A DNA stretch of 51,346 bases, taken from Myxococcales bacterium. GTDB lineage: Bacteria; Myxococcota; B64-G9. Positions 1 through 51,346 of the stretch are shown here, piece after piece. Positions within the stretch are counted from its first letter, which is position 1, and every line of letters starts with the position of its first letter. The notes under the pieces were generated by a model. It was not told where the DNA came from and did no database searches. It was given only the letters and a program-made list of their open reading frames with translations. Made by a program: the position numbers and the translations under genes. The stretch spans positions 1 through 51,346 of the forward strand of contig JAAZNF010000040.1 of the NCBI GenBank assembly GCA_012798435.1, given 5' to 3'.

Positions 1-114
1 AATGATTCGGAGAAGTGATTGTCAGATGCGAGCGGTATCATCAGGTCGCCATGCGACTTCGGCCCGAAACACGGAACATGGAAAGTGGAACCCGGAACCC
101 GCCTTTCCCCTGGT

Positions 115-144
115 TTGACCGGCGGGAAATCAGGGTGGTACTTT
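115..144 (+). promoter_or_regulatory. Possible promoter of the defence operon
   Basis: A TTGACC box at 115-120 is followed after 18 bases by TACTTT at 139-144, about 50 bases before the helicase start. The -10 match is only 4 of 6, so this is tentative. Nothing else was recognised in bases 1-192, and no gene is seen there. Confidence 0.3.
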
Positions 145-192
145 TCTCGCAGAGCTGGCTGACCATCTTATCTGTCCTGGGAGCATGAAGCG

Positions 193-3100
193 ATGGCTCG
201 TCTCGAGGACCTGAAGCCGCAAGCAGTCATCAAGGGCATCGTGCCGGATGCGTTCGTGACCGTAGTGAGCGTCCAGTGGTACGGCTCAGATGCTGTGGAG
301 CTAACCTACAAGGATCCGGCTGGTAAAGTCGCAAACCAATTGCTCTACCGACACGATGAACCCCGGCTTGAAGTCGGCGAAGTAGGCCGGCCCTGGAGTT
401 TTGAGGGCGATGGCTTGCTGTTCAGACTTGTCTCGGAAGCCAACCGGATCCGGCTCGCCTACCTGTTCGACCCGGTTTTGGCCGTGCACACATCACTGGT
501 GGATCCACTTCCTCACCAGATCACCGCGGTGTACGAGACGATGCTGCCCCGACAGCCGTTGCGCTTTTTGCTTGCGGACGATCCGGGCGCCGGCAAGACC
601 ATCATGGCCGGGCTGCTCATTAAAGAACTCATGGCTCGAGGAGATCTGAAGCGGTGTCTGGTCGTGTGCCCAGGGGCGCTGACCGAGCAGTGGCAAGAAG
701 AACTCTACAAACGATTCCATCTGCCCTTCGAGATCTTGACCAACGACAAGCTGGAAGCGGCCCGGACCGGCAACTGGTTCATGGAGAACGACCTGGTCAT
801 CGCCCGGTTGGACAAGCTCTCCCGGAACCCCGATGTGCAGGAGAAGGCCACCGCTCCCGATTGCCGCTGGGACTTCGTCGTGTGCGACGAGGCGCACAAG
901 ATGTCGGCGAGCTTCTTCGGCGGCGAAATCAGCTACACCAAACGGTACCGTCTGGGGCAAAAGCTCTCCGGTGTCACCCGCCATTTCCTGCTCATGACGG
1001 CCACGCCGCACAACGGCAAGGAAGAGGACTTTCAACTCTTCATGGCCTTGCTGGACGGTGACCGTTTCGAAGGCAAGTTTAGGGACGGCGTGCACACCGC
1101 GGATGTGTCGGATCTCATGCGCCGGATGGTAAAGGAGAAGCTCCTCAAGTTCGACTGCACGCCGCTGTTCCCCGAGCGCATCGCCTACACAGTGCCCTTC
1201 AAGCTGTCTGACGCCGAGACCCGCTTGTACCACGAGGTCACGACCTACGTGCGGGAGGAGTTCAACCGCGCTGACGCCCTACAGAACGACAAGCGCGCCG
1301 GCACAGTCGGCTTCGCACTGACCGTGTTGCAGCGCCGGCTGGCCTCGTCGCCCGAGGCCATCGGTCAGTCGCTGAAACGCCGCCGGGAACGGTTGGAAAA
1401 AAGGCTGCGCGAGATCGAAGTCCTCCAGCGAGGCGCCGCCATCGCCGCCATGGAAGAGAGCCAGAGTGCGCTCGAACCGGACGACGTCGAGGACTTGGAG
1501 GAGGCTCCTGAAGACGAGGTGATCGCCGCCGAGGAACGGGTGTTGGATCAGGCGACCGCCGCCCGCTCCATCGAGGAACTCCGGGCGGAAATCGCCACCC
1601 TGGCCAGGCTCGAGTCCCTGGTGCCCGCGATCCCCAAGGGCGCCCAGGACACCAAGTGGAACGAGCTGGCCCGGCTGCTACAAGACATTTTCGGGTCGGA
1701 GCGACCCGCCGAGGAGACGCGCGAGACTCCGCCCCCCTACGGTTCCGGCGACATCCCGCCGCCACGGCCGTCGCCGAACGAGAAGCTGGTAATCTTCACC
1801 GAGCATCGCGACACGCTCAACTACCTGGAGCGGCGCATCGTTACCCTGCTCGGCCGCAGCGACGCGGTGGTGACCATCCACGGTGGTATGGGACGGCAAG
1901 AGCGAACCCGGGCCAAGGAGGCCTTCCTCCACGACCCGAGGGTCCGGGTACTGGTCGCCACCGACGCCGCTGGCGAGGGTATCAACCTGCAACGTGCCCA
2001 TCTGATGGTGAACTACGATCTGCCGTGGAACCCCAACCGCATCGAGCAACGCTTCGGACGCATCCACCGCATCGGGCAGACCGAGGTGTGCCACTTATGG
2101 AACCTGGTGGCGACCGAAACCCGCGAGGGAGACGTCTACCAGACCTTGCTCAAGAAACTCGAGGAAGCGCGGCGCGCCCTGGGTGGGCAGGTCTTCGACG
2201 TGCTGGGTAAGCTCCAGTTCGAGGGCCGGCCCCTGCGCCAACTCATGATCGAGGCCATCCGCTACGGCGAGTCCCCCGAGGTCCGCGCTCGCCTCAACCA
2301 GGTCGTCGAGAGCACTTTTCAGCACGAGCACCTCCGGGACCTGTTGGAAGAGCGGGCGCTGGCGCAAGACAACATGGATTCGCGGGTGGTGTCGCGGGTC
2401 CGCGCCGACATGGAGCGCGCCGAGGCGCGCCGCCTCCAACCGCATTACATCCAGTCGTTCTTTCTGGAAGCCTTCCGCCGCCTGGGAGGAAGCGCGCACG
2501 AACGGGAACCGCGTCGTTTCGAGATCACGCACGTCCCCGCGGTGGTGCGCAACCGGGACCGGCTAATCGGCATCCGCGAGCCGGTGCTCCAGCGCTATGA
2601 GCGCATCGCTTTCGAAAAAACGCTGCTGAGCCCACCGGGGCAACCGCTGGCGGCGTTTGTGTGTCCCGGCCACCCGCTGCTCGACGCCACCATCGATCTG
2701 ACCCTCGAAAGGTATCGCGATCTCTTACGCCGCGGCGCGCTGCTGGTGGACGACCAGGACGCCGGGACTTCGCCGCGGGTGATCTGCTACCTCGAACACG
2801 CCATCCAGGACGCCACCCTCACCGCCTCGGGCGAGAAGCGTTGTGTGTCGAAGCGGATGCTGTACGTGGAGATTGACGCTTCCGGCGCGGCGCGCCATCT
2901 AGACTACGCGCCTTACCTCGACCTGCGGCCCTTGCGCGCCGATGAGCCCGGCGTCGACGCCATCCTGGCCCGTCCCGAGTGCGGCTGGATCGGTGCAGAG
3001 ATCGAGCGTCGGGCCCTCGGGCACGCGGTGGCGAACATTGTGCCGGCGCATCTCCAGGAGGTCCGCGAGCGGCGCTGGCAATGGATCGAGAAGGCCCGGG

Positions 3101-3771
3101 TCGCGGTCAAGGAACGGCTCACCAAGGAGATCGCCTACTGGGATCACCGCGCCCAGGAACTCAAGCTCCAGGAGCAGGCCGGGCGAGTGAACGCCCGGCT
3201 GAATTCGCAGGAAGCGCTAAAGCGCGCAGACGACCTGTCCGCCCGGCTGCAAAAACGGCTTTCCGATCTGGACCGAGAGGCGCAGCTTTCGCCGCTCCCG
3301 CCAGTGGTGCTCGGCGCCCTGGTGGTGGTACCGGCGGGCCTGCTGGCGATCATGGGCGGGCGGTCCTTTCCGGCCGAGGCATCCGCCCTTGACCGGCAGG
3401 CCGCGGCCGAGCGGGCCCGGGCGATAGTGATGGACATCGAGCGCGGCCTCGGCTTCGAGCCCGTTGACCGGGAGAAGGACAAGTGCGGCTACGACATCGA
3501 GAGCCGTGATCCCAGGACGGGCAAGCTGCGCTTCATCGAGGTCAAGGGGCGGACCGCGGAGGCGGCGACCCTTACGGTGACCCGCAACGAGATACTGTAC
3601 TCGTTGAACAAGCCCGACGACTTCATCCTGGCCATCGTGGAGTTATTGCCGGACGGCGCGCATCGCGTGCGCTACCTGCGCCGGCCATTCCAGCGCGAGC
3701 CGGACTTCGGCGTGACCAGCGTAAACTACGACCTGGGCGAGTTGCTCGCGCGAGCGGAGGAGCCGAGATGA
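193..3771 (+). CDS. SNF2/SWI2-type helicase with C-terminal DUF3883 domain (DISARM-like)
   Basis: A 1192-residue superfamily 2 helicase, probably the DNA-translocating motor of a phage-defence cassette. Walker A is DDPGAGKT with K135; the Walker B/DEAH box is at 232-235; motif III MTATP is near 268-272; motif V TDAAGEG is at 590-596; motif [13 protein letters not shown], with its arginine fingers, is at 619-629. An acidic insertion at about 400-470 separates the two RecA lobes. The C-terminus (about 1070-1165) looks like DUF3883, with D1101 followed by E1116-V-K1118, a spacing like PD-(D/E)XK nucleases, so it may cut or bind DNA. This architecture resembles DrmD of class 1 DISARM. The ATG is preceded by a weak GGGAGC ribosome site. 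The stop overlaps the next start as ATGA, so the two are translationally coupled. Helicase identity is certain; the defence role is inferred from family and neighbours. Confidence 0.9.
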
Positions 3772-6650
3772 CCTATAAAAAGAAACTCATCGAAGTCGCT
3801 CTGCCGCTCGAAGCCATCAACAAGGCCAGCGCGCGGGAGAAGTCCATCCGCCACGGCCATCCGAGCACGCTGCATCTGTGGTGGGCGCGGCGTCAGCTGG
3901 CCGCGGCGCGGGCGGTGATCTTCGCCCAGATGGTGGACGACCCGTCCTCGCTGTCGGACCTGTTCCCGACTGCGAAGGCGCAGGAAAAAGAGCGCCTGCG
4001 GCTCTTTCGCATCATCGAGGACCTGGTGCAGTGGGAAAACACCACGAACGAGGATGTGCTGGCCCGCGCGCGCGACGAGATCTGGCAGAGCTGGAAGTAC
4101 ACCTGCACCGAGCACGTCGATCACCCGCGCGCTAAGGAGCTGTTCGACCGTAAGAAGCTCCCCGCCTTCCACGATCCTTTTGCCGGCGGCGGCGCGCTGC
4201 CGCTGGAGGCGCAGCGGCTCGGGCTCGAAGCCTATGCGAGCGACTTGAACCCGGTGGCGGTGCTCATCAACAAGGCGATGATCGAGATCCCGCCCCGGTT
4301 CGCGGGCATGCCGCCGGTGAACCCAGAGTCGCGCAAGAACAAGGACCTCTTTGCCAACGAGTGGAAGGGCGCCCAGGGCCTGGCCGAGGACGTGCGCTAC
4401 TACGGGAAGTGGATGCGCGACGAGGCCGAGCGGCGCATCGGGCATCTCTATCCCAAGATCGAGATCACCAAGGAGATGGCGAAGGAGCGGCCGGACCTCA
4501 AGCCCTACCTGGGCAAAAAGCTCACGGTGATCGCCTGGCTGTGGGCGCGCACGGTCAAAAGCCCCAACCCGGCCTTCGCCCACGTGGACGTGCCGCTTGC
4601 CTCGACCTTCATGCTCTCCACCAAGGCGGGCAAGGAGGCCTATGTCGAGCCGGTCATCGAAAACGGTGGCTACCGCTTTACGGTCAAGGTGGGCAAGCCC
4701 AAGGATGTGGAAGCGGCAAAGAACGGCACCAAGCTCGCACGTGGTGCGAACTTCCGTTGCCTGATGTCGGGGACGCCGATCGCGGGCGACTACATCAAGG
4801 CCGAGGGCCGGGCCGGTCGCATGGGCGCGCGGCTCATGGCCATCGTCGCCGAAGGCGCGCGCGGGCGCGTGTATCTTGCGCCAACACCGGAACACGAGGC
4901 GGCCGCGCTCAAGGCAAAGCCGAGGTGGAAGCCGGAGGGTGAAGTTCCCGCGCGACTCACGGGCGGGACGTGCGTGCCCTACGGTCTCTCGACTTGGGCG
5001 GACCTCTTCACCCCCCGCCAGCTCGTGGCACTCACGACCTTCTCGGACCTGGTGGGCGAGGCGATGCAGCAGGTAAAGCGCGACGCCCTGGCAGCGGGCC
5101 TCCCCGACGACGGCGTCCCTCTTCGTGATGGCGGCACCGGCGCCACCGCCTACGCCGAGGCGGTGGGGGTGTATTTGGCCATGGCAGTCGACTATGGCGC
5201 GAACTACTGGTCCGTGATCACGACGCCAGCGGAAGGTTTCATTCGGGGCACATTCGCGCGACAGGCGCTCCCGATGACGTGGGATTACGCCGAGGCGCCA
5301 CCATTCGGCGGAACGAGCGGCAACTGGATGGCCGGCGTCGAGTGGGCCTGCAAAGCGATGGAGGCGTTTCCGTCGAGAAGTGCAGGCTTGGCAGCGCAGG
5401 CCGATGCCGCGGTTCAAAGCGTCAGTCGCGGCAAAGTAATTTCTACCGACCCACCTTACTACGATAACATCGGCTACGCGGATCTCTCGGACTTCTTTTA
5501 CGTCTGGCTGCGCCGCGCGCTCAAAGGCGTCTATCCCGACCTGTTTGCCACGCTCGCCGTGCCCAAGGCCGAGGAGCTCGTGGCCACCCCCTACCGCCAC
5601 GGCAGCAAGGAAAAGGCCGAGGCCTTCTTCATGGACGGCATGACGCGGGCCATGCACCGCCTCGCCGAGCAGGCGCACCCGGCCTTCCCGGTCACCATCT
5701 ACTATGCCTTCAAGCAGTCGGAAAGCGAAAGCAACGAAGGCACGGCCAGCACGGGTTGGGAGACCTTCCTCGAGGCCGTGATCCGTGCAGGCTTCGGTAT
5801 CAGCGGCACCTGGCCGATGCGTACCGAGCGCAACGCTCGATCCACCGGCATCGGTACCAACGCCCTCGCCTCGAGCATTGTCCTTGTCTGCCGCCCGCGG
5901 GGAGCAAATGCCCCCACCGCCACCCGCCGCGAGTTCCTCTCGGCCTTGAAGGCCGAGCTGCCCGCAGCGCTCGCGCACCTGCAGCAGAGCAACATCGCCC
6001 CGGTGGACCTGGCGCAAGCAGCCATCGGCCCGGGCATGGCGATCTACACGCGGTATTCCAAGGTCCTCGACGCCCAGGGCAAGCCGGTTTCGGTGCGTGA
6101 CGCGCTCGCCCTCATCAACCAGATCCTCGACGAGACCCTGGCCTCCCAGGAAGGCGACCTCGACGCCGACAGCCGCTTCGCCATGGCCTGGTTCGATCAA
6201 AACGGCTTCGAGCCCGGCGAGTTCGGCGTGGCCGAGACGCTCTCCAAGGCCAAGAACACCAGCATCAGCGGCCTGGTCGAAGCGGGCATCCTCGAGTCGA
6301 AGCGCGGCAAGGTCCGCCTAATCCGGCCGAAGGAGCTGCCCGCCGACTGGGACCCGGCCACCGACCGGCGCCTGACCGTGTGGGAGATGGTCCACCACCT
6401 GATCCGGGTCCTCGATTCCGGTGGCGAGAGCGCCGCGGCCGAACTTGCACGCAAGCTCGGCAGCAAGGCCGAGACGGCGCGCGAGCTGGCCTACCGGCTC
6501 TACACAATGTGCGAGCGCAAGAAGCGCGCGCCGGAAGCCCTGGCCTACAACGCCCTGGTGCAAAGCTGGCCGGAGATCTCCCGATTGGCCAGTGGTGCCG
6601 CAAAGCAGAAGCCGGGCCAGGCGGACATGTTCGCGCGACACGAGGAGTGA
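3768..6650 (+). CDS. DUF1156 adenine-N6 DNA methyltransferase
   Basis: A 960-residue protein whose N-terminus (about 1-70, with the [12 protein letters not shown] signature) matches the DUF1156 family. The SAM-binding motif is DPFAGGG at 136-142, and the catalytic motif IV is DPPY at 561-564, followed by [16 protein letters not shown]. This order and the DPPY tetrad are those of amino-methyltransferases that make N6-methyladenine. The roughly 420 residues between the motifs are long and may hold target recognition. It begins in an ATGA overlap with the helicase, with GGAGGAG five bases upstream of the start, and is followed three bases later by the DUF499 gene. Its likely job is to mark self DNA so that the helicase and ATPase act on unmodified DNA; that role is inference. 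The enzyme class is well supported, the target site is unknown. Confidence 0.9.
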
Positions 6651-6653
6651 GCG

Positions 6654-9600
6654 ATGGCCATGACCAATCACGATCGCGTCGGCAAGGCGCTGGAACTGCT
6701 CCGGGACGGCCTGGCGCCATACGCGGAGCGCGAGTTCGAAAGTCTCTACCCGTCCAAGGCGCAGGCCGAGGCGCAGCGTTTCATGGGCGAAGAGCGGCCG
6801 GCGGCCAAGAAACCGGTGGCCAAGTGGGACGCCGGAGCGTTGCTCAAGCTCATGTGGGAGGCCTGGAACGACGTCTTCCGCCGCACCCTGGGTCCGGCCG
6901 AGCGCACCCTGGTCCGCGAGCTTCGGGACGTGCGCAACCAGTGGGCGCACCAGGAGACTTTTTCCAGCGACGACGCCTACCGGGCCCTGGATTCCGCCAC
7001 CCGCTTGCTCACCGCCGTCTCCGCACCGCAGGCCGAGGAGGCCGAGCGACTGAAGATGGAACTCCTGCGCCTGCGCTTCGACGAGCATGTGCGCACCGAG
7101 AAGCGGAAGAGCGCGAGCACGACCATCGAGGCGACGACGCAGGGCAACGTCAAGCCCTGGCGGGAGGTGGTGACGCCGCACCCGGACGTGGCCAGCGGGC
7201 GGTACCAACAGGCGGAGTTCGCCGCCGATCTGTGGCAGGTCCATCTGAACGAGGGAAGCGACGAGTACAAGGACCCGGTGGAGTTCTTTCGCCGCACCTA
7301 CCTCACGGAGAGCCTGCGGCGTCTGTTGGTGGGCGCGGTGTCGCGCCTTTCGGGTTCGGGCGGCGATCCGGTGGTGCAGCTCCAGACCAACTTCGGCGGC
7401 GGCAAGACCCACTCGATGCTGGCGTTGTTCCACCTGTTCTCGGGCCGTGCCCCGAGCGAGCTGCCCGGGGTGGACGCGCTCATGGCCGAGGCCGGAGTGA
7501 AGAGTATCCCCCAGGCGAGGCGTGTGGTCATCGTGGGCAACCGCATCTCGCCGGGAAATCCGATGACCAAACCGGACGGCACGGTTGTGCGGACGCTGTG
7601 GGGCGAGATGGCCTGGCAGCTCGGCGGCAAGAAGGCCTACGCCAAGGTGAAGCTGGACGATCAAAAGGGCACCAGCCCGGGCGATCGCTTGCGCGAGCTT
7701 TTCAAGGAGTACGGGCCTTGCCTCATCCTGGTCGACGAGTGGGTGGCCTATGCGCGCCAGCTCCACGACAATAGCGACCTGGTGGGCGGAAGTTTCGAGA
7801 CCCAGTTCACCTTCGCCCAGGCGTTGACCGAGTCCGCCAAGCTCGCCAAGAACTGCCTGCTGGTCATCAGCCTGCCGGCCTCCGACACGGCCGTCTCGCC
7901 GCACGCCCAGGCCGATGATGTGGAGGTGGGCGGCAGCCGCGGCCGGGATGCGCTGGACCGCCTGCGCAACGTGATCGGCCGGATCGAATCCCCGTGGCGA
8001 CCCGCCAGCGCCGAGGAGGGGTTCGAGATCGTGCGCCGGCGGCTTTTCGAGCCGCTGGCCGGACCCGAGAAATTCAAGGAGCGCGACGTGTGCGCGCGCG
8101 CTTTCGCGGATCTGTACAAGGCGCACAAACAGGAGTTCCCGCCCGAGTGCGGGGACAGCGATTACGAAAAGCGCATCCGCGCGGCCTACCCGATCCACCC
8201 CGAGGTCTTCGATCGGCTCTACACGGACTGGTCGACGCTGGTGAAGTTCCAGCGCACCCGCGGCGGGTTGCGCCTGATGGCGACCGTGATCCACTCCTTG
8301 TGGGAGAAGGGCGACCGTAGCCCGCTCATCCTACCCGCGCTCATCCCCATCGACGAGCCCCAGGTGCAGTTCGAGCTCAACCGCTACCTGTCGGACAACT
8401 GGGGTCCGGTCATCGACAAGGACGTCGATGGCCCGGGGTCGTTGCCGCTGCGCTTGGACAGCGAGATTTCGAACCTTGGCAAGTACTCCGCTTGCCGCCG
8501 GGTGGCGCGGGTGATCTACCTCGGCTCCGCGCCGACCGCGACCGCGGCACATCAGGGGATCGAGGACCGTCGCATCAAGCTCGGCTGTGTGATGCCCGGC
8601 GAGTCGCCCGCCATCTTTGGCGATGCCTTGCGGCGGCTGGGTGCGGTCGCGACGTACCTGTACCAGGATGGGACACGGTATTGGTATTCCACGCAGCCAA
8701 CGGTCACCAAGCTGGCGGAGGACCGCGCCGAGCAATACAAGCGGGAGCCCGACCGGGTCATCATCGAGCTCGGTAAGCGGCTGCGACAGGATTTGCACAA
8801 GCGGGGCGACTTTGCCAAGGTCCATCCGCTCCCGTCTTCCAGCGCCGACATTCCGGACGAGCTCGAAACCCGGCTGGTAGTCCTGGGATTGGATCATCCC
8901 CACAGCAAGGATGCCGAGAGCCCGGCGATGGCGCAGTCACAGAAAACTCTCGAAACGCGCGGCACTGCGCCCCGCTTGTATCGAAACACGCTCGTTTTTC
9001 TGGCCGCAGACAAAATCCAGATGCAGGATCTGGACGAGGCGATCCGCCGGTTCCTGGCATGGGAGTCCATCTTGCAGGATCGGGAGAAGCTCGATCTCAC
9101 TCCAAATCAGGTGCGACAGGCCGAGGCACAGCGGGACGTGGCGGATAACACCGTCCAGGCACGACTTCCAGAAACCTACAAGTGGTTGCTGATTCCCAAA
9201 CAGAAGTCTCCGCATGACACCGTGCACTGGGAGGCGATCGCCTTGAGCGGGCGGGATGAGCTGGCTGTCCGGGCAAGTAAACGACTGCGAAATGACGAGC
9301 AACTGATCACCATGTTCGCTCCCACCAGCTTGCGAACGGAGCTGGACAACGTGCCCTTGTGGCGGGAAGACCATGTAGCCGTTCGGCAACTGGTGGAGGA
9401 CTTCGCGCGCTACCTGTACTTGCCGCGTCTTTCGGACCCCTCGGTGCTGGTGGCGGCGATACGCGATGGCCTCGGTTTGATCTCCTGGCAGCAGGAGTCC
9501 TTCGCCTATGCGGATGGCTATGACGAGGCGGCGAGAAGGTACCGTGGCCTGAGAGCCGGAAAGCCCGTCAACATCCAGGGACCTGATGCGCCGGGCTTGT

Positions 9601-9989
9601 TGGTGAAACCGGAAGTGGCGATAATGCAGCTCCATGCCGAATCCGCACCGCCATCGTCCAAGTCCGGGGATGTTCAGGCGCCACATGCTTCTACGACTGT
9701 GGATGGAGAACCAGGGAAAGCGCCCGAACCGGGAAAGCACTTCGCTCCAACCCGCCCGAAGCGTTTCCACGGAACGGTGACGCTCGATCCTACCCGGATG
9801 GGCAGGGACGCCGGGCGCATCGCCGAAGAGGTCGTCTCGCACCTGGTGGCGCAGCAGGGCGCCGAGGTCAGAGTCACACTGGAGATCGAGGCGAGCATCC
9901 CTGGCGGTGCGAGCGAACAGGTGGTGCGGACGGTGATGGAGAATTGCCGAACGATGAAGTTTTCGAACCAGGGGTTCGAGGAGGAGTAG
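6654..9989 (+). CDS. DUF499 P-loop ATPase with N-terminal Swt1/HEPN-like domain
   Basis: A 1111-residue AAA-like ATPase of the DUF499 type. The first 125 residues (starting MTNHDRVGKALELL) look like the Swt1/HEPN-type domain that often precedes such ATPases. Walker A is GGGKT at 248-252 (K251) and Walker B is LILVDE ending at D361-E362. The C-terminus carries the RVTLEIEASIPGG stretch seen in this family. DUF499 ATPases occur next to DUF1156 methylases and SNF2 helicases in defence islands and, as I recall, are related to the BREX BrxC/PglY ATPases. The start lies three bases after the methylase stop, with GAGGAG just upstream; a second ATG at 6660 is possible. No strong RNase motif (RxxxxH) was identified in the N-terminal domain, so nuclease activity is not claimed. 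Substrate and mechanism are unknown. Confidence 0.88.
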   Translation: MAMTNHDRVGKALELLRDGLAPYAEREFESLYPSKAQAEAQRFMGEERPAAKKPVAKWDAGALLKLMWEAWNDVFRRTLGPAERTLVRELRDVRNQWAHQETFSSDDAYRALDSATRLLTAVSAPQAEEAERLKMELLRLRFDEHVRTEKRKSASTTIEATTQGNVKPWREVVTPHPDVASGRYQQAEFAADLWQVHLNEGSDEYKDPVEFFRRTYLTESLRRLLVGAVSRLSGSGGDPVVQLQTNFGGGKTHSMLALFHLFSGRAPSELPGVDALMAEAGVKSIPQARRVVIVGNRISPGNPMTKPDGTVVRTLWGEMAWQLGGKKAYAKVKLDDQKGTSPGDRLRELFKEYGPCLILVDEWVAYARQLHDNSDLVGGSFETQFTFAQALTESAKLAKNCLLVISLPASDTAVSPHAQADDVEVGGSRGRDALDRLRNVIGRIESPWRPASAEEGFEIVRRRLFEPLAGPEKFKERDVCARAFADLYKAHKQEFPPECGDSDYEKRIRAAYPIHPEVFDRLYTDWSTLVKFQRTRGGLRLMATVIHSLWEKGDRSPLILPALIPIDEPQVQFELNRYLSDNWGPVIDKDVDGPGSLPLRLDSEISNLGKYSACRRVARVIYLGSAPTATAAHQGIEDRRIKLGCVMPGESPAIFGDALRRLGAVATYLYQDGTRYWYSTQPTVTKLAEDRAEQYKREPDRVIIELGKRLRQDLHKRGDFAKVHPLPSSSADIPDELETRLVVLGLDHPHSKDAESPAMAQSQKTLETRGTAPRLYRNTLVFLAADKIQMQDLDEAIRRFLAWESILQDREKLDLTPNQVRQAEAQRDVADNTVQARLPETYKWLLIPKQKSPHDTVHWEAIALSGRDELAVRASKRLRNDEQLITMFAPTSLRTELDNVPLWREDHVAVRQLVEDFARYLYLPRLSDPSVLVAAIRDGLGLISWQQESFAYADGYDEAARRYRGLRAGKPVNIQGPDAPGLLVKPEVAIMQLHAESAPPSSKSGDVQAPHASTTVDGEPGKAPEPGKHFAPTRPKRFHGTVTLDPTRMGRDAGRIAEEVVSHLVAQQGAEVRVTLEIEASIPGGASEQVVRTVMENCRTMKFSNQGFEEE

Positions 9990-10066
9990 CGGTATTTCCA
10001 TTCGTCCCAACCAGATTCAGCAAATCGTGGCCTTGGTAGTCAGGTGGTAAGGGACAGGTCGCGACC

Positions 10067-10615
10067 ATGCCGAAAATGCGCATCATTACACTTTCCCGGC
10101 TGAACCGCGCCGTAAGCCGCGTTCAAGACGAGCTGATCCGCCACGGGTTCTGGGACGACACCTTGAGCGACGTCGATGTATATCTGGTGCCCTTGGGGAC
10201 CGCCCTCGGCTGGCAACTCAACGACGGCAGCGGCGAGATCAGGATCCCCTTGGCGTCTCTCTCGCGGCTCGGCGAAGTCTTTCGCGGATGCTACACCCCT
10301 CTTGCGGACGTTTTGCGCCACGAGTACGGCCACGCCATCGCGGACACCCACCGGGGGTTGTTCCGCGCCCGCCGCTTCAGTTCCGCCTTCGGGGCGACCT
10401 ACCAGAACGACACGGAGTGGGAGTTCGACCCGGAGTGCCACGTCAGCGAGTACGCGGCAAAGAGCGCCTGCGAGGATTTCGCCGAGGTGTTCATGCTGTT
10501 TCTTCGGCACCGCGGCCGGCTGCCGCAGAAGTTCGACACGCCGACGATCCGGGACAAGTGGAAGTTCGTACGGGAGCTGGGCGCGGTCTTGCGCGAGGGG
10601 CGGGCCCGTTGGTGA
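10067..10615 (+). CDS. Small zinc metallopeptidase (HEYGH), defence-linked
   Basis: A 182-residue zincin-like protein. The zinc site is HEYGH at 85-89, with a likely third ligand in the downstream ACEDFAEVF segment (E136 or E140), a pattern shared with putative zinc-binding metallopeptidases. There is no signal peptide or membrane segment, so it should be cytoplasmic. It lies 77 bases after the DUF499 gene on the same strand with no obvious terminator between, so it may be the fourth gene of the defence cassette and could process or control one of its proteins; that role is inference. A start at the second ATG (10076) would remove three residues. An unrelated bystander gene is the main alternative. 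Confidence 0.75.
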   Translation: MPKMRIITLSRLNRAVSRVQDELIRHGFWDDTLSDVDVYLVPLGTALGWQLNDGSGEIRIPLASLSRLGEVFRGCYTPLADVLRHEYGHAIADTHRGLFRARRFSSAFGATYQNDTEWEFDPECHVSEYAAKSACEDFAEVFMLFLRHRGRLPQKFDTPTIRDKWKFVRELGAVLREGRARW

Positions 10616-10768
10616 GCGAGGGCGTTTTTTCTCGCATCATCGGCACGCGCGGCGAGTGACGATGCAAAGCCCTCTACAAAAAAGCGTTCTGCTTCAAGGT
10701 CGTGGGGGCGGGCGCATTTCCTCCTTGCCAAGCGAGCGCGCCTCAAAGTAGAAAGCGCCGGACGAACG

Positions 10769-10788
10769 GGCCGCGGGTTTTCGCGGCC
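10769..10788. other. Small hairpin before the activase gene
   Basis: GGCCGCG at 10769-10775 pairs with CGCGGCC at 10782-10788 around a six-base loop, ending 19 bases before the activase ATG. There is no T-run on either side, so it is not a typical terminator. It may be an operator or leader structure, or simply a product of high GC. The remainder of the 10616-10807 gap shows nothing I can name. Confidence 0.35.
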
Positions 10789-10807
10789 GCGCAAGGACGG
10801 TGCGCCC

Positions 10808-13800
10808 ATGCAAGAGCGGTTCGTGGGAATCGACGTCGGCTCGGTGAGCGCCAGCGCGGCGGTGGTGGACGGGGCCGGGGACCTGCTCGCCTGGGCCAGC
10901 CGTCCCCACGGCGGCCGGCCGGAGAAGGTCCTCGGCGAGGTCCTGGCCGACCTCGGCGCCGGCGCGGACGTTTTGCGCGCGGCCACCGCCTCCACCGCCC
11001 GGGGCGTCTCGGCCGCTCTGCGCGTCAACGACGTGGTAGCCGCGGTGCGCGCGGCTGAGCGGCTACACCCCGGCCTGGGGGCTCTGCTCGTGGTAGGTGG
11101 AGAGCGCTTCAGCCTCACTCTGTTTCGAGAGGATGGCCGCTACCTCTACACCCGCTACAACACCCTTTGTGCCGCCGGGACCGGGAGCTTTCTGGACCAG
11201 CAGGCGCGACGCCTTGGGCTCGCGGACGCGGCCGAACTGGCTCGGCGGGCGCTGGAGAACCAGGCCGAGCCGCCGCGCATCGCCACCCGTTGCGCGGTGT
11301 TCGCAAAAACCGATCTCATCCACGCCCAGCAGGAAGGACACGCGCTGCCCGCCATCTGCGACGGCCTATGCCGGGGCCTGGCGGCCAATCTTCACGATAC
11401 GCTCTTTGCGGGCGAGGAGGCGCGCGCGCCGGTGGTCTTCGCGGGCGGGGTGGCCCTGAACCGCGCCACCCGGCGCCACTTGGAGGCGCTGTGCGGCTTG
11501 GCCTTCACGGTCGATGAGACGGCGCAGGTATACTGCGCTTACGGGGCGGCTCTCTCCCTGCTCGATGCGACGCGCGGACAGGAGCGTGCGGTAGACATCG
11601 AGGATGTGGTTGCGGCGGAGCCAGCGCCGGCGGCCGCGCGAGCCTACTTCCCGCCGCTCGAGGCCTTGAAGGGACGCTACCCGGATTTCTCGGCGCACCG
11701 AAGCTACGTCTTTTCGCCACGGCAGGTCGCGCTGCCGGAGCCGGTCGAGGTGGACGACTATCGCCCGACCTCGGGAAAGCTCACGGCCTTTTTGGGTATG
11801 GACATCGGCTCGACCTCGACCAAGGCGGTGTTGTTGGGGGAGGGCCAGGAGGCCGAGCCGCCGGTGCTGGCAGGCTTCTACACCCGTACCGCCGGACGTC
11901 CATTGGAGGCGGTGCAGGGAATCTTCGAGGCCGCCCACGATTGGGCAACGAGGTGCGGGGCCGAGCTCGAAGTCCGCGGCGCCGGCACCACCGGCTCGGG
12001 ACGAAAGTTCATCGGTTCATTGGTTCGCGCCGATCTGGTGCTCGACGAGATCACGGCGCACGCGCGCGCGGCGGTGGAGCTGGACCCGTCCGTGGATACT
12101 ATCATCGAGATCGGCGGCCAGGACGCCAAGTTCACGAGCCTGAGCCGCGGTGTGGTCACCCAGTCCATCATGAACCACGTGTGCGCCGCTGGCACCGGCA
12201 GCTTCATCGAGGAGCAGGCCCGCCGCCTGGGTTGCCCGCTCGCCGAAATGGCTGGGCGTACGGAGGGGCGCCGCTCGCCGCTGGCTTCGGACCGCTGCAC
12301 GGTGTTCATGGAGCGCGACCTCAATCAGTTCTTGGCCGAGGGCTACGAACCAAACGAGGTGCTGTGCGCGGTGTTGCACGCGGTGCGTGACAACTACCTG
12401 CTCAAGGTGGCCCGCGAGGGGCACATCGGCCGGCAGGTGTGGTTTCAGGGGGCCACCGCCAAGAACCGTTCGCTGGTGGCCGCCTTTGAGCAGAAGCTCG
12501 AGCGGCCGGTCCACGTCTCGCGCTACTGCCACCTTACCGGCGCCCTGGGCGTGGCCCTGGAGCTGCAAAGCCTGGCCGCCGCCGGCAAGCTCGGCCCCAG
12601 CGCTTTTCGTGGCCTCTCGCTGTACCGGGAGCGCATCCCGGTGCGCGGCGAGGTGTGCACCCTATGCCACAACAACTGCAAGCTGCGTCTGGCCGAGATC
12701 AACGGGCAGACGGTAGGTTTCGGCTACCTGTGTGGCCGGGAGCCTTCCGAACAGCGCTTCGTCTCGGCCAACCGCTCCGGCTTCGATCTGCTGGAGGCCC
12801 GCCGCAAACACTTTGCCTTCGAGCCGCGGCCCGGGCCCGAAAAGATCCTGGTGGGGCTTCCGGCAGCGCTGCACCTCGTGGAAGATTTGCCGTTGTGGCG
12901 GCGTTTCTTCGACGAACTCGGCCTGCGGGTGTTGACCAGCCAGGCGCTCTCGGAGCCGGTCGCGCGCGGCAAGAAACTCACCGGCGCCGAGTTCTGCGCC
13001 CCCATCTCCGCCTGGCACGCGCACGTGGCCTGGCTACTCGAGCGCTGCGATTTCGTGTTCGCACCATTCTATCTCGAGGCCGAGCACCCGCCCGAAGACC
13101 GGCGCCAGTTCTGCTACTACACCCAGTACGCCCCGGCGCTGGCGGGCCAGGCGGTCGGGAACAAAGCCCGCGCGAAGCTGCTCCAGCCGCTGATCCACGT
13201 CGGCCAGCGGAAGTTCAACTCGTACGCACGGCTCCACGCCGCGCTCCAGCCGGTGCTCCAGGGCCGGCTCGGCAGAGACGGCGTCGTCCGCGCATGGGAG
13301 ACCGCCAGCGCCTGGTTCGAGGAGCGGCGCGCGGCCCTGCCAGAAGTCATGCAGCAGGCCCTGGGGGCGAAAGACGACGTCGCGGTAGTGCTGCTGGGTC
13401 GGCCCTACACCGTGCTCTCGCCGGCCATGAACGCCGGCATCCCCGGCATCTTCGGCCGGCTGGGGGTCAAGGCCTTCTCCCAGGACATGCTGCCGCAACA
13501 GGAGCCGGCGGAGCTCCGGGCGCTGCTGCGCGCCTCCAAGTGGTTCCAGAGCCGGCGCATCTTCGCCGCCGCGGATGCGGTCGGCCGGACCGACGGGCTG
13601 TACCCGGTGCTGCTCACCTCCTTCAAGTGCACCCCGGACGCCTGCACCATGGAGTACATCCGGCGCATCCTGGACGCCCACCAGAAGCCCTACCTGGTGC
13701 TCCAGCTCGACGAGCACGACTCGCGAGTGGGCTACGAGACCCGCATCGAGGCGGCCCTGCGGGCGTTTCGCAACCACCGGCAGGGTTCACGGCCCCGCAC

Positions 13801-15076
13801 GGACCAGGCCCAGCTCTCGCGGGTGCCGGTTCGCATCAAGCGGGCCGGCGGGCGCACGGTGTTCGTGCCGCCCTGGGACACCCTGGGCACGCGGCTGTTC
13901 ACGGCGGTGCTGCGCCGGACGGGCGCGGACGCGCGGCTGATCCCGGAAACCCCCACGCTGATCCGTGAGAGCCTGGGCCACAACACCGGCCAGTGCCTGC
14001 CGCTGTCCATCATCGTGCACGAGTTCATCCGGGCGGTGCGGCAGGCGAACCTGGACCCGGCGCAGACGGCGCTGTGGATGCCGACCTCCTCCATTGGCTG
14101 CAACATCTGCTTCTTCCCGCAGTACGGAAAGGCCTTGCTGGAGAGCATCGGGGGCGGCTTCGAGAAGGCGGCCATCTACGCCGGGGAACCGAGCTGCCAG
14201 GAGATCTCGGCGAGGGCCATCCTGCACTCCTTCTACGCCTTCACCTTCGCGGGCATGCTGCGCCGCATGATCTGCCGGGTGCGGCCCTACGAGAAGCACC
14301 CGGGCGAAACCGACCGGGCCGCGGCCTGGGCCATGGACCTGTTCGAGCGCACGCTGCTCGAGGATCTGCCCCGGCGCCGTGCGGTGCGGCAAGTGGTGGA
14401 CGCCTTCTTGCAGATCGGCGTGGAGCGAGAGCCGCGCCCGCTGGTGGCCATCTTCGGTGACCTGTACTGCCGAGACAACGACGTGTTCAACCAGGAGCTG
14501 GTGCGGCTCATCGAACGGCACGGCGGAGAGGCCCTGTGCACTCCCTACACCGAGTACACCCGCATCATCGCCGGCCCCTACCTGCGCAAGTGGTGGCGCG
14601 AGGGGTTGTACCGGGACGTCTTGCTCACCGCGCCGTTCGCCATGGGCTTCGAGCTGCTGGAGTACCCCTTCCGTCGTGAGTTCCAGCGGGTGCTGGGGCG
14701 GCGGCCGGTGGTGCGGCGGCGCGATCGCCCCGAGAAGATCCTCTCCCGCTTCGGCGTGAGCATGTTCCACACCGGCGAGAGCTTCGACAACCTGCTCAAG
14801 ATCTTCCACCTCGTCGAACGCTACCCGGAGATCTCGCTCTTCGTGCAGACCAACCCGGCCTTCTGCTGCCCCTCGCTGGTGACCGAGGCCATGGCGAACC
14901 GCATCGAGCGCGAGACGGGCGTGCCGGTGGTCACCGTGACCTACGACGGCACCAGCGCCGACCACAACCAGCGGGTGGTGCCGTACCTGGAGCTGGCGGT
15001 CGGCAAGGCCGGTGGGGTGGGGCGAGCGGCAAATCTGCCCGCGCAAGCTTCGGAGGCCCCGCGCCCGGTCGCGTGA
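10808..15076 (+). CDS. Fused double acyl-CoA dehydratase activase / dehydratase-like Fe-S protein
   Basis: A 1422-residue protein. Two ASKHA-fold BadF/BadG/BcrA/BcrD-type ATPase domains lie in tandem (about 1-255 and 328-590), opening with GIDVGS and MDIGSTSTKA. Each keeps the two cysteines that hold the bridging 4Fe-4S cluster in HgdC-type activases: C121 and C162 in the first, C459 (CAAGTGSF) and C497 in the second. A CxLCxxNC motif at about 616-622 begins the DUF2229-like middle part. The last 400 residues resemble the 2-hydroxyacyl-CoA dehydratase/double-cubane-cluster family, with conserved IGCNICFFPQYG and FCCPS stretches. Such proteins use ATP to push electrons to very low potential. 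The length suits the roughly 1400-residue stand-alone members of this family. Substrate unknown; no dehydratase alpha/beta genes are nearby. It is flanked by convergent minus-strand genes and probably forms its own unit. Confidence 0.88.
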   Translation: MQERFVGIDVGSVSASAAVVDGAGDLLAWASRPHGGRPEKVLGEVLADLGAGADVLRAATASTARGVSAALRVNDVVAAVRAAERLHPGLGALLVVGGERFSLTLFREDGRYLYTRYNTLCAAGTGSFLDQQARRLGLADAAELARRALENQAEPPRIATRCAVFAKTDLIHAQQEGHALPAICDGLCRGLAANLHDTLFAGEEARAPVVFAGGVALNRATRRHLEALCGLAFTVDETAQVYCAYGAALSLLDATRGQERAVDIEDVVAAEPAPAAARAYFPPLEALKGRYPDFSAHRSYVFSPRQVALPEPVEVDDYRPTSGKLTAFLGMDIGSTSTKAVLLGEGQEAEPPVLAGFYTRTAGRPLEAVQGIFEAAHDWATRCGAELEVRGAGTTGSGRKFIGSLVRADLVLDEITAHARAAVELDPSVDTIIEIGGQDAKFTSLSRGVVTQSIMNHVCAAGTGSFIEEQARRLGCPLAEMAGRTEGRRSPLASDRCTVFMERDLNQFLAEGYEPNEVLCAVLHAVRDNYLLKVAREGHIGRQVWFQGATAKNRSLVAAFEQKLERPVHVSRYCHLTGALGVALELQSLAAAGKLGPSAFRGLSLYRERIPVRGEVCTLCHNNCKLRLAEINGQTVGFGYLCGREPSEQRFVSANRSGFDLLEARRKHFAFEPRPGPEKILVGLPAALHLVEDLPLWRRFFDELGLRVLTSQALSEPVARGKKLTGAEFCAPISAWHAHVAWLLERCDFVFAPFYLEAEHPPEDRRQFCYYTQYAPALAGQAVGNKARAKLLQPLIHVGQRKFNSYARLHAALQPVLQGRLGRDGVVRAWETASAWFEERRAALPEVMQQALGAKDDVAVVLLGRPYTVLSPAMNAGIPGIFGRLGVKAFSQDMLPQQEPAELRALLRASKWFQSRRIFAAADAVGRTDGLYPVLLTSFKCTPDACTMEYIRRILDAHQKPYLVLQLDEHDSRVGYETRIEAALRAFRNHRQGSRPRTDQAQLSRVPVRIKRAGGRTVFVPPWDTLGTRLFTAVLRRTGADARLIPETPTLIRESLGHNTGQCLPLSIIVHEFIRAVRQANLDPAQTALWMPTSSIGCNICFFPQYGKALLESIGGGFEKAAIYAGEPSCQEISARAILHSFYAFTFAGMLRRMICRVRPYEKHPGETDRAAAWAMDLFERTLLEDLPRRRAVRQVVDAFLQIGVEREPRPLVAIFGDLYCRDNDVFNQELVRLIERHGGEALCTPYTEYTRIIAGPYLRKWWREGLYRDVLLTAPFAMGFELLEYPFRREFQRVLGRRPVVRRRDRPEKILSRFGVSMFHTGESFDNLLKIFHLVERYPEISLFVQTNPAFCCPSLVTEAMANRIERETGVPVVTVTYDGTSADHNQRVVPYLELAVGKAGGVGRAANLPAQASEAPRPVA

Positions 15077-15100
15077 GCGGGGTTGCGGGCGCGGGCCGCT

Positions 15101-15630
15101 TCAGGGGTACGGGATCTCCTCGAACTCGCCGCGCTTGTTCACCTGGAACATCCCCAGGGAATCGCGCTCGGCGGAACCCTTGCCGCAGGCGGAGGCGGGG
15201 GACTCTCGCAGGAGCTCGAAGTTCCAGGGGAGGTCGTCGGGGCCCGGCGCGAACGGCCCCGTGGCGGGGGCGCGCCGGCGCACCTGGTAGCATTCCGGGT
15301 GCTCGCGCATGTCCGGATAGCGGCACTGGAGGTGCGAAAGCGCGATGGCGTAGGCCTGCTCCTGGGAACGAGGTGTCTCGGAGATCGGGGCGGGGGGACA
15401 CTCGACAACCGTCCGGGAGGTAACGGCGCACCCCGAGAAAGCGCATCCAAGGATCGAGGCGCCGAACAGCGCGACGCAGAACCCAAGAGTCGGCGCCCCG
15501 GGTCGTCGCCCTCGAGTAAGACCCCAACTTGCGATCGAGCGCGCAGGCGTTGCTGGCCCCGCGGCCGGTCGCGCCCGGTGACGGCAGCGCGAGCGAGAAA
15601 CGATTTTCCGGAAGAGACGGCTCATGGACG

Positions 15631-15634
<4 letters not shown>
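15101..15634 (-). CDS. Small Cys-rich exported or lipoprotein, unknown function
   Basis: A 177-residue protein of no recognised family. The hydrophobic segment GFCVALFGASILGCAFSGC near residues 51-69 ends in lipobox-like cysteines, suggesting a lipoprotein. An unusual Arg-rich stretch of about 48 residues precedes it. The start is supported by an ATGA overlap with the stop of the MopE-like gene, so the pair is translationally coupled; no nearer ATG, GTG or TTG lies in frame. The mature part ends in a short region rich in Glu and Pro. It may be a partner of the MopE-like protein on the cell surface, but only gene order supports that. Confidence 0.6.
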
Positions 15635-17028
<1,394 letters not shown>

Positions 17029-17065
17029 CACAGGAGGACTCGCTCCAACTATCCGTTGTGCAATT

Positions 17066-17092
17066 ATTATACTAAAGACAGGACACGGTCAA
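17066..17092 (-). promoter_or_regulatory. Promoter of the MopE-like gene
   Basis: On the minus strand TTGACC (17092-17087) is followed after 15 bases by a perfect TATAAT (17071-17066). The spacer is shorter than ideal, but this is an AT-rich island in high-GC sequence, about 38 bases upstream of the start. Confidence 0.5.
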
Positions 17093-17132
17093 TCGGGCCG
17101 CCCGCACCGCAACGGTTGCACGGGTTGCGCGG

Positions 17133-18173
17133 CTACCGCTGGCGGTCCTGGGAGCGCAGCGTCCAGCCGATGAGCTGGTACAGCACGCGCGCGCCCACGT
17201 TGCCGTCCCACTCGTCGCCGCCGGAGGGAGCCGGGGCCACCTCGCACAGGTCGAAGCCCATGATGGTGCGGCCGCTCTCCACCACCGCCCGCAGCACCTG
17301 GCACGCCTGGAAGAACGAGAGCCCACCGGGCACCGGGGTGCCGGTGTGGGGGCAGAGCGCCGGGTCGAGGCCGTCGATGTCGAACGAGACGTACACCCGC
17401 CTCGGCAGGCTCTCGGCGACGCGGCGCAGCAGGCGGCCCCATCCCCCCTGGGCCTGGAGGGCGCGCTGGAGGTCGCTATCGAAGAAGGTCCGGATCTGGC
17501 CGCGGCTATTCTGGATCAGGCGATATTCCTCCTGGCCGAAGTCGCGGATGCCGAGCTGGACGATGCGCGCCACCCCGGCCAGGCGGGCGAAGGCGTTGAA
17601 CATGATGGAGGCGTGGCTGAAGGTGAAGCCTTCGTAGGCGCGTCGCAAGTCGGCATGGGCATCGAAGTGGAGGATACCCAGGCCGGGAAAGCGTTCGGCG
17701 CAGGCGGCGATGGCTCCATAGGGCACGGCGTGATCCCCGCCCAGGATACCCGGGATGCGGCCTGCCCGCAGCAGGCGATCGGTCTTCGCGAACACCCAGC
17801 GGTTGAGCGACTCGCTTATGCGGTTGACGGCGTCGGCCGCCTTGCGGATCGCTAGCGAACCGTTCTCGGCGCCGCCGGCGGCGATGACCTTCTCGGCGAG
17901 CTTGCGGGCGGCGCGGTTCCATGCGCGGACGCGGCGGTCCTCCGGCATCAGGACGATGCCGGCCTGGTAGGGGCGGCCGATCTCGGGGGCGAAGAGCTCG
18001 ACCTGCCGCGAGGCCTCGAGGATGGCCCGGGGGCCGCGGCTCGTCCCGGCGCGGTAGGAGGTGGTGGCGTCGAAGGGCACGGGCACCAGCACCACCCGCG
18101 CCTTGTCGTTTCGGGTGGGCAGGCCGAAGATGCCCGAGCCGGGCTTTGCGGCGGCATCCGGATCGAAGGTCAT
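17133..18173 (-). CDS. Agmatinase/arginase-family ureohydrolase
   Basis: A 346-residue cytoplasmic enzyme of the ureohydrolase superfamily, which splits guanidino compounds at a dinuclear manganese site. The metal-binding motifs are all present: GGDH at 145-148, DAHAD at 171-175 and SFDIDGLDP at 263-271. A late GFDLCEVAP segment matches the family. The length fits agmatinase-like members, with a longer region between residues 80 and 140 than the shortest enzymes. Agmatine (to putrescine and urea) is the most likely substrate, but arginase or formiminoglutamase activity cannot be excluded from sequence alone. It stands between the MopE-like gene and the divergent cyclase, with about 110 bases separating it from the cyclase start. 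Confidence 0.88.
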   Translation of the reverse strand: MTFDPDAAAKPGSGIFGLPTRNDKARVVLVPVPFDATTSYRAGTSRGPRAILEASRQVELFAPEIGRPYQAGIVLMPEDRRVRAWNRAARKLAEKVIAAGGAENGSLAIRKAADAVNRISESLNRWVFAKTDRLLRAGRIPGILGGDHAVPYGAIAACAERFPGLGILHFDAHADLRRAYEGFTFSHASIMFNAFARLAGVARIVQLGIRDFGQEEYRLIQNSRGQIRTFFDSDLQRALQAQGGWGRLLRRVAESLPRRVYVSFDIDGLDPALCPHTGTPVPGGLSFFQACQVLRAVVESGRTIMGFDLCEVAPAPSGGDEWDGNVGARVLYQLIGWTLRSQDRQR

Positions 18174-18246
18174 GTTTCACCTCGGGTTGGAGTCGGCCGC
18201 AGGGTACAACCGGAGCGCACCCTTGGCAAATGGCGGCATGAATTGC

Positions 18247-18275
18247 TTGGCACCTCGGGAGCGAGAACGTATAAT
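18247..18275 (+). promoter_or_regulatory. Strong sigma-70-like promoter of the cyclase operon
   Basis: TTGGCA (18247-18252), a 17-base spacer and a perfect TATAAT (18270-18275). Transcription would begin near 18282-18283, exactly at the in-frame GTG, predicting a leaderless mRNA. The overlapping string TGGCACC-N4-GAGC (18248-18262) also keeps the sigma-54 GG-N10-GC spacing, but its -12 side is poor, so sigma-70 is preferred. Confidence 0.65.
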
Positions 18276-18282
18276 CCCGCCC

Positions 18283-19752
18283 GTGGAAGGCGAGGGCCGA
18301 AACAAGCCGCGCATCACACTGGCGTTCAAGCTCACCCTGTTCACCGGTGTGCTGGTGATCCTGGTGTGCGGGGCCATGGCGTATTTCCTGGTCTTTCGCT
18401 CTGCCGAGCAGCGCACCGAGGCCATGGCCTCGCGGGTGGAGGCGCTCACCAAGATCGTCGGCGGCATGAAGGCCTCCGGCATCCAGGGGCGCCAGTACGA
18501 TCCTTTCCTGGTGAAGACCCTGGTGGACCACGGCCAGGGGCTGGGGACCGACCTGTGTTTCGTGGTGTTCGAGGAACCGGGCAAACCGCCGGAGGGCGTG
18601 GTCAACCGCGCCTGCATCGAGGAGGCGGCTCCCGAGCTGGCTCGGGCCACCGCCGGCCGGCCGGAGGAAGAGGTGTTTGCGGTATTGGCCAAATGCGCCT
18701 CCCGGCAGGAGCATCTGTGGGTCCAGTCGCTCCAGGTGCGGCCATCGCGGGAGGCGCCGCTGATCTTGCGGGCCACCCTCGGTTTCTCCGCGCTTACGCT
18801 GGACCGGGAGCTGCGCCGCTCTCTTTCGGCCAACGCGGCGATCACCGGGGTGTCCGTCCTGGCCGGCCTGCTCATGGCCTTCTTGTTGGCGCGGCAGTTT
18901 GCCCGGCCCATCCGGGCGGTGGCCGAGGCCATGGGACAGGTGGCCGCGGGAGACCTCAGCCGCAGCCTGTCGGTGCAAAGCCGAGACGAGGTGGGCCTGC
19001 TGGCCTCGGCCTTCAACGTGATGACCCGCGGCTTGCGCGAACGCGAGCGCATCAAGAGCACCTTTGCGCGCTACGTCTCGGACTCGGTGGCCGAGCGCAT
19101 CCTCAAGGAGGAGAAGGACATCGACCTGCGCGGTGAGTTGCGGGAGGTCACCATCCTGTTTCTGGACATCCGCGGGTTCACTGCGCTGGTGGAGCATCTC
19201 TCGCCGCAGGAGGTGGTATCGCTGCTCAACGACTACTTCGAGATCATCATCGACATCATCTTTCGCTTCGAGGGCACCATCAACAAGTTCATCGGCGACT
19301 CCATCCTGGCCATCTATGGCGCGCCGCAGGAGGTCGAGCGACCCGAGCTGCGGGCGGTGCTCACCGCGGCGGAGATCCAGCGGGCGGTGGGAGAGTTCAA
19401 CTGGCGCCGCATGCAGATCGGCAAGCCGGTGGCCAACTTCGGCATCGGCATCCACGCCGGCGAGGCCATCGCCGGCAACATCGGCTCGGCCCGACGCATG
19501 GAGTACACCGTCATCGGCCGCTCGGTGAACCTGGCCCAGCGCATTCAGGCCAGCAGCCACGAGGGGCAGATCCTGATCAGCGAGAGCGTGAGAAAGAGCG
19601 TCGAGGACCTGGTGTTCACACAGGCATTGGAGCCGGTGTTCCTCAAGGGCATCCTGGAGCCGATCGAGTTGTTCGAGGTGACGAACGTGCGCTGGGACGC
19701 GCTCCCCGCGCAATTCGTTGCGCCCCGGACAGCAACGAGGAAAAGTACATGA
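18283..19752 (+). CDS. Membrane-bound class III adenylate/guanylate cyclase with HAMP domain
   Basis: From the GTG at 18283 this is a 489-residue receptor cyclase that makes cAMP or cGMP. Order: TM1 (about 11-37), a periplasmic sensor domain, TM2 (about 185-204), HAMP (about 205-258) and a class III cyclase domain. Catalytic features: metal Asp D295 in FLDIRGFT and D339 in FIGDS, Lys K335, and the transition-state N416 and R420 in SVNLAQR. The usual IGDxVN Asp is Arg (R413). The GTG start places a short basic tail before TM1 and fits the promoter just upstream; an ATG at 18238 would lie within the promoter. The stop overlaps the next gene as ATGA. It heads an operon of envelope proteins, so it may report periplasmic or cell-wall state. 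A Crp/Fnr-type protein, a possible reader of the product, is encoded at about 44 kb. Confidence 0.88.
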   Translation: MEGEGRNKPRITLAFKLTLFTGVLVILVCGAMAYFLVFRSAEQRTEAMASRVEALTKIVGGMKASGIQGRQYDPFLVKTLVDHGQGLGTDLCFVVFEEPGKPPEGVVNRACIEEAAPELARATAGRPEEEVFAVLAKCASRQEHLWVQSLQVRPSREAPLILRATLGFSALTLDRELRRSLSANAAITGVSVLAGLLMAFLLARQFARPIRAVAEAMGQVAAGDLSRSLSVQSRDEVGLLASAFNVMTRGLRERERIKSTFARYVSDSVAERILKEEKDIDLRGELREVTILFLDIRGFTALVEHLSPQEVVSLLNDYFEIIIDIIFRFEGTINKFIGDSILAIYGAPQEVERPELRAVLTAAEIQRAVGEFNWRRMQIGKPVANFGIGIHAGEAIAGNIGSARRMEYTVIGRSVNLAQRIQASSHEGQILISESVRKSVEDLVFTQALEPVFLKGILEPIELFEVTNVRWDALPAQFVAPRTATRKST

Positions 19753-20738
19753 AATCCAAACTCGCGACAGCCATCTCGGCCATCCTCCTAGCCGCCCTGT
19801 GTAGTTTGTGGGCCTGCGATCGTAACGGTCCCGAGCCGGAGAAGGATCTCACCATCGTGGTGGAAGCCGATCGCAGCAAGATCGCCCAGGAGGAGAAGGC
19901 CCTGGCCGAGAAGCGGTCGCTCTTCGAGCAGGAGAAGGAGGCCCTGGAGCGGGAGCGGCGGGAGCTCGAGCAGGCGCGCGAGCAGGCCAGGGGCGTGGAT
20001 CAGGTGCAAGAGAAGCGCCTGCTGGACAGCGAGCGCCGCCTGGCCGAAAAAGAGCGGGCCATGCGCGAACGCGAGGCCTCCCTGGAAGCCGAGCGTGCCA
20101 CCATCGACAAGCAAAAGCAGGCCCTGGGGGTCAAGGCGGGGGCAGCAGGGCTTCCGGGTGCCGAGATCCTCCAGCGCGAGCGCGGGCTGGCCGAACGCGA
20201 ACGGGGCCTTGCACAACGGGAAGGCCTGCTGGCCCAGCGGGAGAAGTCGCTGGCCGAGCGCGAGGCGGAGCTGGCGCGCCGGGAGGCGGCCTTCCTCAAG
20301 CTGCAGGGACAGCCGGTGCGCGTACTGGCCCCGACGGCAGGCGGCGGGTCGGCGGTCACCCGACAAGCAGTGGACAGATCCCTGAAGGACGCGCTGGCAC
20401 GCATGCGGCAGAAGGGGCTGTTGTGGGCCGATCTGCCGGCGGAGGTGTCAGGTGTCCAGGCCGAGGTCACGCGGGCCCTGAAGAAGAACGAACTGGCGCG
20501 CGCTGCGGACCTGGTCGAGCAACTGGACGTCGCGGTGAACGCCATCCAGGTGGACGCGGACTTCATCGACCGCAAGTTCAAGTGGCTGAACGAGCTCAAA
20601 AAGAATCGCCCGCCGGCGGCGGCGGACGCGGAGACCGTGAAGACCTTGCTACGGCGGGTCACCCAGCTGGTGGGCGACGGGCAGTTCGCCGCGGCCAACC
20701 AAGAGCTCAACCGCATCCACGCCTTGCTGTCCCGCTGA
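19749..20738 (+). CDS. Coiled-coil lipoprotein
   Basis: A 329-residue exported protein starting in an ATGA overlap with the cyclase. The signal peptide ends in a lipobox (LCSLWAC), so the mature N-terminus is probably a lipidated Cys. Residues about 45-185 form a very long charged coiled coil of repeated ER/AE-rich heptads (LAERERGLAQRE-like units), followed by a compact C-terminal part to the end. There is no catalytic motif. It could be a periplasmic scaffold or tether working with the cyclase and the sensor next to it; that is inference from position only. Confidence 0.8.
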   Translation: MKSKLATAISAILLAALCSLWACDRNGPEPEKDLTIVVEADRSKIAQEEKALAEKRSLFEQEKEALERERRELEQAREQARGVDQVQEKRLLDSERRLAEKERAMREREASLEAERATIDKQKQALGVKAGAAGLPGAEILQRERGLAERERGLAQREGLLAQREKSLAEREAELARREAAFLKLQGQPVRVLAPTAGGGSAVTRQAVDRSLKDALARMRQKGLLWADLPAEVSGVQAEVTRALKKNELARAADLVEQLDVAVNAIQVDADFIDRKFKWLNELKKNRPPAAADAETVKTLLRRVTQLVGDGQFAAANQELNRIHALLSR

Positions 20739-20751
20739 AAGCGAGGCCGCC

Positions 20752-22476
20752 ATGTCTCGAATCACCGCAGTCGTCGTCTTGTTCGTGGCCCTGGCCGGCG
20801 TGGTGGCCGGCGCCCACTTCGCGCTCTTTCCCCGGCTCGAGAGCCTGCAAGCCAAGGAGGTCGAGGGGGAACTGCGCCTGGGCGCCCAGGTGGTCCAGGG
20901 CCTGGAGCAGAAGGCGCAAGAGCTGCTGCTAGGGAAGCTGCGCGAGCTGGCCGCCCGGCCGGCGCTGCGGGAGCTTCTGGCCCAGAAGCCCGCCGACGAG
21001 AACGTGCGCGAGGCCTGGCTCACCAACCTGCGGGCCGAGGTGGCCGCGCAGGTGGCCCTGCTACGGGACATGCCGATCCGGGACCTTTTCATCCTGGACG
21101 CCGCCGGGACGGGCCTGGTGCGAAACATCGATCTCCACTGGACCGGCAAGCCGCCCTCGGAGGATCCGGCGGTGCTGGAGATGGTACGCTCGGCGCAGGG
21201 CGGGCAGATGCGCGCCGGCGTGGTCGCCAGCGGTTCGCAGCTGCTGCGGGTGGCGGCGGTGCCTGTTGGCAACACCCCCCCGCAGGGGATCCTGCTGCTC
21301 CAGGCTCTGGTCGACGATCAGAGCGCGCGGAACTTCCGCGGAAAGCTGCCGCTGGAGATCGAGGAGATGGACGTGGCCGTGATGTTCGGCGGCGACGGCG
21401 TGGCGGGGACCTCCCTGGCGGAGGAGAAACTCGAGTGGCTGCACCAGGCCGCCAAACAGCCTCCGCTCTCGGAGTGGCTGGCGGGCAAGCGCGGCGAGGA
21501 CTCGCTGGTGTTCTCCTTCGGGCCGAAGGGCCGGTTGCGAGCGGCGGCCATCGCGGCCATCGCGGCGGAAGCGGCGGAGCCGGCGTGCCATTCGCTCATC
21601 GTGATCCGGGACCTCGATGCCTTGCGGCGGCCGTTTGCGGAGCTTCTACTCTGGACCGGCGCGGCGGCCGGGGCGGCCTGGATCGCGCTGTCGCTGCTGC
21701 TCCTCGTCTTCGGCGGCCGGTTCTTCCGGGCCAGCGCGGCGCTGGAGCGCGAGGCGCTCTCGGTGTTGCACGGGGAGAAGGCGGCGGTGACCCCACGCGG
21801 GCCGGCCCTGATCCGGTCCCTCGCGGAGATCTTCAACCAGGTGCGGGAGATGGCGCCCACCACGGCCAAGCCGCCAGCGTCAGACGCTCCAGCGGCGGTC
21901 GAAACTCCTCCCGACCAGGTCCCAACGGAGACGGCCGAGGCCGTGAAGACCAGTTCCGGAGAGCCCCTGCCCACGGAACCCGCCGCTCCCGCGGAGCCCC
22001 CCACTGAAACCCACGAGGTCCCCGGCGAGGAGCCCCGCCAGGGCGAGGCGCCGGCGCCCGAGGAGGCCGCAGCAGCGGTGGCCGAGGTGCCGGCATCCGG
22101 AGAACGGGACGAGAGCGCGGCGCCCCAGGCCGGCGCCCGGGAGGACGTGGCGGAGGAGGACGAGGCCGAAGACGAGAAGACCCGCGAGGTGGCGGCCTTC
22201 TCCATGGCCATGCCGCCGCCCCCCCCACCCCCGGCCGCGCAGCCCGAGAGTGCGCCGGCGGAGGAGGACGACGATATGAAGGCGGTCTACCAGGAGTTCG
22301 TCAAGGCCAAGGAGTCGTTGGGGGAGCGGGTGGAGAAACTCAACTACGAGCGGTTCCGCCGCAAGCTGCTGAGGGAACGGGAAGGGCTGGTGGCGAAGCA
22401 CGGCTGCCGCACGGTGAATTTCGAGGTGGTGATCCGTGGTGGTCAGGTGAGCCTGCGCCCCCGCATCGTGCGCTGA
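20752..22476 (+). CDS. Two-pass membrane sensor with MXAN_5187-like C-terminal domain
   Basis: A 574-residue protein. TM1 lies at about 4-26, then an extracytoplasmic sensor domain of about 260 residues that resembles chemoreceptor Cache-type domains, then TM2 at about 298-323. A cytoplasmic Pro/Glu/Ala-rich low-complexity linker (about 365-500, ending in a run of prolines) leads to a conserved C-terminal domain of about 70 residues (YQEFVKAKESLGERVEKLNY to RPRIVR) that matches the MXAN_5187 type known from Myxococcus. No HAMP, kinase or methyl-accepting domain is recognisable, so its output is unknown. It lies 13 bases after the coiled-coil gene with GCGAGG as ribosome site, within the cyclase operon. 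Confidence 0.78.
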   Translation: MSRITAVVVLFVALAGVVAGAHFALFPRLESLQAKEVEGELRLGAQVVQGLEQKAQELLLGKLRELAARPALRELLAQKPADENVREAWLTNLRAEVAAQVALLRDMPIRDLFILDAAGTGLVRNIDLHWTGKPPSEDPAVLEMVRSAQGGQMRAGVVASGSQLLRVAAVPVGNTPPQGILLLQALVDDQSARNFRGKLPLEIEEMDVAVMFGGDGVAGTSLAEEKLEWLHQAAKQPPLSEWLAGKRGEDSLVFSFGPKGRLRAAAIAAIAAEAAEPACHSLIVIRDLDALRRPFAELLLWTGAAAGAAWIALSLLLLVFGGRFFRASAALEREALSVLHGEKAAVTPRGPALIRSLAEIFNQVREMAPTTAKPPASDAPAAVETPPDQVPTETAEAVKTSSGEPLPTEPAAPAEPPTETHEVPGEEPRQGEAPAPEEAAAAVAEVPASGERDESAAPQAGAREDVAEEDEAEDEKTREVAAFSMAMPPPPPPPAAQPESAPAEEDDDMKAVYQEFVKAKESLGERVEKLNYERFRRKLLREREGLVAKHGCRTVNFEVVIRGGQVSLRPRIVR

Positions 22477-22530
22477 CGGGCGCTCGAAGACACGGATGCG
22501 CTGTCCAACACCGGGTCCAGGAGAGGTCTC

Positions 22531-24021
22531 ATGAAAAAATCGATCCGGCCGATCATCTGCATTCTCTCTGCGTTCGCCGCGGCGTCCTGCGCAGGGCCCG
22601 ACCAGGCGACCCGCGATCGCACCAGTGTCGCCTCGGACGCCGAGAAGTCGCCCACCTCAGTGGAGGGCATGACCGCGGCCGTGCTGGAGATCGAGGAGGC
22701 GCTGCGCGGTGGGACCATCCGCGCGCTGAACGAGCAGTACCGGCGGCCGTACCAGCTCGATCCCCAGGACCCCTTCAAGCGCTTCCTGTACGCCTACTCC
22801 ATCTCCGATCGCAACGAGGCCTGGCAGGAGCTCACCAAGATCACCAAGCTGAACGACCGCTTCTACTGGGCCTTCCTCGGCATGGCCATCATCCTCGACG
22901 GCTGGAAGGTGGACGATCAGGCCGAGGACGCCTTCCGAAAGGCGCTGGCCCTGGGGCCGCGCGTGGCGTTGGGCCAGGCGCGCTTCGGCAAGTTCTTCCT
23001 GCGCAAGGGCGACGGCCCGGCGGCCATCGAACATCTGCAACGCGCGGTGGAGCTGGATCCGAAGCGGCTTGTCTTCTTGCTCGATCTGGCGCGCGCGCAG
23101 GCGCTGGCCGGCAAGCTCCCCGAGGCGTTGCAGAGCTACCACAAGCTCACTGAACGCGATCCGGCCTCGTTCGCTGGCTTTCAGGAGATGGGCGCGGTGA
23201 TGGAGAAGGCCGGCGATCGCGAGGGCGCCATCCAGGCGCTGCGGCGGGCCGCCGAGCTCGACGACAAGGCTTACGGCGTGCGCTTCGACCGCGCCCGCCT
23301 GCTGGAAGAGGCGGGCCGCCCGGAGGAGGCGCTGCCGGTCCTGCAAGACGCCTGCCAGACGGCGCCGGAGACCATGGCCTGCTGGCTCAAGCTCGCCGCC
23401 CTGGCCGCGGCGCAGGGGAAGCCGGACGTGCGGCAGCTCGCCTACGAGCGCGTGGTGGCTCTGGAACCGGCGCACCTCGAGGCCAACCGATTCCTGGGCC
23501 CGGTCTACTTGGAGGCGGGGGAGATCGAGAAGGCCCAGCTCGCCTTTCAGGCGGTGTTGCGCAAGGACGCGGCCGACGTGGAGGCGCTGTGGGGCCTGGC
23601 CCGCATCTTCGACCAGGGCGAGGAGCACTCGCGGGCCATCGAGTTCTGCGAGCGGCTCCTTGCGGTTCAGCCGGATCACGCCGGTGCGCGTGAACTCGAG
23701 AAGAAGATCTTTTCACGGTACGCCATCCTCGATCCGCCCATCGAAGGCAAGACGCCGGACCAGGTGTTCGGGCGCAACCAGGCCCACCTGTTGTCGGTGT
23801 ACAAGCAGCGGCTCAAGGAGAACCCGCGCTTGCAGGGGGAGCTTTTGGTGAAGGTGCGGGTGACGGACGAGGGGACCGTCGAGGAGGCCGTCCCGGCGCA
23901 GAACTCGGTGGGTGACCCGGTGCTGGAGCTGTGCGCGGTGTGGAACCTCAAGCGCTCGAGGTTCCCCAAGGGGCTCGGAGCGACCTACGACTTCGCGCTC
24001 ACGCTCCGACCGGGGGGCTGA
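22531..24021 (+). CDS. TPR lipoprotein with AgmX/PglI-like C-terminal domain
   Basis: A 496-residue exported protein with a strong AGGAGAGG ribosome site. The signal peptide ends FAAASC, a lipobox. About ten TPR-like helical repeats fill residues 60-400. The C-terminus, about 405-495, has LQGELLVKVRVTDEGTVEEA and a conserved Cys and FPKG, resembling the TonB-like AgmX/PglI C-terminal domain of Myxococcus gliding proteins. TPR and this domain together suggest a periplasmic docking platform in a trans-envelope complex. It lies in the operon between the MXAN_5187-like sensor and the NamZ gene. The C-terminal assignment is by motif resemblance and moderate in certainty. Confidence 0.78.
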   Translation: MKKSIRPIICILSAFAAASCAGPDQATRDRTSVASDAEKSPTSVEGMTAAVLEIEEALRGGTIRALNEQYRRPYQLDPQDPFKRFLYAYSISDRNEAWQELTKITKLNDRFYWAFLGMAIILDGWKVDDQAEDAFRKALALGPRVALGQARFGKFFLRKGDGPAAIEHLQRAVELDPKRLVFLLDLARAQALAGKLPEALQSYHKLTERDPASFAGFQEMGAVMEKAGDREGAIQALRRAAELDDKAYGVRFDRARLLEEAGRPEEALPVLQDACQTAPETMACWLKLAALAAAQGKPDVRQLAYERVVALEPAHLEANRFLGPVYLEAGEIEKAQLAFQAVLRKDAADVEALWGLARIFDQGEEHSRAIEFCERLLAVQPDHAGARELEKKIFSRYAILDPPIEGKTPDQVFGRNQAHLLSVYKQRLKENPRLQGELLVKVRVTDEGTVEEAVPAQNSVGDPVLELCAVWNLKRSRFPKGLGATYDFALTLRPGG

Positions 24022-25209
24022 GTGGCCCCGTCGGTCGAGAGCGGGCTGGACGTCCTGGCGGGCGAGAGGTTCCGGCGCCTGCGCGGTAGGCGGCTGGGGC
24101 TGCTCTCCCACCCGGCCTCCATCGACCGCGAGCTGCGCCATGCCTTGCCACTGCTTCGCGAGGCCGGCGCCGACCTGCGGGTGCTGTTCGGCCCCGAGCA
24201 CGGGTTTTCTGGTGTGGCCCAGGACATGCAGCCGGTCGCTGGCGAGCGGCGCGGCGCCGTCCCCACCGTGAGCCTGTACGGTGCGACGGAAGAGACGCTG
24301 GCGCCCGCGCGCGAGGTGCTCGCAGACATCGAGGTGCTGCTGGTCGATCTGCAGGACGTGGGCAGCCGCTACTACACCTTCGCCGCCAGCGCACGGTACT
24401 GCCTGCGGGCCTGCCGGGACGCCGGAGTGCGCCTGATCGTCCTCGACCGGCCCAATCCGCTCGGTGGCGTGGTGATGGAAGGACCGTGCCTTCGGCCCGA
24501 GATGCGGTCGTTCGTGGGGGCCTTTGCGGTGCCGGTTCGCCACGGTCTGACCATCGGTGAGCTGCTGCGGCTCGCGGCCCAGGAAGAAAGGTGTGAAGAC
24601 GCGCTCGAGGTGGTACCCATGCGCGGCTGGCGCCGCCGCATGTGGTTCGACGAGACGGGGCTCCCCTGGGTGCTGCCGTCGCCCAACATGCCCACGCTGG
24701 ACACGGCGGTGGTGTACCCCGGGGCCTGCCTGTTCGAGGCCACCAATCTCTCCGAGGGCCGCGGTACCACCCGGCCGTTCGAGCTCATCGGCGCGCCCTG
24801 GCTCGACGGCGAGCGCCTGGCCGAGTCCATGAACGCGCACGCCCTCCCGGGCGTCCGCTACCGGCCCGTCGAGTTTTCTCCTGCCTTCCACAAACACGCG
24901 GGTGCGATCTGCCGGGGCGTCCAGGTCCACGTCACCGACCGGTCTGCCTTCGAGCCGTTCCTGGCGGGGCTATTCCTTCTGGCACAGGCGCGGCGCCAGC
25001 TTCCAGAAAAGTTCGCCTGGCGCGAGCGGCCGTACGAATTCGTCGCCGACCGGCCGGCCATGGATCTCTTGTGCGGTTCCGAGCGCGAGCGGCTCGCCAT
25101 CGAGCGCGGCGCGGATCTCTCGGCGTTGGCGGTGGAGTGGCGCGGCGAGTGCCATGAATTCGCCAGACGCCGCAGGGAGTGTCTACTGTACCCGGAGGAC
25201 GAGCCGTGA
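24022..25209 (+). CDS. namZ: NamZ-type exo-beta-N-acetylmuramidase (DUF1343)
   Basis: A 395-residue protein of the DUF1343 family, known in Bacillus as NamZ, which removes terminal N-acetylmuramic acid from peptidoglycan fragments. Family signatures: FGPEHGFSG (about 62-70), VLLVDLQDVGSRYYT (about 108-122), LDRPNPLGG (about 143-151), PSPNMPTLD and FEATNLSEGRGTTRPFE (about 240-256). The start is GTG immediately after the previous stop, with a G-rich ribosome site inside the upstream gene. There is no signal peptide, so it would work in the cytoplasm or during wall recycling. It is followed by nadD in a GTGA overlap. Sitting in an operon with a membrane cyclase and envelope scaffolds, it suggests a wall-related purpose for the whole unit. 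Confidence 0.87.
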   Translation: MAPSVESGLDVLAGERFRRLRGRRLGLLSHPASIDRELRHALPLLREAGADLRVLFGPEHGFSGVAQDMQPVAGERRGAVPTVSLYGATEETLAPAREVLADIEVLLVDLQDVGSRYYTFAASARYCLRACRDAGVRLIVLDRPNPLGGVVMEGPCLRPEMRSFVGAFAVPVRHGLTIGELLRLAAQEERCEDALEVVPMRGWRRRMWFDETGLPWVLPSPNMPTLDTAVVYPGACLFEATNLSEGRGTTRPFELIGAPWLDGERLAESMNAHALPGVRYRPVEFSPAFHKHAGAICRGVQVHVTDRSAFEPFLAGLFLLAQARRQLPEKFAWRERPYEFVADRPAMDLLCGSERERLAIERGADLSALAVEWRGECHEFARRRRECLLYPEDEP

Positions 25210-25775
25210 ACGTCGCGCTGCTGGGTGGCTCCTTCGACCCGCCGCATCTCGCCCACCAGATGATCTGCCTGTACCTCCTCGAAGCGGAAAGCTTCGAGCA
25301 GGTGTGGCTGCTGCCGTGCTTTCGGCACGCCTTCGGAAAAACGCTGGCGCCGTTCGCGGACCGCCTCACGATGTGCCGGCATCTCGCCCGGCCCTTCGGC
25401 GGACGGGTGGTGGTATCGGAGATCGAGCGCGAGCTTCCGGGCGGCGAGGGCGTCAACCGCACCGTGGACACGGTGGCGGCCCTGAAGGCGCAGAACCCGT
25501 CTGCTCGCTTCACCTTCGTGGTGGGCTCCGACATCCCCGCCCAGGCGCCGGCCTGGAAAGACTTCGACCGGCTGCGCGGGATGGTGGAGTTCTTGGTGTT
25601 GCGCCGGCCCGGGTATGACGAGGAGCTCTTGGGCTGGAGCTATGCGCCGGTGGCCATGCCCGACGTCTCTTCCACCGGAGTCCGCGAGCGCATCCGCCGG
25701 AATGATAGCGTGCGGGGCCTGCTCCCGGCCGCCGTGGCGAGCTTCATCGAGGAGCATAAGCTCTACCGGACATGA
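25206..25775 (+). CDS. nadD: Nicotinate-nucleotide adenylyltransferase
   Basis: From the GTG at 25206 this is a 189-residue nucleotidyltransferase that makes nicotinate adenine dinucleotide in NAD synthesis. It has the dinucleotide-fold start GGSFDPPHLAH with the HxxH catalytic histidines H14 and H17, and the late SSTGVRERI motif. The GTG overlaps the NamZ stop as GTGA, which decides the start; an upstream ATG at 25179 would add nine residues that do not belong to the family. It is the last gene of the cyclase operon. The size matches the family. Confidence 0.93.
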   Translation: MNVALLGGSFDPPHLAHQMICLYLLEAESFEQVWLLPCFRHAFGKTLAPFADRLTMCRHLARPFGGRVVVSEIERELPGGEGVNRTVDTVAALKAQNPSARFTFVVGSDIPAQAPAWKDFDRLRGMVEFLVLRRPGYDEELLGWSYAPVAMPDVSSTGVRERIRRNDSVRGLLPAAVASFIEEHKLYRT

Positions 25776-25891
25776 TCTTCCTGGATGGCTCCTGCGATTC
25801 GGCAAGAGGTCGCGCTCACGTATTGCCGCGCCTGCTATTGCGGCAGCGCGTCCATGCGCCGCGGGACATTGGTTTGATCCTCCCGGGACAA

Positions 25892-25915
25892 GAGGAGCAT
25901 GCCTGCATGCTCCTC
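25892..25915. repeat. Perfect hairpin after nadD
   Basis: GAGGAGCATG (25892-25901) pairs with CATGCTCCTC (25906-25915) around a CCTG loop: ten perfect base pairs. It lacks a T-run. It may be a transcript end or a protein-binding palindrome. Confidence 0.6.
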
Positions 25916-25937
25916 ATAGTTGCGATTTCAGCCGAAG

Positions 25938-26008
25938 CCCGACCGCCGTCAAGGGCCGAGCGTAGCGAGTTCCAAAGGAAGCGCAGACCCTTGACGGCAC
26001 AGGTCGGG
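25938..26008. repeat. Large bulged inverted repeat
   Basis: CCCGACC + GCCGTCAAGGG (25938-25955) pairs with CCCTTGACGGC (25988-25998) and GGTCGGG (26002-26008), separated by a three-base ACA bulge. The stem is 18 base pairs and the loop 32 bases. It is long and precise for chance; it could be a dispersed extragenic element or an RNA structure. Confidence 0.6.
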
Positions 26009-26026
26009 TGGAGGCTACCAAGGGAG

Positions 26027-26059
26027 AAAAAAAAGAGGGCCTCCGAAGAGGCCCTCTTT
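26027..26059 (-). terminator. Rho-independent terminator of the 929-residue lipoprotein gene
   Basis: GAGGGCCTC (26035-26043), loop CGAA, GAGGCCCTC (26048-26056), extended by three A-T pairs. Read on the minus strand the stem is followed by eight T residues (complement of 26027-26034). It lies 23 bases after the stop codon. On the plus strand only TTT follows, so it works chiefly for the minus-strand gene. Confidence 0.85.
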
Positions 26060-26081
26060 CGCTACTACGACAACTATCCGA

Positions 26082-28871
26082 TCACAGCGGGGTGGCGGTG
26101 ACCACGAGTTGGAACGGGCCCTGGCCGGTATAGGCCGCCGAGTACTGGTCGACGAACAGGTAGTAGGTGCCGGCGCCCAGAGTGGTAGTGATCTTCGAGA
26201 GGTAACCAGTTCCGCTGTCGTCATCGCAGGCGATCTCGGAGGCCGCGTTCTCACAGTCGGTGCGCAGGTACATCACCGAGTCGTCGAACGCGCTGCCGAC
26301 GTCCATGAGCTCGGCCACCACGTTGGAGCGGGCCTCGAGCGTGAAGCTGTACACCAGGTCCGCGCCGTCGGTGTAGTACTGGCAGTCGCCGTAGTAATCA
26401 GCGCGGGCGCCCGTGAGGTCGCCGTCCACCGTCGCGGTGCCCGAGCTGAGATCGATGGCGATGGCGCCGGTGCAGGTGTCGTTCTCGGGCGGCGGGGTGA
26501 CGTGGGCCAGGATGTCGAAGGCCTCGCCGTTGCCGCCGGCGGTATTGGCGTTCGTCACGGCCATGATCACCACGCCGGTGTAAGGCGCCACGAAGTCCAT
26601 CACCACCGGCTGGCCGGCCGCGGAGGCGGTCAGGTTGTACGCCTGGACCAGCGTGGGCGCTTCGGGATCGGCGTAGAACTCGCAATAGAAATAGCATTCG
26701 AGGGTGCCGAAGGCGTAGCCCATGACTTGCGGTTGGAGCTGGCCGTCCGCCGGCGGGGTCACCGTCACGGAGATCATGGCACCGGCCTCGACCGTCATGG
26801 TGTAGAAGGCGAAGTTGGTCAAGGGGTCGAGTTGCTGGCCGGTGACCTGGAGATCGGTGCCGATCACCGGGGCGCCGGCGTCGATCGTGTTCTGGACGTT
26901 GACGGAGGTATCGTAGGTGGCGCCGGTGATCAGGCGGTTGTCCGGATCCCACACCAGATGCAGGTAGTGGCCGCTCTCGCGGATGAACGTGATGCCCGGC
27001 TCGGCTGCCAGGATGTCGCCCGACTCCAGCTCCGTCGCGGGTCCCAGCAAGTCGAACAGCGGGGAGTAGAGCTGCTCGGTGGGGGTCGTGAACCCGGTCG
27101 GATTGAAGCCGGTGAACCACACCACCTGGCCAGCGTCGGCGATGAGGTGGTCGATGCCCAGGTTGGGGAACATCGAGTTGGGGATGAGGGAGTTGACCCC
27201 GAGGCCGGTGTAGCTCTGGCCGGCCTCCAGCAGCGGGGAGGCCACCTTCACGATCTCCGCCGTGTACAGGCTGGGAAGGCCTTCCTTCTCTTTGATCAGC
27301 ACGAACACGCGCATGTCGTGGTCGGCATACCAGATGCCCTCGGCCGGGTACACGGTGCCGGAGTCGACCAGCGTCTCGCCTTCGCCGATGAGGTTCATGT
27401 CGTTGTCGAACATCTTCATCTGCATGGTGGTGGTGGCCGCGGCGTCCACGTACACGCCGAAGTCGAGGAAGTCGCCGGTTGTGAGGCCGAGGCTGAAGCC
27501 CTGCTCGCCGCCCGCGGGCATGTCGCCGTCGATGTGGTTCTGGCCGTCCGCCGCGGTGATGGACTTCTGATCGATCTCGATGGCGAAGGTCTTGTTGGGG
27601 CCGATGGAGAGGAAGAAGTCCTGCACCACCAGGTAGTCACCGCCGATGGGCGCGCGGAAGAAGGCGTCCACGTCCAGGCCGATCTCGTCGCTGGTCGGGT
27701 CCTTGAGCAGGGTGCCGTCGGGACCGAACACGAGCAGCGCCATGAAGGTGTCGCTGACCTGGGTCTCGACCGGGGCGCCGAGCGAGGTCACCTGGATGAC
27801 GTCGTCGACCAGCAGATCGGGGACGGAGAAGAACTTGAGCGAGCCGTCGTTGAAGTCGCCGTTCTTGGCGTCGTGCGGCAGGAAGAAGTCCACCGTGGTG
27901 GGGGCCGCCTTGCGGGTCACGGTCACGAAGTAGGAGAAGTCCGCGCCGCCCACGCCGGGGGCGGAAAGGCCGAACAACATGTTGATCATGTTGTTGTAGT
28001 CGCTGACTTCCAGGATGTAGAGGCCGTCCTTGGGCAGGTACACCTCGCGCTCCGAGGTGAGCCCGTTGGGGTTCAGGCAGAAGCGCACGTAGAAGGTCTC
28101 GAAGGTGTCGGGGTCGACGCCGAGCAGGACGAACGTCGGCAGGGCCGCGCCCTCGGAGGTGGCGCTGATGCGAAGGTATGTGCCGGCGGTGCCCATGAAC
28201 ACGAAGCCGTCGAAGTCCGGGACCAGGTTGCCGTCGCCGGCCGCGTCGAAGGGAGCCTGGATGACGCCGCCCAGGGTGACCGACTGGCCCTCGGCCGGGA
28301 TCTGGAACTGGGCCGGGGTCGCGCCGGGGAGGAAGAGGTCGTTGTTCTCTGCGCCTTCCGCCACGTCCGGCTGGGGCAGCCGGTCGGCGACACAGGTGCC
28401 GTTCTCGGGGTGGGTACCCGCGCCGCACACCACGTCGGGCACGCACTCGCCGTTGTCCAGGTGGGTGCCGGGGGCGCAGGCGTCGATGTTGGCCTCGCAC
28501 TTGCCGGTGGTCGGGTTGAAGGTGGTGCCGACATCACAGGTGGGCACCGGCTTGCACTCGGTGCCGTCCCAGTATTCCTGATCGCCGCACTTGGGTACGC
28601 AGCGGCCGTTGATGAGCTCGGTGCCGGCGGCGCAATCGGTGATGTTGGCCTCGCACTTGCCGGTCGAGGGATTGAAGGTCGTGCCGGTGTCGCACGCCGG
28701 AATGTCTTTGCAGATGGCGCCGGTGCTGTCCCAGTACTGCCCGTCGGCGCACTGGGGCACGCACTTGCCGCCTTCCTTCTTGGTTCCGGGGCCGCACGAG
28801 GTGGAGTCGCCGCAGCCGCTCGCCCAGGCGCCCATCGCCATGGTCACTGCCAGGATCAGCAACTTCTTCAT
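26082..28871 (-). CDS. Large Cys-rich lipoprotein with tandem N-terminal repeats
   Basis: A 929-residue exported protein with an excellent AAGGAGG ribosome site. The signal ends ASGC, so it is a lipoprotein. Residues 20-165 hold a Cys-rich, EGF-like array; two near-identical units repeat the pattern CDxGTTFNPxTGKCEANI. The central 170-800 region is beta-rich with no named domain, and several segments look like Ig/pre-peptidase type modules. The C-terminal part (about 815-929, ending GTYYLFVDQYSAAYTGQGPF) resembles a bacterial pre-peptidase C-terminal domain. No protease catalytic motif is seen. It is a stand-alone transcription unit with its own promoter and terminator. Large lipoproteins of this style are common in Myxococcota; the function is unknown. 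Confidence 0.8.
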   Translation of the reverse strand: MKKLLILAVTMAMGAWASGCGDSTSCGPGTKKEGGKCVPQCADGQYWDSTGAICKDIPACDTGTTFNPSTGKCEANITDCAAGTELINGRCVPKCGDQEYWDGTECKPVPTCDVGTTFNPTTGKCEANIDACAPGTHLDNGECVPDVVCGAGTHPENGTCVADRLPQPDVAEGAENNDLFLPGATPAQFQIPAEGQSVTLGGVIQAPFDAAGDGNLVPDFDGFVFMGTAGTYLRISATSEGAALPTFVLLGVDPDTFETFYVRFCLNPNGLTSEREVYLPKDGLYILEVSDYNNMINMLFGLSAPGVGGADFSYFVTVTRKAAPTTVDFFLPHDAKNGDFNDGSLKFFSVPDLLVDDVIQVTSLGAPVETQVSDTFMALLVFGPDGTLLKDPTSDEIGLDVDAFFRAPIGGDYLVVQDFFLSIGPNKTFAIEIDQKSITAADGQNHIDGDMPAGGEQGFSLGLTTGDFLDFGVYVDAAATTTMQMKMFDNDMNLIGEGETLVDSGTVYPAEGIWYADHDMRVFVLIKEKEGLPSLYTAEIVKVASPLLEAGQSYTGLGVNSLIPNSMFPNLGIDHLIADAGQVVWFTGFNPTGFTTPTEQLYSPLFDLLGPATELESGDILAAEPGITFIRESGHYLHLVWDPDNRLITGATYDTSVNVQNTIDAGAPVIGTDLQVTGQQLDPLTNFAFYTMTVEAGAMISVTVTPPADGQLQPQVMGYAFGTLECYFYCEFYADPEAPTLVQAYNLTASAAGQPVVMDFVAPYTGVVIMAVTNANTAGGNGEAFDILAHVTPPPENDTCTGAIAIDLSSGTATVDGDLTGARADYYGDCQYYTDGADLVYSFTLEARSNVVAELMDVGSAFDDSVMYLRTDCENAASEIACDDDSGTGYLSKITTTLGAGTYYLFVDQYSAAYTGQGPFQLVVTATPL

Positions 28872-28883
28872 TTCTTCCTCCTT

Positions 28884-28893
28884 AACCGCGGTT
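28884..28893. repeat. Palindrome in the lipoprotein leader
   Basis: AACCGCGGTT, a perfect ten-base palindrome in the 5' leader just upstream of the ribosome site. A second inverted repeat, AGAATCT (28902-28908) and AGATTCT (28920-28926), overlaps the predicted -10 region. Either could be an operator. Confidence 0.4.
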
Positions 28894-28921
28894 TAAAGAA
28901 CAGAATCTAGAATCGCGGCAG

Positions 28922-28949
28922 ATTCTCACCTTTAAACGCAGCGTGTCAA
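28922..28949 (-). promoter_or_regulatory. Promoter of the 929-residue lipoprotein gene
   Basis: On the minus strand a perfect TTGACA (28949-28944) is followed after 16 bases by GAGAAT (28927-28922). The predicted start of transcription is near 28915, giving a leader of about 44 bases. Confidence 0.5.
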
Positions 28950-29028
28950 GAAAAAAAGAAGAAAAATCGATCTTGTTTCCGTAAATAGAGTGCGTTTTAT
29001 GTGTCTTGAAAAATTGAACAAGCCGAGA

Positions 29029-29733
29029 TCATTTCGGAGGCCGCCGCCGGGAGGCGATGAGATCCTTCAGGGTCTTCACGTAGTCTTTCTCGGTGAGGAG
29101 TTGTTTCTTCAGCATCAGGTGGAGCAGCGCCCGGTGCCGCAGCTCCAGGATCTCCAGGCGCTCCTCCGCGGAACCTCGTAGCGTTGCATCATCCATGGAG
29201 TCGATCTCGAATGCTTCCGCCTGGCCGCCTTCGGGAATGCGCCGCTTCTCCGAGGTCATGCGCTCGGCCCGCTCGAGCACGCGGCTTCGCTCGGCGTCAT
29301 GGTAGTTCTGCCGGATGGCGCGTTGGATCGACGACAGGCCGGCCAGCACGGGTCTTATCTCCATCTCGGCCACCGCCGACATGCGACGGACGACGGAGGC
29401 GTTGAGCGGATCGCTCATGGCCACGAGCAGGCGGTGGGTCTTTCCGACCCGCTCGATCTTCCAGGGGATGAGATCGAACCGCTCCGAAAGCCGGGGCGGG
29501 ATCTTGCGCAAGGCGGCGGGGGAGGGAGGGTCGGCGGCGAGATCGACGACCGGCAGGTCCAATGCCTTGCCCAGCGCCTCGGTGAGTTGCCACTCGCCGA
29601 TGATGCGTAATGCCACGAGCGCGGAGCCCAGCTTGTAGCCGGATTGTTCCTTGTACCGGAGCGCCTCGGAGAGATCCTCCTCATCGATCAGGCCTTCTTC
29701 CATCAAGATTTCGCCGATACGCTTCTTGGACAT
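29029..29733 (-). CDS. Stand-alone MshEN (GspE/PilB N-terminal) domain protein
   Basis: A 234-residue cytoplasmic protein. Its first 150 residues match the N-terminal domain of type II secretion/type IV pilus ATPases (T2SSE_N, MshEN): the signature RIGEILMEEGLI, then KLGSALVALRIIGEWQLTEALG, is the two-part motif known to bind cyclic-di-GMP in MshE. It has no ATPase domain. The rest is charged helix (about 160-234). It lies divergent to a PilZ gene at 29860, a likely functional neighbour. Probably a small signal reader that regulates a pilus, secretion or gliding machine; the partner is not in the window. Confidence 0.75.
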   Translation of the reverse strand: MSKKRIGEILMEEGLIDEEDLSEALRYKEQSGYKLGSALVALRIIGEWQLTEALGKALDLPVVDLAADPPSPAALRKIPPRLSERFDLIPWKIERVGKTHRLLVAMSDPLNASVVRRMSAVAEMEIRPVLAGLSSIQRAIRQNYHDAERSRVLERAERMTSEKRRIPEGGQAEAFEIDSMDDATLRGSAEERLEILELRHRALLHLMLKKQLLTEKDYVKTLKDLIASRRRPPK

Positions 29734-29789
29734 GGAGATGCCCGCCGCTCTTTTGTAAATCGCTTATTTGCCGGCTTGTCAATCAGCCC

Positions 29790-29831
29790 TTGGCATTTTT
29801 CTTGACTACAATGTATTACATAGGCTACCAT
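29790..29831 (+). promoter_or_regulatory. Possible promoter of the first PilZ gene
   Basis: AT-rich segment with two overlapping readings. TTGACT (29802-29807) then TACCAT (29826-29831) after 18 bases is a sigma-70-like reading; TGGCAT-N7-TGA (29791-29805) resembles a sigma-54 site but has GA where GC is expected. It cannot be settled from sequence. Confidence 0.35.
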
Positions 29832-29859
29832 GTACGCAAGAATGGTCAAGGAGAGCCAC

Positions 29860-30204
29860 ATGAGCGACAGTCGGAGAGGTTACAGGCTGGACATGGTTTT
29901 TTCAGTCTACATCTCTGGCGCGTTCGGTACGTCCTTTGGAATCGCGCGAAACATCTCGGAGGGCGGGATGTTCATCGAAACCCAGGACCCCTATCCGCTC
30001 GGCGGGCAGATCATGGTCACCTTCTCCGTGCCGGGCAACCTGGTGGAGATGACCGCGCTGGCGGAGGTGGTGCACATCTGCTTCGTCCATCGCACCGCCG
30101 CCGGCGGCGATCGCTCGGTCCTGAGCGGCATGGGCGTGCGCTTCCTGGGGTTCGTACAGCCCGAGGCCGAGAAATTCCTGCCGCAGCCGGCCTTCGTGCA
30201 GTAG
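29860..30204 (+). CDS. PilZ-domain protein (cyclic-di-GMP receptor)
   Basis: A 114-residue PilZ protein. The cyclic-di-GMP-binding motifs are visible: RRGYR (RxxxR) near the N-terminus and NISEGG (N/D-x-S-x-x-G). AAGGAG at 29848-29853 is six bases before the ATG at 29860, so this start is preferred over the ATG at 29830. No other domain is attached. A second PilZ gene lies about 150 bases downstream beyond the tRNA, and an MshEN gene is divergent, so the locus concentrates cyclic-di-GMP readers. The output partner is unknown. Confidence 0.82.
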   Translation: MSDSRRGYRLDMVFSVYISGAFGTSFGIARNISEGGMFIETQDPYPLGGQIMVTFSVPGNLVEMTALAEVVHICFVHRTAAGGDRSVLSGMGVRFLGFVQPEAEKFLPQPAFVQ

Positions 30205-30214
30205 AAATTTTCTC

Positions 30215-30242
30215 TTGCTTGCCGCACCTGTTTTGCTATCAT
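30215..30242 (+). promoter_or_regulatory. Promoter of the tRNA-Arg gene
   Basis: TTGCTT (30215-30220), 16 bases, TATCAT (30237-30242), with transcription predicted a few bases before the tRNA at 30256. It is a natural fit for a short leader. Confidence 0.5.
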
Positions 30243-30255
30243 ACCCGCCCATGAT

Positions 30256-30329
<74 letters not shown>

Positions 30330-30355
30330 TAGCCACCGCCGGGAGAGCGAAACCG

Positions 30356-30757
30356 ATGCGGGTCAGAGACAGACGCCAGGGACGCCCGGACAGCCGCAAG
30401 GGCACGGATGGCGCGCGCGAGCGGCGCCGCCGCGATCGCCGCCGGGATGTGCGGGTTCCCGTCCGCATCTGGGTCGAGGAGATCAAGGACGAGGAGCTGT
30501 ACTTCCAGCAGACCGGCAACCTCTCCGTGGGCGGGGTGTTCTTCGAGCGGACCATTCCGCACCCCAAGGGCACGCGGGTGAAGCTGCGCTTCTCCATCCC
30601 GGGGCGTCAGGGAGTCATCGAGGCCGACGGCGAGGTCGTCTCCACCTCCGGCCGATCAGACGGCACCGGCGCGGGCATCCGCTTTATAGACCTCGATCCG
30701 GTCGAGGAAAAGCTCATCCGCGAGTACGTCGAGGCGCAGCTCAAGTCCAAGGCCTGA
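30356..30757 (+). CDS. PilZ-domain protein with basic N-terminal tail
   Basis: A 133-residue PilZ protein with RRRDVR (RxxxR-type) and NLSVGG (N-x-S-x-x-G) motifs for cyclic-di-GMP binding. The first 30 residues are very rich in Arg and may bind DNA, RNA or membrane. It starts 26 bases after the tRNA and may share its transcript. It is distinct in sequence from the PilZ protein just upstream, so this is not a recent duplication. Confidence 0.8.
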   Translation: MRVRDRRQGRPDSRKGTDGARERRRRDRRRDVRVPVRIWVEEIKDEELYFQQTGNLSVGGVFFERTIPHPKGTRVKLRFSIPGRQGVIEADGEVVSTSGRSDGTGAGIRFIDLDPVEEKLIREYVEAQLKSKA

Positions 30758-31056
30758 AGAACCCCACGAAGCGCCCCAGTCCAGCGATAAGAGATCGGAG
30801 CCGAAGGAGAGCAGGGTTTTTCTGCCCCAGGGATGCGGAGTCCTTGCAGCCAGCGCGCGCGATCTGCGCCTTGTGCGCGCCCGAGAAAAAACCTGGCGAA
30901 AAAAAATCGCTACCGGTGGGAAAAAGAGCAGGCGGAGAGGAAGGGGATACCACAAAGAGGATGTTCGTCCGCGTGCATCAAACCGTTGACAGGAACACCT
31001 CGGGAAAGCCACAACTCGAAGAATACTCCCGACCGTGAGAACGACATGATCTCGGC
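30758..31056. other. Intergenic region with A-tracts
   Basis: About 300 bases between convergent genes. It holds three A-tracts (30886-30891, 30899-30906, 30921-30925) that could bend DNA. No convincing terminator, gene or RNA was recognised. Confidence 0.5.
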
Positions 31057-31503
31057 TCAGGGGATGGCCGGGCAGGGGTTCTCGGCCAGCTCGCACATGC
31101 TGATGGTGACCGGAAGCTCCTCGCCTTTGGAGATGGAGAACACGCCGGCGCAGCCGTGACCGACGAGCGTCTGGGAGGCGTTATGGCCTTCGGCGTAGAA
31201 CTCCCACACCGTGCCTCGATCGGGGATGTTGTCGATGACCCTCTGCGTGGTGCCGGAGGCGTTGAACTCCACCACCGCGCGCTTCACCACGTTGGCGGAC
31301 TCGATGCGGTTCGGATCCCCGAGCAGCGTGGTGCAATCGGGGCGCTTCAGGGTGTCCACCTGGACCAGGTGGATCGTCACCGTCGAGAGCTGGCCGGCGA
31401 GCTGGCGCGGGATGACGAGGCTCGTCGAAACCGAGGAGAGGTCCTCGGCGCCGCAGGAGGCGAGCACAACACCCAGGAAGATGGCAGCGAGCGTTTTCAT
31501 CAT
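31057..31503 (-). CDS. Small lipoprotein
   Basis: A 148-residue exported protein starting in an ATGA overlap with the upstream TPR gene (ATG at 31503; a second ATG at 31500 follows at once). The signal peptide ends LASC, a lipobox. The mature part is beta-rich, with several Cys and no known domain. Because it is translationally coupled to the TPR protein, the two probably act together at the envelope. Confidence 0.72.
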   Translation of the reverse strand: MMKTLAAIFLGVVLASCGAEDLSSVSTSLVIPRQLAGQLSTVTIHLVQVDTLKRPDCTTLLGDPNRIESANVVKRAVVEFNASGTTQRVIDNIPDRGTVWEFYAEGHNASQTLVGHGCAGVFSISKGEELPVTISMCELAENPCPAIP

Positions 31504-32378
31504 TGCGCCTTGATGGTGATGATGGCCCGTCCCCCGTCCGACGAGCCGCCGGCCAGGCTCAGGCCCACCGCCAGGCTCGCGCCCGTCAGCACCCCGCCCA
31601 CCAGCGCCCAGATCCACCAGGTCGAGGATGACTTCTCCTCCTTCGGCTGTGGCTTGGCCTCCGGTCGGGGAGCGATGAAGTCCACCGTCAGCGGGTCCTT
31701 CTCTTCGCCCATGGAGGCCACCACTGCGCCCGAATCGTCCATGGCCTCGATGAAGTACTGGACCCGGCCCCCCGCCGGAGAAAACGGCGCCGGCACCCGG
31801 CCGGTGTACCTGCCGCCCCGCCCCGCGCTCATGACCTGGGTGGAGAAGGCCGATGCCTGATCGTAGCGGTAGCGCAGCCTGGCCTTGCCGCCCGCGGGAA
31901 GGCGGCTGACCTGGGCCTCGATCTCGAGGGTGCGGCCCACGGAACCGTGATCCGGGATCTGGTGCTCGATGGTCACCGGCTCCGGCGGAGGCGGAGGTTT
32001 CACCCGCTCCCGGACCGAGTTGAAGACATCCGCGATCTTCGGCGAGATGGTGGTGGGAAGTTGAAAGTCCGGATTCAGCCGAAGCAGGCGCTCGAAGGTC
32101 TTCTCGGCTTCCTGGAATTCGCCGATGGCCGCCTGCGCGAACGCCATGTACTGCAACGCCCCCACTTGCCGGATGGGTTCGAGGTCCCCCTTGAGCGCCT
32201 TGCCGAGGTCGACGATGGCCTGCTCGTAGTTGCCCTCGTGATAGAGACGGATCCCCTGGTCTACCAGTTTGGAGGCCGCCTGCGGATCCGGCCGCGTTGG
32301 TTTACGAGCCGAGGCGGGCACCTGCCACGCCACCAAGCCCGCGATGCACAGGAGGGCCGTTAGCCTTCGATAAATCAT
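31500..32378 (-). CDS. Exported TPR protein with C-terminal membrane anchor
   Basis: A 292-residue protein with a cleavable signal peptide (ending PASARK), a TPR-like region at about 35-120, a Pro-rich hinge (VKPPPPPEPV), a beta-sandwich-like region at about 135-230, and one C-terminal membrane segment at about 255-280. It has no catalytic motif. It heads a two-gene unit with the small lipoprotein. The AGGAAT ribosome site precedes an ATG. Probable role: envelope docking or assembly factor; partner unknown. Confidence 0.72.
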   Translation of the reverse strand: MIYRRLTALLCIAGLVAWQVPASARKPTRPDPQAASKLVDQGIRLYHEGNYEQAIVDLGKALKGDLEPIRQVGALQYMAFAQAAIGEFQEAEKTFERLLRLNPDFQLPTTISPKIADVFNSVRERVKPPPPPEPVTIEHQIPDHGSVGRTLEIEAQVSRLPAGGKARLRYRYDQASAFSTQVMSAGRGGRYTGRVPAPFSPAGGRVQYFIEAMDDSGAVVASMGEEKDPLTVDFIAPRPEAKPQPKEEKSSSTWWIWALVGGVLTGASLAVGLSLAGGSSDGGRAIITIKAQ

Positions 32379-32440
32379 CGGCTTATTCCTAATCCCGCCG
32401 GACGAGGAGTGTCAAGGTTGGCATCGAGAAGGCTGCCGCG

Positions 32441-32469
32441 TTGACATCCCGGACGCTCTCGGTTAGCGT
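32441..32469 (+). promoter_or_regulatory. Possible promoter of coaD
   Basis: A perfect TTGACA (32441-32446) with TAGCGT (32464-32469) after 17 bases; the -10 is weak. A divergent TTGACA lies on the minus strand at 32415-32410 towards the TPR gene. Confidence 0.4.
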
Positions 32470-32499
32470 GACGGCGGATTTCTGCCAAGGAGTGCAGCG

Positions 32500-32991
32500 G
32501 TGGACGGACTCGCCATCTATCCCGGATCCTTCGACCCCGTGACGAACGGCCACCTCGACATCATCCGGCGCGGCCGGCGCATCTTCCCCCACCTGGTGGT
32601 GGCGGTGGCCATCAATCCGCGCAAGAACCCGATGTTCACGGTGGAGGAGCGAGTGGAGATGCTGCGCGAGTCGCTGCAAGACGAACCCGGAGTCGAGGTG
32701 GATTCCTTCCAGGGCCTGCTGGTGGAGTACGCCCGGCGGCGCAAGGCGGCCATCGTCATCCGGGGCCTGCGCGCGCTCTCGGACTTCGAAAACGAGTTTC
32801 AGATGGCCCACATGAACCACCGCCTGGCGCCCGAGCTAGAGACCTTCTTCATGATGACCGGGCAGGATCACTTCTACATCAGCTCGCAGACGGTGAAGGA
32901 AGTCGCCCTCTTCGGCGGCGACCTCCACGGGCTCGTGCCCGAGACCGTCCTGGCCCGCATCCAGGCCCGCGCGCAAAAGTCGCTCGATTGA
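32500..32991 (+). CDS. coaD: Phosphopantetheine adenylyltransferase
   Basis: A 163-residue enzyme that adds AMP to 4'-phosphopantetheine, the next-to-last step of coenzyme A synthesis. Family motifs: YPGSFDPVTNGH with catalytic H18, the RGLRALSDFENEFQMA segment and ISSQTVKEVA. The GTG start is set by AAGGAG seven bases upstream. The size is exactly that of the family. It is followed 17 bases later by an aminotransferase gene. Confidence 0.97.
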   Translation: MDGLAIYPGSFDPVTNGHLDIIRRGRRIFPHLVVAVAINPRKNPMFTVEERVEMLRESLQDEPGVEVDSFQGLLVEYARRRKAAIVIRGLRALSDFENEFQMAHMNHRLAPELETFFMMTGQDHFYISSQTVKEVALFGGDLHGLVPETVLARIQARAQKSLD

Positions 32992-33008
32992 GCGGGGAGG
33001 ACTCGCCG

Positions 33009-34199
33009 ATGAAACTCTCCGACCGTATCCTGTCCGTGAAACCGTCGCCCACCCTGGCCATGCAGGCCAAGGCCAACGCGCTGAAGGCCGCGGGCGAGAC
33101 CGTCTTTCCGCTGGCGGCGGGCGAGCCAGATTTCCCGACCCCAGAGGTCATTCGCCGCGCTGCGGTGCGGGCGCTGGACGAAGGCCACACCGGCTACACC
33201 GCCTCCGCGGGCATCCCTGCGCTGCGGGCGGCCATCCGCAAGGTGTACCGCGAGCGACAGGGGCTCTCCTTCGAGGACAACCAGGTGGTGGTGTGCTGCG
33301 GCGCCAAGCAGTGCCTGCTGAACGCCTTCCTGAGCCTTCTCGACCAGGGCAGCGAGGCCGTCATCCAGGCGCCGTACTGGGTCTCGTACCCGGAGCAGGT
33401 GCGATTGTGCGGGGGGAATCCCATCATCCTGCCGCCGCCGAAGGATGGCGGACAGATCAACCTGCCCGCCCTGGCCATGGCCATCACCGCCCGCACCCGC
33501 CTGATCGTGCTCAACAGCCCCTGCAACCCCACCGGCCAGGTGATCTCCGAGGAGGAGCTGCGCCAGGTGGCCAAGTTGGCGATGGAGCGGGACGTGGCCG
33601 TGGTTTCCGACGACATCTACGATCGCCTCATGTTCGACGGGCGCCGTTTCGTCTCCATCGTGCAGCTCGTCCCCGAGCTGGCTTCTCGCACCGTGCTGGT
33701 CAACGGGGTGAGCAAGTCCTTCTCCATGACCGGCTGGCGCCTCGGCTACGCCGTGGGTCCGGCCGACATCATCGCGGCCATGCGCAAGGTCCAGGACCAG
33801 TCCACCTCGAACGCCACCACCTTCGTGCAGCACGCCGCCGTCACGGCGCTCGAGTCCCCGCCGGAGATGGTGGACGAGATGGTGCGCGCCTTTGAAAAGC
33901 GCCGCAACCGCATGGTGGAGCTGCTGCGGGCGCTGCCGGGGGTCGAGTGCCCGATGCCCTCCGGGACGTTTTACGCCTTCCCCTCGTTTGCCGGGCTGCT
34001 GGGCAAGAGCTTCATGGGCGAGCGGATCGAGAGCACCCAGCGCCTGGCCGAGCTCTTGCTGGAACAGGAGCACGTGGCCACGGTGGCCGGGGAAGCCTTC
34101 GGCGCGCCGGGACACATCCGCTTCTCCTTTGCCACCGGGGTCGACGTCATCGAGGCCGGCCTGGCGCGGGTGCGACGTTTCATCGGGGAGCTGCACTGA
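33009..34199 (+). CDS. Pyridoxal-phosphate aminotransferase (aspartate aminotransferase family)
   Basis: A 396-residue class I/II aminotransferase, most like subgroup Ib aspartate aminotransferases, moving amino groups between aspartate and 2-oxoglutarate. The PLP-binding lysine is K236 in NGVSKSFSMTG; NSPCNPTG and VVSDDIYD give the other cofactor contacts. GGGGAGGA seven bases before the ATG at 33009 decides this start over a TTG at 32988. Related prephenate or other substrates cannot be excluded. It lies between coaD and a TPR-barrel gene. Confidence 0.9.
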   Translation: MKLSDRILSVKPSPTLAMQAKANALKAAGETVFPLAAGEPDFPTPEVIRRAAVRALDEGHTGYTASAGIPALRAAIRKVYRERQGLSFEDNQVVVCCGAKQCLLNAFLSLLDQGSEAVIQAPYWVSYPEQVRLCGGNPIILPPPKDGGQINLPALAMAITARTRLIVLNSPCNPTGQVISEEELRQVAKLAMERDVAVVSDDIYDRLMFDGRRFVSIVQLVPELASRTVLVNGVSKSFSMTGWRLGYAVGPADIIAAMRKVQDQSTSNATTFVQHAAVTALESPPEMVDEMVRAFEKRRNRMVELLRALPGVECPMPSGTFYAFPSFAGLLGKSFMGERIESTQRLAELLLEQEHVATVAGEAFGAPGHIRFSFATGVDVIEAGLARVRRFIGELH

Positions 34200-34217
34200 G
34201 GGGAAAGGACGCCGGGC

Positions 34218-35735
34218 ATGAGGCGCGCGTCTGTTATGCGTTTTTGGCATTTACTGGTCGCGCTCATCCTGGGGTGCCTGCCGCCGGGCGTCTCCTGGGC
34301 CGGATCGCCCGAGGTGGACTTCGCCAAGGGCGTGGTGGCTTTCTCGCGAAAGGATCTTTTTCAGGCGGAGAAGCACTTCCGCGAGGTTCTTGTGTCACAG
34401 CCGCAGAACCCGAGGGCCATCTATTACCTTGGCCAGGTCCTGTTTCTGGCCGGGAGAACCGCCGAGGCGGTGGAGAATTTCCGGCGGGCGATCGCCATCG
34501 CTCCGGACATGGTCGGAGCCCGGCTGGATCTGGCACAAGCCTTGATAAAGCTCGGGGATTTTCCTTCCGCCGAGGGTGAACTCAGAGTGGCGGAGCCAGC
34601 GGCCCCAGAACGCGCCGCTGTAAAGTACTACCTTGGATATTGCCTTTACCAATCTGGAAAATATAAAGAATCAATCGAGTACATGTCGCTTGCTCGAAAC
34701 CTCGATCAGGGATTTGGCGCCTCGGCCGCATACTATCTCGGTCTGGCGCAGGCGCGTTCGGGCCAGATCGAGGAGGCGCGAAAGAGCTTCGAGGCAGCAG
34801 CCCTGGCGACCGAAAACCAGTCCCTGTCCGACATGGCCCGGCGCAACATCAACGTGCTCGGCGGCGAGAGGCCGAGGGTCCGGCGATTCGGCCTCTATGC
34901 CACCGCCGGCGGCGGGTACGACTCCAACGTCGCCCTGGAGCCGGACCAGGGGAGCGGCACTGGCTCGGCGCGGCTCTTCCTGGCCGCGGGCGGGTATCTC
35001 AACATCCTTCAAGAGGCAAACCAGAGCCTGGTGGCCTCGTTGTCGGCGAGCCGAAGTTTTTACCTGGCCGAATCCGTATCTGGATTCGATCTTACTGATT
35101 TTTCTGGGTTTCTCGGGTACCGTCACCAGTTCGGTAAGTATCGTCTGGAACTTGCGTACCAGGGTTCAATCGATCTGTTGTCCGACATCGGGCTCGGAAA
35201 TCCCAATCGCAACGTTGGAGATGGCGTCGGTGTGTATCTCCACTCGCACGCGGGGCGCGCGTCGGTGCGGATCGCCGAGGGTGAGAGCGCCGGGACGTCG
35301 TTGGAGTACGTCTTCTCGGCACGGTTCTTCGACTATGACATGCGCAACTGCTTCGAGCACTCGGTCGCGGTGGTGCAAGATGTGCGGCTTTTGTCGAGGC
35401 TCTCGCTGCTTGTACGGGCCGGGGTGGTGATCGCGGACGCCTACGGCGACGACTGGGACATGTGGTCGCCCAACCTGGAAGCCGAGGCCCGGTACGCCCC
35501 GGCGAGTTGGTTGAGCCTCAGCCTCCAGACGGGTTTCCGGCGCGAGAGCTACTATCATTTTCCGATGGACCCCGAGCGCCTGGACGTTCGTCTAGGCGCG
35601 GGAGCCGGCGCCACCTTCTGGTTGGGGCAGAATCTCTCTATCCAGGTGGGGTACATGTTCTTCTTGAACGATTCGAACCAGCCGTTCTCCTACCAACGAA
35701 ACATCGCCACCCTCTCGCTGACGGGCCAGATGTGA
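34218..35735 (+). CDS. TPR plus outer-membrane beta-barrel protein
   Basis: A 505-residue exported protein. After the signal peptide (ending GVSWAG), TPR-like repeats occupy about 33-205; then a beta-barrel with alternating aromatic strands fills about 220-505, with GGGYDSNVALEP at its opening and an aromatic C-terminal region. This periplasmic-TPR plus barrel layout resembles exporters of surface lipoproteins (DUF560/Slam-like) or of polysaccharides (PgaA/BcsC-like); the assignment is structural inference. It lies 18 bases after the aminotransferase. A sigma-54 promoter and the FecR genes follow, so it may be the exporter for the lipoproteins downstream. Confidence 0.75.
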   Translation: MRRASVMRFWHLLVALILGCLPPGVSWAGSPEVDFAKGVVAFSRKDLFQAEKHFREVLVSQPQNPRAIYYLGQVLFLAGRTAEAVENFRRAIAIAPDMVGARLDLAQALIKLGDFPSAEGELRVAEPAAPERAAVKYYLGYCLYQSGKYKESIEYMSLARNLDQGFGASAAYYLGLAQARSGQIEEARKSFEAAALATENQSLSDMARRNINVLGGERPRVRRFGLYATAGGGYDSNVALEPDQGSGTGSARLFLAAGGYLNILQEANQSLVASLSASRSFYLAESVSGFDLTDFSGFLGYRHQFGKYRLELAYQGSIDLLSDIGLGNPNRNVGDGVGVYLHSHAGRASVRIAEGESAGTSLEYVFSARFFDYDMRNCFEHSVAVVQDVRLLSRLSLLVRAGVVIADAYGDDWDMWSPNLEAEARYAPASWLSLSLQTGFRRESYYHFPMDPERLDVRLGAGAGATFWLGQNLSIQVGYMFFLNDSNQPFSYQRNIATLSLTGQM

Positions 35736-35846
35736 AGTGATGGAGCCACGAGGCGATTTTCCATGGAATCGCTCAAGATTTTGAAACCCACCGAGGAAAG
35801 GAAGGCGCCTGGTTTTCTCAGTAGCTTGTTTTGTAATGGCTTTTCA

Positions 35847-35862
35847 GGTGATCCAGATCACC
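35847..35862. promoter_or_regulatory. Palindromic operator-like site
   Basis: GGTGATCCAGATCACC: seven-base arms GGTGATC/GATCACC around CA. It contains TGAT-N4-ATCA, the spacing of Fnr/Crp-family half-sites. It lies just upstream of the sigma-54 promoter. Confidence 0.5.
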
Positions 35863-35868
35863 AGCCCA

Positions 35869-35884
35869 TGGCACGGGACATGCT
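35869..35884 (+). promoter_or_regulatory. Sigma-54 promoter of the FecR module
   Basis: TGGCACGGGACATGCT matches the consensus TGGCACG-N4-TTGCW at all but one position, with the invariant GG and GC ten bases apart. Transcription should begin near 35895, about 26 bases before the ATG at 35921. No sigma-54 activator gene was seen in the window. Confidence 0.7.
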
Positions 35885-35920
35885 TGGCTTCTCGTTTATA
35901 GAAAGTGTGAGGAGATGAGC

Positions 35921-36844
35921 ATGAAAACCGTGGTGGCCATGTCGCTTGTGCTTTTCTGGGCCTCGTTGTCGCTGGCCCAGGGTGTGGGTTTCGTCGCGGC
36001 GGTCTCGGGCGATGCCCGTCTGGTACGCGACGGAACGTCCGTGGAGATCTCGGTGGGTGCCGAAATCCGGGAAGGCGATCAGATCCTGACGGGGGCCAAG
36101 GGGCGGGTAAAGATCCTGCTCTCCGATGACAGCATCCTGGCCCTCGGCAACAAGTCCGATCTGCGAATCGAGGCGCACCGATTCTCGGTGGTACAAAAAG
36201 AACGGAAGACGCGGATCAACCTCGGCACCGGGGCGGTGCGAGCACTGGTCCAGAAGACGGTGCACGGCGGCTCGGCCGACTTCGAGGTGAGGACGGGAAA
36301 CGCGGTGGCTGGGGTGAGGGGCACGGAGTTCGTCCTCGAGTCTGACAACGGCTCCTCGCGCCTCAGCACGCTCTCCGGAGAAGTGGAGTTCTCGACCGCG
36401 GAGGGAGTCCGGGCGCTGGTGGCGGCGGGGCAGGGGAGCCGGCTGGGAGCCGAGGGCGGCGCGCTGGCCTCCTTCAGCCTGAGCGTGGAGGACGTCGCCC
36501 GCTTGCGCCGTGACACCGAAGCCGAACAGGGGCCCGAGATGCTGGCCTTCGCCGGTTCGGTCCCCGTCGATGATCGCTTGGGCGGTCCGACCGCCAGCGT
36601 GCCGGCGGATGGGAGTGCCGAGCGCAGGACCGACTCGTCCACGGCCGGGAACCTCGGCAGCGGAGCCGTGCGGAGCGACGGGAATCTTCCGTTAGGCGGG
36701 ATGACTCCAGAGAACCTGGCGGCGAGCGCCTGGGGCAATCCAGTCGATGGGCAAGGCAGCGGGGACTGGACGTGGCAGTGGGACAACAAGAACGCGGTCA
36801 CCGGCGGAAGATCCATCCAGGTCCAGATCGTCCTGCGTAAGTGA
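35921..36844 (+). CDS. FecR-domain exported protein, copy 1
   Basis: A 307-residue periplasmic or surface protein. The signal peptide ends SLAQG; a FecR domain follows at about 20-150, with LLSDDSILALG, FEVRTGNAVAGVRGTEF and STLSGEVEF. The C-terminal part (160-307) is low in known motifs and ends SIQVQIVLRK. AGGAG at 35910-35914 favours the ATG at 35921 over the one at 35915. It is clearly paralogous to the FecR gene at 37643 (shared GVGFVA, LLSDDS, VRGTEF and C-terminal pattern). It is preceded by a sigma-54 promoter and followed by a CxxC lipoprotein gene with 31 bases between. The partner sigma or sensor is not present, so this is not the classic iron-uptake FecR. Confidence 0.85.
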   Translation: MKTVVAMSLVLFWASLSLAQGVGFVAAVSGDARLVRDGTSVEISVGAEIREGDQILTGAKGRVKILLSDDSILALGNKSDLRIEAHRFSVVQKERKTRINLGTGAVRALVQKTVHGGSADFEVRTGNAVAGVRGTEFVLESDNGSSRLSTLSGEVEFSTAEGVRALVAAGQGSRLGAEGGALASFSLSVEDVARLRRDTEAEQGPEMLAFAGSVPVDDRLGGPTASVPADGSAERRTDSSTAGNLGSGAVRSDGNLPLGGMTPENLAASAWGNPVDGQGSGDWTWQWDNKNAVTGGRSIQVQIVLRK

Positions 36845-36875
36845 GTGTTGTCGCTTCGGAGGCAGGGAGGCGGTC

Positions 36876-37637
36876 ATGAGGCTGCTTTTGGCATGTGGGA
36901 TGGCCTGGCTGGCGACCATGGAGTTGGGCTGTTATCCCGAGTCCGATGCGGGGCTCTCGTTGGTAGAGCTGCCGCTCGGACATCTGGGGATCGAGGTCGA
37001 TGCCCCCGCCGTGGAGAACTGGGGACGGTACGCCACCAAGACCCAGGCCCTGCCGTACGAGCTGGACCCGCAGCAACGCAAGTTCTTCCTTCAACTTGCG
37101 CTTCGCGCCGAGGACGGGTTGGCGGTGAACGCCTCGCTGGCCAGCGTGTCTTACTACGAGCAGAACGCCCTCCTCACCCTCGGCCTGGTCATGGACACCT
37201 GTCACCGCTGCCGCTTCACGGCCGCGATCTTCCTCGGCGCGGCCGAGGGCAAGGTCGAAACCTACACCGGTGAGACCGACTGGTTCGACTCGGAGAAGAT
37301 CTCCTCCCCGATCCCGGTCTCGGCCTGGATCCACCCGGTCGGCAGCCTGCGCTGCCTCCTCTCGGACGGGACCATCCAGTGGCTCGCGCTGCGGGACATC
37401 CAGGCGGACCTGCGCTTTCCGCGGATCGCGCCCAGCCAGACGGCCGGAGGTGGCTACGAGGCCCTCCTGCCGTGGCTGCCAGTCGGTCGGCGCACGGCCG
37501 TTGACCTCTCCGTCAACGACCAGGTGCAGGCCGCCGTGCTGAGAGATTCGACGCAGCTCGAGTCCACCGAGGTGAACCTCGACGTGGCCGGCCAGGAGCT
37601 GGTATTCTATTGTGCGGTGGATTCAGGACGCCCGTGA
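36876..37637 (+). CDS. CxxC lipoprotein, copy 1
   Basis: From the ATG at 36876 (GGGAGG ribosome site) this is a 253-residue lipoprotein; the signal ends TMELGC, a lipobox. After GCYP come a VELPLGHLG stretch and a Cys pair MDTCHRC. This Cys pattern and the VxLPxGxLG stretch recur in the lipoprotein at 38735, so the two are paralogues. Family unknown. It sits with FecR copy 1 in a sigma-54-driven unit; its role as a surface protein is inferred from the lipobox and the barrel gene upstream. Confidence 0.7.
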   Translation: MRLLLACGMAWLATMELGCYPESDAGLSLVELPLGHLGIEVDAPAVENWGRYATKTQALPYELDPQQRKFFLQLALRAEDGLAVNASLASVSYYEQNALLTLGLVMDTCHRCRFTAAIFLGAAEGKVETYTGETDWFDSEKISSPIPVSAWIHPVGSLRCLLSDGTIQWLALRDIQADLRFPRIAPSQTAGGGYEALLPWLPVGRRTAVDLSVNDQVQAAVLRDSTQLESTEVNLDVAGQELVFYCAVDSGRP

Positions 37638-37642
37638 CCGGA

Positions 37643-38698
37643 ATGGATTCCGCCCGTACGATGCACACATTTATCGCAGAAATATCGTTGCGTGACCGAC
37701 CGCGAGGAGGCCGAAAGAGCCAGCGCGGGCGGTCGTGTTTTGTACCGCCTTGGCGCGAATGCGCCGTGCGAGATGGTGGCGGCAGGCTGCGGCGGGGTGA
37801 ACGCTTTCGGCTGGAGCTGTCTTGTTCCCCGCGCCTTGGCTTCGCCTGGTTCTTTCTGGCCGCGGTCGCGGCATTTTCACCAGCGATAGCGTTGGGGGCC
37901 GGGGTCGGTTTCGTCGCCGGCGCGAAGGGCGAGGCTCGCATCGTGCGCGGCGAGGCCTCGCTCCCCGCCGCGATCGGCTCGGAGGTGCTCGAACGCGACA
38001 CGCTGCGGACCGGGCCCGGGGGCCGGCTCCGGGTGCTGCTCTCCGACGACTCGGTGCTCTCGCTCGGGGCGAACTCCGAGCTTCGGATCGTCGAGCACCT
38101 CTTCCAGGAGGGGCAGCGCCGCACCCGGCTCGATCTTTCCGGAGGTCTCGTCCGCTCCCTGGTGCAGAAGATGGTGAGCGGGCGGCCGGCGGACTTCGAG
38201 GTGCGTACCGGCAACGTGGTGAGCGGCGTGCGGGGGACCGAGTTCGTGATACAGCGCATGGACGGGGGCGCCCGCATCGCGGTGCTCTCCGGCGAGGTGG
38301 AATACCTTTCGGACGGCGGGACGCGCGCCTTGCTGGCCGCAGGATTCGGCTGCGACGTCGGCGGGCCGGCCAGCGCGAGCCCGGTGGCGCTCGCCGACGC
38401 CGAGATCCGCTCGCTCAAGGAGTCCACTGACGCCGAGTCGAGCCCGGAGGCGCTGGCGTCCGCCGCGCCGCTCTCCCGCGAGGTGCTGGAGGAGGGGAGT
38501 TTCCTGCCGGCGCGCGAGCGGGCGCCGGAGCAGGAGCCGTTTCGCAGCGAAGCGATGCAGCCTGGCAACAACCGGGTGGGGTTCGGCGGCGACGCCGGGA
38601 CCGACTTCGAGTTGGGGCAGATGTTCGGTCAGACCGGTCCCCAGCCGGGCCACAAGACGGGCGATGTGAGCGTGACCATCACGCTGCGCCCGCGATGA
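37643..38698 (+). CDS. FecR-domain exported protein, copy 2
   Basis: A 351-residue protein, paralogue of the FecR protein at 35921. The FecR domain lies at about 85-230, with LLSDDSVLSLG, FEVRTGNVVSGVRGTEF and VLSGEVEY; the C-terminus ends SVTITLRPR. The membrane signal AWFFLAAVAAFSPAIALGAG starts unusually late, near residue 67, after a long Arg-rich stretch. A start at the GTG at 37766 would give a normal signal peptide and is a serious alternative. It begins five bases after the first lipoprotein stop, which favours the ATG. The order repeats copy 1: FecR then CxxC lipoprotein. Confidence 0.75.
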   Translation: MDSARTMHTFIAEISLRDRPRGGRKSQRGRSCFVPPWRECAVRDGGGRLRRGERFRLELSCSPRLGFAWFFLAAVAAFSPAIALGAGVGFVAGAKGEARIVRGEASLPAAIGSEVLERDTLRTGPGGRLRVLLSDDSVLSLGANSELRIVEHLFQEGQRRTRLDLSGGLVRSLVQKMVSGRPADFEVRTGNVVSGVRGTEFVIQRMDGGARIAVLSGEVEYLSDGGTRALLAAGFGCDVGGPASASPVALADAEIRSLKESTDAESSPEALASAAPLSREVLEEGSFLPARERAPEQEPFRSEAMQPGNNRVGFGGDAGTDFELGQMFGQTGPQPGHKTGDVSVTITLRPR

Positions 38699-38734
38699 TC
38701 GGGAGAGCGTTGGAGCTTGTATTTGAACACCAAC

Positions 38735-39568
38735 ATGCGCCGTATGTTCAAGCATGTTTTGAGCGGCCGACCGCGGGGCCAGCAGAGCCGGCGCGGGCGG
38801 CCGCGCGTTGAAGTTGCGGCCGGAGGCCGCGTCCGGCGCCTCCCTTGGTTGTTCGCTGTTACGCTTCCGTTGCTGGGTGGCTGCTATCCGTACCAGGCGG
38901 GCGATGTGGATGAGGTCGAGGTCCGGGTGCCCGTCGGCACCTTGGGCGCTAAGGAAGAAGACCTCGAGGGACTGCGCGGGTTGCTCGTCCAGCGCCAGGA
39001 TGGCCTCGATGCCGTCTTCGACCTGGGCGCGCCGCGCTCGAACTTCTACCTGGGGCTCTCGTTCGTCTCGAACGCGGGTGGGAGCCAGCCGTCCGTGTCC
39101 GGCATCTCCTCGCTCATGCTGCACCAGGACCCCAACGGCTTCATCACCGAGCTGGATGTCCAGGTCCTGGTGAGTCCGTGCCCGGAGTGCGTCATCAAAG
39201 GGATCGTGTTCTGGAGCCGGGACAGCCGGAGCGTGCAGACCTTTTCGGGGAGCGCGCCGTGCGACATCGAGTCCAGGCAGTGCGCGCTCATCCTCGACGA
39301 GCAACCGACGGGGAACGTGATGGCGCATGCCGTGGGCGGCCAGGAGGGCCTGACGCTGGCCGCGCTGGACGCCGAGGAGTTGGTGCGCTTCCCGCGCGCC
39401 GAGGCCCAGGACGGCGCCGCCGGGTACTACCTCATGGATGCCATTCCGCTGAACCGGCCGTTCATGGTCCAGCTCGACAGGGGCGGTGGCTTCGTCGACG
39501 TCACCGGTGTCGTCCTGACGCAGGAGGGCGAGCGGCGCCAGGTGGACTTCGATCCCGAGAGCCTCTGA
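38735..39568 (+). CDS. CxxC lipoprotein, copy 2
   Basis: A 277-residue lipoprotein paralogous to the one at 36876: the lipobox is LLGGC with the same GCYP start, then VRVPVGTLG and the Cys pair SPCPEC. The N-terminus has an Arg-rich leader (GRPRGQQSRRGR) similar to that of FecR copy 2. The start is uncertain: a TTG at 38717 adds six residues and a start nearer the signal is possible; no strong ribosome site is seen. Function unknown; likely surface exposed with the FecR partner. Confidence 0.68.
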   Translation: MRRMFKHVLSGRPRGQQSRRGRPRVEVAAGGRVRRLPWLFAVTLPLLGGCYPYQAGDVDEVEVRVPVGTLGAKEEDLEGLRGLLVQRQDGLDAVFDLGAPRSNFYLGLSFVSNAGGSQPSVSGISSLMLHQDPNGFITELDVQVLVSPCPECVIKGIVFWSRDSRSVQTFSGSAPCDIESRQCALILDEQPTGNVMAHAVGGQEGLTLAALDAEELVRFPRAEAQDGAAGYYLMDAIPLNRPFMVQLDRGGGFVDVTGVVLTQEGERRQVDFDPESL

Positions 39569-39965
39569 GGCGGTCTCGGGCAATCCGTCATGCGACAGGA
39601 GCGGGCTCGCGGTCGATTGTGTCGGTGGGCAATATGCGACAGTGTCGGGGGGATACACGGCCGTGGTCACAGTGCCTGCCCGCGCCCCGGACAACGACCG
39701 GTCAACGACCGGTGCCAACGACCGGTGCCACCCACCCCGGAAACGCCCCGGAAACGCCCAAAGAAATGATTATTTATCAATAGGTTATAATGAGAACAAG
39801 GGGAGGGTCATCCGGGAGGTGAACGGGGTGGGTGGGAAGGGGTATCCAGGGCAGGGATCAGGGGCGGCGTCGGATTTTTTGCAGATGACAGGCACGGCGG
39901 GTTGTCAGGTTAGATGACCAGGCGGTTCGAAACGGGGCGGGACGGAAAAGTAGCTGGGCGAGCTC
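39569..39965. other. Intergenic region with tandem repeats and an AT-rich island
   Basis: About 400 bases between convergent genes with no convincing gene. It holds short tandem repeats at 39692-39756, then a sharp AT-rich island around 39761-39791 including a TATAAT (39786-39791) without a matching -35 box, then a G-rich stretch to about 39850. No terminator was recognised. Confidence 0.55.
39692..39756. repeat. Tandem 11-base repeats
   Basis: Three copies of CAACGACCGGT (39692-39702, 39703-39713, 39716-39726) and then two of CCCCGGAAACG (39735-39745, 39746-39756). Two unrelated repeats side by side suggest local slippage or protein-binding iterons. Confidence 0.75.
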
Positions 39966-40484
39966 TTACTCGGCGATGCCGATAATCTTCCAGTCGGCCT
40001 TCTTGCGGACGATGACCAAGAGAAAGCCAGGGCGCCGCTCGAAGGTGACGGCGGCGAACACGGCCCCGGCGGGGAAGGCACCCGCGAACTTCTTGGGCGG
40101 CGGGCCGAAGCGCTCGGTCGCCTGCGAGAGCGTCAGGATCTCGATGTCGATCTTCTGCTTGCCGCCGAGGCTCTCCCGCTGCGGCGCGAGCGCCAGGCGG
40201 AGGTGGCGAAGGATCTCCTCGCGTCCGGAGACGACTCGCCCGTCGAAGTTGAAGGGGTCGCCGCACAACGCAGAAAGCGCCTCGTCCTGTTCCGAACCCA
40301 TGGCGGACACGAAGGCGCGCGCCGTCTTGAGCGCGGTGCTCTCAGTCTCCCCCGGAAGCTCGGGGTCGCGCGGCGGTTCATCGCCGCCCTCCTCGGCCGC
40401 CCGCGCGGCGGCGCGCTTTTCGCACTCGGTGCATGGGGCCAAGAGTGCCATGGGAAGCACAAGGCACAAGGCGAGCGTCAGCAT
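39966..40484 (-). CDS. NTF2/SnoaL-like exported or lipoprotein coupled to purC
   Basis: A 172-residue protein starting in a TGATG overlap with the purC stop. The signal (LALCLVLPMALLAPC) ends in a Cys, so it may be a lipoprotein. The mature part (about 55-172, with TARAFVSAMGSEQDEALSAL and a C-terminal WKIIGIAE) looks like the NTF2-like/SnoaL fold: conserved hydrophobic pattern with a ligand cavity. There is no catalytic motif. The link to purine synthesis is only positional. Confidence 0.68.
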   Translation of the reverse strand: MLTLALCLVLPMALLAPCTECEKRAAARAAEEGGDEPPRDPELPGETESTALKTARAFVSAMGSEQDEALSALCGDPFNFDGRVVSGREEILRHLRLALAPQRESLGGKQKIDIEILTLSQATERFGPPPKKFAGAFPAGAVFAAVTFERRPGFLLVIVRKKADWKIIGIAE

Positions 40485-41455
40485 CACGCTATCCCCCGGG
40501 CCGCGATCCCGGCCCGCTTCAGGTTCTGGATCAAGCGCTTCTGGATGTCGCCCCGCGGCAGGGTGGGTTCGCGTCCGGTGAGGCGCTTTTCGAGCCCCAG
40601 GTAGGTGCGGGCCAGCTCTAGGCGCACCTCGGATGTGAGCACCGGGGGCGTCCCGTTGCCCGAGAAGCCGCGCGCAAGGAGCCACTGGCGGATGTTCTCC
40701 TTGTCGAGCATGACCTGCGGCTCCCGGCGCTCGAAGCGGAGCTTGTAGCCCTCGGCCTCCCAGTAGCGGCTCGAGTCCGGGGTGTGCACTTCGTCCATCA
40801 GGTAGAGTTTCTCGCCTTCCAGGCCGAACTCGTACTTGGTGTCGACCAGCAGCAGGCCCCGCCGGGCCGCCTCTTGCTCGCCGAACTCGAACAGTCGGCG
40901 GGCGGCGGCCTCGATACGATACCAGAGCGGCTCGCTGATCAGGCCCCGGCGCAGCGCCTCCGTCGGGGCGATGGGCTGATCGTGCTCGCCGACCGCCTCC
41001 TTGGTGGTGGGCGTGAGGATGGGCTCGTCGAAGCGCTGATCGGGGCGCAGGCCCTCTGAAAGCCTCAGGCCATAGATCTCCCGCGCGCCCTTCTCGTACT
41101 CGCGCCACAGGCTGCCGGTGATGTAGCGGCGCATGACGATCTCGAGCGGGATGGGCTGGAGCTTCTTCACCACCATGGCGCACGGGTCGGGGAGCGACAG
41201 CATGTGGTTGGGGCACAGCTCGCGGGTCTTGTCGAACCAGTGGGCGGCGATGCTGTTGAGCGTCTGGCCCTTGCAGGGGATGGTCCCCAGCACCACGTCG
41301 AAGGCGCTGATGCGGTCGGTGGTGACGATGAGCAGGCGGTCGCCGAGGTCGTAGACGTCGCGCACCTTGCCCCGCGCGGGCTCCGGCAGGCCGGGGATCT
41401 CCGTCCGCTCCAGGGTGCAGTCGAGCAGCGGAAGCAACGGGTCGGTCTTTTCCAT
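40484..41455 (-). CDS. purC: SAICAR synthetase
   Basis: A 323-residue phosphoribosylaminoimidazole-succinocarboxamide synthase, the ATP-dependent ligase that adds aspartate in purine biosynthesis. Family motifs: GKVRDVYDLGDRLLIVTTDRISAFDVVL near the N-terminus, RRYITGSLWREYEKG, LVDTKYEFG and MDEVHTPDSSRYW. The length suits the long bacterial form. It is followed by the NTF2-like gene in a TGATG overlap. No promoter could be recognised in the 160-base gap upstream. Confidence 0.96.
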   Translation of the reverse strand: MEKTDPLLPLLDCTLERTEIPGLPEPARGKVRDVYDLGDRLLIVTTDRISAFDVVLGTIPCKGQTLNSIAAHWFDKTRELCPNHMLSLPDPCAMVVKKLQPIPLEIVMRRYITGSLWREYEKGAREIYGLRLSEGLRPDQRFDEPILTPTTKEAVGEHDQPIAPTEALRRGLISEPLWYRIEAAARRLFEFGEQEAARRGLLLVDTKYEFGLEGEKLYLMDEVHTPDSSRYWEAEGYKLRFERREPQVMLDKENIRQWLLARGFSGNGTPPVLTSEVRLELARTYLGLEKRLTGREPTLPRGDIQKRLIQNLKRAGIAARGIA

Positions 41456-41616
41456 GCTCGTTCGTCTACCACGCGCCCCGCGGACGGATCAAGCGGGTTC
41501 GGAGCCTACCCCGCCTCGCTGTTTTCCCAGCAAAGTTCAACACCAAGCTCCACAACGGCTCGGGCAATTGGGGGACGCTGCGGGGGCTCGGTATGTCCGG
41601 GGACCAGGAGCCTGCT

Positions 41617-43140
41617 TCAGGGGTTGGGCACGCCGGTGGCGGCGATGATGCCCTTGAGGTCGTCGTCGGTGAAGGACAGCCCCGCCCCGAAGAAGTAGTC
41701 GAACACCTTGCGCCCGTTGAAGAAGTCGTCCCCGCCGGCGACCAGGTACACGTGGTTGGCCAGCCAGGTGGGCCGGTACACCAGCATGGCCTTGAGGCGC
41801 GGCGCGGCGGAGGTGCCGAACTCGTTCTTGCCGAACTGGAAGAGGTCGAGCCGGAGTTGGAGGTCGTCGTTGAAAAGGAAGAAGTCGGCACCCAGGCCGC
41901 CGGTGTTCTCCATGATGCCGAAGCGCAGGCCCAAGAAGAAGAAGCGCTTTTCGAACTGCAACGAGAACTTGAACTTGTCGCGCACGGTGATGGACTTGGT
42001 GCGGTTGGCCGGGTCGGAGCAGTCGCGGCTGGTGTCGTTGCAGGTCTCGATCACCTCCACATCGCCGCGCGGATCGTCGATCACCTCGATCATGTAGTAC
42101 TTGTCCGACTTGGGGATGAGCTTCAGCGCCAGGTAGTTCTTGGCGGCGTTCTTGTTGACGTGGTACTCGGAGTGGAGGTCGATGAGGAGCTGCAAACGGC
42201 CGATGGGGGAGGTGATGGAAGAGACGTCGGAGAGGATGCCCTCGGCCTTGTTCAGAATGCGGTCGTCGTTGACCAGCCGGCCCAGGGTGCCGTCGCCCTC
42301 GTTGATCTTCTGGGTGATCTGGTCCAGGTTCTCGAGCGAGCGGTTGGCCTTCTTCAGCGTCTCCTTGAAGCCGCCCACGCTCTCCTTGAAGTCGCCCTCG
42401 CCCCGCCCCACGATGTCGTTCAGGTTGGCCACCAGGGCCTTCATGTCCCGGGTCACGTCGCGGATGTTGTCCAGGATCTCGCCGTAGCGGCCGCGGGCGC
42501 CGGCGGAGATGCCGGAGACGTCCTCCAGGATGCGCTCCACCTTGGCGGAGCCGGTGTCGAAGACCTGGTTCACCCGCTCGGTCAGTCGGGTGACGTTGTC
42601 GGCGATGCGGTTCATGTTGCGTATCACCCCGCCCAGCGAGTCCTCGCGGTCCATCTGGCCGATGGTCTTCGACAGCGACTCGGTCACGGTGCGGATGTCG
42701 CGGGTGATGGCATCCATCTGGCGGAACAGCTCGGGGAAGTCCTTCTCCTCGTAGGTGTTCTCGATGCGGCCGCCGACCGGCAAGGGGTGCTCCCGGTCCC
42801 GGCCCGGGCTGATCTCGAGCAATTTATCGCCGAGCAACGACTCGCTGATCTTGGCGATCTCGGCGTCGCGGAAGAGCGACACGCTCTTGTGGATGCGCAG
42901 GTTGACGCGGGCCCGGCCCTCCTGGAGCTCGATGCTCTCGATGTAGCCGATCTCCACCCCGGCCATGGAGACGCGCGAGCGGGTGGCCACCCCCAGCACG
43001 TTGTTGAACAGCGCGTACACCGGGTAGGTGTCCGCGGCCGAGAAGGCGCCCTCGCGCACCGAACGCAGGCTGTACACCAGGCCCGCGATGGTGACCAGGG
43101 TGACGATTCCGACCTTTACCGGCGTGAAGAATTTCTTCAT
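41617..43140 (-). CDS. mlaD: MlaD/MCE-type lipid-transport protein with long C-terminal extension
   Basis: A 507-residue protein with one N-terminal membrane segment (VKVGIVTLVTIAGLVYSL), an MCE domain at about 38-115 with GVATRSRVSMAGVEIGYIESIEL, a helical coiled region at about 125-290 and a beta-rich C-terminal part (about 300-507) with aromatic strands. MCE proteins are the substrate-binding part of phospholipid-transport systems at the inner membrane. It is longer than MlaD proper, with extra helical and beta parts like PqiB/MCE variants. It lies 57 bases after mlaF; no permease gene (mlaE) is adjacent. Confidence 0.85.
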   Translation of the reverse strand: MKKFFTPVKVGIVTLVTIAGLVYSLRSVREGAFSAADTYPVYALFNNVLGVATRSRVSMAGVEIGYIESIELQEGRARVNLRIHKSVSLFRDAEIAKISESLLGDKLLEISPGRDREHPLPVGGRIENTYEEKDFPELFRQMDAITRDIRTVTESLSKTIGQMDREDSLGGVIRNMNRIADNVTRLTERVNQVFDTGSAKVERILEDVSGISAGARGRYGEILDNIRDVTRDMKALVANLNDIVGRGEGDFKESVGGFKETLKKANRSLENLDQITQKINEGDGTLGRLVNDDRILNKAEGILSDVSSITSPIGRLQLLIDLHSEYHVNKNAAKNYLALKLIPKSDKYYMIEVIDDPRGDVEVIETCNDTSRDCSDPANRTKSITVRDKFKFSLQFEKRFFFLGLRFGIMENTGGLGADFFLFNDDLQLRLDLFQFGKNEFGTSAAPRLKAMLVYRPTWLANHVYLVAGGDDFFNGRKVFDYFFGAGLSFTDDDLKGIIAATGVPNP

Positions 43141-43197
43141 GGTCGCGCGTCCAGGCCGAAACTACCCCATGCCGCGCGCGTGCGCAACAAAACCCGC

Positions 43198-43959
43198 TCA
43201 TTCCCCCTTGGCGAACCAGGTGGAGAGGAACTTGTGCACAAAGGGGTGGCGGCTGCGCCGCAGATCATCGGCGGAGCCCTGCTCGACGATGAGCCCCTCG
43301 TGGATCATGGCGATGTGATCGCCGATGCGGAAAGACGAGGCGATGTCGTGGGTGATGACCACCGAGGTGACTCCCAGACGGGCCTTGGCGTTCTGGATCA
43401 TCTCGTCGACGCTGTTGGCGTTGATGGGGTCGAGCCCGGTGGTGGGCTCGTCGTACAGGATGATCTTGGGGTCCAGCACGATGGCCCGGGCCAGGCCGAC
43501 CCGCTTGCGCATGCCGCCTGAGAGCTCTGCCGGGAACAGGTGCTCGCTGCCAGCCAGGTCCACCAGCGCAAGCTTCTCGGCCACGATGCGGCGGATCTCC
43601 TTGTCGGGTAGGTTGCGGTGCTCGCGCAGCGGAAAGGCCACGTTGTCCCCGACGCTCATGGAGTCGAACAGCGCCGCGCTCTGGAAGACCATGCCGAACT
43701 TGGCGCGCACCCGGGTGAGCTCGCGCTCGGAAAGACCCGTGGTGTCCTCGCCGTCCACCAGGACGCTGCCGCGGTCCGGGCGCAACAGGCCGATCATGTG
43801 CTTCATCAGCACGCTTTTCCCGGAGCCGCTGCCGCCGATGATGACGGTGGTGCGGCCCTCCAGGGCCAGAAGGTCGATCCCGCGCAGGACGTGGTTGTCC
43901 CCGAAGGTCTTGTGCACCCCCCGGACCTCGATCATGGCGCGGGGGCGCTCGGGGCTCAT
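43198..43959 (-). CDS. mlaF: ABC transporter ATP-binding subunit (MlaF)
   Basis: A 253-residue ATPase. Walker A GGSGSGKS is at 42-49, signature LSGGM at 146-150, Walker B ILYDEP at 167-172 followed by TTGLDP. The LSGGMRKRVGLARA and the PTTGLDPI sequence are typical of MlaF-type lipid-transport ATPases. The start overlaps the regulator stop as ATGA. It would power the MCE protein encoded downstream, but needs a permease elsewhere in the genome. Confidence 0.9.
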   Translation of the reverse strand: MSPERPRAMIEVRGVHKTFGDNHVLRGIDLLALEGRTTVIIGGSGSGKSVLMKHMIGLLRPDRGSVLVDGEDTTGLSERELTRVRAKFGMVFQSAALFDSMSVGDNVAFPLREHRNLPDKEIRRIVAEKLALVDLAGSEHLFPAELSGGMRKRVGLARAIVLDPKIILYDEPTTGLDPINANSVDEMIQNAKARLGVTSVVITHDIASSFRIGDHIAMIHEGLIVEQGSADDLRRSRHPFVHKFLSTWFAKGE

Positions 43960-44645
43960 GCGCCGGACTCCCGGTAGAACTGGGGGCGCAGGATGATGGT
44001 CTTGCCCTGCAGGTCCAGCAGGCCGCGGCGCTGGAACTCCGAGAGCGCCCGCGAGACCGTCTCCCGCGAGGTGTTGATCATGCCGGCGATGTCCTGCTGG
44101 GTGGGCCTTTTCCGGATGCGGATGCCGCCGCCCTCGATCTCCTCGCCGTCGGTCTGGGCCAGCTCACGAAGCAGGCGGGCCACCCGGCCGTACACGTCGA
44201 GCAGGGACAGGTTGGAGATGATCTCGTCGGCCTTTCGCAGGCGGCGGCACAGCTCGGCCATGACCGAAAACGCCGCCGAGGGGTGCTGCTCGAGGTAGCG
44301 GCGGAAGGTGTCGCGCTGTAACACGATCAACGTGGCGGCCTCCAGCGTCACCACGTTGGCGGAGCGGGGCAGGTTGTCGAGCAGGGCCATCTCGCCGAAG
44401 AAGTCGCCCGCCCGGAACACCGACAGCACCACCTCGCGCCCGCTCTCGCCGTACAGCACCACCTTCACCCGCCCGCGGGCGATGACGAACATGGCGTCGC
44501 CCGGGTCGTCCTGGGAGAATACCAGGCTGTCCTTGGGGTACTCCTTGGTGACCACCAGGCCCGCCAGGTTCGAGAGCACCGCCTCGTCCATGGCGGAGAA
44601 GATGGACACGCCCTTGAGCAGCTCCCGGATGTCGCTCTGGTTCAT
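43956..44645 (-). CDS. Crp/Fnr-family transcription regulator
   Basis: A 229-residue regulator: an N-terminal cyclic-nucleotide-binding beta-roll (about 20-130, with GDFFGEMALLDNLPRSANVV) and a C-terminal winged helix-turn-helix (about 165-220, TQQDIAGMINTSRETVSRAL). The GEMALLDNxPRSA stretch is that of true cNMP-binding members, so cAMP or cGMP is plausible; there is no Fnr-type Cys cluster. AGGAGG six bases before the ATG at 44645 decides the start over the GTG at 44651. It is co-transcribed with mlaF (ATGA overlap) and may bind palindromes such as 35847-35862; that is inference. Confidence 0.9.
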   Translation of the reverse strand: MNQSDIRELLKGVSIFSAMDEAVLSNLAGLVVTKEYPKDSLVFSQDDPGDAMFVIARGRVKVVLYGESGREVVLSVFRAGDFFGEMALLDNLPRSANVVTLEAATLIVLQRDTFRRYLEQHPSAAFSVMAELCRRLRKADEIISNLSLLDVYGRVARLLRELAQTDGEEIEGGGIRIRKRPTQQDIAGMINTSRETVSRALSEFQRRGLLDLQGKTIILRPQFYRESGA

Positions 44646-44666
44646 GCTCACCCTCCTATGCCCGTG

Positions 44667-44695
44667 AATCTATCGGTGGCCCAGTCCCCTGTCAA
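44667..44695 (-). promoter_or_regulatory. Promoter of the Crp/Fnr-mlaF-mlaD operon
   Basis: On the minus strand a perfect TTGACA (44695-44690), a 17-base spacer and TAGATT (44672-44667). Transcription would begin near 44660, just before the AGGAGG site at 44657-44652. Confidence 0.6.
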
Positions 44696-44801
44696 ACCGA
44701 GAGAGGACGGCGACACCTGGGCCGCGAGGTGCCAGGTGGCGGTCCTGGAGCGGGGGCGCTTGGTCACCGACCCGTCCGTGGCACGGTGTCGATGAAACCG
44801 G

Positions 44802-44831
44802 TTGACCTCGGATTTTTCAGCGCGCTATCAT
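44802..44831 (+). promoter_or_regulatory. Promoter of the 66-residue gene
   Basis: TTGACC (44802-44807), 18 bases, TATCAT (44826-44831). The ATG at 44830 lies inside the -10 box, so the gene must begin at 44854. Confidence 0.55.
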
Positions 44832-44853
44832 GCAGGCGGAAATCGGAGCGCGC

Positions 44854-45054
44854 ATGAACCTCACCGGCCACCCCGACGGCCTTCAGGCCCTCAAGCAGAT
44901 CAAGGAAGAGCGAAAGGACTTCCTCAAGTTCCTCATCACCGAGGCCAAGACCTCGTTCGGGCGGTTCGCCGAATTCCGCGGCGCCGACGGCCGGCGCTGG
45001 AAGATGACCTGGGTCGCCCAGCGCGACGAGATGGTCGTCGAGCCCATGCCGTAG
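44854..45054 (+). CDS. Small conserved-looking protein, unknown function
   Basis: A 66-residue cytoplasmic protein with a charged N-terminal helix (LKQIKEERKDFLKFLITEAK) and a beta-rich C-terminal part with Arg and Trp. The GGAG five bases upstream and the promoter position fix the ATG at 44854. No domain is recognised. It is followed 22 bases later by the zinc-ribbon gene. Confidence 0.6.
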   Translation: MNLTGHPDGLQALKQIKEERKDFLKFLITEAKTSFGRFAEFRGADGRRWKMTWVAQRDEMVVEPMP

Positions 45055-45076
45055 GCAATCATCCAAGGAGCCTCGT

Positions 45077-45547
45077 ATGCCCTTCTGTCCCGTGTGCCAG
45101 GCCGAGTACCGCGAGGGATTCACCCGCTGCAACTCCTGCGAGGTGGACCTGGTCGAGTCGCTCACGCCCGAGGACCGCATGAGCGGCGAGGACGTGGCCG
45201 CCTACCTGAAGGACAAGGAGCTGGTGGCGGTCACCCGCGGGCTCTCCGACGTGGTGCTGGAGGCGCAGGATCTGCTACGCCAGAACCGGGTGGCGGCCCT
45301 GATGACCGAAGACACCAGCTACGTCCCCGAACCGGGCCACCCCAAACGCATGCTGCTGGTGGTGGCCAAGGAGCAGCTCGATCGGGCCATCCAGGTGCTA
45401 TCCGGCCGCTTTCACGAAATGCTGGCGAACGAGGGTCTGAGCGCCCCGGCGGAACTCACCGTGGAGAAGTGCCCGGCGTGCGGGCACGCCGTCCCCGAGG
45501 ATGCCGAGGAGTGTCCCGAGTGCGGCCTGGTCATCGGCAAGGCCTGA
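45077..45547 (+). CDS. Double zinc-ribbon protein
   Basis: A 156-residue cytoplasmic protein with CxxC...CxxC zinc ribbons at both ends (CPVC/CNSC near the N-terminus, CPACG/CPECG at the C-terminus) and a central region (about 45-110) like the DUF2007-type putative signal-transducing domain. AAGGAG precedes the ATG. It may serve as a protein-interaction adaptor; the function is unknown. It lies just before the Ig-like exported protein but has its own ribosome site, and a hairpin separates the two. Confidence 0.78.
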   Translation: MPFCPVCQAEYREGFTRCNSCEVDLVESLTPEDRMSGEDVAAYLKDKELVAVTRGLSDVVLEAQDLLRQNRVAALMTEDTSYVPEPGHPKRMLLVVAKEQLDRAIQVLSGRFHEMLANEGLSAPAELTVEKCPACGHAVPEDAEECPECGLVIGKA

Positions 45548-45609
45548 ACGGGGACGCTCGACCCGGTCCGCCTGTTCCCCATGCGGTCTCTGGCCGCAAA
45601 CCGATATTG

Positions 45610-45649
45610 CGCGCGAACGCGCTGGCTCTTTCGGCTTCGCGTTCGCGCG
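45610..45649. repeat. 12-base-pair hairpin before the Ig-like gene
   Basis: CGCGCGAACGCG (45610-45621) pairs with CGCGTTCGCGCG (45638-45649) around a 16-base loop. No T-run follows. It may mark a transcript end or bind a regulator. Confidence 0.6.
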
Positions 45650-45722
45650 TCGGGTAGCAAATCATGTCGGGCCGCGCTCGCTCCAAAGGGCACGCGGCCG
45701 CCGGCGCGAGCATGCTTTACGA

Positions 45723-45740
45723 ATCGAATGCAGGTTCGAT
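45723..45740. promoter_or_regulatory. Inverted repeat before the Ig-like gene
   Basis: ATCGAA (45723-45728) and TTCGAT (45735-45740) around a six-base spacer, ending 13 bases before the ATG. An operator or leader stem is possible. Confidence 0.35.
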
Positions 45741-45753
45741 AAAGAGACACGAC

Positions 45754-47844
45754 ATGAACTCGTCGGGCATGGCCTCGCGCCGCCTGCTGCCGGGGATCGT
45801 GCTCTCGCTGCTCCTCGCATGTCCGGCGCGGGCGGGCGAGATATTCTTCTTGCCGCCCGAGGGCTGCCTGCCCGGTGACGGCGGCCCCGAGTTCGCCGTC
45901 CACGTGCTGGTGGTGGGCGCCGCGCCGGGCGGCAAGCTCGCCTTGCGGTCCAGCCTGGGAAGTTTTTCGGCGCCGCAGGACCTGGGCCGGGGTCTCTACC
46001 AGGCGCTCTACCGTCCGCCCACGGTGGAGGACCGCGCGGAGGTCTTGTTCGAGGGGGAGTGGACCGTGCCGGGTGCGGTGGGCGTCATCCGGGGGAACCT
46101 CCGGCCCATGTTCTGCCGTCACCCCTGCGGGACATTGGAGATCTCGGCCTCGCCCGCGGAGCTGGTGGCCGAGCGGGACCGCACCTCGGAGATCGTCATC
46201 CAGGCCCGGGATCCGGCGGGTGCGCCGCTTTCGGGTCTGCCGCTGGTCGTGACTACCAACGTGGGGCAGCTCTCGCCGGTCGAGGACCTGGGGGGAGGAA
46301 AATACCGCCTGCGCTTCGACGCCCCCTCGCAACCGTTCCCCCAGGTGGCCGTCATCACCGCCGCCGACCCGTCCCACGCCCGACTGGAGCGCGTGGCGGC
46401 GGCGCGGCTCACCATTCCCATCGCCGGGCGGCTGGAGCTTCCCGGCAAGACGACCCCGGGCGTACGCATGGAGATGCGGGTGGCCGAGAAGACCTTCGGG
46501 CCGGTGACCGCGGACGAGAAGGGGCGCTTTTCGATCCCCATCCTGGTCCCGCCCGGGTACGGACGCGGGCGGGCCACCTCCATCGACCGGGTCGGGAACC
46601 GCAAGGTGGCCGAGGTCAACTTGTTTTTACCGCCGACGAACCAGCTCGGCATCTGGGCCTTCCCTCGCGCGCTGCCCGCCAACGGCCGCTCCCGCGCGCG
46701 CTTGCTGGTCACCACCGTCGATCCCTTCGGCCACACCGCCGACCTCGGCGAGGTGCGCCTGCGCGCCCGCTTTGGCGTCATCGGCGACCTCCGGCCCGCC
46801 GGGCGAGGGTTGTGGGAAGCCTACTACACCGCGCCGGCCGAGGTGGCGGAAGGGCTCGACCGCATCGAGGCCACCTTTCCCAAGGGGGGATCGGAGAGCC
46901 GCTCGACGGTGGAGATCCGCCTTTCGCCGGGGATCGCCGCCCGCGCCGTCCTGGAGGCGGCCGAGGCCCTGCCGGCAGACGGAAAGACGTCGTCGCCGCT
47001 CCGGGTGACGGTGACCGATCGGCGCGGCAACAGGGTTCCCAACCTGGACGTGCGCCTCAGGGTCAGGCCGGGCAGCGTGAGCCCGCCGCGCGAGGAGTCG
47101 CCGGGAAAGTACCTGGCCGAGGTCGTCGTCCCCGCAAGACCGGAGCGCTGGTCGCTCGATGTTGAGGCCGAGATCCTCGACCGGACCGGGAGCGAGCCGG
47201 CCGCCATCCTGGCCAGCCCCGAGTCCCTGACCCAGGGTGCCTCCGGGGTCTGGCTCGAGGCCGCGCTGGTGGACGCGGGCGGTTTTCCCGTCCCGCAACA
47301 GGCGGTGACGCTGTCCGGCTGCGGCGAAGACCAGACCGGCACCACCGATCGTTTTGGCAGAGTGCGGTTTCGACTGCAAGGGCTCTCGCGAGACGGCCTG
47401 CTGCGATGCCGACTCGCCGCGGCGGCGGTACCCTGGATCGAGCAGAGGCTCTTCTTGGTGCGCGACCAGGGCGGGCTTTGGCTCCTGCCGGTCGACCTGG
47501 ACGAGGAGCTCCCGCTGGGTGCGCCGCTCTCGGCCTCGTCGCGGGTGGCGCTGGTCCCAGAGCGACCGTGCGACATCACGCTTTCGGCGGCTCCCCCCGA
47601 ACGCGCCGGCGGCGCCTTCCGTGTCACGGCGCATCTCCGTGGCGCAGACGGCGAGCCGCTGGCCGGCCGGCGGGTGATCTTCGCGTCCTCCTCCGGAAGG
47701 GTGGGGAACGTGGTGGAGGGACCGCCCGGGACCTATCAGGTGGAGGTCTATCCCGCGGGGCTTTCGGACATGGTGGTATCCGCGACCGAGGCCCAGTCCC
47801 AGGTTGGCGCGCTCATCCGCATCGGTGGAGGAAAAACGCCGTGA
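45754..47844 (+). CDS. Exported Ig-like (Big/invasin-type) multidomain protein
   Basis: From the ATG at 45754 this is a 696-residue secreted protein: signal peptide ending CPARAGE, then several Ig-like beta domains of the invasin/Big type (about 105-195, 290-480, 590-690), recognised by repeated segments such as ADGKTSSPLRVTVTDRRGNRVPNLDV and PLAGRRVIFASSSGRVG. No catalytic motif. Its stop overlaps the start of the giant barrel gene as GTGA, so the pair is coupled and probably forms one surface complex, the Ig protein as passenger or periplasmic partner of the barrel. Confidence 0.78.
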   Translation: MNSSGMASRRLLPGIVLSLLLACPARAGEIFFLPPEGCLPGDGGPEFAVHVLVVGAAPGGKLALRSSLGSFSAPQDLGRGLYQALYRPPTVEDRAEVLFEGEWTVPGAVGVIRGNLRPMFCRHPCGTLEISASPAELVAERDRTSEIVIQARDPAGAPLSGLPLVVTTNVGQLSPVEDLGGGKYRLRFDAPSQPFPQVAVITAADPSHARLERVAAARLTIPIAGRLELPGKTTPGVRMEMRVAEKTFGPVTADEKGRFSIPILVPPGYGRGRATSIDRVGNRKVAEVNLFLPPTNQLGIWAFPRALPANGRSRARLLVTTVDPFGHTADLGEVRLRARFGVIGDLRPAGRGLWEAYYTAPAEVAEGLDRIEATFPKGGSESRSTVEIRLSPGIAARAVLEAAEALPADGKTSSPLRVTVTDRRGNRVPNLDVRLRVRPGSVSPPREESPGKYLAEVVVPARPERWSLDVEAEILDRTGSEPAAILASPESLTQGASGVWLEAALVDAGGFPVPQQAVTLSGCGEDQTGTTDRFGRVRFRLQGLSRDGLLRCRLAAAAVPWIEQRLFLVRDQGGLWLLPVDLDEELPLGAPLSASSRVALVPERPCDITLSAAPPERAGGAFRVTAHLRGADGEPLAGRRVIFASSSGRVGNVVEGPPGTYQVEVYPAGLSDMVVSATEAQSQVGALIRIGGGKTP

Positions 47845-50800
47845 GGCGCGCCGGGGCCATCCTCCTCCTTCCGGTGGTCTGGGCCGCCTCGGCGCGCGCG
47901 GGCGTGCAGGTTCTCGACCCCGCCGCGGGCACGATCATGGGGCGGGTCTTCTGGGACCGGGATGGCGACGGCGTGTTTTCGACCCCGGACGAACCGCTGG
48001 CGGGCGTGCGCGTGACCTGCTCCTCGGGCGACGTGGCCACGACCGACGAGCGCGGCCAATACCACTTCGATGACCTGCCAGCGGGGTTCGAGGCCTTCGG
48101 TGATCGGGTGCTGAAACTCGATCCCGCCACCTTGCCGGCCGGCGTGGCCGGCCCGACCAGACGGTTCTTTTCGCTTGCGCCGAAGGACCTCGTGCGTCTC
48201 GATTTCCCGTTGCTGCTTCGACCCGCGCCAGCGCTGGAAAACGAGGCGCGGCTCCTGGATGCGGGCGGGGGCGGTGGCTTCGTGCCCGCGCAGGACGGCT
48301 CCCTCGGGTACGTGTGGAGCGCCGCCGTGCCCGATGGATGCCGGCTCTCCCTCGGTGACGAGCTCCTGGAGCCTGGAGCGGACGGCCGCGTTCGAAAGAA
48401 CCTGATCCTCCACCCCGGCGCGAACCGCTGGTTATCCATTCTCCAGTGCCCCGAGGAACGGGTGCGGTTCTTCCTCGTGGACATGGTGTGGGTCCGCCGA
48501 AGCCAGGGCGGAGATCTGGTCGTCCCGGCAAGACCCAGGCCGATCGGCTCGTGCCGGGCGCCCTCGCCCGAGATGCCGCGCGCCGCCTCGGCCCTGGTGT
48601 CTTGCCGGATGGAGGAAGGGGTGCGGCTATGGCTCTCGGGGGAGCCGTTCGAGGGTGCGAGCCAGGTGGAGAAGATCGTTCCGATCGCGCCCGGTGAAAA
48701 TTCCTGGGCCGTGACGGTCGCGCTCCCCGGAGCTGATTCTTTCTTGGCCAGGCTCTCGTTCGAGGTGGCCACCACCGGGGTGTCGGGGGCGTTGCTCGGC
48801 AGTTTCGCGACGACTTTGGATGGTGATGGCGGCGATGTCGCCTTTGGGGGCAAGCTGGATGGATGGGTCGAGGCGAGGCTTCCCGCAAACTTCAAGCTGG
48901 TTCTAGGAGGGAACTACTACTCGTATGATACAGAAGGGCAATCCTTCTTGGGCGTATTTCGAGATCTGCTGCTGCCCGCTTTCAGCCCGTGGCGTCGTGA
49001 ACATGCGCCTGACCTCGAGGACGGCACCTTCGAGTTCGCGGATTCGAGCCCGGTGCTCGTGCGGAACCCGTCACGGGCGAGGTACTACCTGGAAGTGTCC
49101 AGACAGGCATCCATCCTGGGCGTGGGGCAGTTCGAGATTGCCAAGGCCTCTCCCGGCGGTGCCGGAACGCTCGACCTGTTCTCGTATGGCGTGTGGGCGG
49201 AGCTTCATCCCGTGGAGTGGCTTTCCGATAGCCGGGTCGTGGACGTGACGCTGGAGGGATTCTATGGCGTCCCCGGTCCCGGTGCCGGCCAGCCGCTTCC
49301 GCCAACGGAGCCGGAGCCGGGACAGCTCCGTCCGGCCGCGGCGCATGACGAGTTCGCCGCCACCGGGAGCACGCTGTATTTTCTTTCTCACCGCTGGCTC
49401 TCCCAGGGGAGCCTCCGGTTGGCCGTCGAGCGTCGCGACCGCTTGACCGGGGCGGTGCTGGAATCCCGCGAGCTTCGCCCAAACCGCGACTTTCGGGTGG
49501 ATTGGGAGGCGGGCCGGGTGATCCTGTTCGCCCCGCTGGATCCGGGTGGGGGTTTTCGAGAGGCATTGCTCCTGCACATGCTCGGCTCGACCCGGGCCGT
49601 CCTGGTCGCGGATTACGAGTACCTGGATGTGGACCCCGCTCTCGTCTCACGGTCCATCGCCGGCGGCCGGGCGGGTGTGACCAGCCGCTTCAGAGACGAT
49701 ATTCGCATCGGCGGATCGGTCTTCGGCATGACGACGGCCGAGGCGGACGAGGGCTTCGACCCGTACCGTCTCCTGTCCGGCGAAGTGTTCGCGAACCTGG
49801 GTACGTTCGCGCGCCTGCGGGCGGCGTACGGCAGGAGCACCGGTGTCATCGGCGAGCCGAACTACTCCACCGATGGCGGGTTGAGCTTTCACCGCCCGGC
49901 GAGGGGGGCCCACGACGAGGGAGAGGCGTACACGGCCGACATCGAGATCGACACCTCGCGCGTCCAGGCGCGCGGCGGATTCGCCCGGTTCCTGTCCGGA
50001 TACGCCGACAGCGCGCGGCTGACCGGGGAAGACATCACTCAAGCATGGCTTGATGGAAATGTCATAGTAAGCGATGAAGTAAACATATTTACGCGAGGTG
50101 CGGGCGGCTATTTTCATCAGGGTGCCAGCGTTTTCGGTACCCTGGGCGCATCCTTCAGGCCCATGCAGAAGTTGTCGATCACCGCCCAGGCTGGCGTCGA
50201 TCTGCGCCGGCAGGAGGGCGAGCCGGGCCGTGGAATCGGGGAGGGCGAGGGGACCCGCGTGCTCGCCGGCTTGCAAGCCCGCTATCGCGCGCTGTCCTGG
50301 CTCGGGTTCGTCGCCGGACACCAGCAGAACCTGTGGCGGGAAGGGACGGGTAGCGCCGCCCGCGACCTCACCCTGACGACGGTCGGCATCGATCTCGAGG
50401 GGCCCGGGGATATCGGGGTCGGCATCGAGGGGGGATTCGGGCCCGAGGTCGGGAACCTTGTGCGGCTCAACCTGCTCCGAGAGGCGGACGGCGCCGGGAC
50501 TTTCGTGAGAGCGGATTTTTTCCCCGAGGCGGGGCTGAGCGGCCCGAGATCGCTCTCGTCCGGCCAGAGCGCTTCGGTGGGCAAGGGCATGTTGTACCGC
50601 TCCGCCGAGTCGTACCGCCTGGGCTCGGCACAGGGGACGGCTTCGCGCCTCGGCCTGGGATTCCCCGTGACCGGAGGCCTGTGGGCGAACCTGTCATGGG
50701 AGCGAGGCGAGCTTGCGGATCCGGCGGCCTTTTCTTCGCGCGCCGACCTCGGTGATGCTCCCTTCGCCGACCGAGGCGTGAGCTCGGCCGTCGCCCCGGG

Positions 50801-51346
50801 CCGGCGCAACGCCATCTTCGGATCGCTCGCCTTCCGATCGGAGAGGCTCGCTCTGCGCGCCACGGCGGAGTACCGCATCGACGAGCACGCGCCACTGCCC
50901 GAGGGGCTGTACCCGGGGCGGGTCTCCAACTTGCGCCAGTCGTTGTTTTCGGTGGCGGGGCGGTTCGTGCCCACGCGGGGGCTGGCCGTCTCGGCCCGGG
51001 CGGCGTTCGGAGAGGCGTTCGGCGAGGGTGCCGAAGGGGCAGGGATGATGCCCCTGGGGGGCCTGCTGGAGGCCTCGGCCGGCGTGGCCTGGCGCCCGGA
51101 AGAACTCGACTGGATCTGGCTTCTCGCTCGTGTCTCCGGAGGCCGCGATCTTCGGCCAGAACTCGCCCGGGAGGGGCGGCGAGCGGAGATGTGGTGGCTG
51201 GGTTCGCTCGCGCTCCACCTCCGGCCGAGCCGGTACTTCCAGCCCAGCCTGGTGCTGGCGCCGGTCTGGGAGTCACAGCCCGTCGAGTTTCCCGCCGGCC
51301 GGCGCTACCTAGAGGCCGGCTCGCTCCTGGCCATGCTTCGCGTGGG
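47841..51346 (+). CDS. Very large SdrB-domain/beta-barrel outer-membrane protein (partial)
   Basis: Open reading frame from the GTG at 47841 to the window edge, at least 1168 codons and not ended. Signal peptide (ending SARAG), then an SdrB-like domain at about 30-85 (GRVFWDRDGDGVFSTPDEPLAG), a middle exported region, a conserved stretch near 527-567 (DRLTGAVLESRELRPNRDFR, then VDWEAGRVILF), and a long run of alternating aromatic beta strands from about 600 on, typical of a large outer-membrane barrel. The start is fixed by the GTGA overlap with the Ig-like gene. It may be an exporter, adhesin or gliding-related barrel; the C-terminus and family await the sequence beyond 51346. Confidence 0.8.
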   Translation, partial: MRRAGAILLLPVVWAASARAGVQVLDPAAGTIMGRVFWDRDGDGVFSTPDEPLAGVRVTCSSGDVATTDERGQYHFDDLPAGFEAFGDRVLKLDPATLPAGVAGPTRRFFSLAPKDLVRLDFPLLLRPAPALENEARLLDAGGGGGFVPAQDGSLGYVWSAAVPDGCRLSLGDELLEPGADGRVRKNLILHPGANRWLSILQCPEERVRFFLVDMVWVRRSQGGDLVVPARPRPIGSCRAPSPEMPRAASALVSCRMEEGVRLWLSGEPFEGASQVEKIVPIAPGENSWAVTVALPGADSFLARLSFEVATTGVSGALLGSFATTLDGDGGDVAFGGKLDGWVEARLPANFKLVLGGNYYSYDTEGQSFLGVFRDLLLPAFSPWRREHAPDLEDGTFEFADSSPVLVRNPSRARYYLEVSRQASILGVGQFEIAKASPGGAGTLDLFSYGVWAELHPVEWLSDSRVVDVTLEGFYGVPGPGAGQPLPPTEPEPGQLRPAAAHDEFAATGSTLYFLSHRWLSQGSLRLAVERRDRLTGAVLESRELRPNRDFRVDWEAGRVILFAPLDPGGGFREALLLHMLGSTRAVLVADYEYLDVDPALVSRSIAGGRAGVTSRFRDDIRIGGSVFGMTTAEADEGFDPYRLLSGEVFANLGTFARLRAAYGRSTGVIGEPNYSTDGGLSFHRPARGAHDEGEAYTADIEIDTSRVQARGGFARFLSGYADSARLTGEDITQAWLDGNVIVSDEVNIFTRGAGGYFHQGASVFGTLGASFRPMQKLSITAQAGVDLRRQEGEPGRGIGEGEGTRVLAGLQARYRALSWLGFVAGHQQNLWREGTGSAARDLTLTTVGIDLEGPGDIGVGIEGGFGPEVGNLVRLNLLREADGAGTFVRADFFPEAGLSGPRSLSSGQSASVGKGMLYRSAESYRLGSAQGTASRLGLGFPVTGGLWANLSWERGELADPAAFSSRADLGDAPFADRGVSSAVAPGRRNAIFGSLAFRSERLALRATAEYRIDEHAPLPEGLYPGRVSNLRQSLFSVAGRFVPTRGLAVSARAAFGEAFGEGAEGAGMMPLGGLLEASAGVAWRPEELDWIWLLARVSGGRDLRPELAREGRRAEMWWLGSLALHLRPSRYFQPSLVLAPVWESQPVEFPAGRRYLEAGSLLAMLRV

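What the first reader, a model, noticed from the sequence alone, without database searches (positions are those of the whole stretch)
193..10615. DISARM/BREX-like cassette with an added zinc metallopeptidase and no drmA, drmB or drmC
A coupled helicase-DUF3883, DUF1156 methylase and DUF499 ATPase trio is followed by an HEYGH peptidase in one strand run. The trio resembles DISARM-related systems described in recent surveys; I cannot confirm which named type it is. The lack of drmA, drmB and drmC in the window and the presence of a peptidase make it non-canonical and possibly a variant system.
Basis: partly seen in the sequence, partly recalled or inferred. Interest (0 to 1): 0.78.

Follow-up and report, generated by a model that had tools for sequence, protein, structure and literature searches.

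The report
Ordinary Hma defence operon, passenger peptidase
This is a standard, already named bacterial anti-phage operon (Hma, also called Type-1 BREX-related), and the zinc peptidase gene next to it looks like a neighbour rather than an added working part.

Summary
The trio is not DISARM but a complete Hma system, also called a Type-1 DUF499-centred BREX-related (BR) system: its proteins match HmaA, HmaB and HmaC at 1,662, 1,586 and 1,145 bits. Its ATPase carries the HEPN RNase domain reported in 1,370 of 2,446 Type-1 BR taxa (PMC12839542, passages). Catalytic motifs are intact. A 141-base contig overlap shows the genes before base 1; none of 7 scanned is a drm gene. The 182-aa HEYGH protein is a zincin-type peptidase whose predicted fold resembles lethal factor/PPEP (tentative). 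It is not linked to Hma elsewhere: 0 of 33 other Hma loci have it in the 3.9-7 kb after hmaC; of 195 own-phylum genomes 6 have it, 19 have HmaC, only this one both; of 392 Planctomycetota 7 have both against 9.2 expected, always on different contigs. So this is an ordinary defence operon with a neighbouring peptidase; a portable-effector reading remains possible but weak.

The parts
193..3771 (+). hmaA: SNF2-family helicase with C-terminal NOV_C/DUF3883 PD-(D/E)XK-type nuclease domain (aa 1074-1160, bases 3412-3672)
   Evidence: PADLOC HmaA 1661.6 bits over aa 1-1191; Pfam; Walker [16 protein letters not shown] and D...EVK motifs present
3768..6650 (+). hmaB: DUF1156 adenine-type DNA methyltransferase (DUF1156 at aa 11-82; DPPY motif)
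   Evidence: PADLOC HmaB 1585.5 bits; Pfam DUF1156; FAGGG and DPPY
6654..9989 (+). hmaC: DUF499 AAA+ ATPase with N-terminal HEPN domain
   Evidence: PADLOC HmaC 1145.2 bits over aa 165-1110; Walker A GGGKTH, Walker B VDEW
6684..7022 (+). Swt1-like HEPN domain of HmaC with intact R-x4-H (RNQWAH)
   Evidence: PF18731 E 6.8e-37; R-x4-H kept in all 14 of 21 aligned HmaC that reach over this stretch, the window's included
10067..10615 (+). Small zincin-type metallopeptidase (HEYGH at 10319-10333; conserved EDFxE downstream); neighbouring gene, not shown to belong to Hma
   Evidence: Pfam Peptidase_Mx 19.2 bits, below its cut-off of 27; 9-member family alignment; AlphaFold model mean pLDDT 83.8; structural match Z 12.0
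1..141 (.). Exact overlap with the reverse complement of G000:C66:1-141; points to the contig that lies upstream
   Evidence: upstream genes

Best explanation
A complete Hma (Type-1 DUF499-centred BREX-related) restriction-modification-like phage defence operon of the HEPN-fused form. Inferred mechanism, as proposed in print for the family (PMC12839542): HmaB methylates host DNA at adenines as the self mark; HmaC, an ORC/Cdc6-type AAA+ ATPase, assembles a scanning complex; HmaA, helicase plus DUF3883 nuclease, translocates on and cuts unmarked DNA; the HEPN RNase on HmaC is a fallback that cuts cellular RNA if the phage gains ground. Shown here: only the domains, their order and the intact motifs. 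The peptidase 77 bases downstream is most likely a separate gene in the variable slot 3' of hmaC.
For: High-scoring HmaA/B/C matches over most or all of each protein. Gene order, DUF3883 and HEPN fusions match the published description (passages of PMC12839542, PMC3710099, PMC8565338). Catalytic residues intact. The next listed gene 3' of hmaC differs in each of 7 plasmid Hma loci viewed: ATP-binding protein, UvrD helicase, TIR protein, NACHT protein on the other strand, STY4851-type, and, 1.2-1.5 kb on, LacI-type and MerR-type (that gene table is incomplete). PMC12255303 (passage) says that genes of other defence systems, Septu for one, are found embedded in Hma systems. 0 of 33 other Hma loci have the peptidase family 3' of hmaC. 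Own phylum: HmaC in 19 of 195 genomes (11 above 1,000 bits), peptidase in 6 of 195, both only in this genome. Planctomycetota: 58 and 62 of 392, both in 7 (9.2 expected, Fisher p 0.56), all seven on different contigs. HmaC in 0 of 6 records (4 genomes, 2 viral contigs) that hold peptidase homologs.
Against: The peptidase is close (77 bases), on the same strand, and its GC (0.647) is that of the trio (0.649-0.662) rather than of the next gene (0.694), so co-transcription is possible. Its near relatives are few, so a rare local partnership cannot be excluded. A loose pattern scan found HExxH..ExxxE stretches 3' of hmaC in 3 of the 33 other loci (L093, L156, L159); none matches this family's profile and the one in L093 is annotated ImmA/IrrE, but they were not studied further. 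No activity was tested.
Confidence: 0.85

Rival explanations
1. The peptidase is a working accessory effector of this particular Hma system: it is transcribed with hmaC and cleaves a host or phage protein when the ATPase senses infection.
For: Same strand, 77-base gap, similar GC. In other genomes the same family directly follows an AAA+ gene (L033) or a GTPase gene (L034), and in L039 a DUF697 gene behind a YcjX-type GTPase. Catalytic motif conserved in the family.
Against: No second case with Hma in 33 loci. No co-occurrence excess in two phyla. No peptidase is named as a Type-1 BR component in the passages of PMC12839542 that I read.
Confidence: 0.12
2. A DISARM or DISARM-derived variant that lost drmA, drmB and drmC and gained a peptidase.
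For: HmaA scores 396 bits against a DrmD model and 354 bits against NCBIfam DISARM_DrmD.
Against: HmaA model 1661.6 bits, four times higher; the DrmD score is below NCBI's cut-off of 610; HmaB and HmaC hit no DISARM model; no drm genes among the 7 upstream and 20 further window proteins scanned.
Confidence: 0.02

Closest known systems
Hma system (helicase, methylase, ATPase; Payne et al. 2021, PMC8565338, passages read)
   Same: All three proteins, their order, and profile matches over most or all of each.
   Different: Nothing in the core. The downstream peptidase is not part of the described system.
Type-1 DUF499-centred BREX-related (BR) system, HEPN-fused form (PMC12839542, passages read)
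   Same: N-terminal HEPN on the DUF499 ATPase (1,370 of 2,446 taxa there), helicase-REase fusion (79% there), N6-MTase.
   Different: No peptidase is described for Type-1 BR in the passages I read; the word 'peptidase' occurs twice in the main text, both times in one passage on MoxR-vWA systems.
HEPN (Swt1 type)-DUF499 R-M class with SNF2-DUF3883 (PMC3710099, 2013, passages read)
   Same: HEPN-DUF499 fusion and SNF2 helicase-DUF3883 fusion in one operon.
   Different: DUF1156 is not named in the passages read.
Lethal-factor/PPEP-type zincins (fold only)
   Same: Predicted fold of the peptidase: Z 12.0, rmsd 3.0, 155 residues to a lethal factor catalytic domain; about Z 9 to PPEP-1, -2 and -3.
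   Different: 12-17% identity in those rows; the gene encodes only the one domain; Foldseek E-values against PDB were weak (best 0.036); secretion signals were not examined.

Membership tests
Hma / Type-1 BR | Helicase of the HmaA family | tested here: met
   1661.6 bits, aa 1-1191
Hma / Type-1 BR | DUF1156 adenine MTase of the HmaB family | tested here: met
   1585.5 bits, DPPY
Hma / Type-1 BR | DUF499 ATPase of the HmaC family | tested here: met
   1145.2 bits, Walker motifs
Hma / Type-1 BR | Anti-phage activity | not testable with these tools
   Needs a bench test
HEPN-fused Type-1 BR subtype | N-terminal HEPN with R-x4-H on the DUF499 ATPase | tested here: met
   PF18731 E 6.8e-37; RNQWAH
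Type-2 BR | N-terminal HKD/PLD nuclease domain on the helicase | tested here: not met
   No such domain in the Pfam scan of HmaA; PLD_Helicase model only 105.7 bits, best stretch aa 563-660, the helicase core
Type-2 BR | Standalone DUF3780 gene in the locus | tested here: inconclusive
   Not among the 5 window proteins put through Pfam; the other window and upstream genes were not scanned for it
DISARM | drmA, drmB, drmC | tested here: not met
   Not found among 31 proteins scanned, 7 of them on the upstream contig
DISARM | DrmD helicase at the curated cut-off | tested here: not met
   354 bits against a cut-off of 610
BREX proper | pglZ and brxC (DUF6079) | tested here: not met
   No PglZ or BrxC hit in the lists shown for the 31 proteins; the third protein is DUF499
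Peptidase_Mx (PF15887) | Score above Pfam's cut-off | tested here: not met
   19.2 bits against 27; relatives L033 and L034 24.8 and 25.6
Lethal-factor/PPEP-type zincin fold | Shared fold over most of the domain | tested here: inconclusive
   VIA-align Z 12.0 and rows of about 9, but on a predicted model, with weak Foldseek E-values; the tool's own control says models without a clear match reach best Z of 7-8, mostly helical ones about 14

The most novel reading that the evidence does not exclude
The 182-aa zincin is a portable effector or processing peptidase that plugs in behind different P-loop NTPase modules (AAA+ in a Myxococcales element, DUF3482 GTPase with a DO-GTPase2-like gene in Planctomycetes CA13, YcjX/DUF697 in another contig) and is also carried by phages. 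Here it has been taken up by an Hma operon, giving an Hma with a protein-cutting arm beside its DNA- and RNA-cutting arms.
Probability: 0.1. Interest if true: 0.55.

Novelty: new member of a known kind. Interest (0 to 1): 0.17.

Why it matters
As found, it adds one more example of a widespread system and removes a false lead (a DISARM variant with a peptidase). If the portable-peptidase reading were true, it would give NTPase-centred defence systems a shared proteolytic effector that could be tested directly.

Tried and rejected
DISARM variant: rejected on profile scores and missing drm genes. Peptidase as an Hma component: rejected as the main reading for lack of any second case. Insert boundaries by synteny: the CoA-activase gene at 10808 has orthologs in relatives; in the four loci fetched the only match to other genes of the window or of C66 was a partial response-regulator one in L113, so the edges of an insert could not be set; three of those four stretches were cut by contig ends and one query frame (15529-17637) is probably not a gene. 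Codon usage: uninformative; my host set contained some wrong frames. Plasmid and phage records: no peptidase match. Foldseek against PDB and BFVD gave no match at E 0.001 or better; VIA-align re-ranked Foldseek's own list, so families absent from it are not excluded. The association of the peptidase with NTPase neighbours is post hoc: of 8 neighbourhoods looked at (window, L033-L039) 3 follow an NTPase gene directly and a fourth follows a DUF697 gene behind a GTPase; neighbours of L040-L044 and of the Planctomycetota matches were not examined. Rows dropped: 16 of the 18 Planctomycetota HmaC places above 930 bits were used (G416:C38 and G282:C161, partial matches, left out), from 15 genomes; the plasmid loci are 7 of 105 records, chosen by me for variety; L039 (frame broken), L041, L043 and L044 were left out of alignment A2; seven translations (L062, L064, L065, L067, L068, L069, L075) were of the wrong frame or strand and were ignored.

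Full report
What is there. Four + strand open frames at 193-3771, 3768-6650, 6654-9989 and 10067-10615. The first three are tightly packed (4-base overlap, 3-base gap); the fourth starts 77 bases on. A CoA-dehydratase-activase-like gene follows at 10808. The window is contig C88 of a 5.0 Mb, 97% complete assembly and base 1 is the contig edge.

What the trio is. PADLOC-DB gives HmaA 1661.6, HmaB 1585.5 and HmaC 1145.2 bits, each over most or all of the protein. The nearest DISARM model for the helicase, DrmD, gets 396 bits, and NCBIfam's DISARM_DrmD 354 bits against a cut-off of 610.

Published frame. Payne et al. 2021 named Hma, from 1,638 instances (PMC8565338, passages). The HEPN-DUF499 / SNF2-DUF3883 R-M class was noted in 2013 (PMC3710099, passages). 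A 2026 survey calls it the Type-1 BREX-related system, in 2,446 taxa, 1,370 with the HEPN fusion, helicase-nuclease fusion in 79%, and says that an experimental study confirmed the phage defence role of the HmaA helicase (PMC12839542, passages; I did not see that study). The mechanism given above is that survey's proposal; nothing of it was shown here beyond intact motifs. PMC8565338 calls the methylase m5C in its text, while the 2026 survey says N6, the PADLOC model is named DNA-adenine methylase and the DPPY motif fits that.

Integrity. Against loci from the own phylum and from plasmids, the window's proteins keep Walker A, DEAH, helicase motif VI and the D...EVK nuclease motif in HmaA; FAGGG and DPPY in HmaB; Walker A/B and the HEPN R-x4-H in HmaC. 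Of 21 HmaC aligned, the window's included, 14 reach over the HEPN stretch and all 14 keep R-x4-H; of 17 HmaA, EVK is missing in one, L059.

Upstream of base 1. The first 141 bases equal the reverse complement of G000:C66:1-141, and the search of the assembly listed no third place. If the two contigs are neighbours, the genes upstream run away from hmaA: a long lipoprotein-like gene, a second one, a Fpg-like glycosylase, an amidotransferase-like gene and a response regulator (names are my reading of the translations). None of the 7 scanned gives a DISARM or BREX hit; the only hit is the response regulator against SduA at 22 bits.

The peptidase family. H-E-Y-x-H and a later E-D-F-x-E are invariant in 9 aligned members, which are 25-53% identical to the window protein. 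The AlphaFold model (mean pLDDT 83.8, pTM 0.84) aligns to anthrax lethal factor's catalytic domain at Z 12.0 (155 residues, rmsd 3.0, 14% identity), Certhrax at 9.5 and PPEP proteases at about 9. Foldseek alone was weak (best PDB E 0.036, a putative zinc peptidase; viral library best 6.3e-3), and the tool warns that models without a clear match often reach best Z of 7-8, mostly helical ones about 14, so the match is tentative. A shared fold shows no function, and this gene encodes the one domain only. PMC3482391 (passages) lists lethal-factor-type metallopeptidases among bacterial polymorphic toxin domains. Scans gave 5 loci in genomes and 7 in viral contigs (one of the 5, L035, is the G056 copy). 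L038 lies among small phage-type genes, and in L044 the match is at the C-terminus of a 580-aa protein that looks like a phage minor head protein (my reading of the translation).

Does it go with Hma? (a) The 12 loci plus 5 from the genome search (16 distinct places): no HmaA, HmaB or HmaC in the DNA held (up to 10 kb of flank, 1.5 kb for the five, less at contig ends). (b) HmaC in 0 of 6 records holding such loci. (c) Own phylum, 195 genomes: peptidase 6 (two full and close, one broken, three remote), HmaC 19, both 1, the window's own (Fisher p 0.46). (d) Planctomycetota, 392 genomes: 58, 62, both 7, expected 9.2; by the places printed all seven are on different contigs. Of the 58, 55 are remote (E above 1e-10, mostly within larger proteins); the three close ones (G195, G197, G501) are not among the 62 HmaC genomes. 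(e) 33 other Hma loci (10 own phylum, 7 plasmid, 16 Planctomycetota), 3.9-7.0 kb 3' of hmaC: no family member by tblastn at E 0.01 or by profile at E 1; the 10 own-phylum stretches, 16-20 kb each, gave no match to the window peptidase on either side (rows above 45 bits shown). A loose HExxH..ExxxE pattern hit 3 of the 33 (L093, L156, L159). The one in L093, Chlorohelix, is an annotated ImmA/IrrE peptidase 6 kb on; the other two were not studied.

Against my reading. The gap is short, the strand the same, the GC alike. Three of eight peptidase neighbourhoods have an NTPase gene directly before it (window, L033 AAA+, L034 GTPase), and in L039 a GTPase is two genes before. PMC7159879 (passages) describes DO-GTPase systems with variable effectors and, in some, peptidases, and the CA13 locus holds a DO-GTPase2-like gene (27.9 bits, cut-off 27). 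This is why I keep a 0.1 chance for the portable-effector reading.

Not in print? I searched the held papers for DUF499 with peptidase or DUF1156 (2 papers), DUF1156/DUF499/DUF3883 (3 papers) and Hma names (33 papers, 20 listed; 9 papers, 7 listed); I saw no Hma with a metallopeptidase in the passages read. That is a limited search.

Verdict. An ordinary, complete, HEPN-fused Hma operon with a neighbouring peptidase that is most likely a passenger. Interest low.

Noticed in passing
L055 (G000:C94:8001-28000), 8528-19599, - strand: The same genome has a second, divergent DUF499 locus: HmaA-like helicase with NOV_C (591 bits), HmaB-like (398 bits), HmaC-like (348 bits), with a PIN-domain gene and an unmatched 375-aa gene between helicase and methylase.
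   Followed up: partly
L034:8566-13692: In Planctomycetes CA13 the peptidase gene starts 1 base after a DUF3482 GTPase gene and precedes MotA/ExbB-like and DO-GTPase2-like genes, which recalls NTP-dependent conflict systems.
   Followed up: partly
L033:6447-14443: In a Myxococcales MAG the closest peptidase follows PcfJ-like and AAA+ genes, next to a phage integrase and a DUF5906 gene: probably a mobile element.
   Followed up: partly
L044:8501-10243: Viral contig: a 580-aa protein, by eye a phage minor head protein, ends in an RHEYGHA-type zincin stretch.
   Followed up: no
L092 (Thermus oshimai pTHEOS01): No DUF1156 gene is listed between helicase and HEPN-DUF499; an IS4 transposase lies in that stretch and the HmaB frame found is only 494 aa. 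This Hma may have a broken methylase gene; the gene table is incomplete.
   Followed up: no
L093:11503-11871 and L094:11598-11966: A small 'four helix bundle protein' gene lies between hmaB and hmaC in both the Chlorohelix and the Gloeocapsa plasmid.
   Followed up: no
window:18061-19752: Protein with 84 bits to a Pycsar cyclase model over its C-terminal half; probably an ordinary signalling cyclase (my guess).
   Followed up: no
window:43198-43959, - strand: Protein with 84.6 bits to mad3 of the MADS defence set, best stretch aa 132-221; no MADS operon was looked for.
   Followed up: no

Follow-up and report, generated by a model that had tools for sequence, protein, structure and literature searches.

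FecR-domain proteins are common and are usually annotated as iron regulators, and in the Fec system the FecR domain works beneath outer-membrane barrels. To our knowledge, the delivery of lipoproteins to the cell surface is a largely open question outside Proteobacteria and Bacteroidota. Among the described systems, the outer-membrane proteins of type XI (Slam) secretion combine TPR with 14 strands, and PgaA has 16 strands (PMC8406197). In Bacteroidetes the lipoprotein export signal is C-x-K-(D/E)2, placed behind the lipid cysteine (PMC5080379). Here we describe a Myxococcota locus in which a TPR-barrel gene stands together with FecR and lipoprotein genes, a trio for which no description was found in the literature searched. 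The locus lies in a window of 51,346 bases, which is one whole contig of a 5.05 Mb genome in 129 contigs.

Results

The list of open reading frames gave five genes on the plus strand between 34218 and 39568, in the order TPR-barrel, FecR 1, lipoprotein 1, FecR 2 and lipoprotein 2 (Table 1). This is the arrangement of the original prediction, in which a FecR and a lipoprotein gene follow the TPR-barrel gene twice in the same order. On the right flank the NTF2-like gene is convergent to the cassette. The pattern of the REP-like palindrome had six matches in its own genome and none in the reversed control, and its hairpin was calculated at -25.8 kcal/mol. Pfam scans of the recognisable genes of the window (up to about 48 kb) detected neither a sigma factor nor a TonB-type receptor, in agreement with the earlier statement that sigma and iron genes are absent nearby. 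No polysaccharide synthase or glycosyltransferase was found near the locus among the scanned genes of the same range.

Table 1. Positions of the cassette genes, the palindromic repeats and the flanking genes in the window.
Feature	Position	Strand	Details and basis
coaD	32500-32991		Precedes the aminotransferase gene
Class I/II aminotransferase, conserved left flank	32988..34199	+	Pfam; outside the cassette
TPR-barrel outer-membrane protein	34218..35735	+	505 aa; ORF, Pfam, AlphaFold
FecR-domain protein 1	35915..36844	+	309 aa; Pfam FecR 65 bits; alignment with 13 relatives
Lipoprotein 1	36876..37637	+	253 aa; translation, relatives
REP-like palindromic repeat, copy 1	37696..37735	+	Gap between lipoprotein 1 and FecR 2
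FecR-domain protein 2	37811..38698	+	Pfam FecR 68 bits; start codon uncertain, ORF open from 37610
Lipoprotein 2	38735..39568	+	Start uncertain (38717-38840); AlphaFold model, relatives
REP-like palindrome, copy 2	38767..38803	+	Beginning of the lipoprotein 2 ORF
Small NTF2-like exported protein, conserved right flank	39966..40484	-	Named by eye, without Pfam match; outside the cassette
purC	40484-41455		Beyond the NTF2-like gene, right flank

The TPR-barrel protein has a Sec signal peptide, TPR helices at residues 31-214 and a beta-barrel at residues 223-504, and it matched the Pfam profile TPR_Slam with 43 bits (cut-off 35.2). In the AlphaFold model (pLDDT 88, pTM 0.57) the TPR helices are followed by 14 strands, which gives a predicted periplasmic arm made of TPR throughout. 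Relatives were 36-40% identical to the protein of the window, and four barrel residues (D, N, R, R) were invariant in 14 relatives. The SlipAM profile (PF04575) did not match the barrel of the window, and its best value among the relatives was E 0.044, in 2 of 14; a SlipAM search of whole genomes also returned no match, but its control was likewise silent. The last third of the barrel showed a sub-threshold similarity to BBP2_2 (PF10082), with the window protein at E 5.7e-5 and under the curated cut-off. A sequence search against solved structures with the barrel profile returned nothing credible. Comparison of the model with the PDB returned barrels of the BcsC, OmpG, CymA, PelB and PgaA type together with TPR proteins. 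A possible lipoprotein nature of the TPR-barrel protein, indicated by LILGC near its start, was rejected, as the relatives do not carry that cysteine.

Both FecR proteins matched the Pfam family FecR (PF04773) well above its cut-off of 24 bits. They share 39% protein identity, 74% DNA identity across a stretch of 98 nt and the motifs LLSDDS and VRGTEF, and the tree joins them, so the paralogy that had been proposed from these motifs holds. Across the relatives, which were 33-54% identical except for one 82% pair, FecR paralogues clustered by genome, with mostly modest supports. As judged by eye, both proteins begin with a signal peptide and have no cytoplasmic anti-sigma part. In FecR 1 a Sec signal peptide, the FecR domain (residues 55-158) and a Gly/Asp/Pro-rich linker are followed by a C-terminal beta-strand, SIQVQIVLRK; the corresponding strand of FecR 2 is VSVTITLRPR. 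Other barrel-linked FecRs likewise end in an alternating hydrophobic strand behind such a linker. By a simple pattern, chosen after the sequences had been seen and applied to related rows, the strand was present in 22/26 barrel-linked FecRs (20/24 when two FecR-like genes unsupported by profile comparison are left out) and in 0/8 other FecRs (Fisher p 3e-5). With the family profile, the N-terminal part of FecR showed similarity to the retention region of LapA/MpAFP (5ix9, E 8.6e-4). The match of FecR 1 to NF033682 reached 27.9 bits, against a cut-off of 50.

In lipoprotein 1 the lipid cysteine is residue 19 (36930-36932), and CYPES, VELPLGHLG and the CxxC motif CHRC were recognised. Lipoprotein 2 has the lipobox LGGC with its cysteine at 38882-38884, together with CYPYQ, VRVPVGTLG and CPEC. 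Since the overall identity of the two is only 21%, their paralogy rests on the common lipobox, CYP, VxxPxGxLG and CxxC and on a shared family profile. The description of both as CxxC proteins is correct as far as it goes. However, CxxC was present in only 7 of 12 relatives and is therefore optional and not a defining feature, and a thioredoxin-like role of the motif was rejected for the same reason. Neither lipoprotein matched a Pfam or NCBIfam family, so that membership in a known unrelated family, which would have spoken against the original prediction, was not found. A solved-structure sequence search with the lipoprotein profile gave nothing credible. The AlphaFold model of lipoprotein 2 (pLDDT 88.8, pTM 0.84) is rich in beta-sandwich and resembled only generic Ig/Fn-like folds in the PDB comparison, with no Slam cargo among the 50 matches listed. 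Relatives of the lipoproteins were about 14-35% identical and diverge faster than FecR and the barrel.

The lipoproteins that partner the barrel across Myxococcota have unrelated bodies that range from 220 to about 2200 aa and contain TIG, beta-helix or Ig-like folds or no known domain. Their sizes include about 220, 449 and 689 aa, 1079 aa (beta-helix), 2056 aa (TIG repeats) and, in genome G014, about 2200 aa. Behind the lipid cysteine these proteins follow the motif C-Y/F-P-[DE]. A beta-strand pattern after the cysteine was found in 18/22 partner lipoproteins versus 4/40 controls (p 2e-8), Tyr or Phe at +2 in 14/22 versus 1/40 (p 1e-7), and acidic residues were enriched over the controls (p 1e-5); these patterns were chosen after the sequences had been seen, the rows are related and non-independent, and the control set of 40 includes some ORFs that are spurious and at least one genuine partner (L116). 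When the profiles of two partner families were compared, the N-terminal segment was the only part that aligned. General features of lipoproteins could account for part of the N-terminal motif, and signal peptides are alike in any case.

Within the family, the barrel, FecR and lipoprotein genes were found together in 7/9 genomes, between the aminotransferase gene and purC. The order was coaD, aminotransferase, TPR-barrel, one or two FecR-lipoprotein modules, NTF2-like gene and purC, the last two being seen where the contig extends that far, and one genome has a third lipoprotein. In the remaining two genomes all three genes were absent and the flanks were recovered. One of these (G004) has a clean empty site, where the aminotransferase gene is directly followed by the NTF2-like gene and purC, and the other (G003) has a different gene after the aminotransferase gene. 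Because the trio is complete in seven genomes and wholly absent in two, it is inherited all-or-none. The cassette is thus a genuine genetic unit. What is conserved is the trio of barrel, FecR and lipoprotein, and the second FecR-lipoprotein module is an addition specific to the lineage. The original prediction, which had taken the tandem modules and the barrel as a possible system for surface display or secretion, is thus supported in part.

We also searched 195 Myxococcota genomes with the barrel-domain profile. FecR adjoined 20 of the 25 strongest barrel matches (E up to about 5e-12); 14 of those barrels sit in the search profile, and they had been picked by barrel similarity and not by their neighbours. 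A lipoprotein gene is present as well at most of these loci, and a few barrel-FecR pairs (G014 C19, G040) have no adjoining one. As genomes hold few FecR genes (about 0-14 each) and FecR loci sampled independently of the barrel had no such barrel nearby, the linkage is far from chance. The proposed co-occurrence with the TPR-barrel is therefore strong in the family and in the phylum alike. FecR as a general barrel partner was rejected, since the sampled FecR genes elsewhere stand in other contexts. In other Myxococcota families the trio is kept and the flanks are unrelated, for example beside gyrB, dnaN and dnaA (named by eye). Two divergent barrel loci (G026 C45, G013 C3) lie between glycosyltransferase and nucleotidyltransferase genes; their middle gene was not counted as a FecR neighbour because it is FecR-like by eye and profile comparison did not support it. 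A scan of a genome collection returned genomes of the same family (Myxococcota/Deltaproteobacteria metagenome bins), one TPR-only match in Bacteroidetes and nothing else, and plasmid searches returned only TPR or FecR-domain fragments.

Discussion

A barrel and a FecR that are conserved, next to modular lipoproteins that change fast and have only an N-terminal tag in common, form the pattern expected of a translocon, a gate and a cargo. This pattern, the position of FecR in the Fec system and the resemblance to the retention region are the reasons why we propose FecR as a gate or adaptor below the barrel, with the lipoprotein passed to the surface. That the cassette is an undescribed outer-membrane unit of this kind, displaying lipoproteins, is a reading we regard as evenly poised; transport, its direction, the docking of FecR and the surface location are what we infer. 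The TPR-barrel protein would be the translocon, and its periplasmic TPR arm would collect a lipoprotein brought to the outer membrane. The 14-stranded barrel may then let the lipoprotein reach the outside. FecR would sit in the periplasm beneath the barrel, with its conserved C-terminal beta-strand as the docking element. Recognition of the lipoprotein as cargo would rely on the short acidic stretch and the beta-strand behind its lipid anchor, and the lipoprotein would remain anchored at the surface. The modelled plan of TPR and 14-stranded barrel, as in the Slam translocon, fits such surface display. As the FecR-lipoprotein module is doubled in this genome, two matched pairs would share a single translocon.

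A rather unlikely alternative is a structural outer-membrane complex, in which FecR and the lipoprotein hold or gate a TPR porin in the manner of PelC and PelB, without protein-like export. A barrel with a single periplasmic protein and a single lipoprotein does resemble a stoichiometric complex, the likeness of FecR to the retention region points to a plug, and the PelBC barrel was among the structural matches. However, the lipoprotein bodies are unrelated, reach about 2200 aa and include TIG or beta-helix domains, which would be odd for a fixed subunit, and the lipoproteins are the fastest-diverging members of the trio. Still less probable is a porin that exports polysaccharide, as PgaA, BcsC and PelB do, and is assisted by accessory proteins. 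These porins share the plan of TPR and barrel, BcsC was the best full-length structural match, and the two divergent loci beside glycosyltransferase and nucleotidyltransferase genes would suit such a function. The TM-scores to porins of this kind were nevertheless low, the barrel was modelled with 14 strands and not 16 as compared in PMC8406197, and the scanned genes near the locus of the window include no synthase or glycosyltransferase. Surface signalling like that of FecA-FecR-FecI, in which the barrel would be the receptor and FecR would carry the message, is highly improbable in spite of the two FecR domains, since FecR begins with a signal peptide and has no cytoplasmic anti-sigma part, no sigma factor was found among the scanned genes and the barrel is no TonB-dependent receptor; gene content and the architecture of FecR were accordingly the grounds for rejecting iron or sigma signalling.

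Returning to lipoprotein display, its fullest form would be a lipoprotein surface-export system of Myxococcota with a Slam-profile-negative 14-strand TPR translocon, a FecR-fold gate that docks by its C-terminal beta-strand, and interchangeable cargo of 220 to about 2200 aa marked by a post-anchor motif. We put this form forward tentatively, as somewhat less than an even prospect. If lipoprotein display is the right reading, Myxococcota gain a lipoprotein translocon and FecR-domain proteins a stand-alone role, and a short address tag would predict surface lipoproteins in Myxococcota genomes.

Comparison with known systems

Several described systems share single features with the cassette. The putative porins of BBP2_2 (PF10082), a family of unknown function, resemble the last third of the barrel below threshold. 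The region of LapA/MpAFP that is weakly similar to the N-terminal part of FecR belongs to the beginning of a giant RTX adhesin, whereas FecR is here a separate protein. In the FecIRA ferric citrate system a FecR domain also acts in the periplasm, but the FecR proteins of the cassette are secreted by a signal peptide, have no sigma partner or cytoplasmic part, and add a linker and a C-terminal beta-strand. The Bacteroidetes export signal likewise places acidic residues just after the lipid cysteine; in the partner lipoproteins the acids come after Tyr/Phe-Pro/Gly and before a beta-strand, and K-(D/E)2 is absent. PgaA, BcsC and PelB also fuse a TPR arm to an outer-membrane barrel, but theirs is 16-stranded and comes with synthase genes, whereas the model has 14 strands here and no synthase was found nearby.

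The nearest known kind is type XI secretion. The likeness lies in the N-terminal TPR arm in the periplasm, the 14-stranded C-terminal barrel of the AlphaFold model and the adjoining cargo-like lipoprotein gene. In contrast to type XI, the barrel of the window is unmatched by the SlipAM profile (DUF560), the lipoproteins lack the C-terminal 8-stranded barrel of Slam cargo, an additional FecR partner is usual and the hosts are Myxococcota. True Slam membership was rejected on the barrel profile and the cargo fold, and we do not class the cassette as a member of type XI because two defining features of that type were tested and not found here. At most, the cassette may resemble type XI secretion in the way it works.

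Repeats and flanking genes of the cassette

FecR 2 was found to be bordered by two copies of a REP-like palindromic repeat with the pattern CCGACCGC..GCC..GCGCGGGCGGYCG. A pattern search of the genome gave four further copies, and the reversed-pattern control had no matches in the same genome. The gap 3' of lipoprotein 2 contains short tandem repeats, with about three copies of CAACGACCGGTGC and about two of CCCCGGAAACG. On the right flank the NTF2-like gene, whose product had no match in Pfam, was kept next to purC in the family, also where the cassette is lacking.

Elsewhere in the window a complete set of Hma-type anti-phage defence genes was detected. The tRNA-Gly called by ARAGORN within a 929-aa ORF is probably false because Rfam had no match there.

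Features of the window and of the compared loci
Feature	Position	Strand	Remark
Hma-type genes	193-9989		HmaA, helicase; HmaB, methylase; HmaC, ATPase
tRNA-Gly call	26496-26572
REP-like repeat, copy 1	37696-37735		one side of FecR 2
REP-like repeat, copy 2	38767-38803		other side of FecR 2
Tandem repeats	39687-39759
NTF2-like small exported protein	39966-40484	-	adjoins purC
FecR pair	L028, 8505-11455
Barrel locus	L106, 5792-10582
Barrel locus	L112, 4313-7844

Related loci in other genomes

The two FecR genes at L028 are 82% identical to each other and differ in their C-termini, a sequence pattern that suggests recent duplication or gene conversion. The divergent barrel loci L106 and L109 include a lipoprotein gene and are flanked by a glycosyltransferase gene and a nucleotidyltransferase gene; a FecR-like gene, read by eye and not supported by profile comparison, is possible in both. 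At L112 (Myxococcota genome G099) a related TPR-barrel without FecR adjoins a 665-aa predicted lipoprotein, which by eye looks like a secreted protease.
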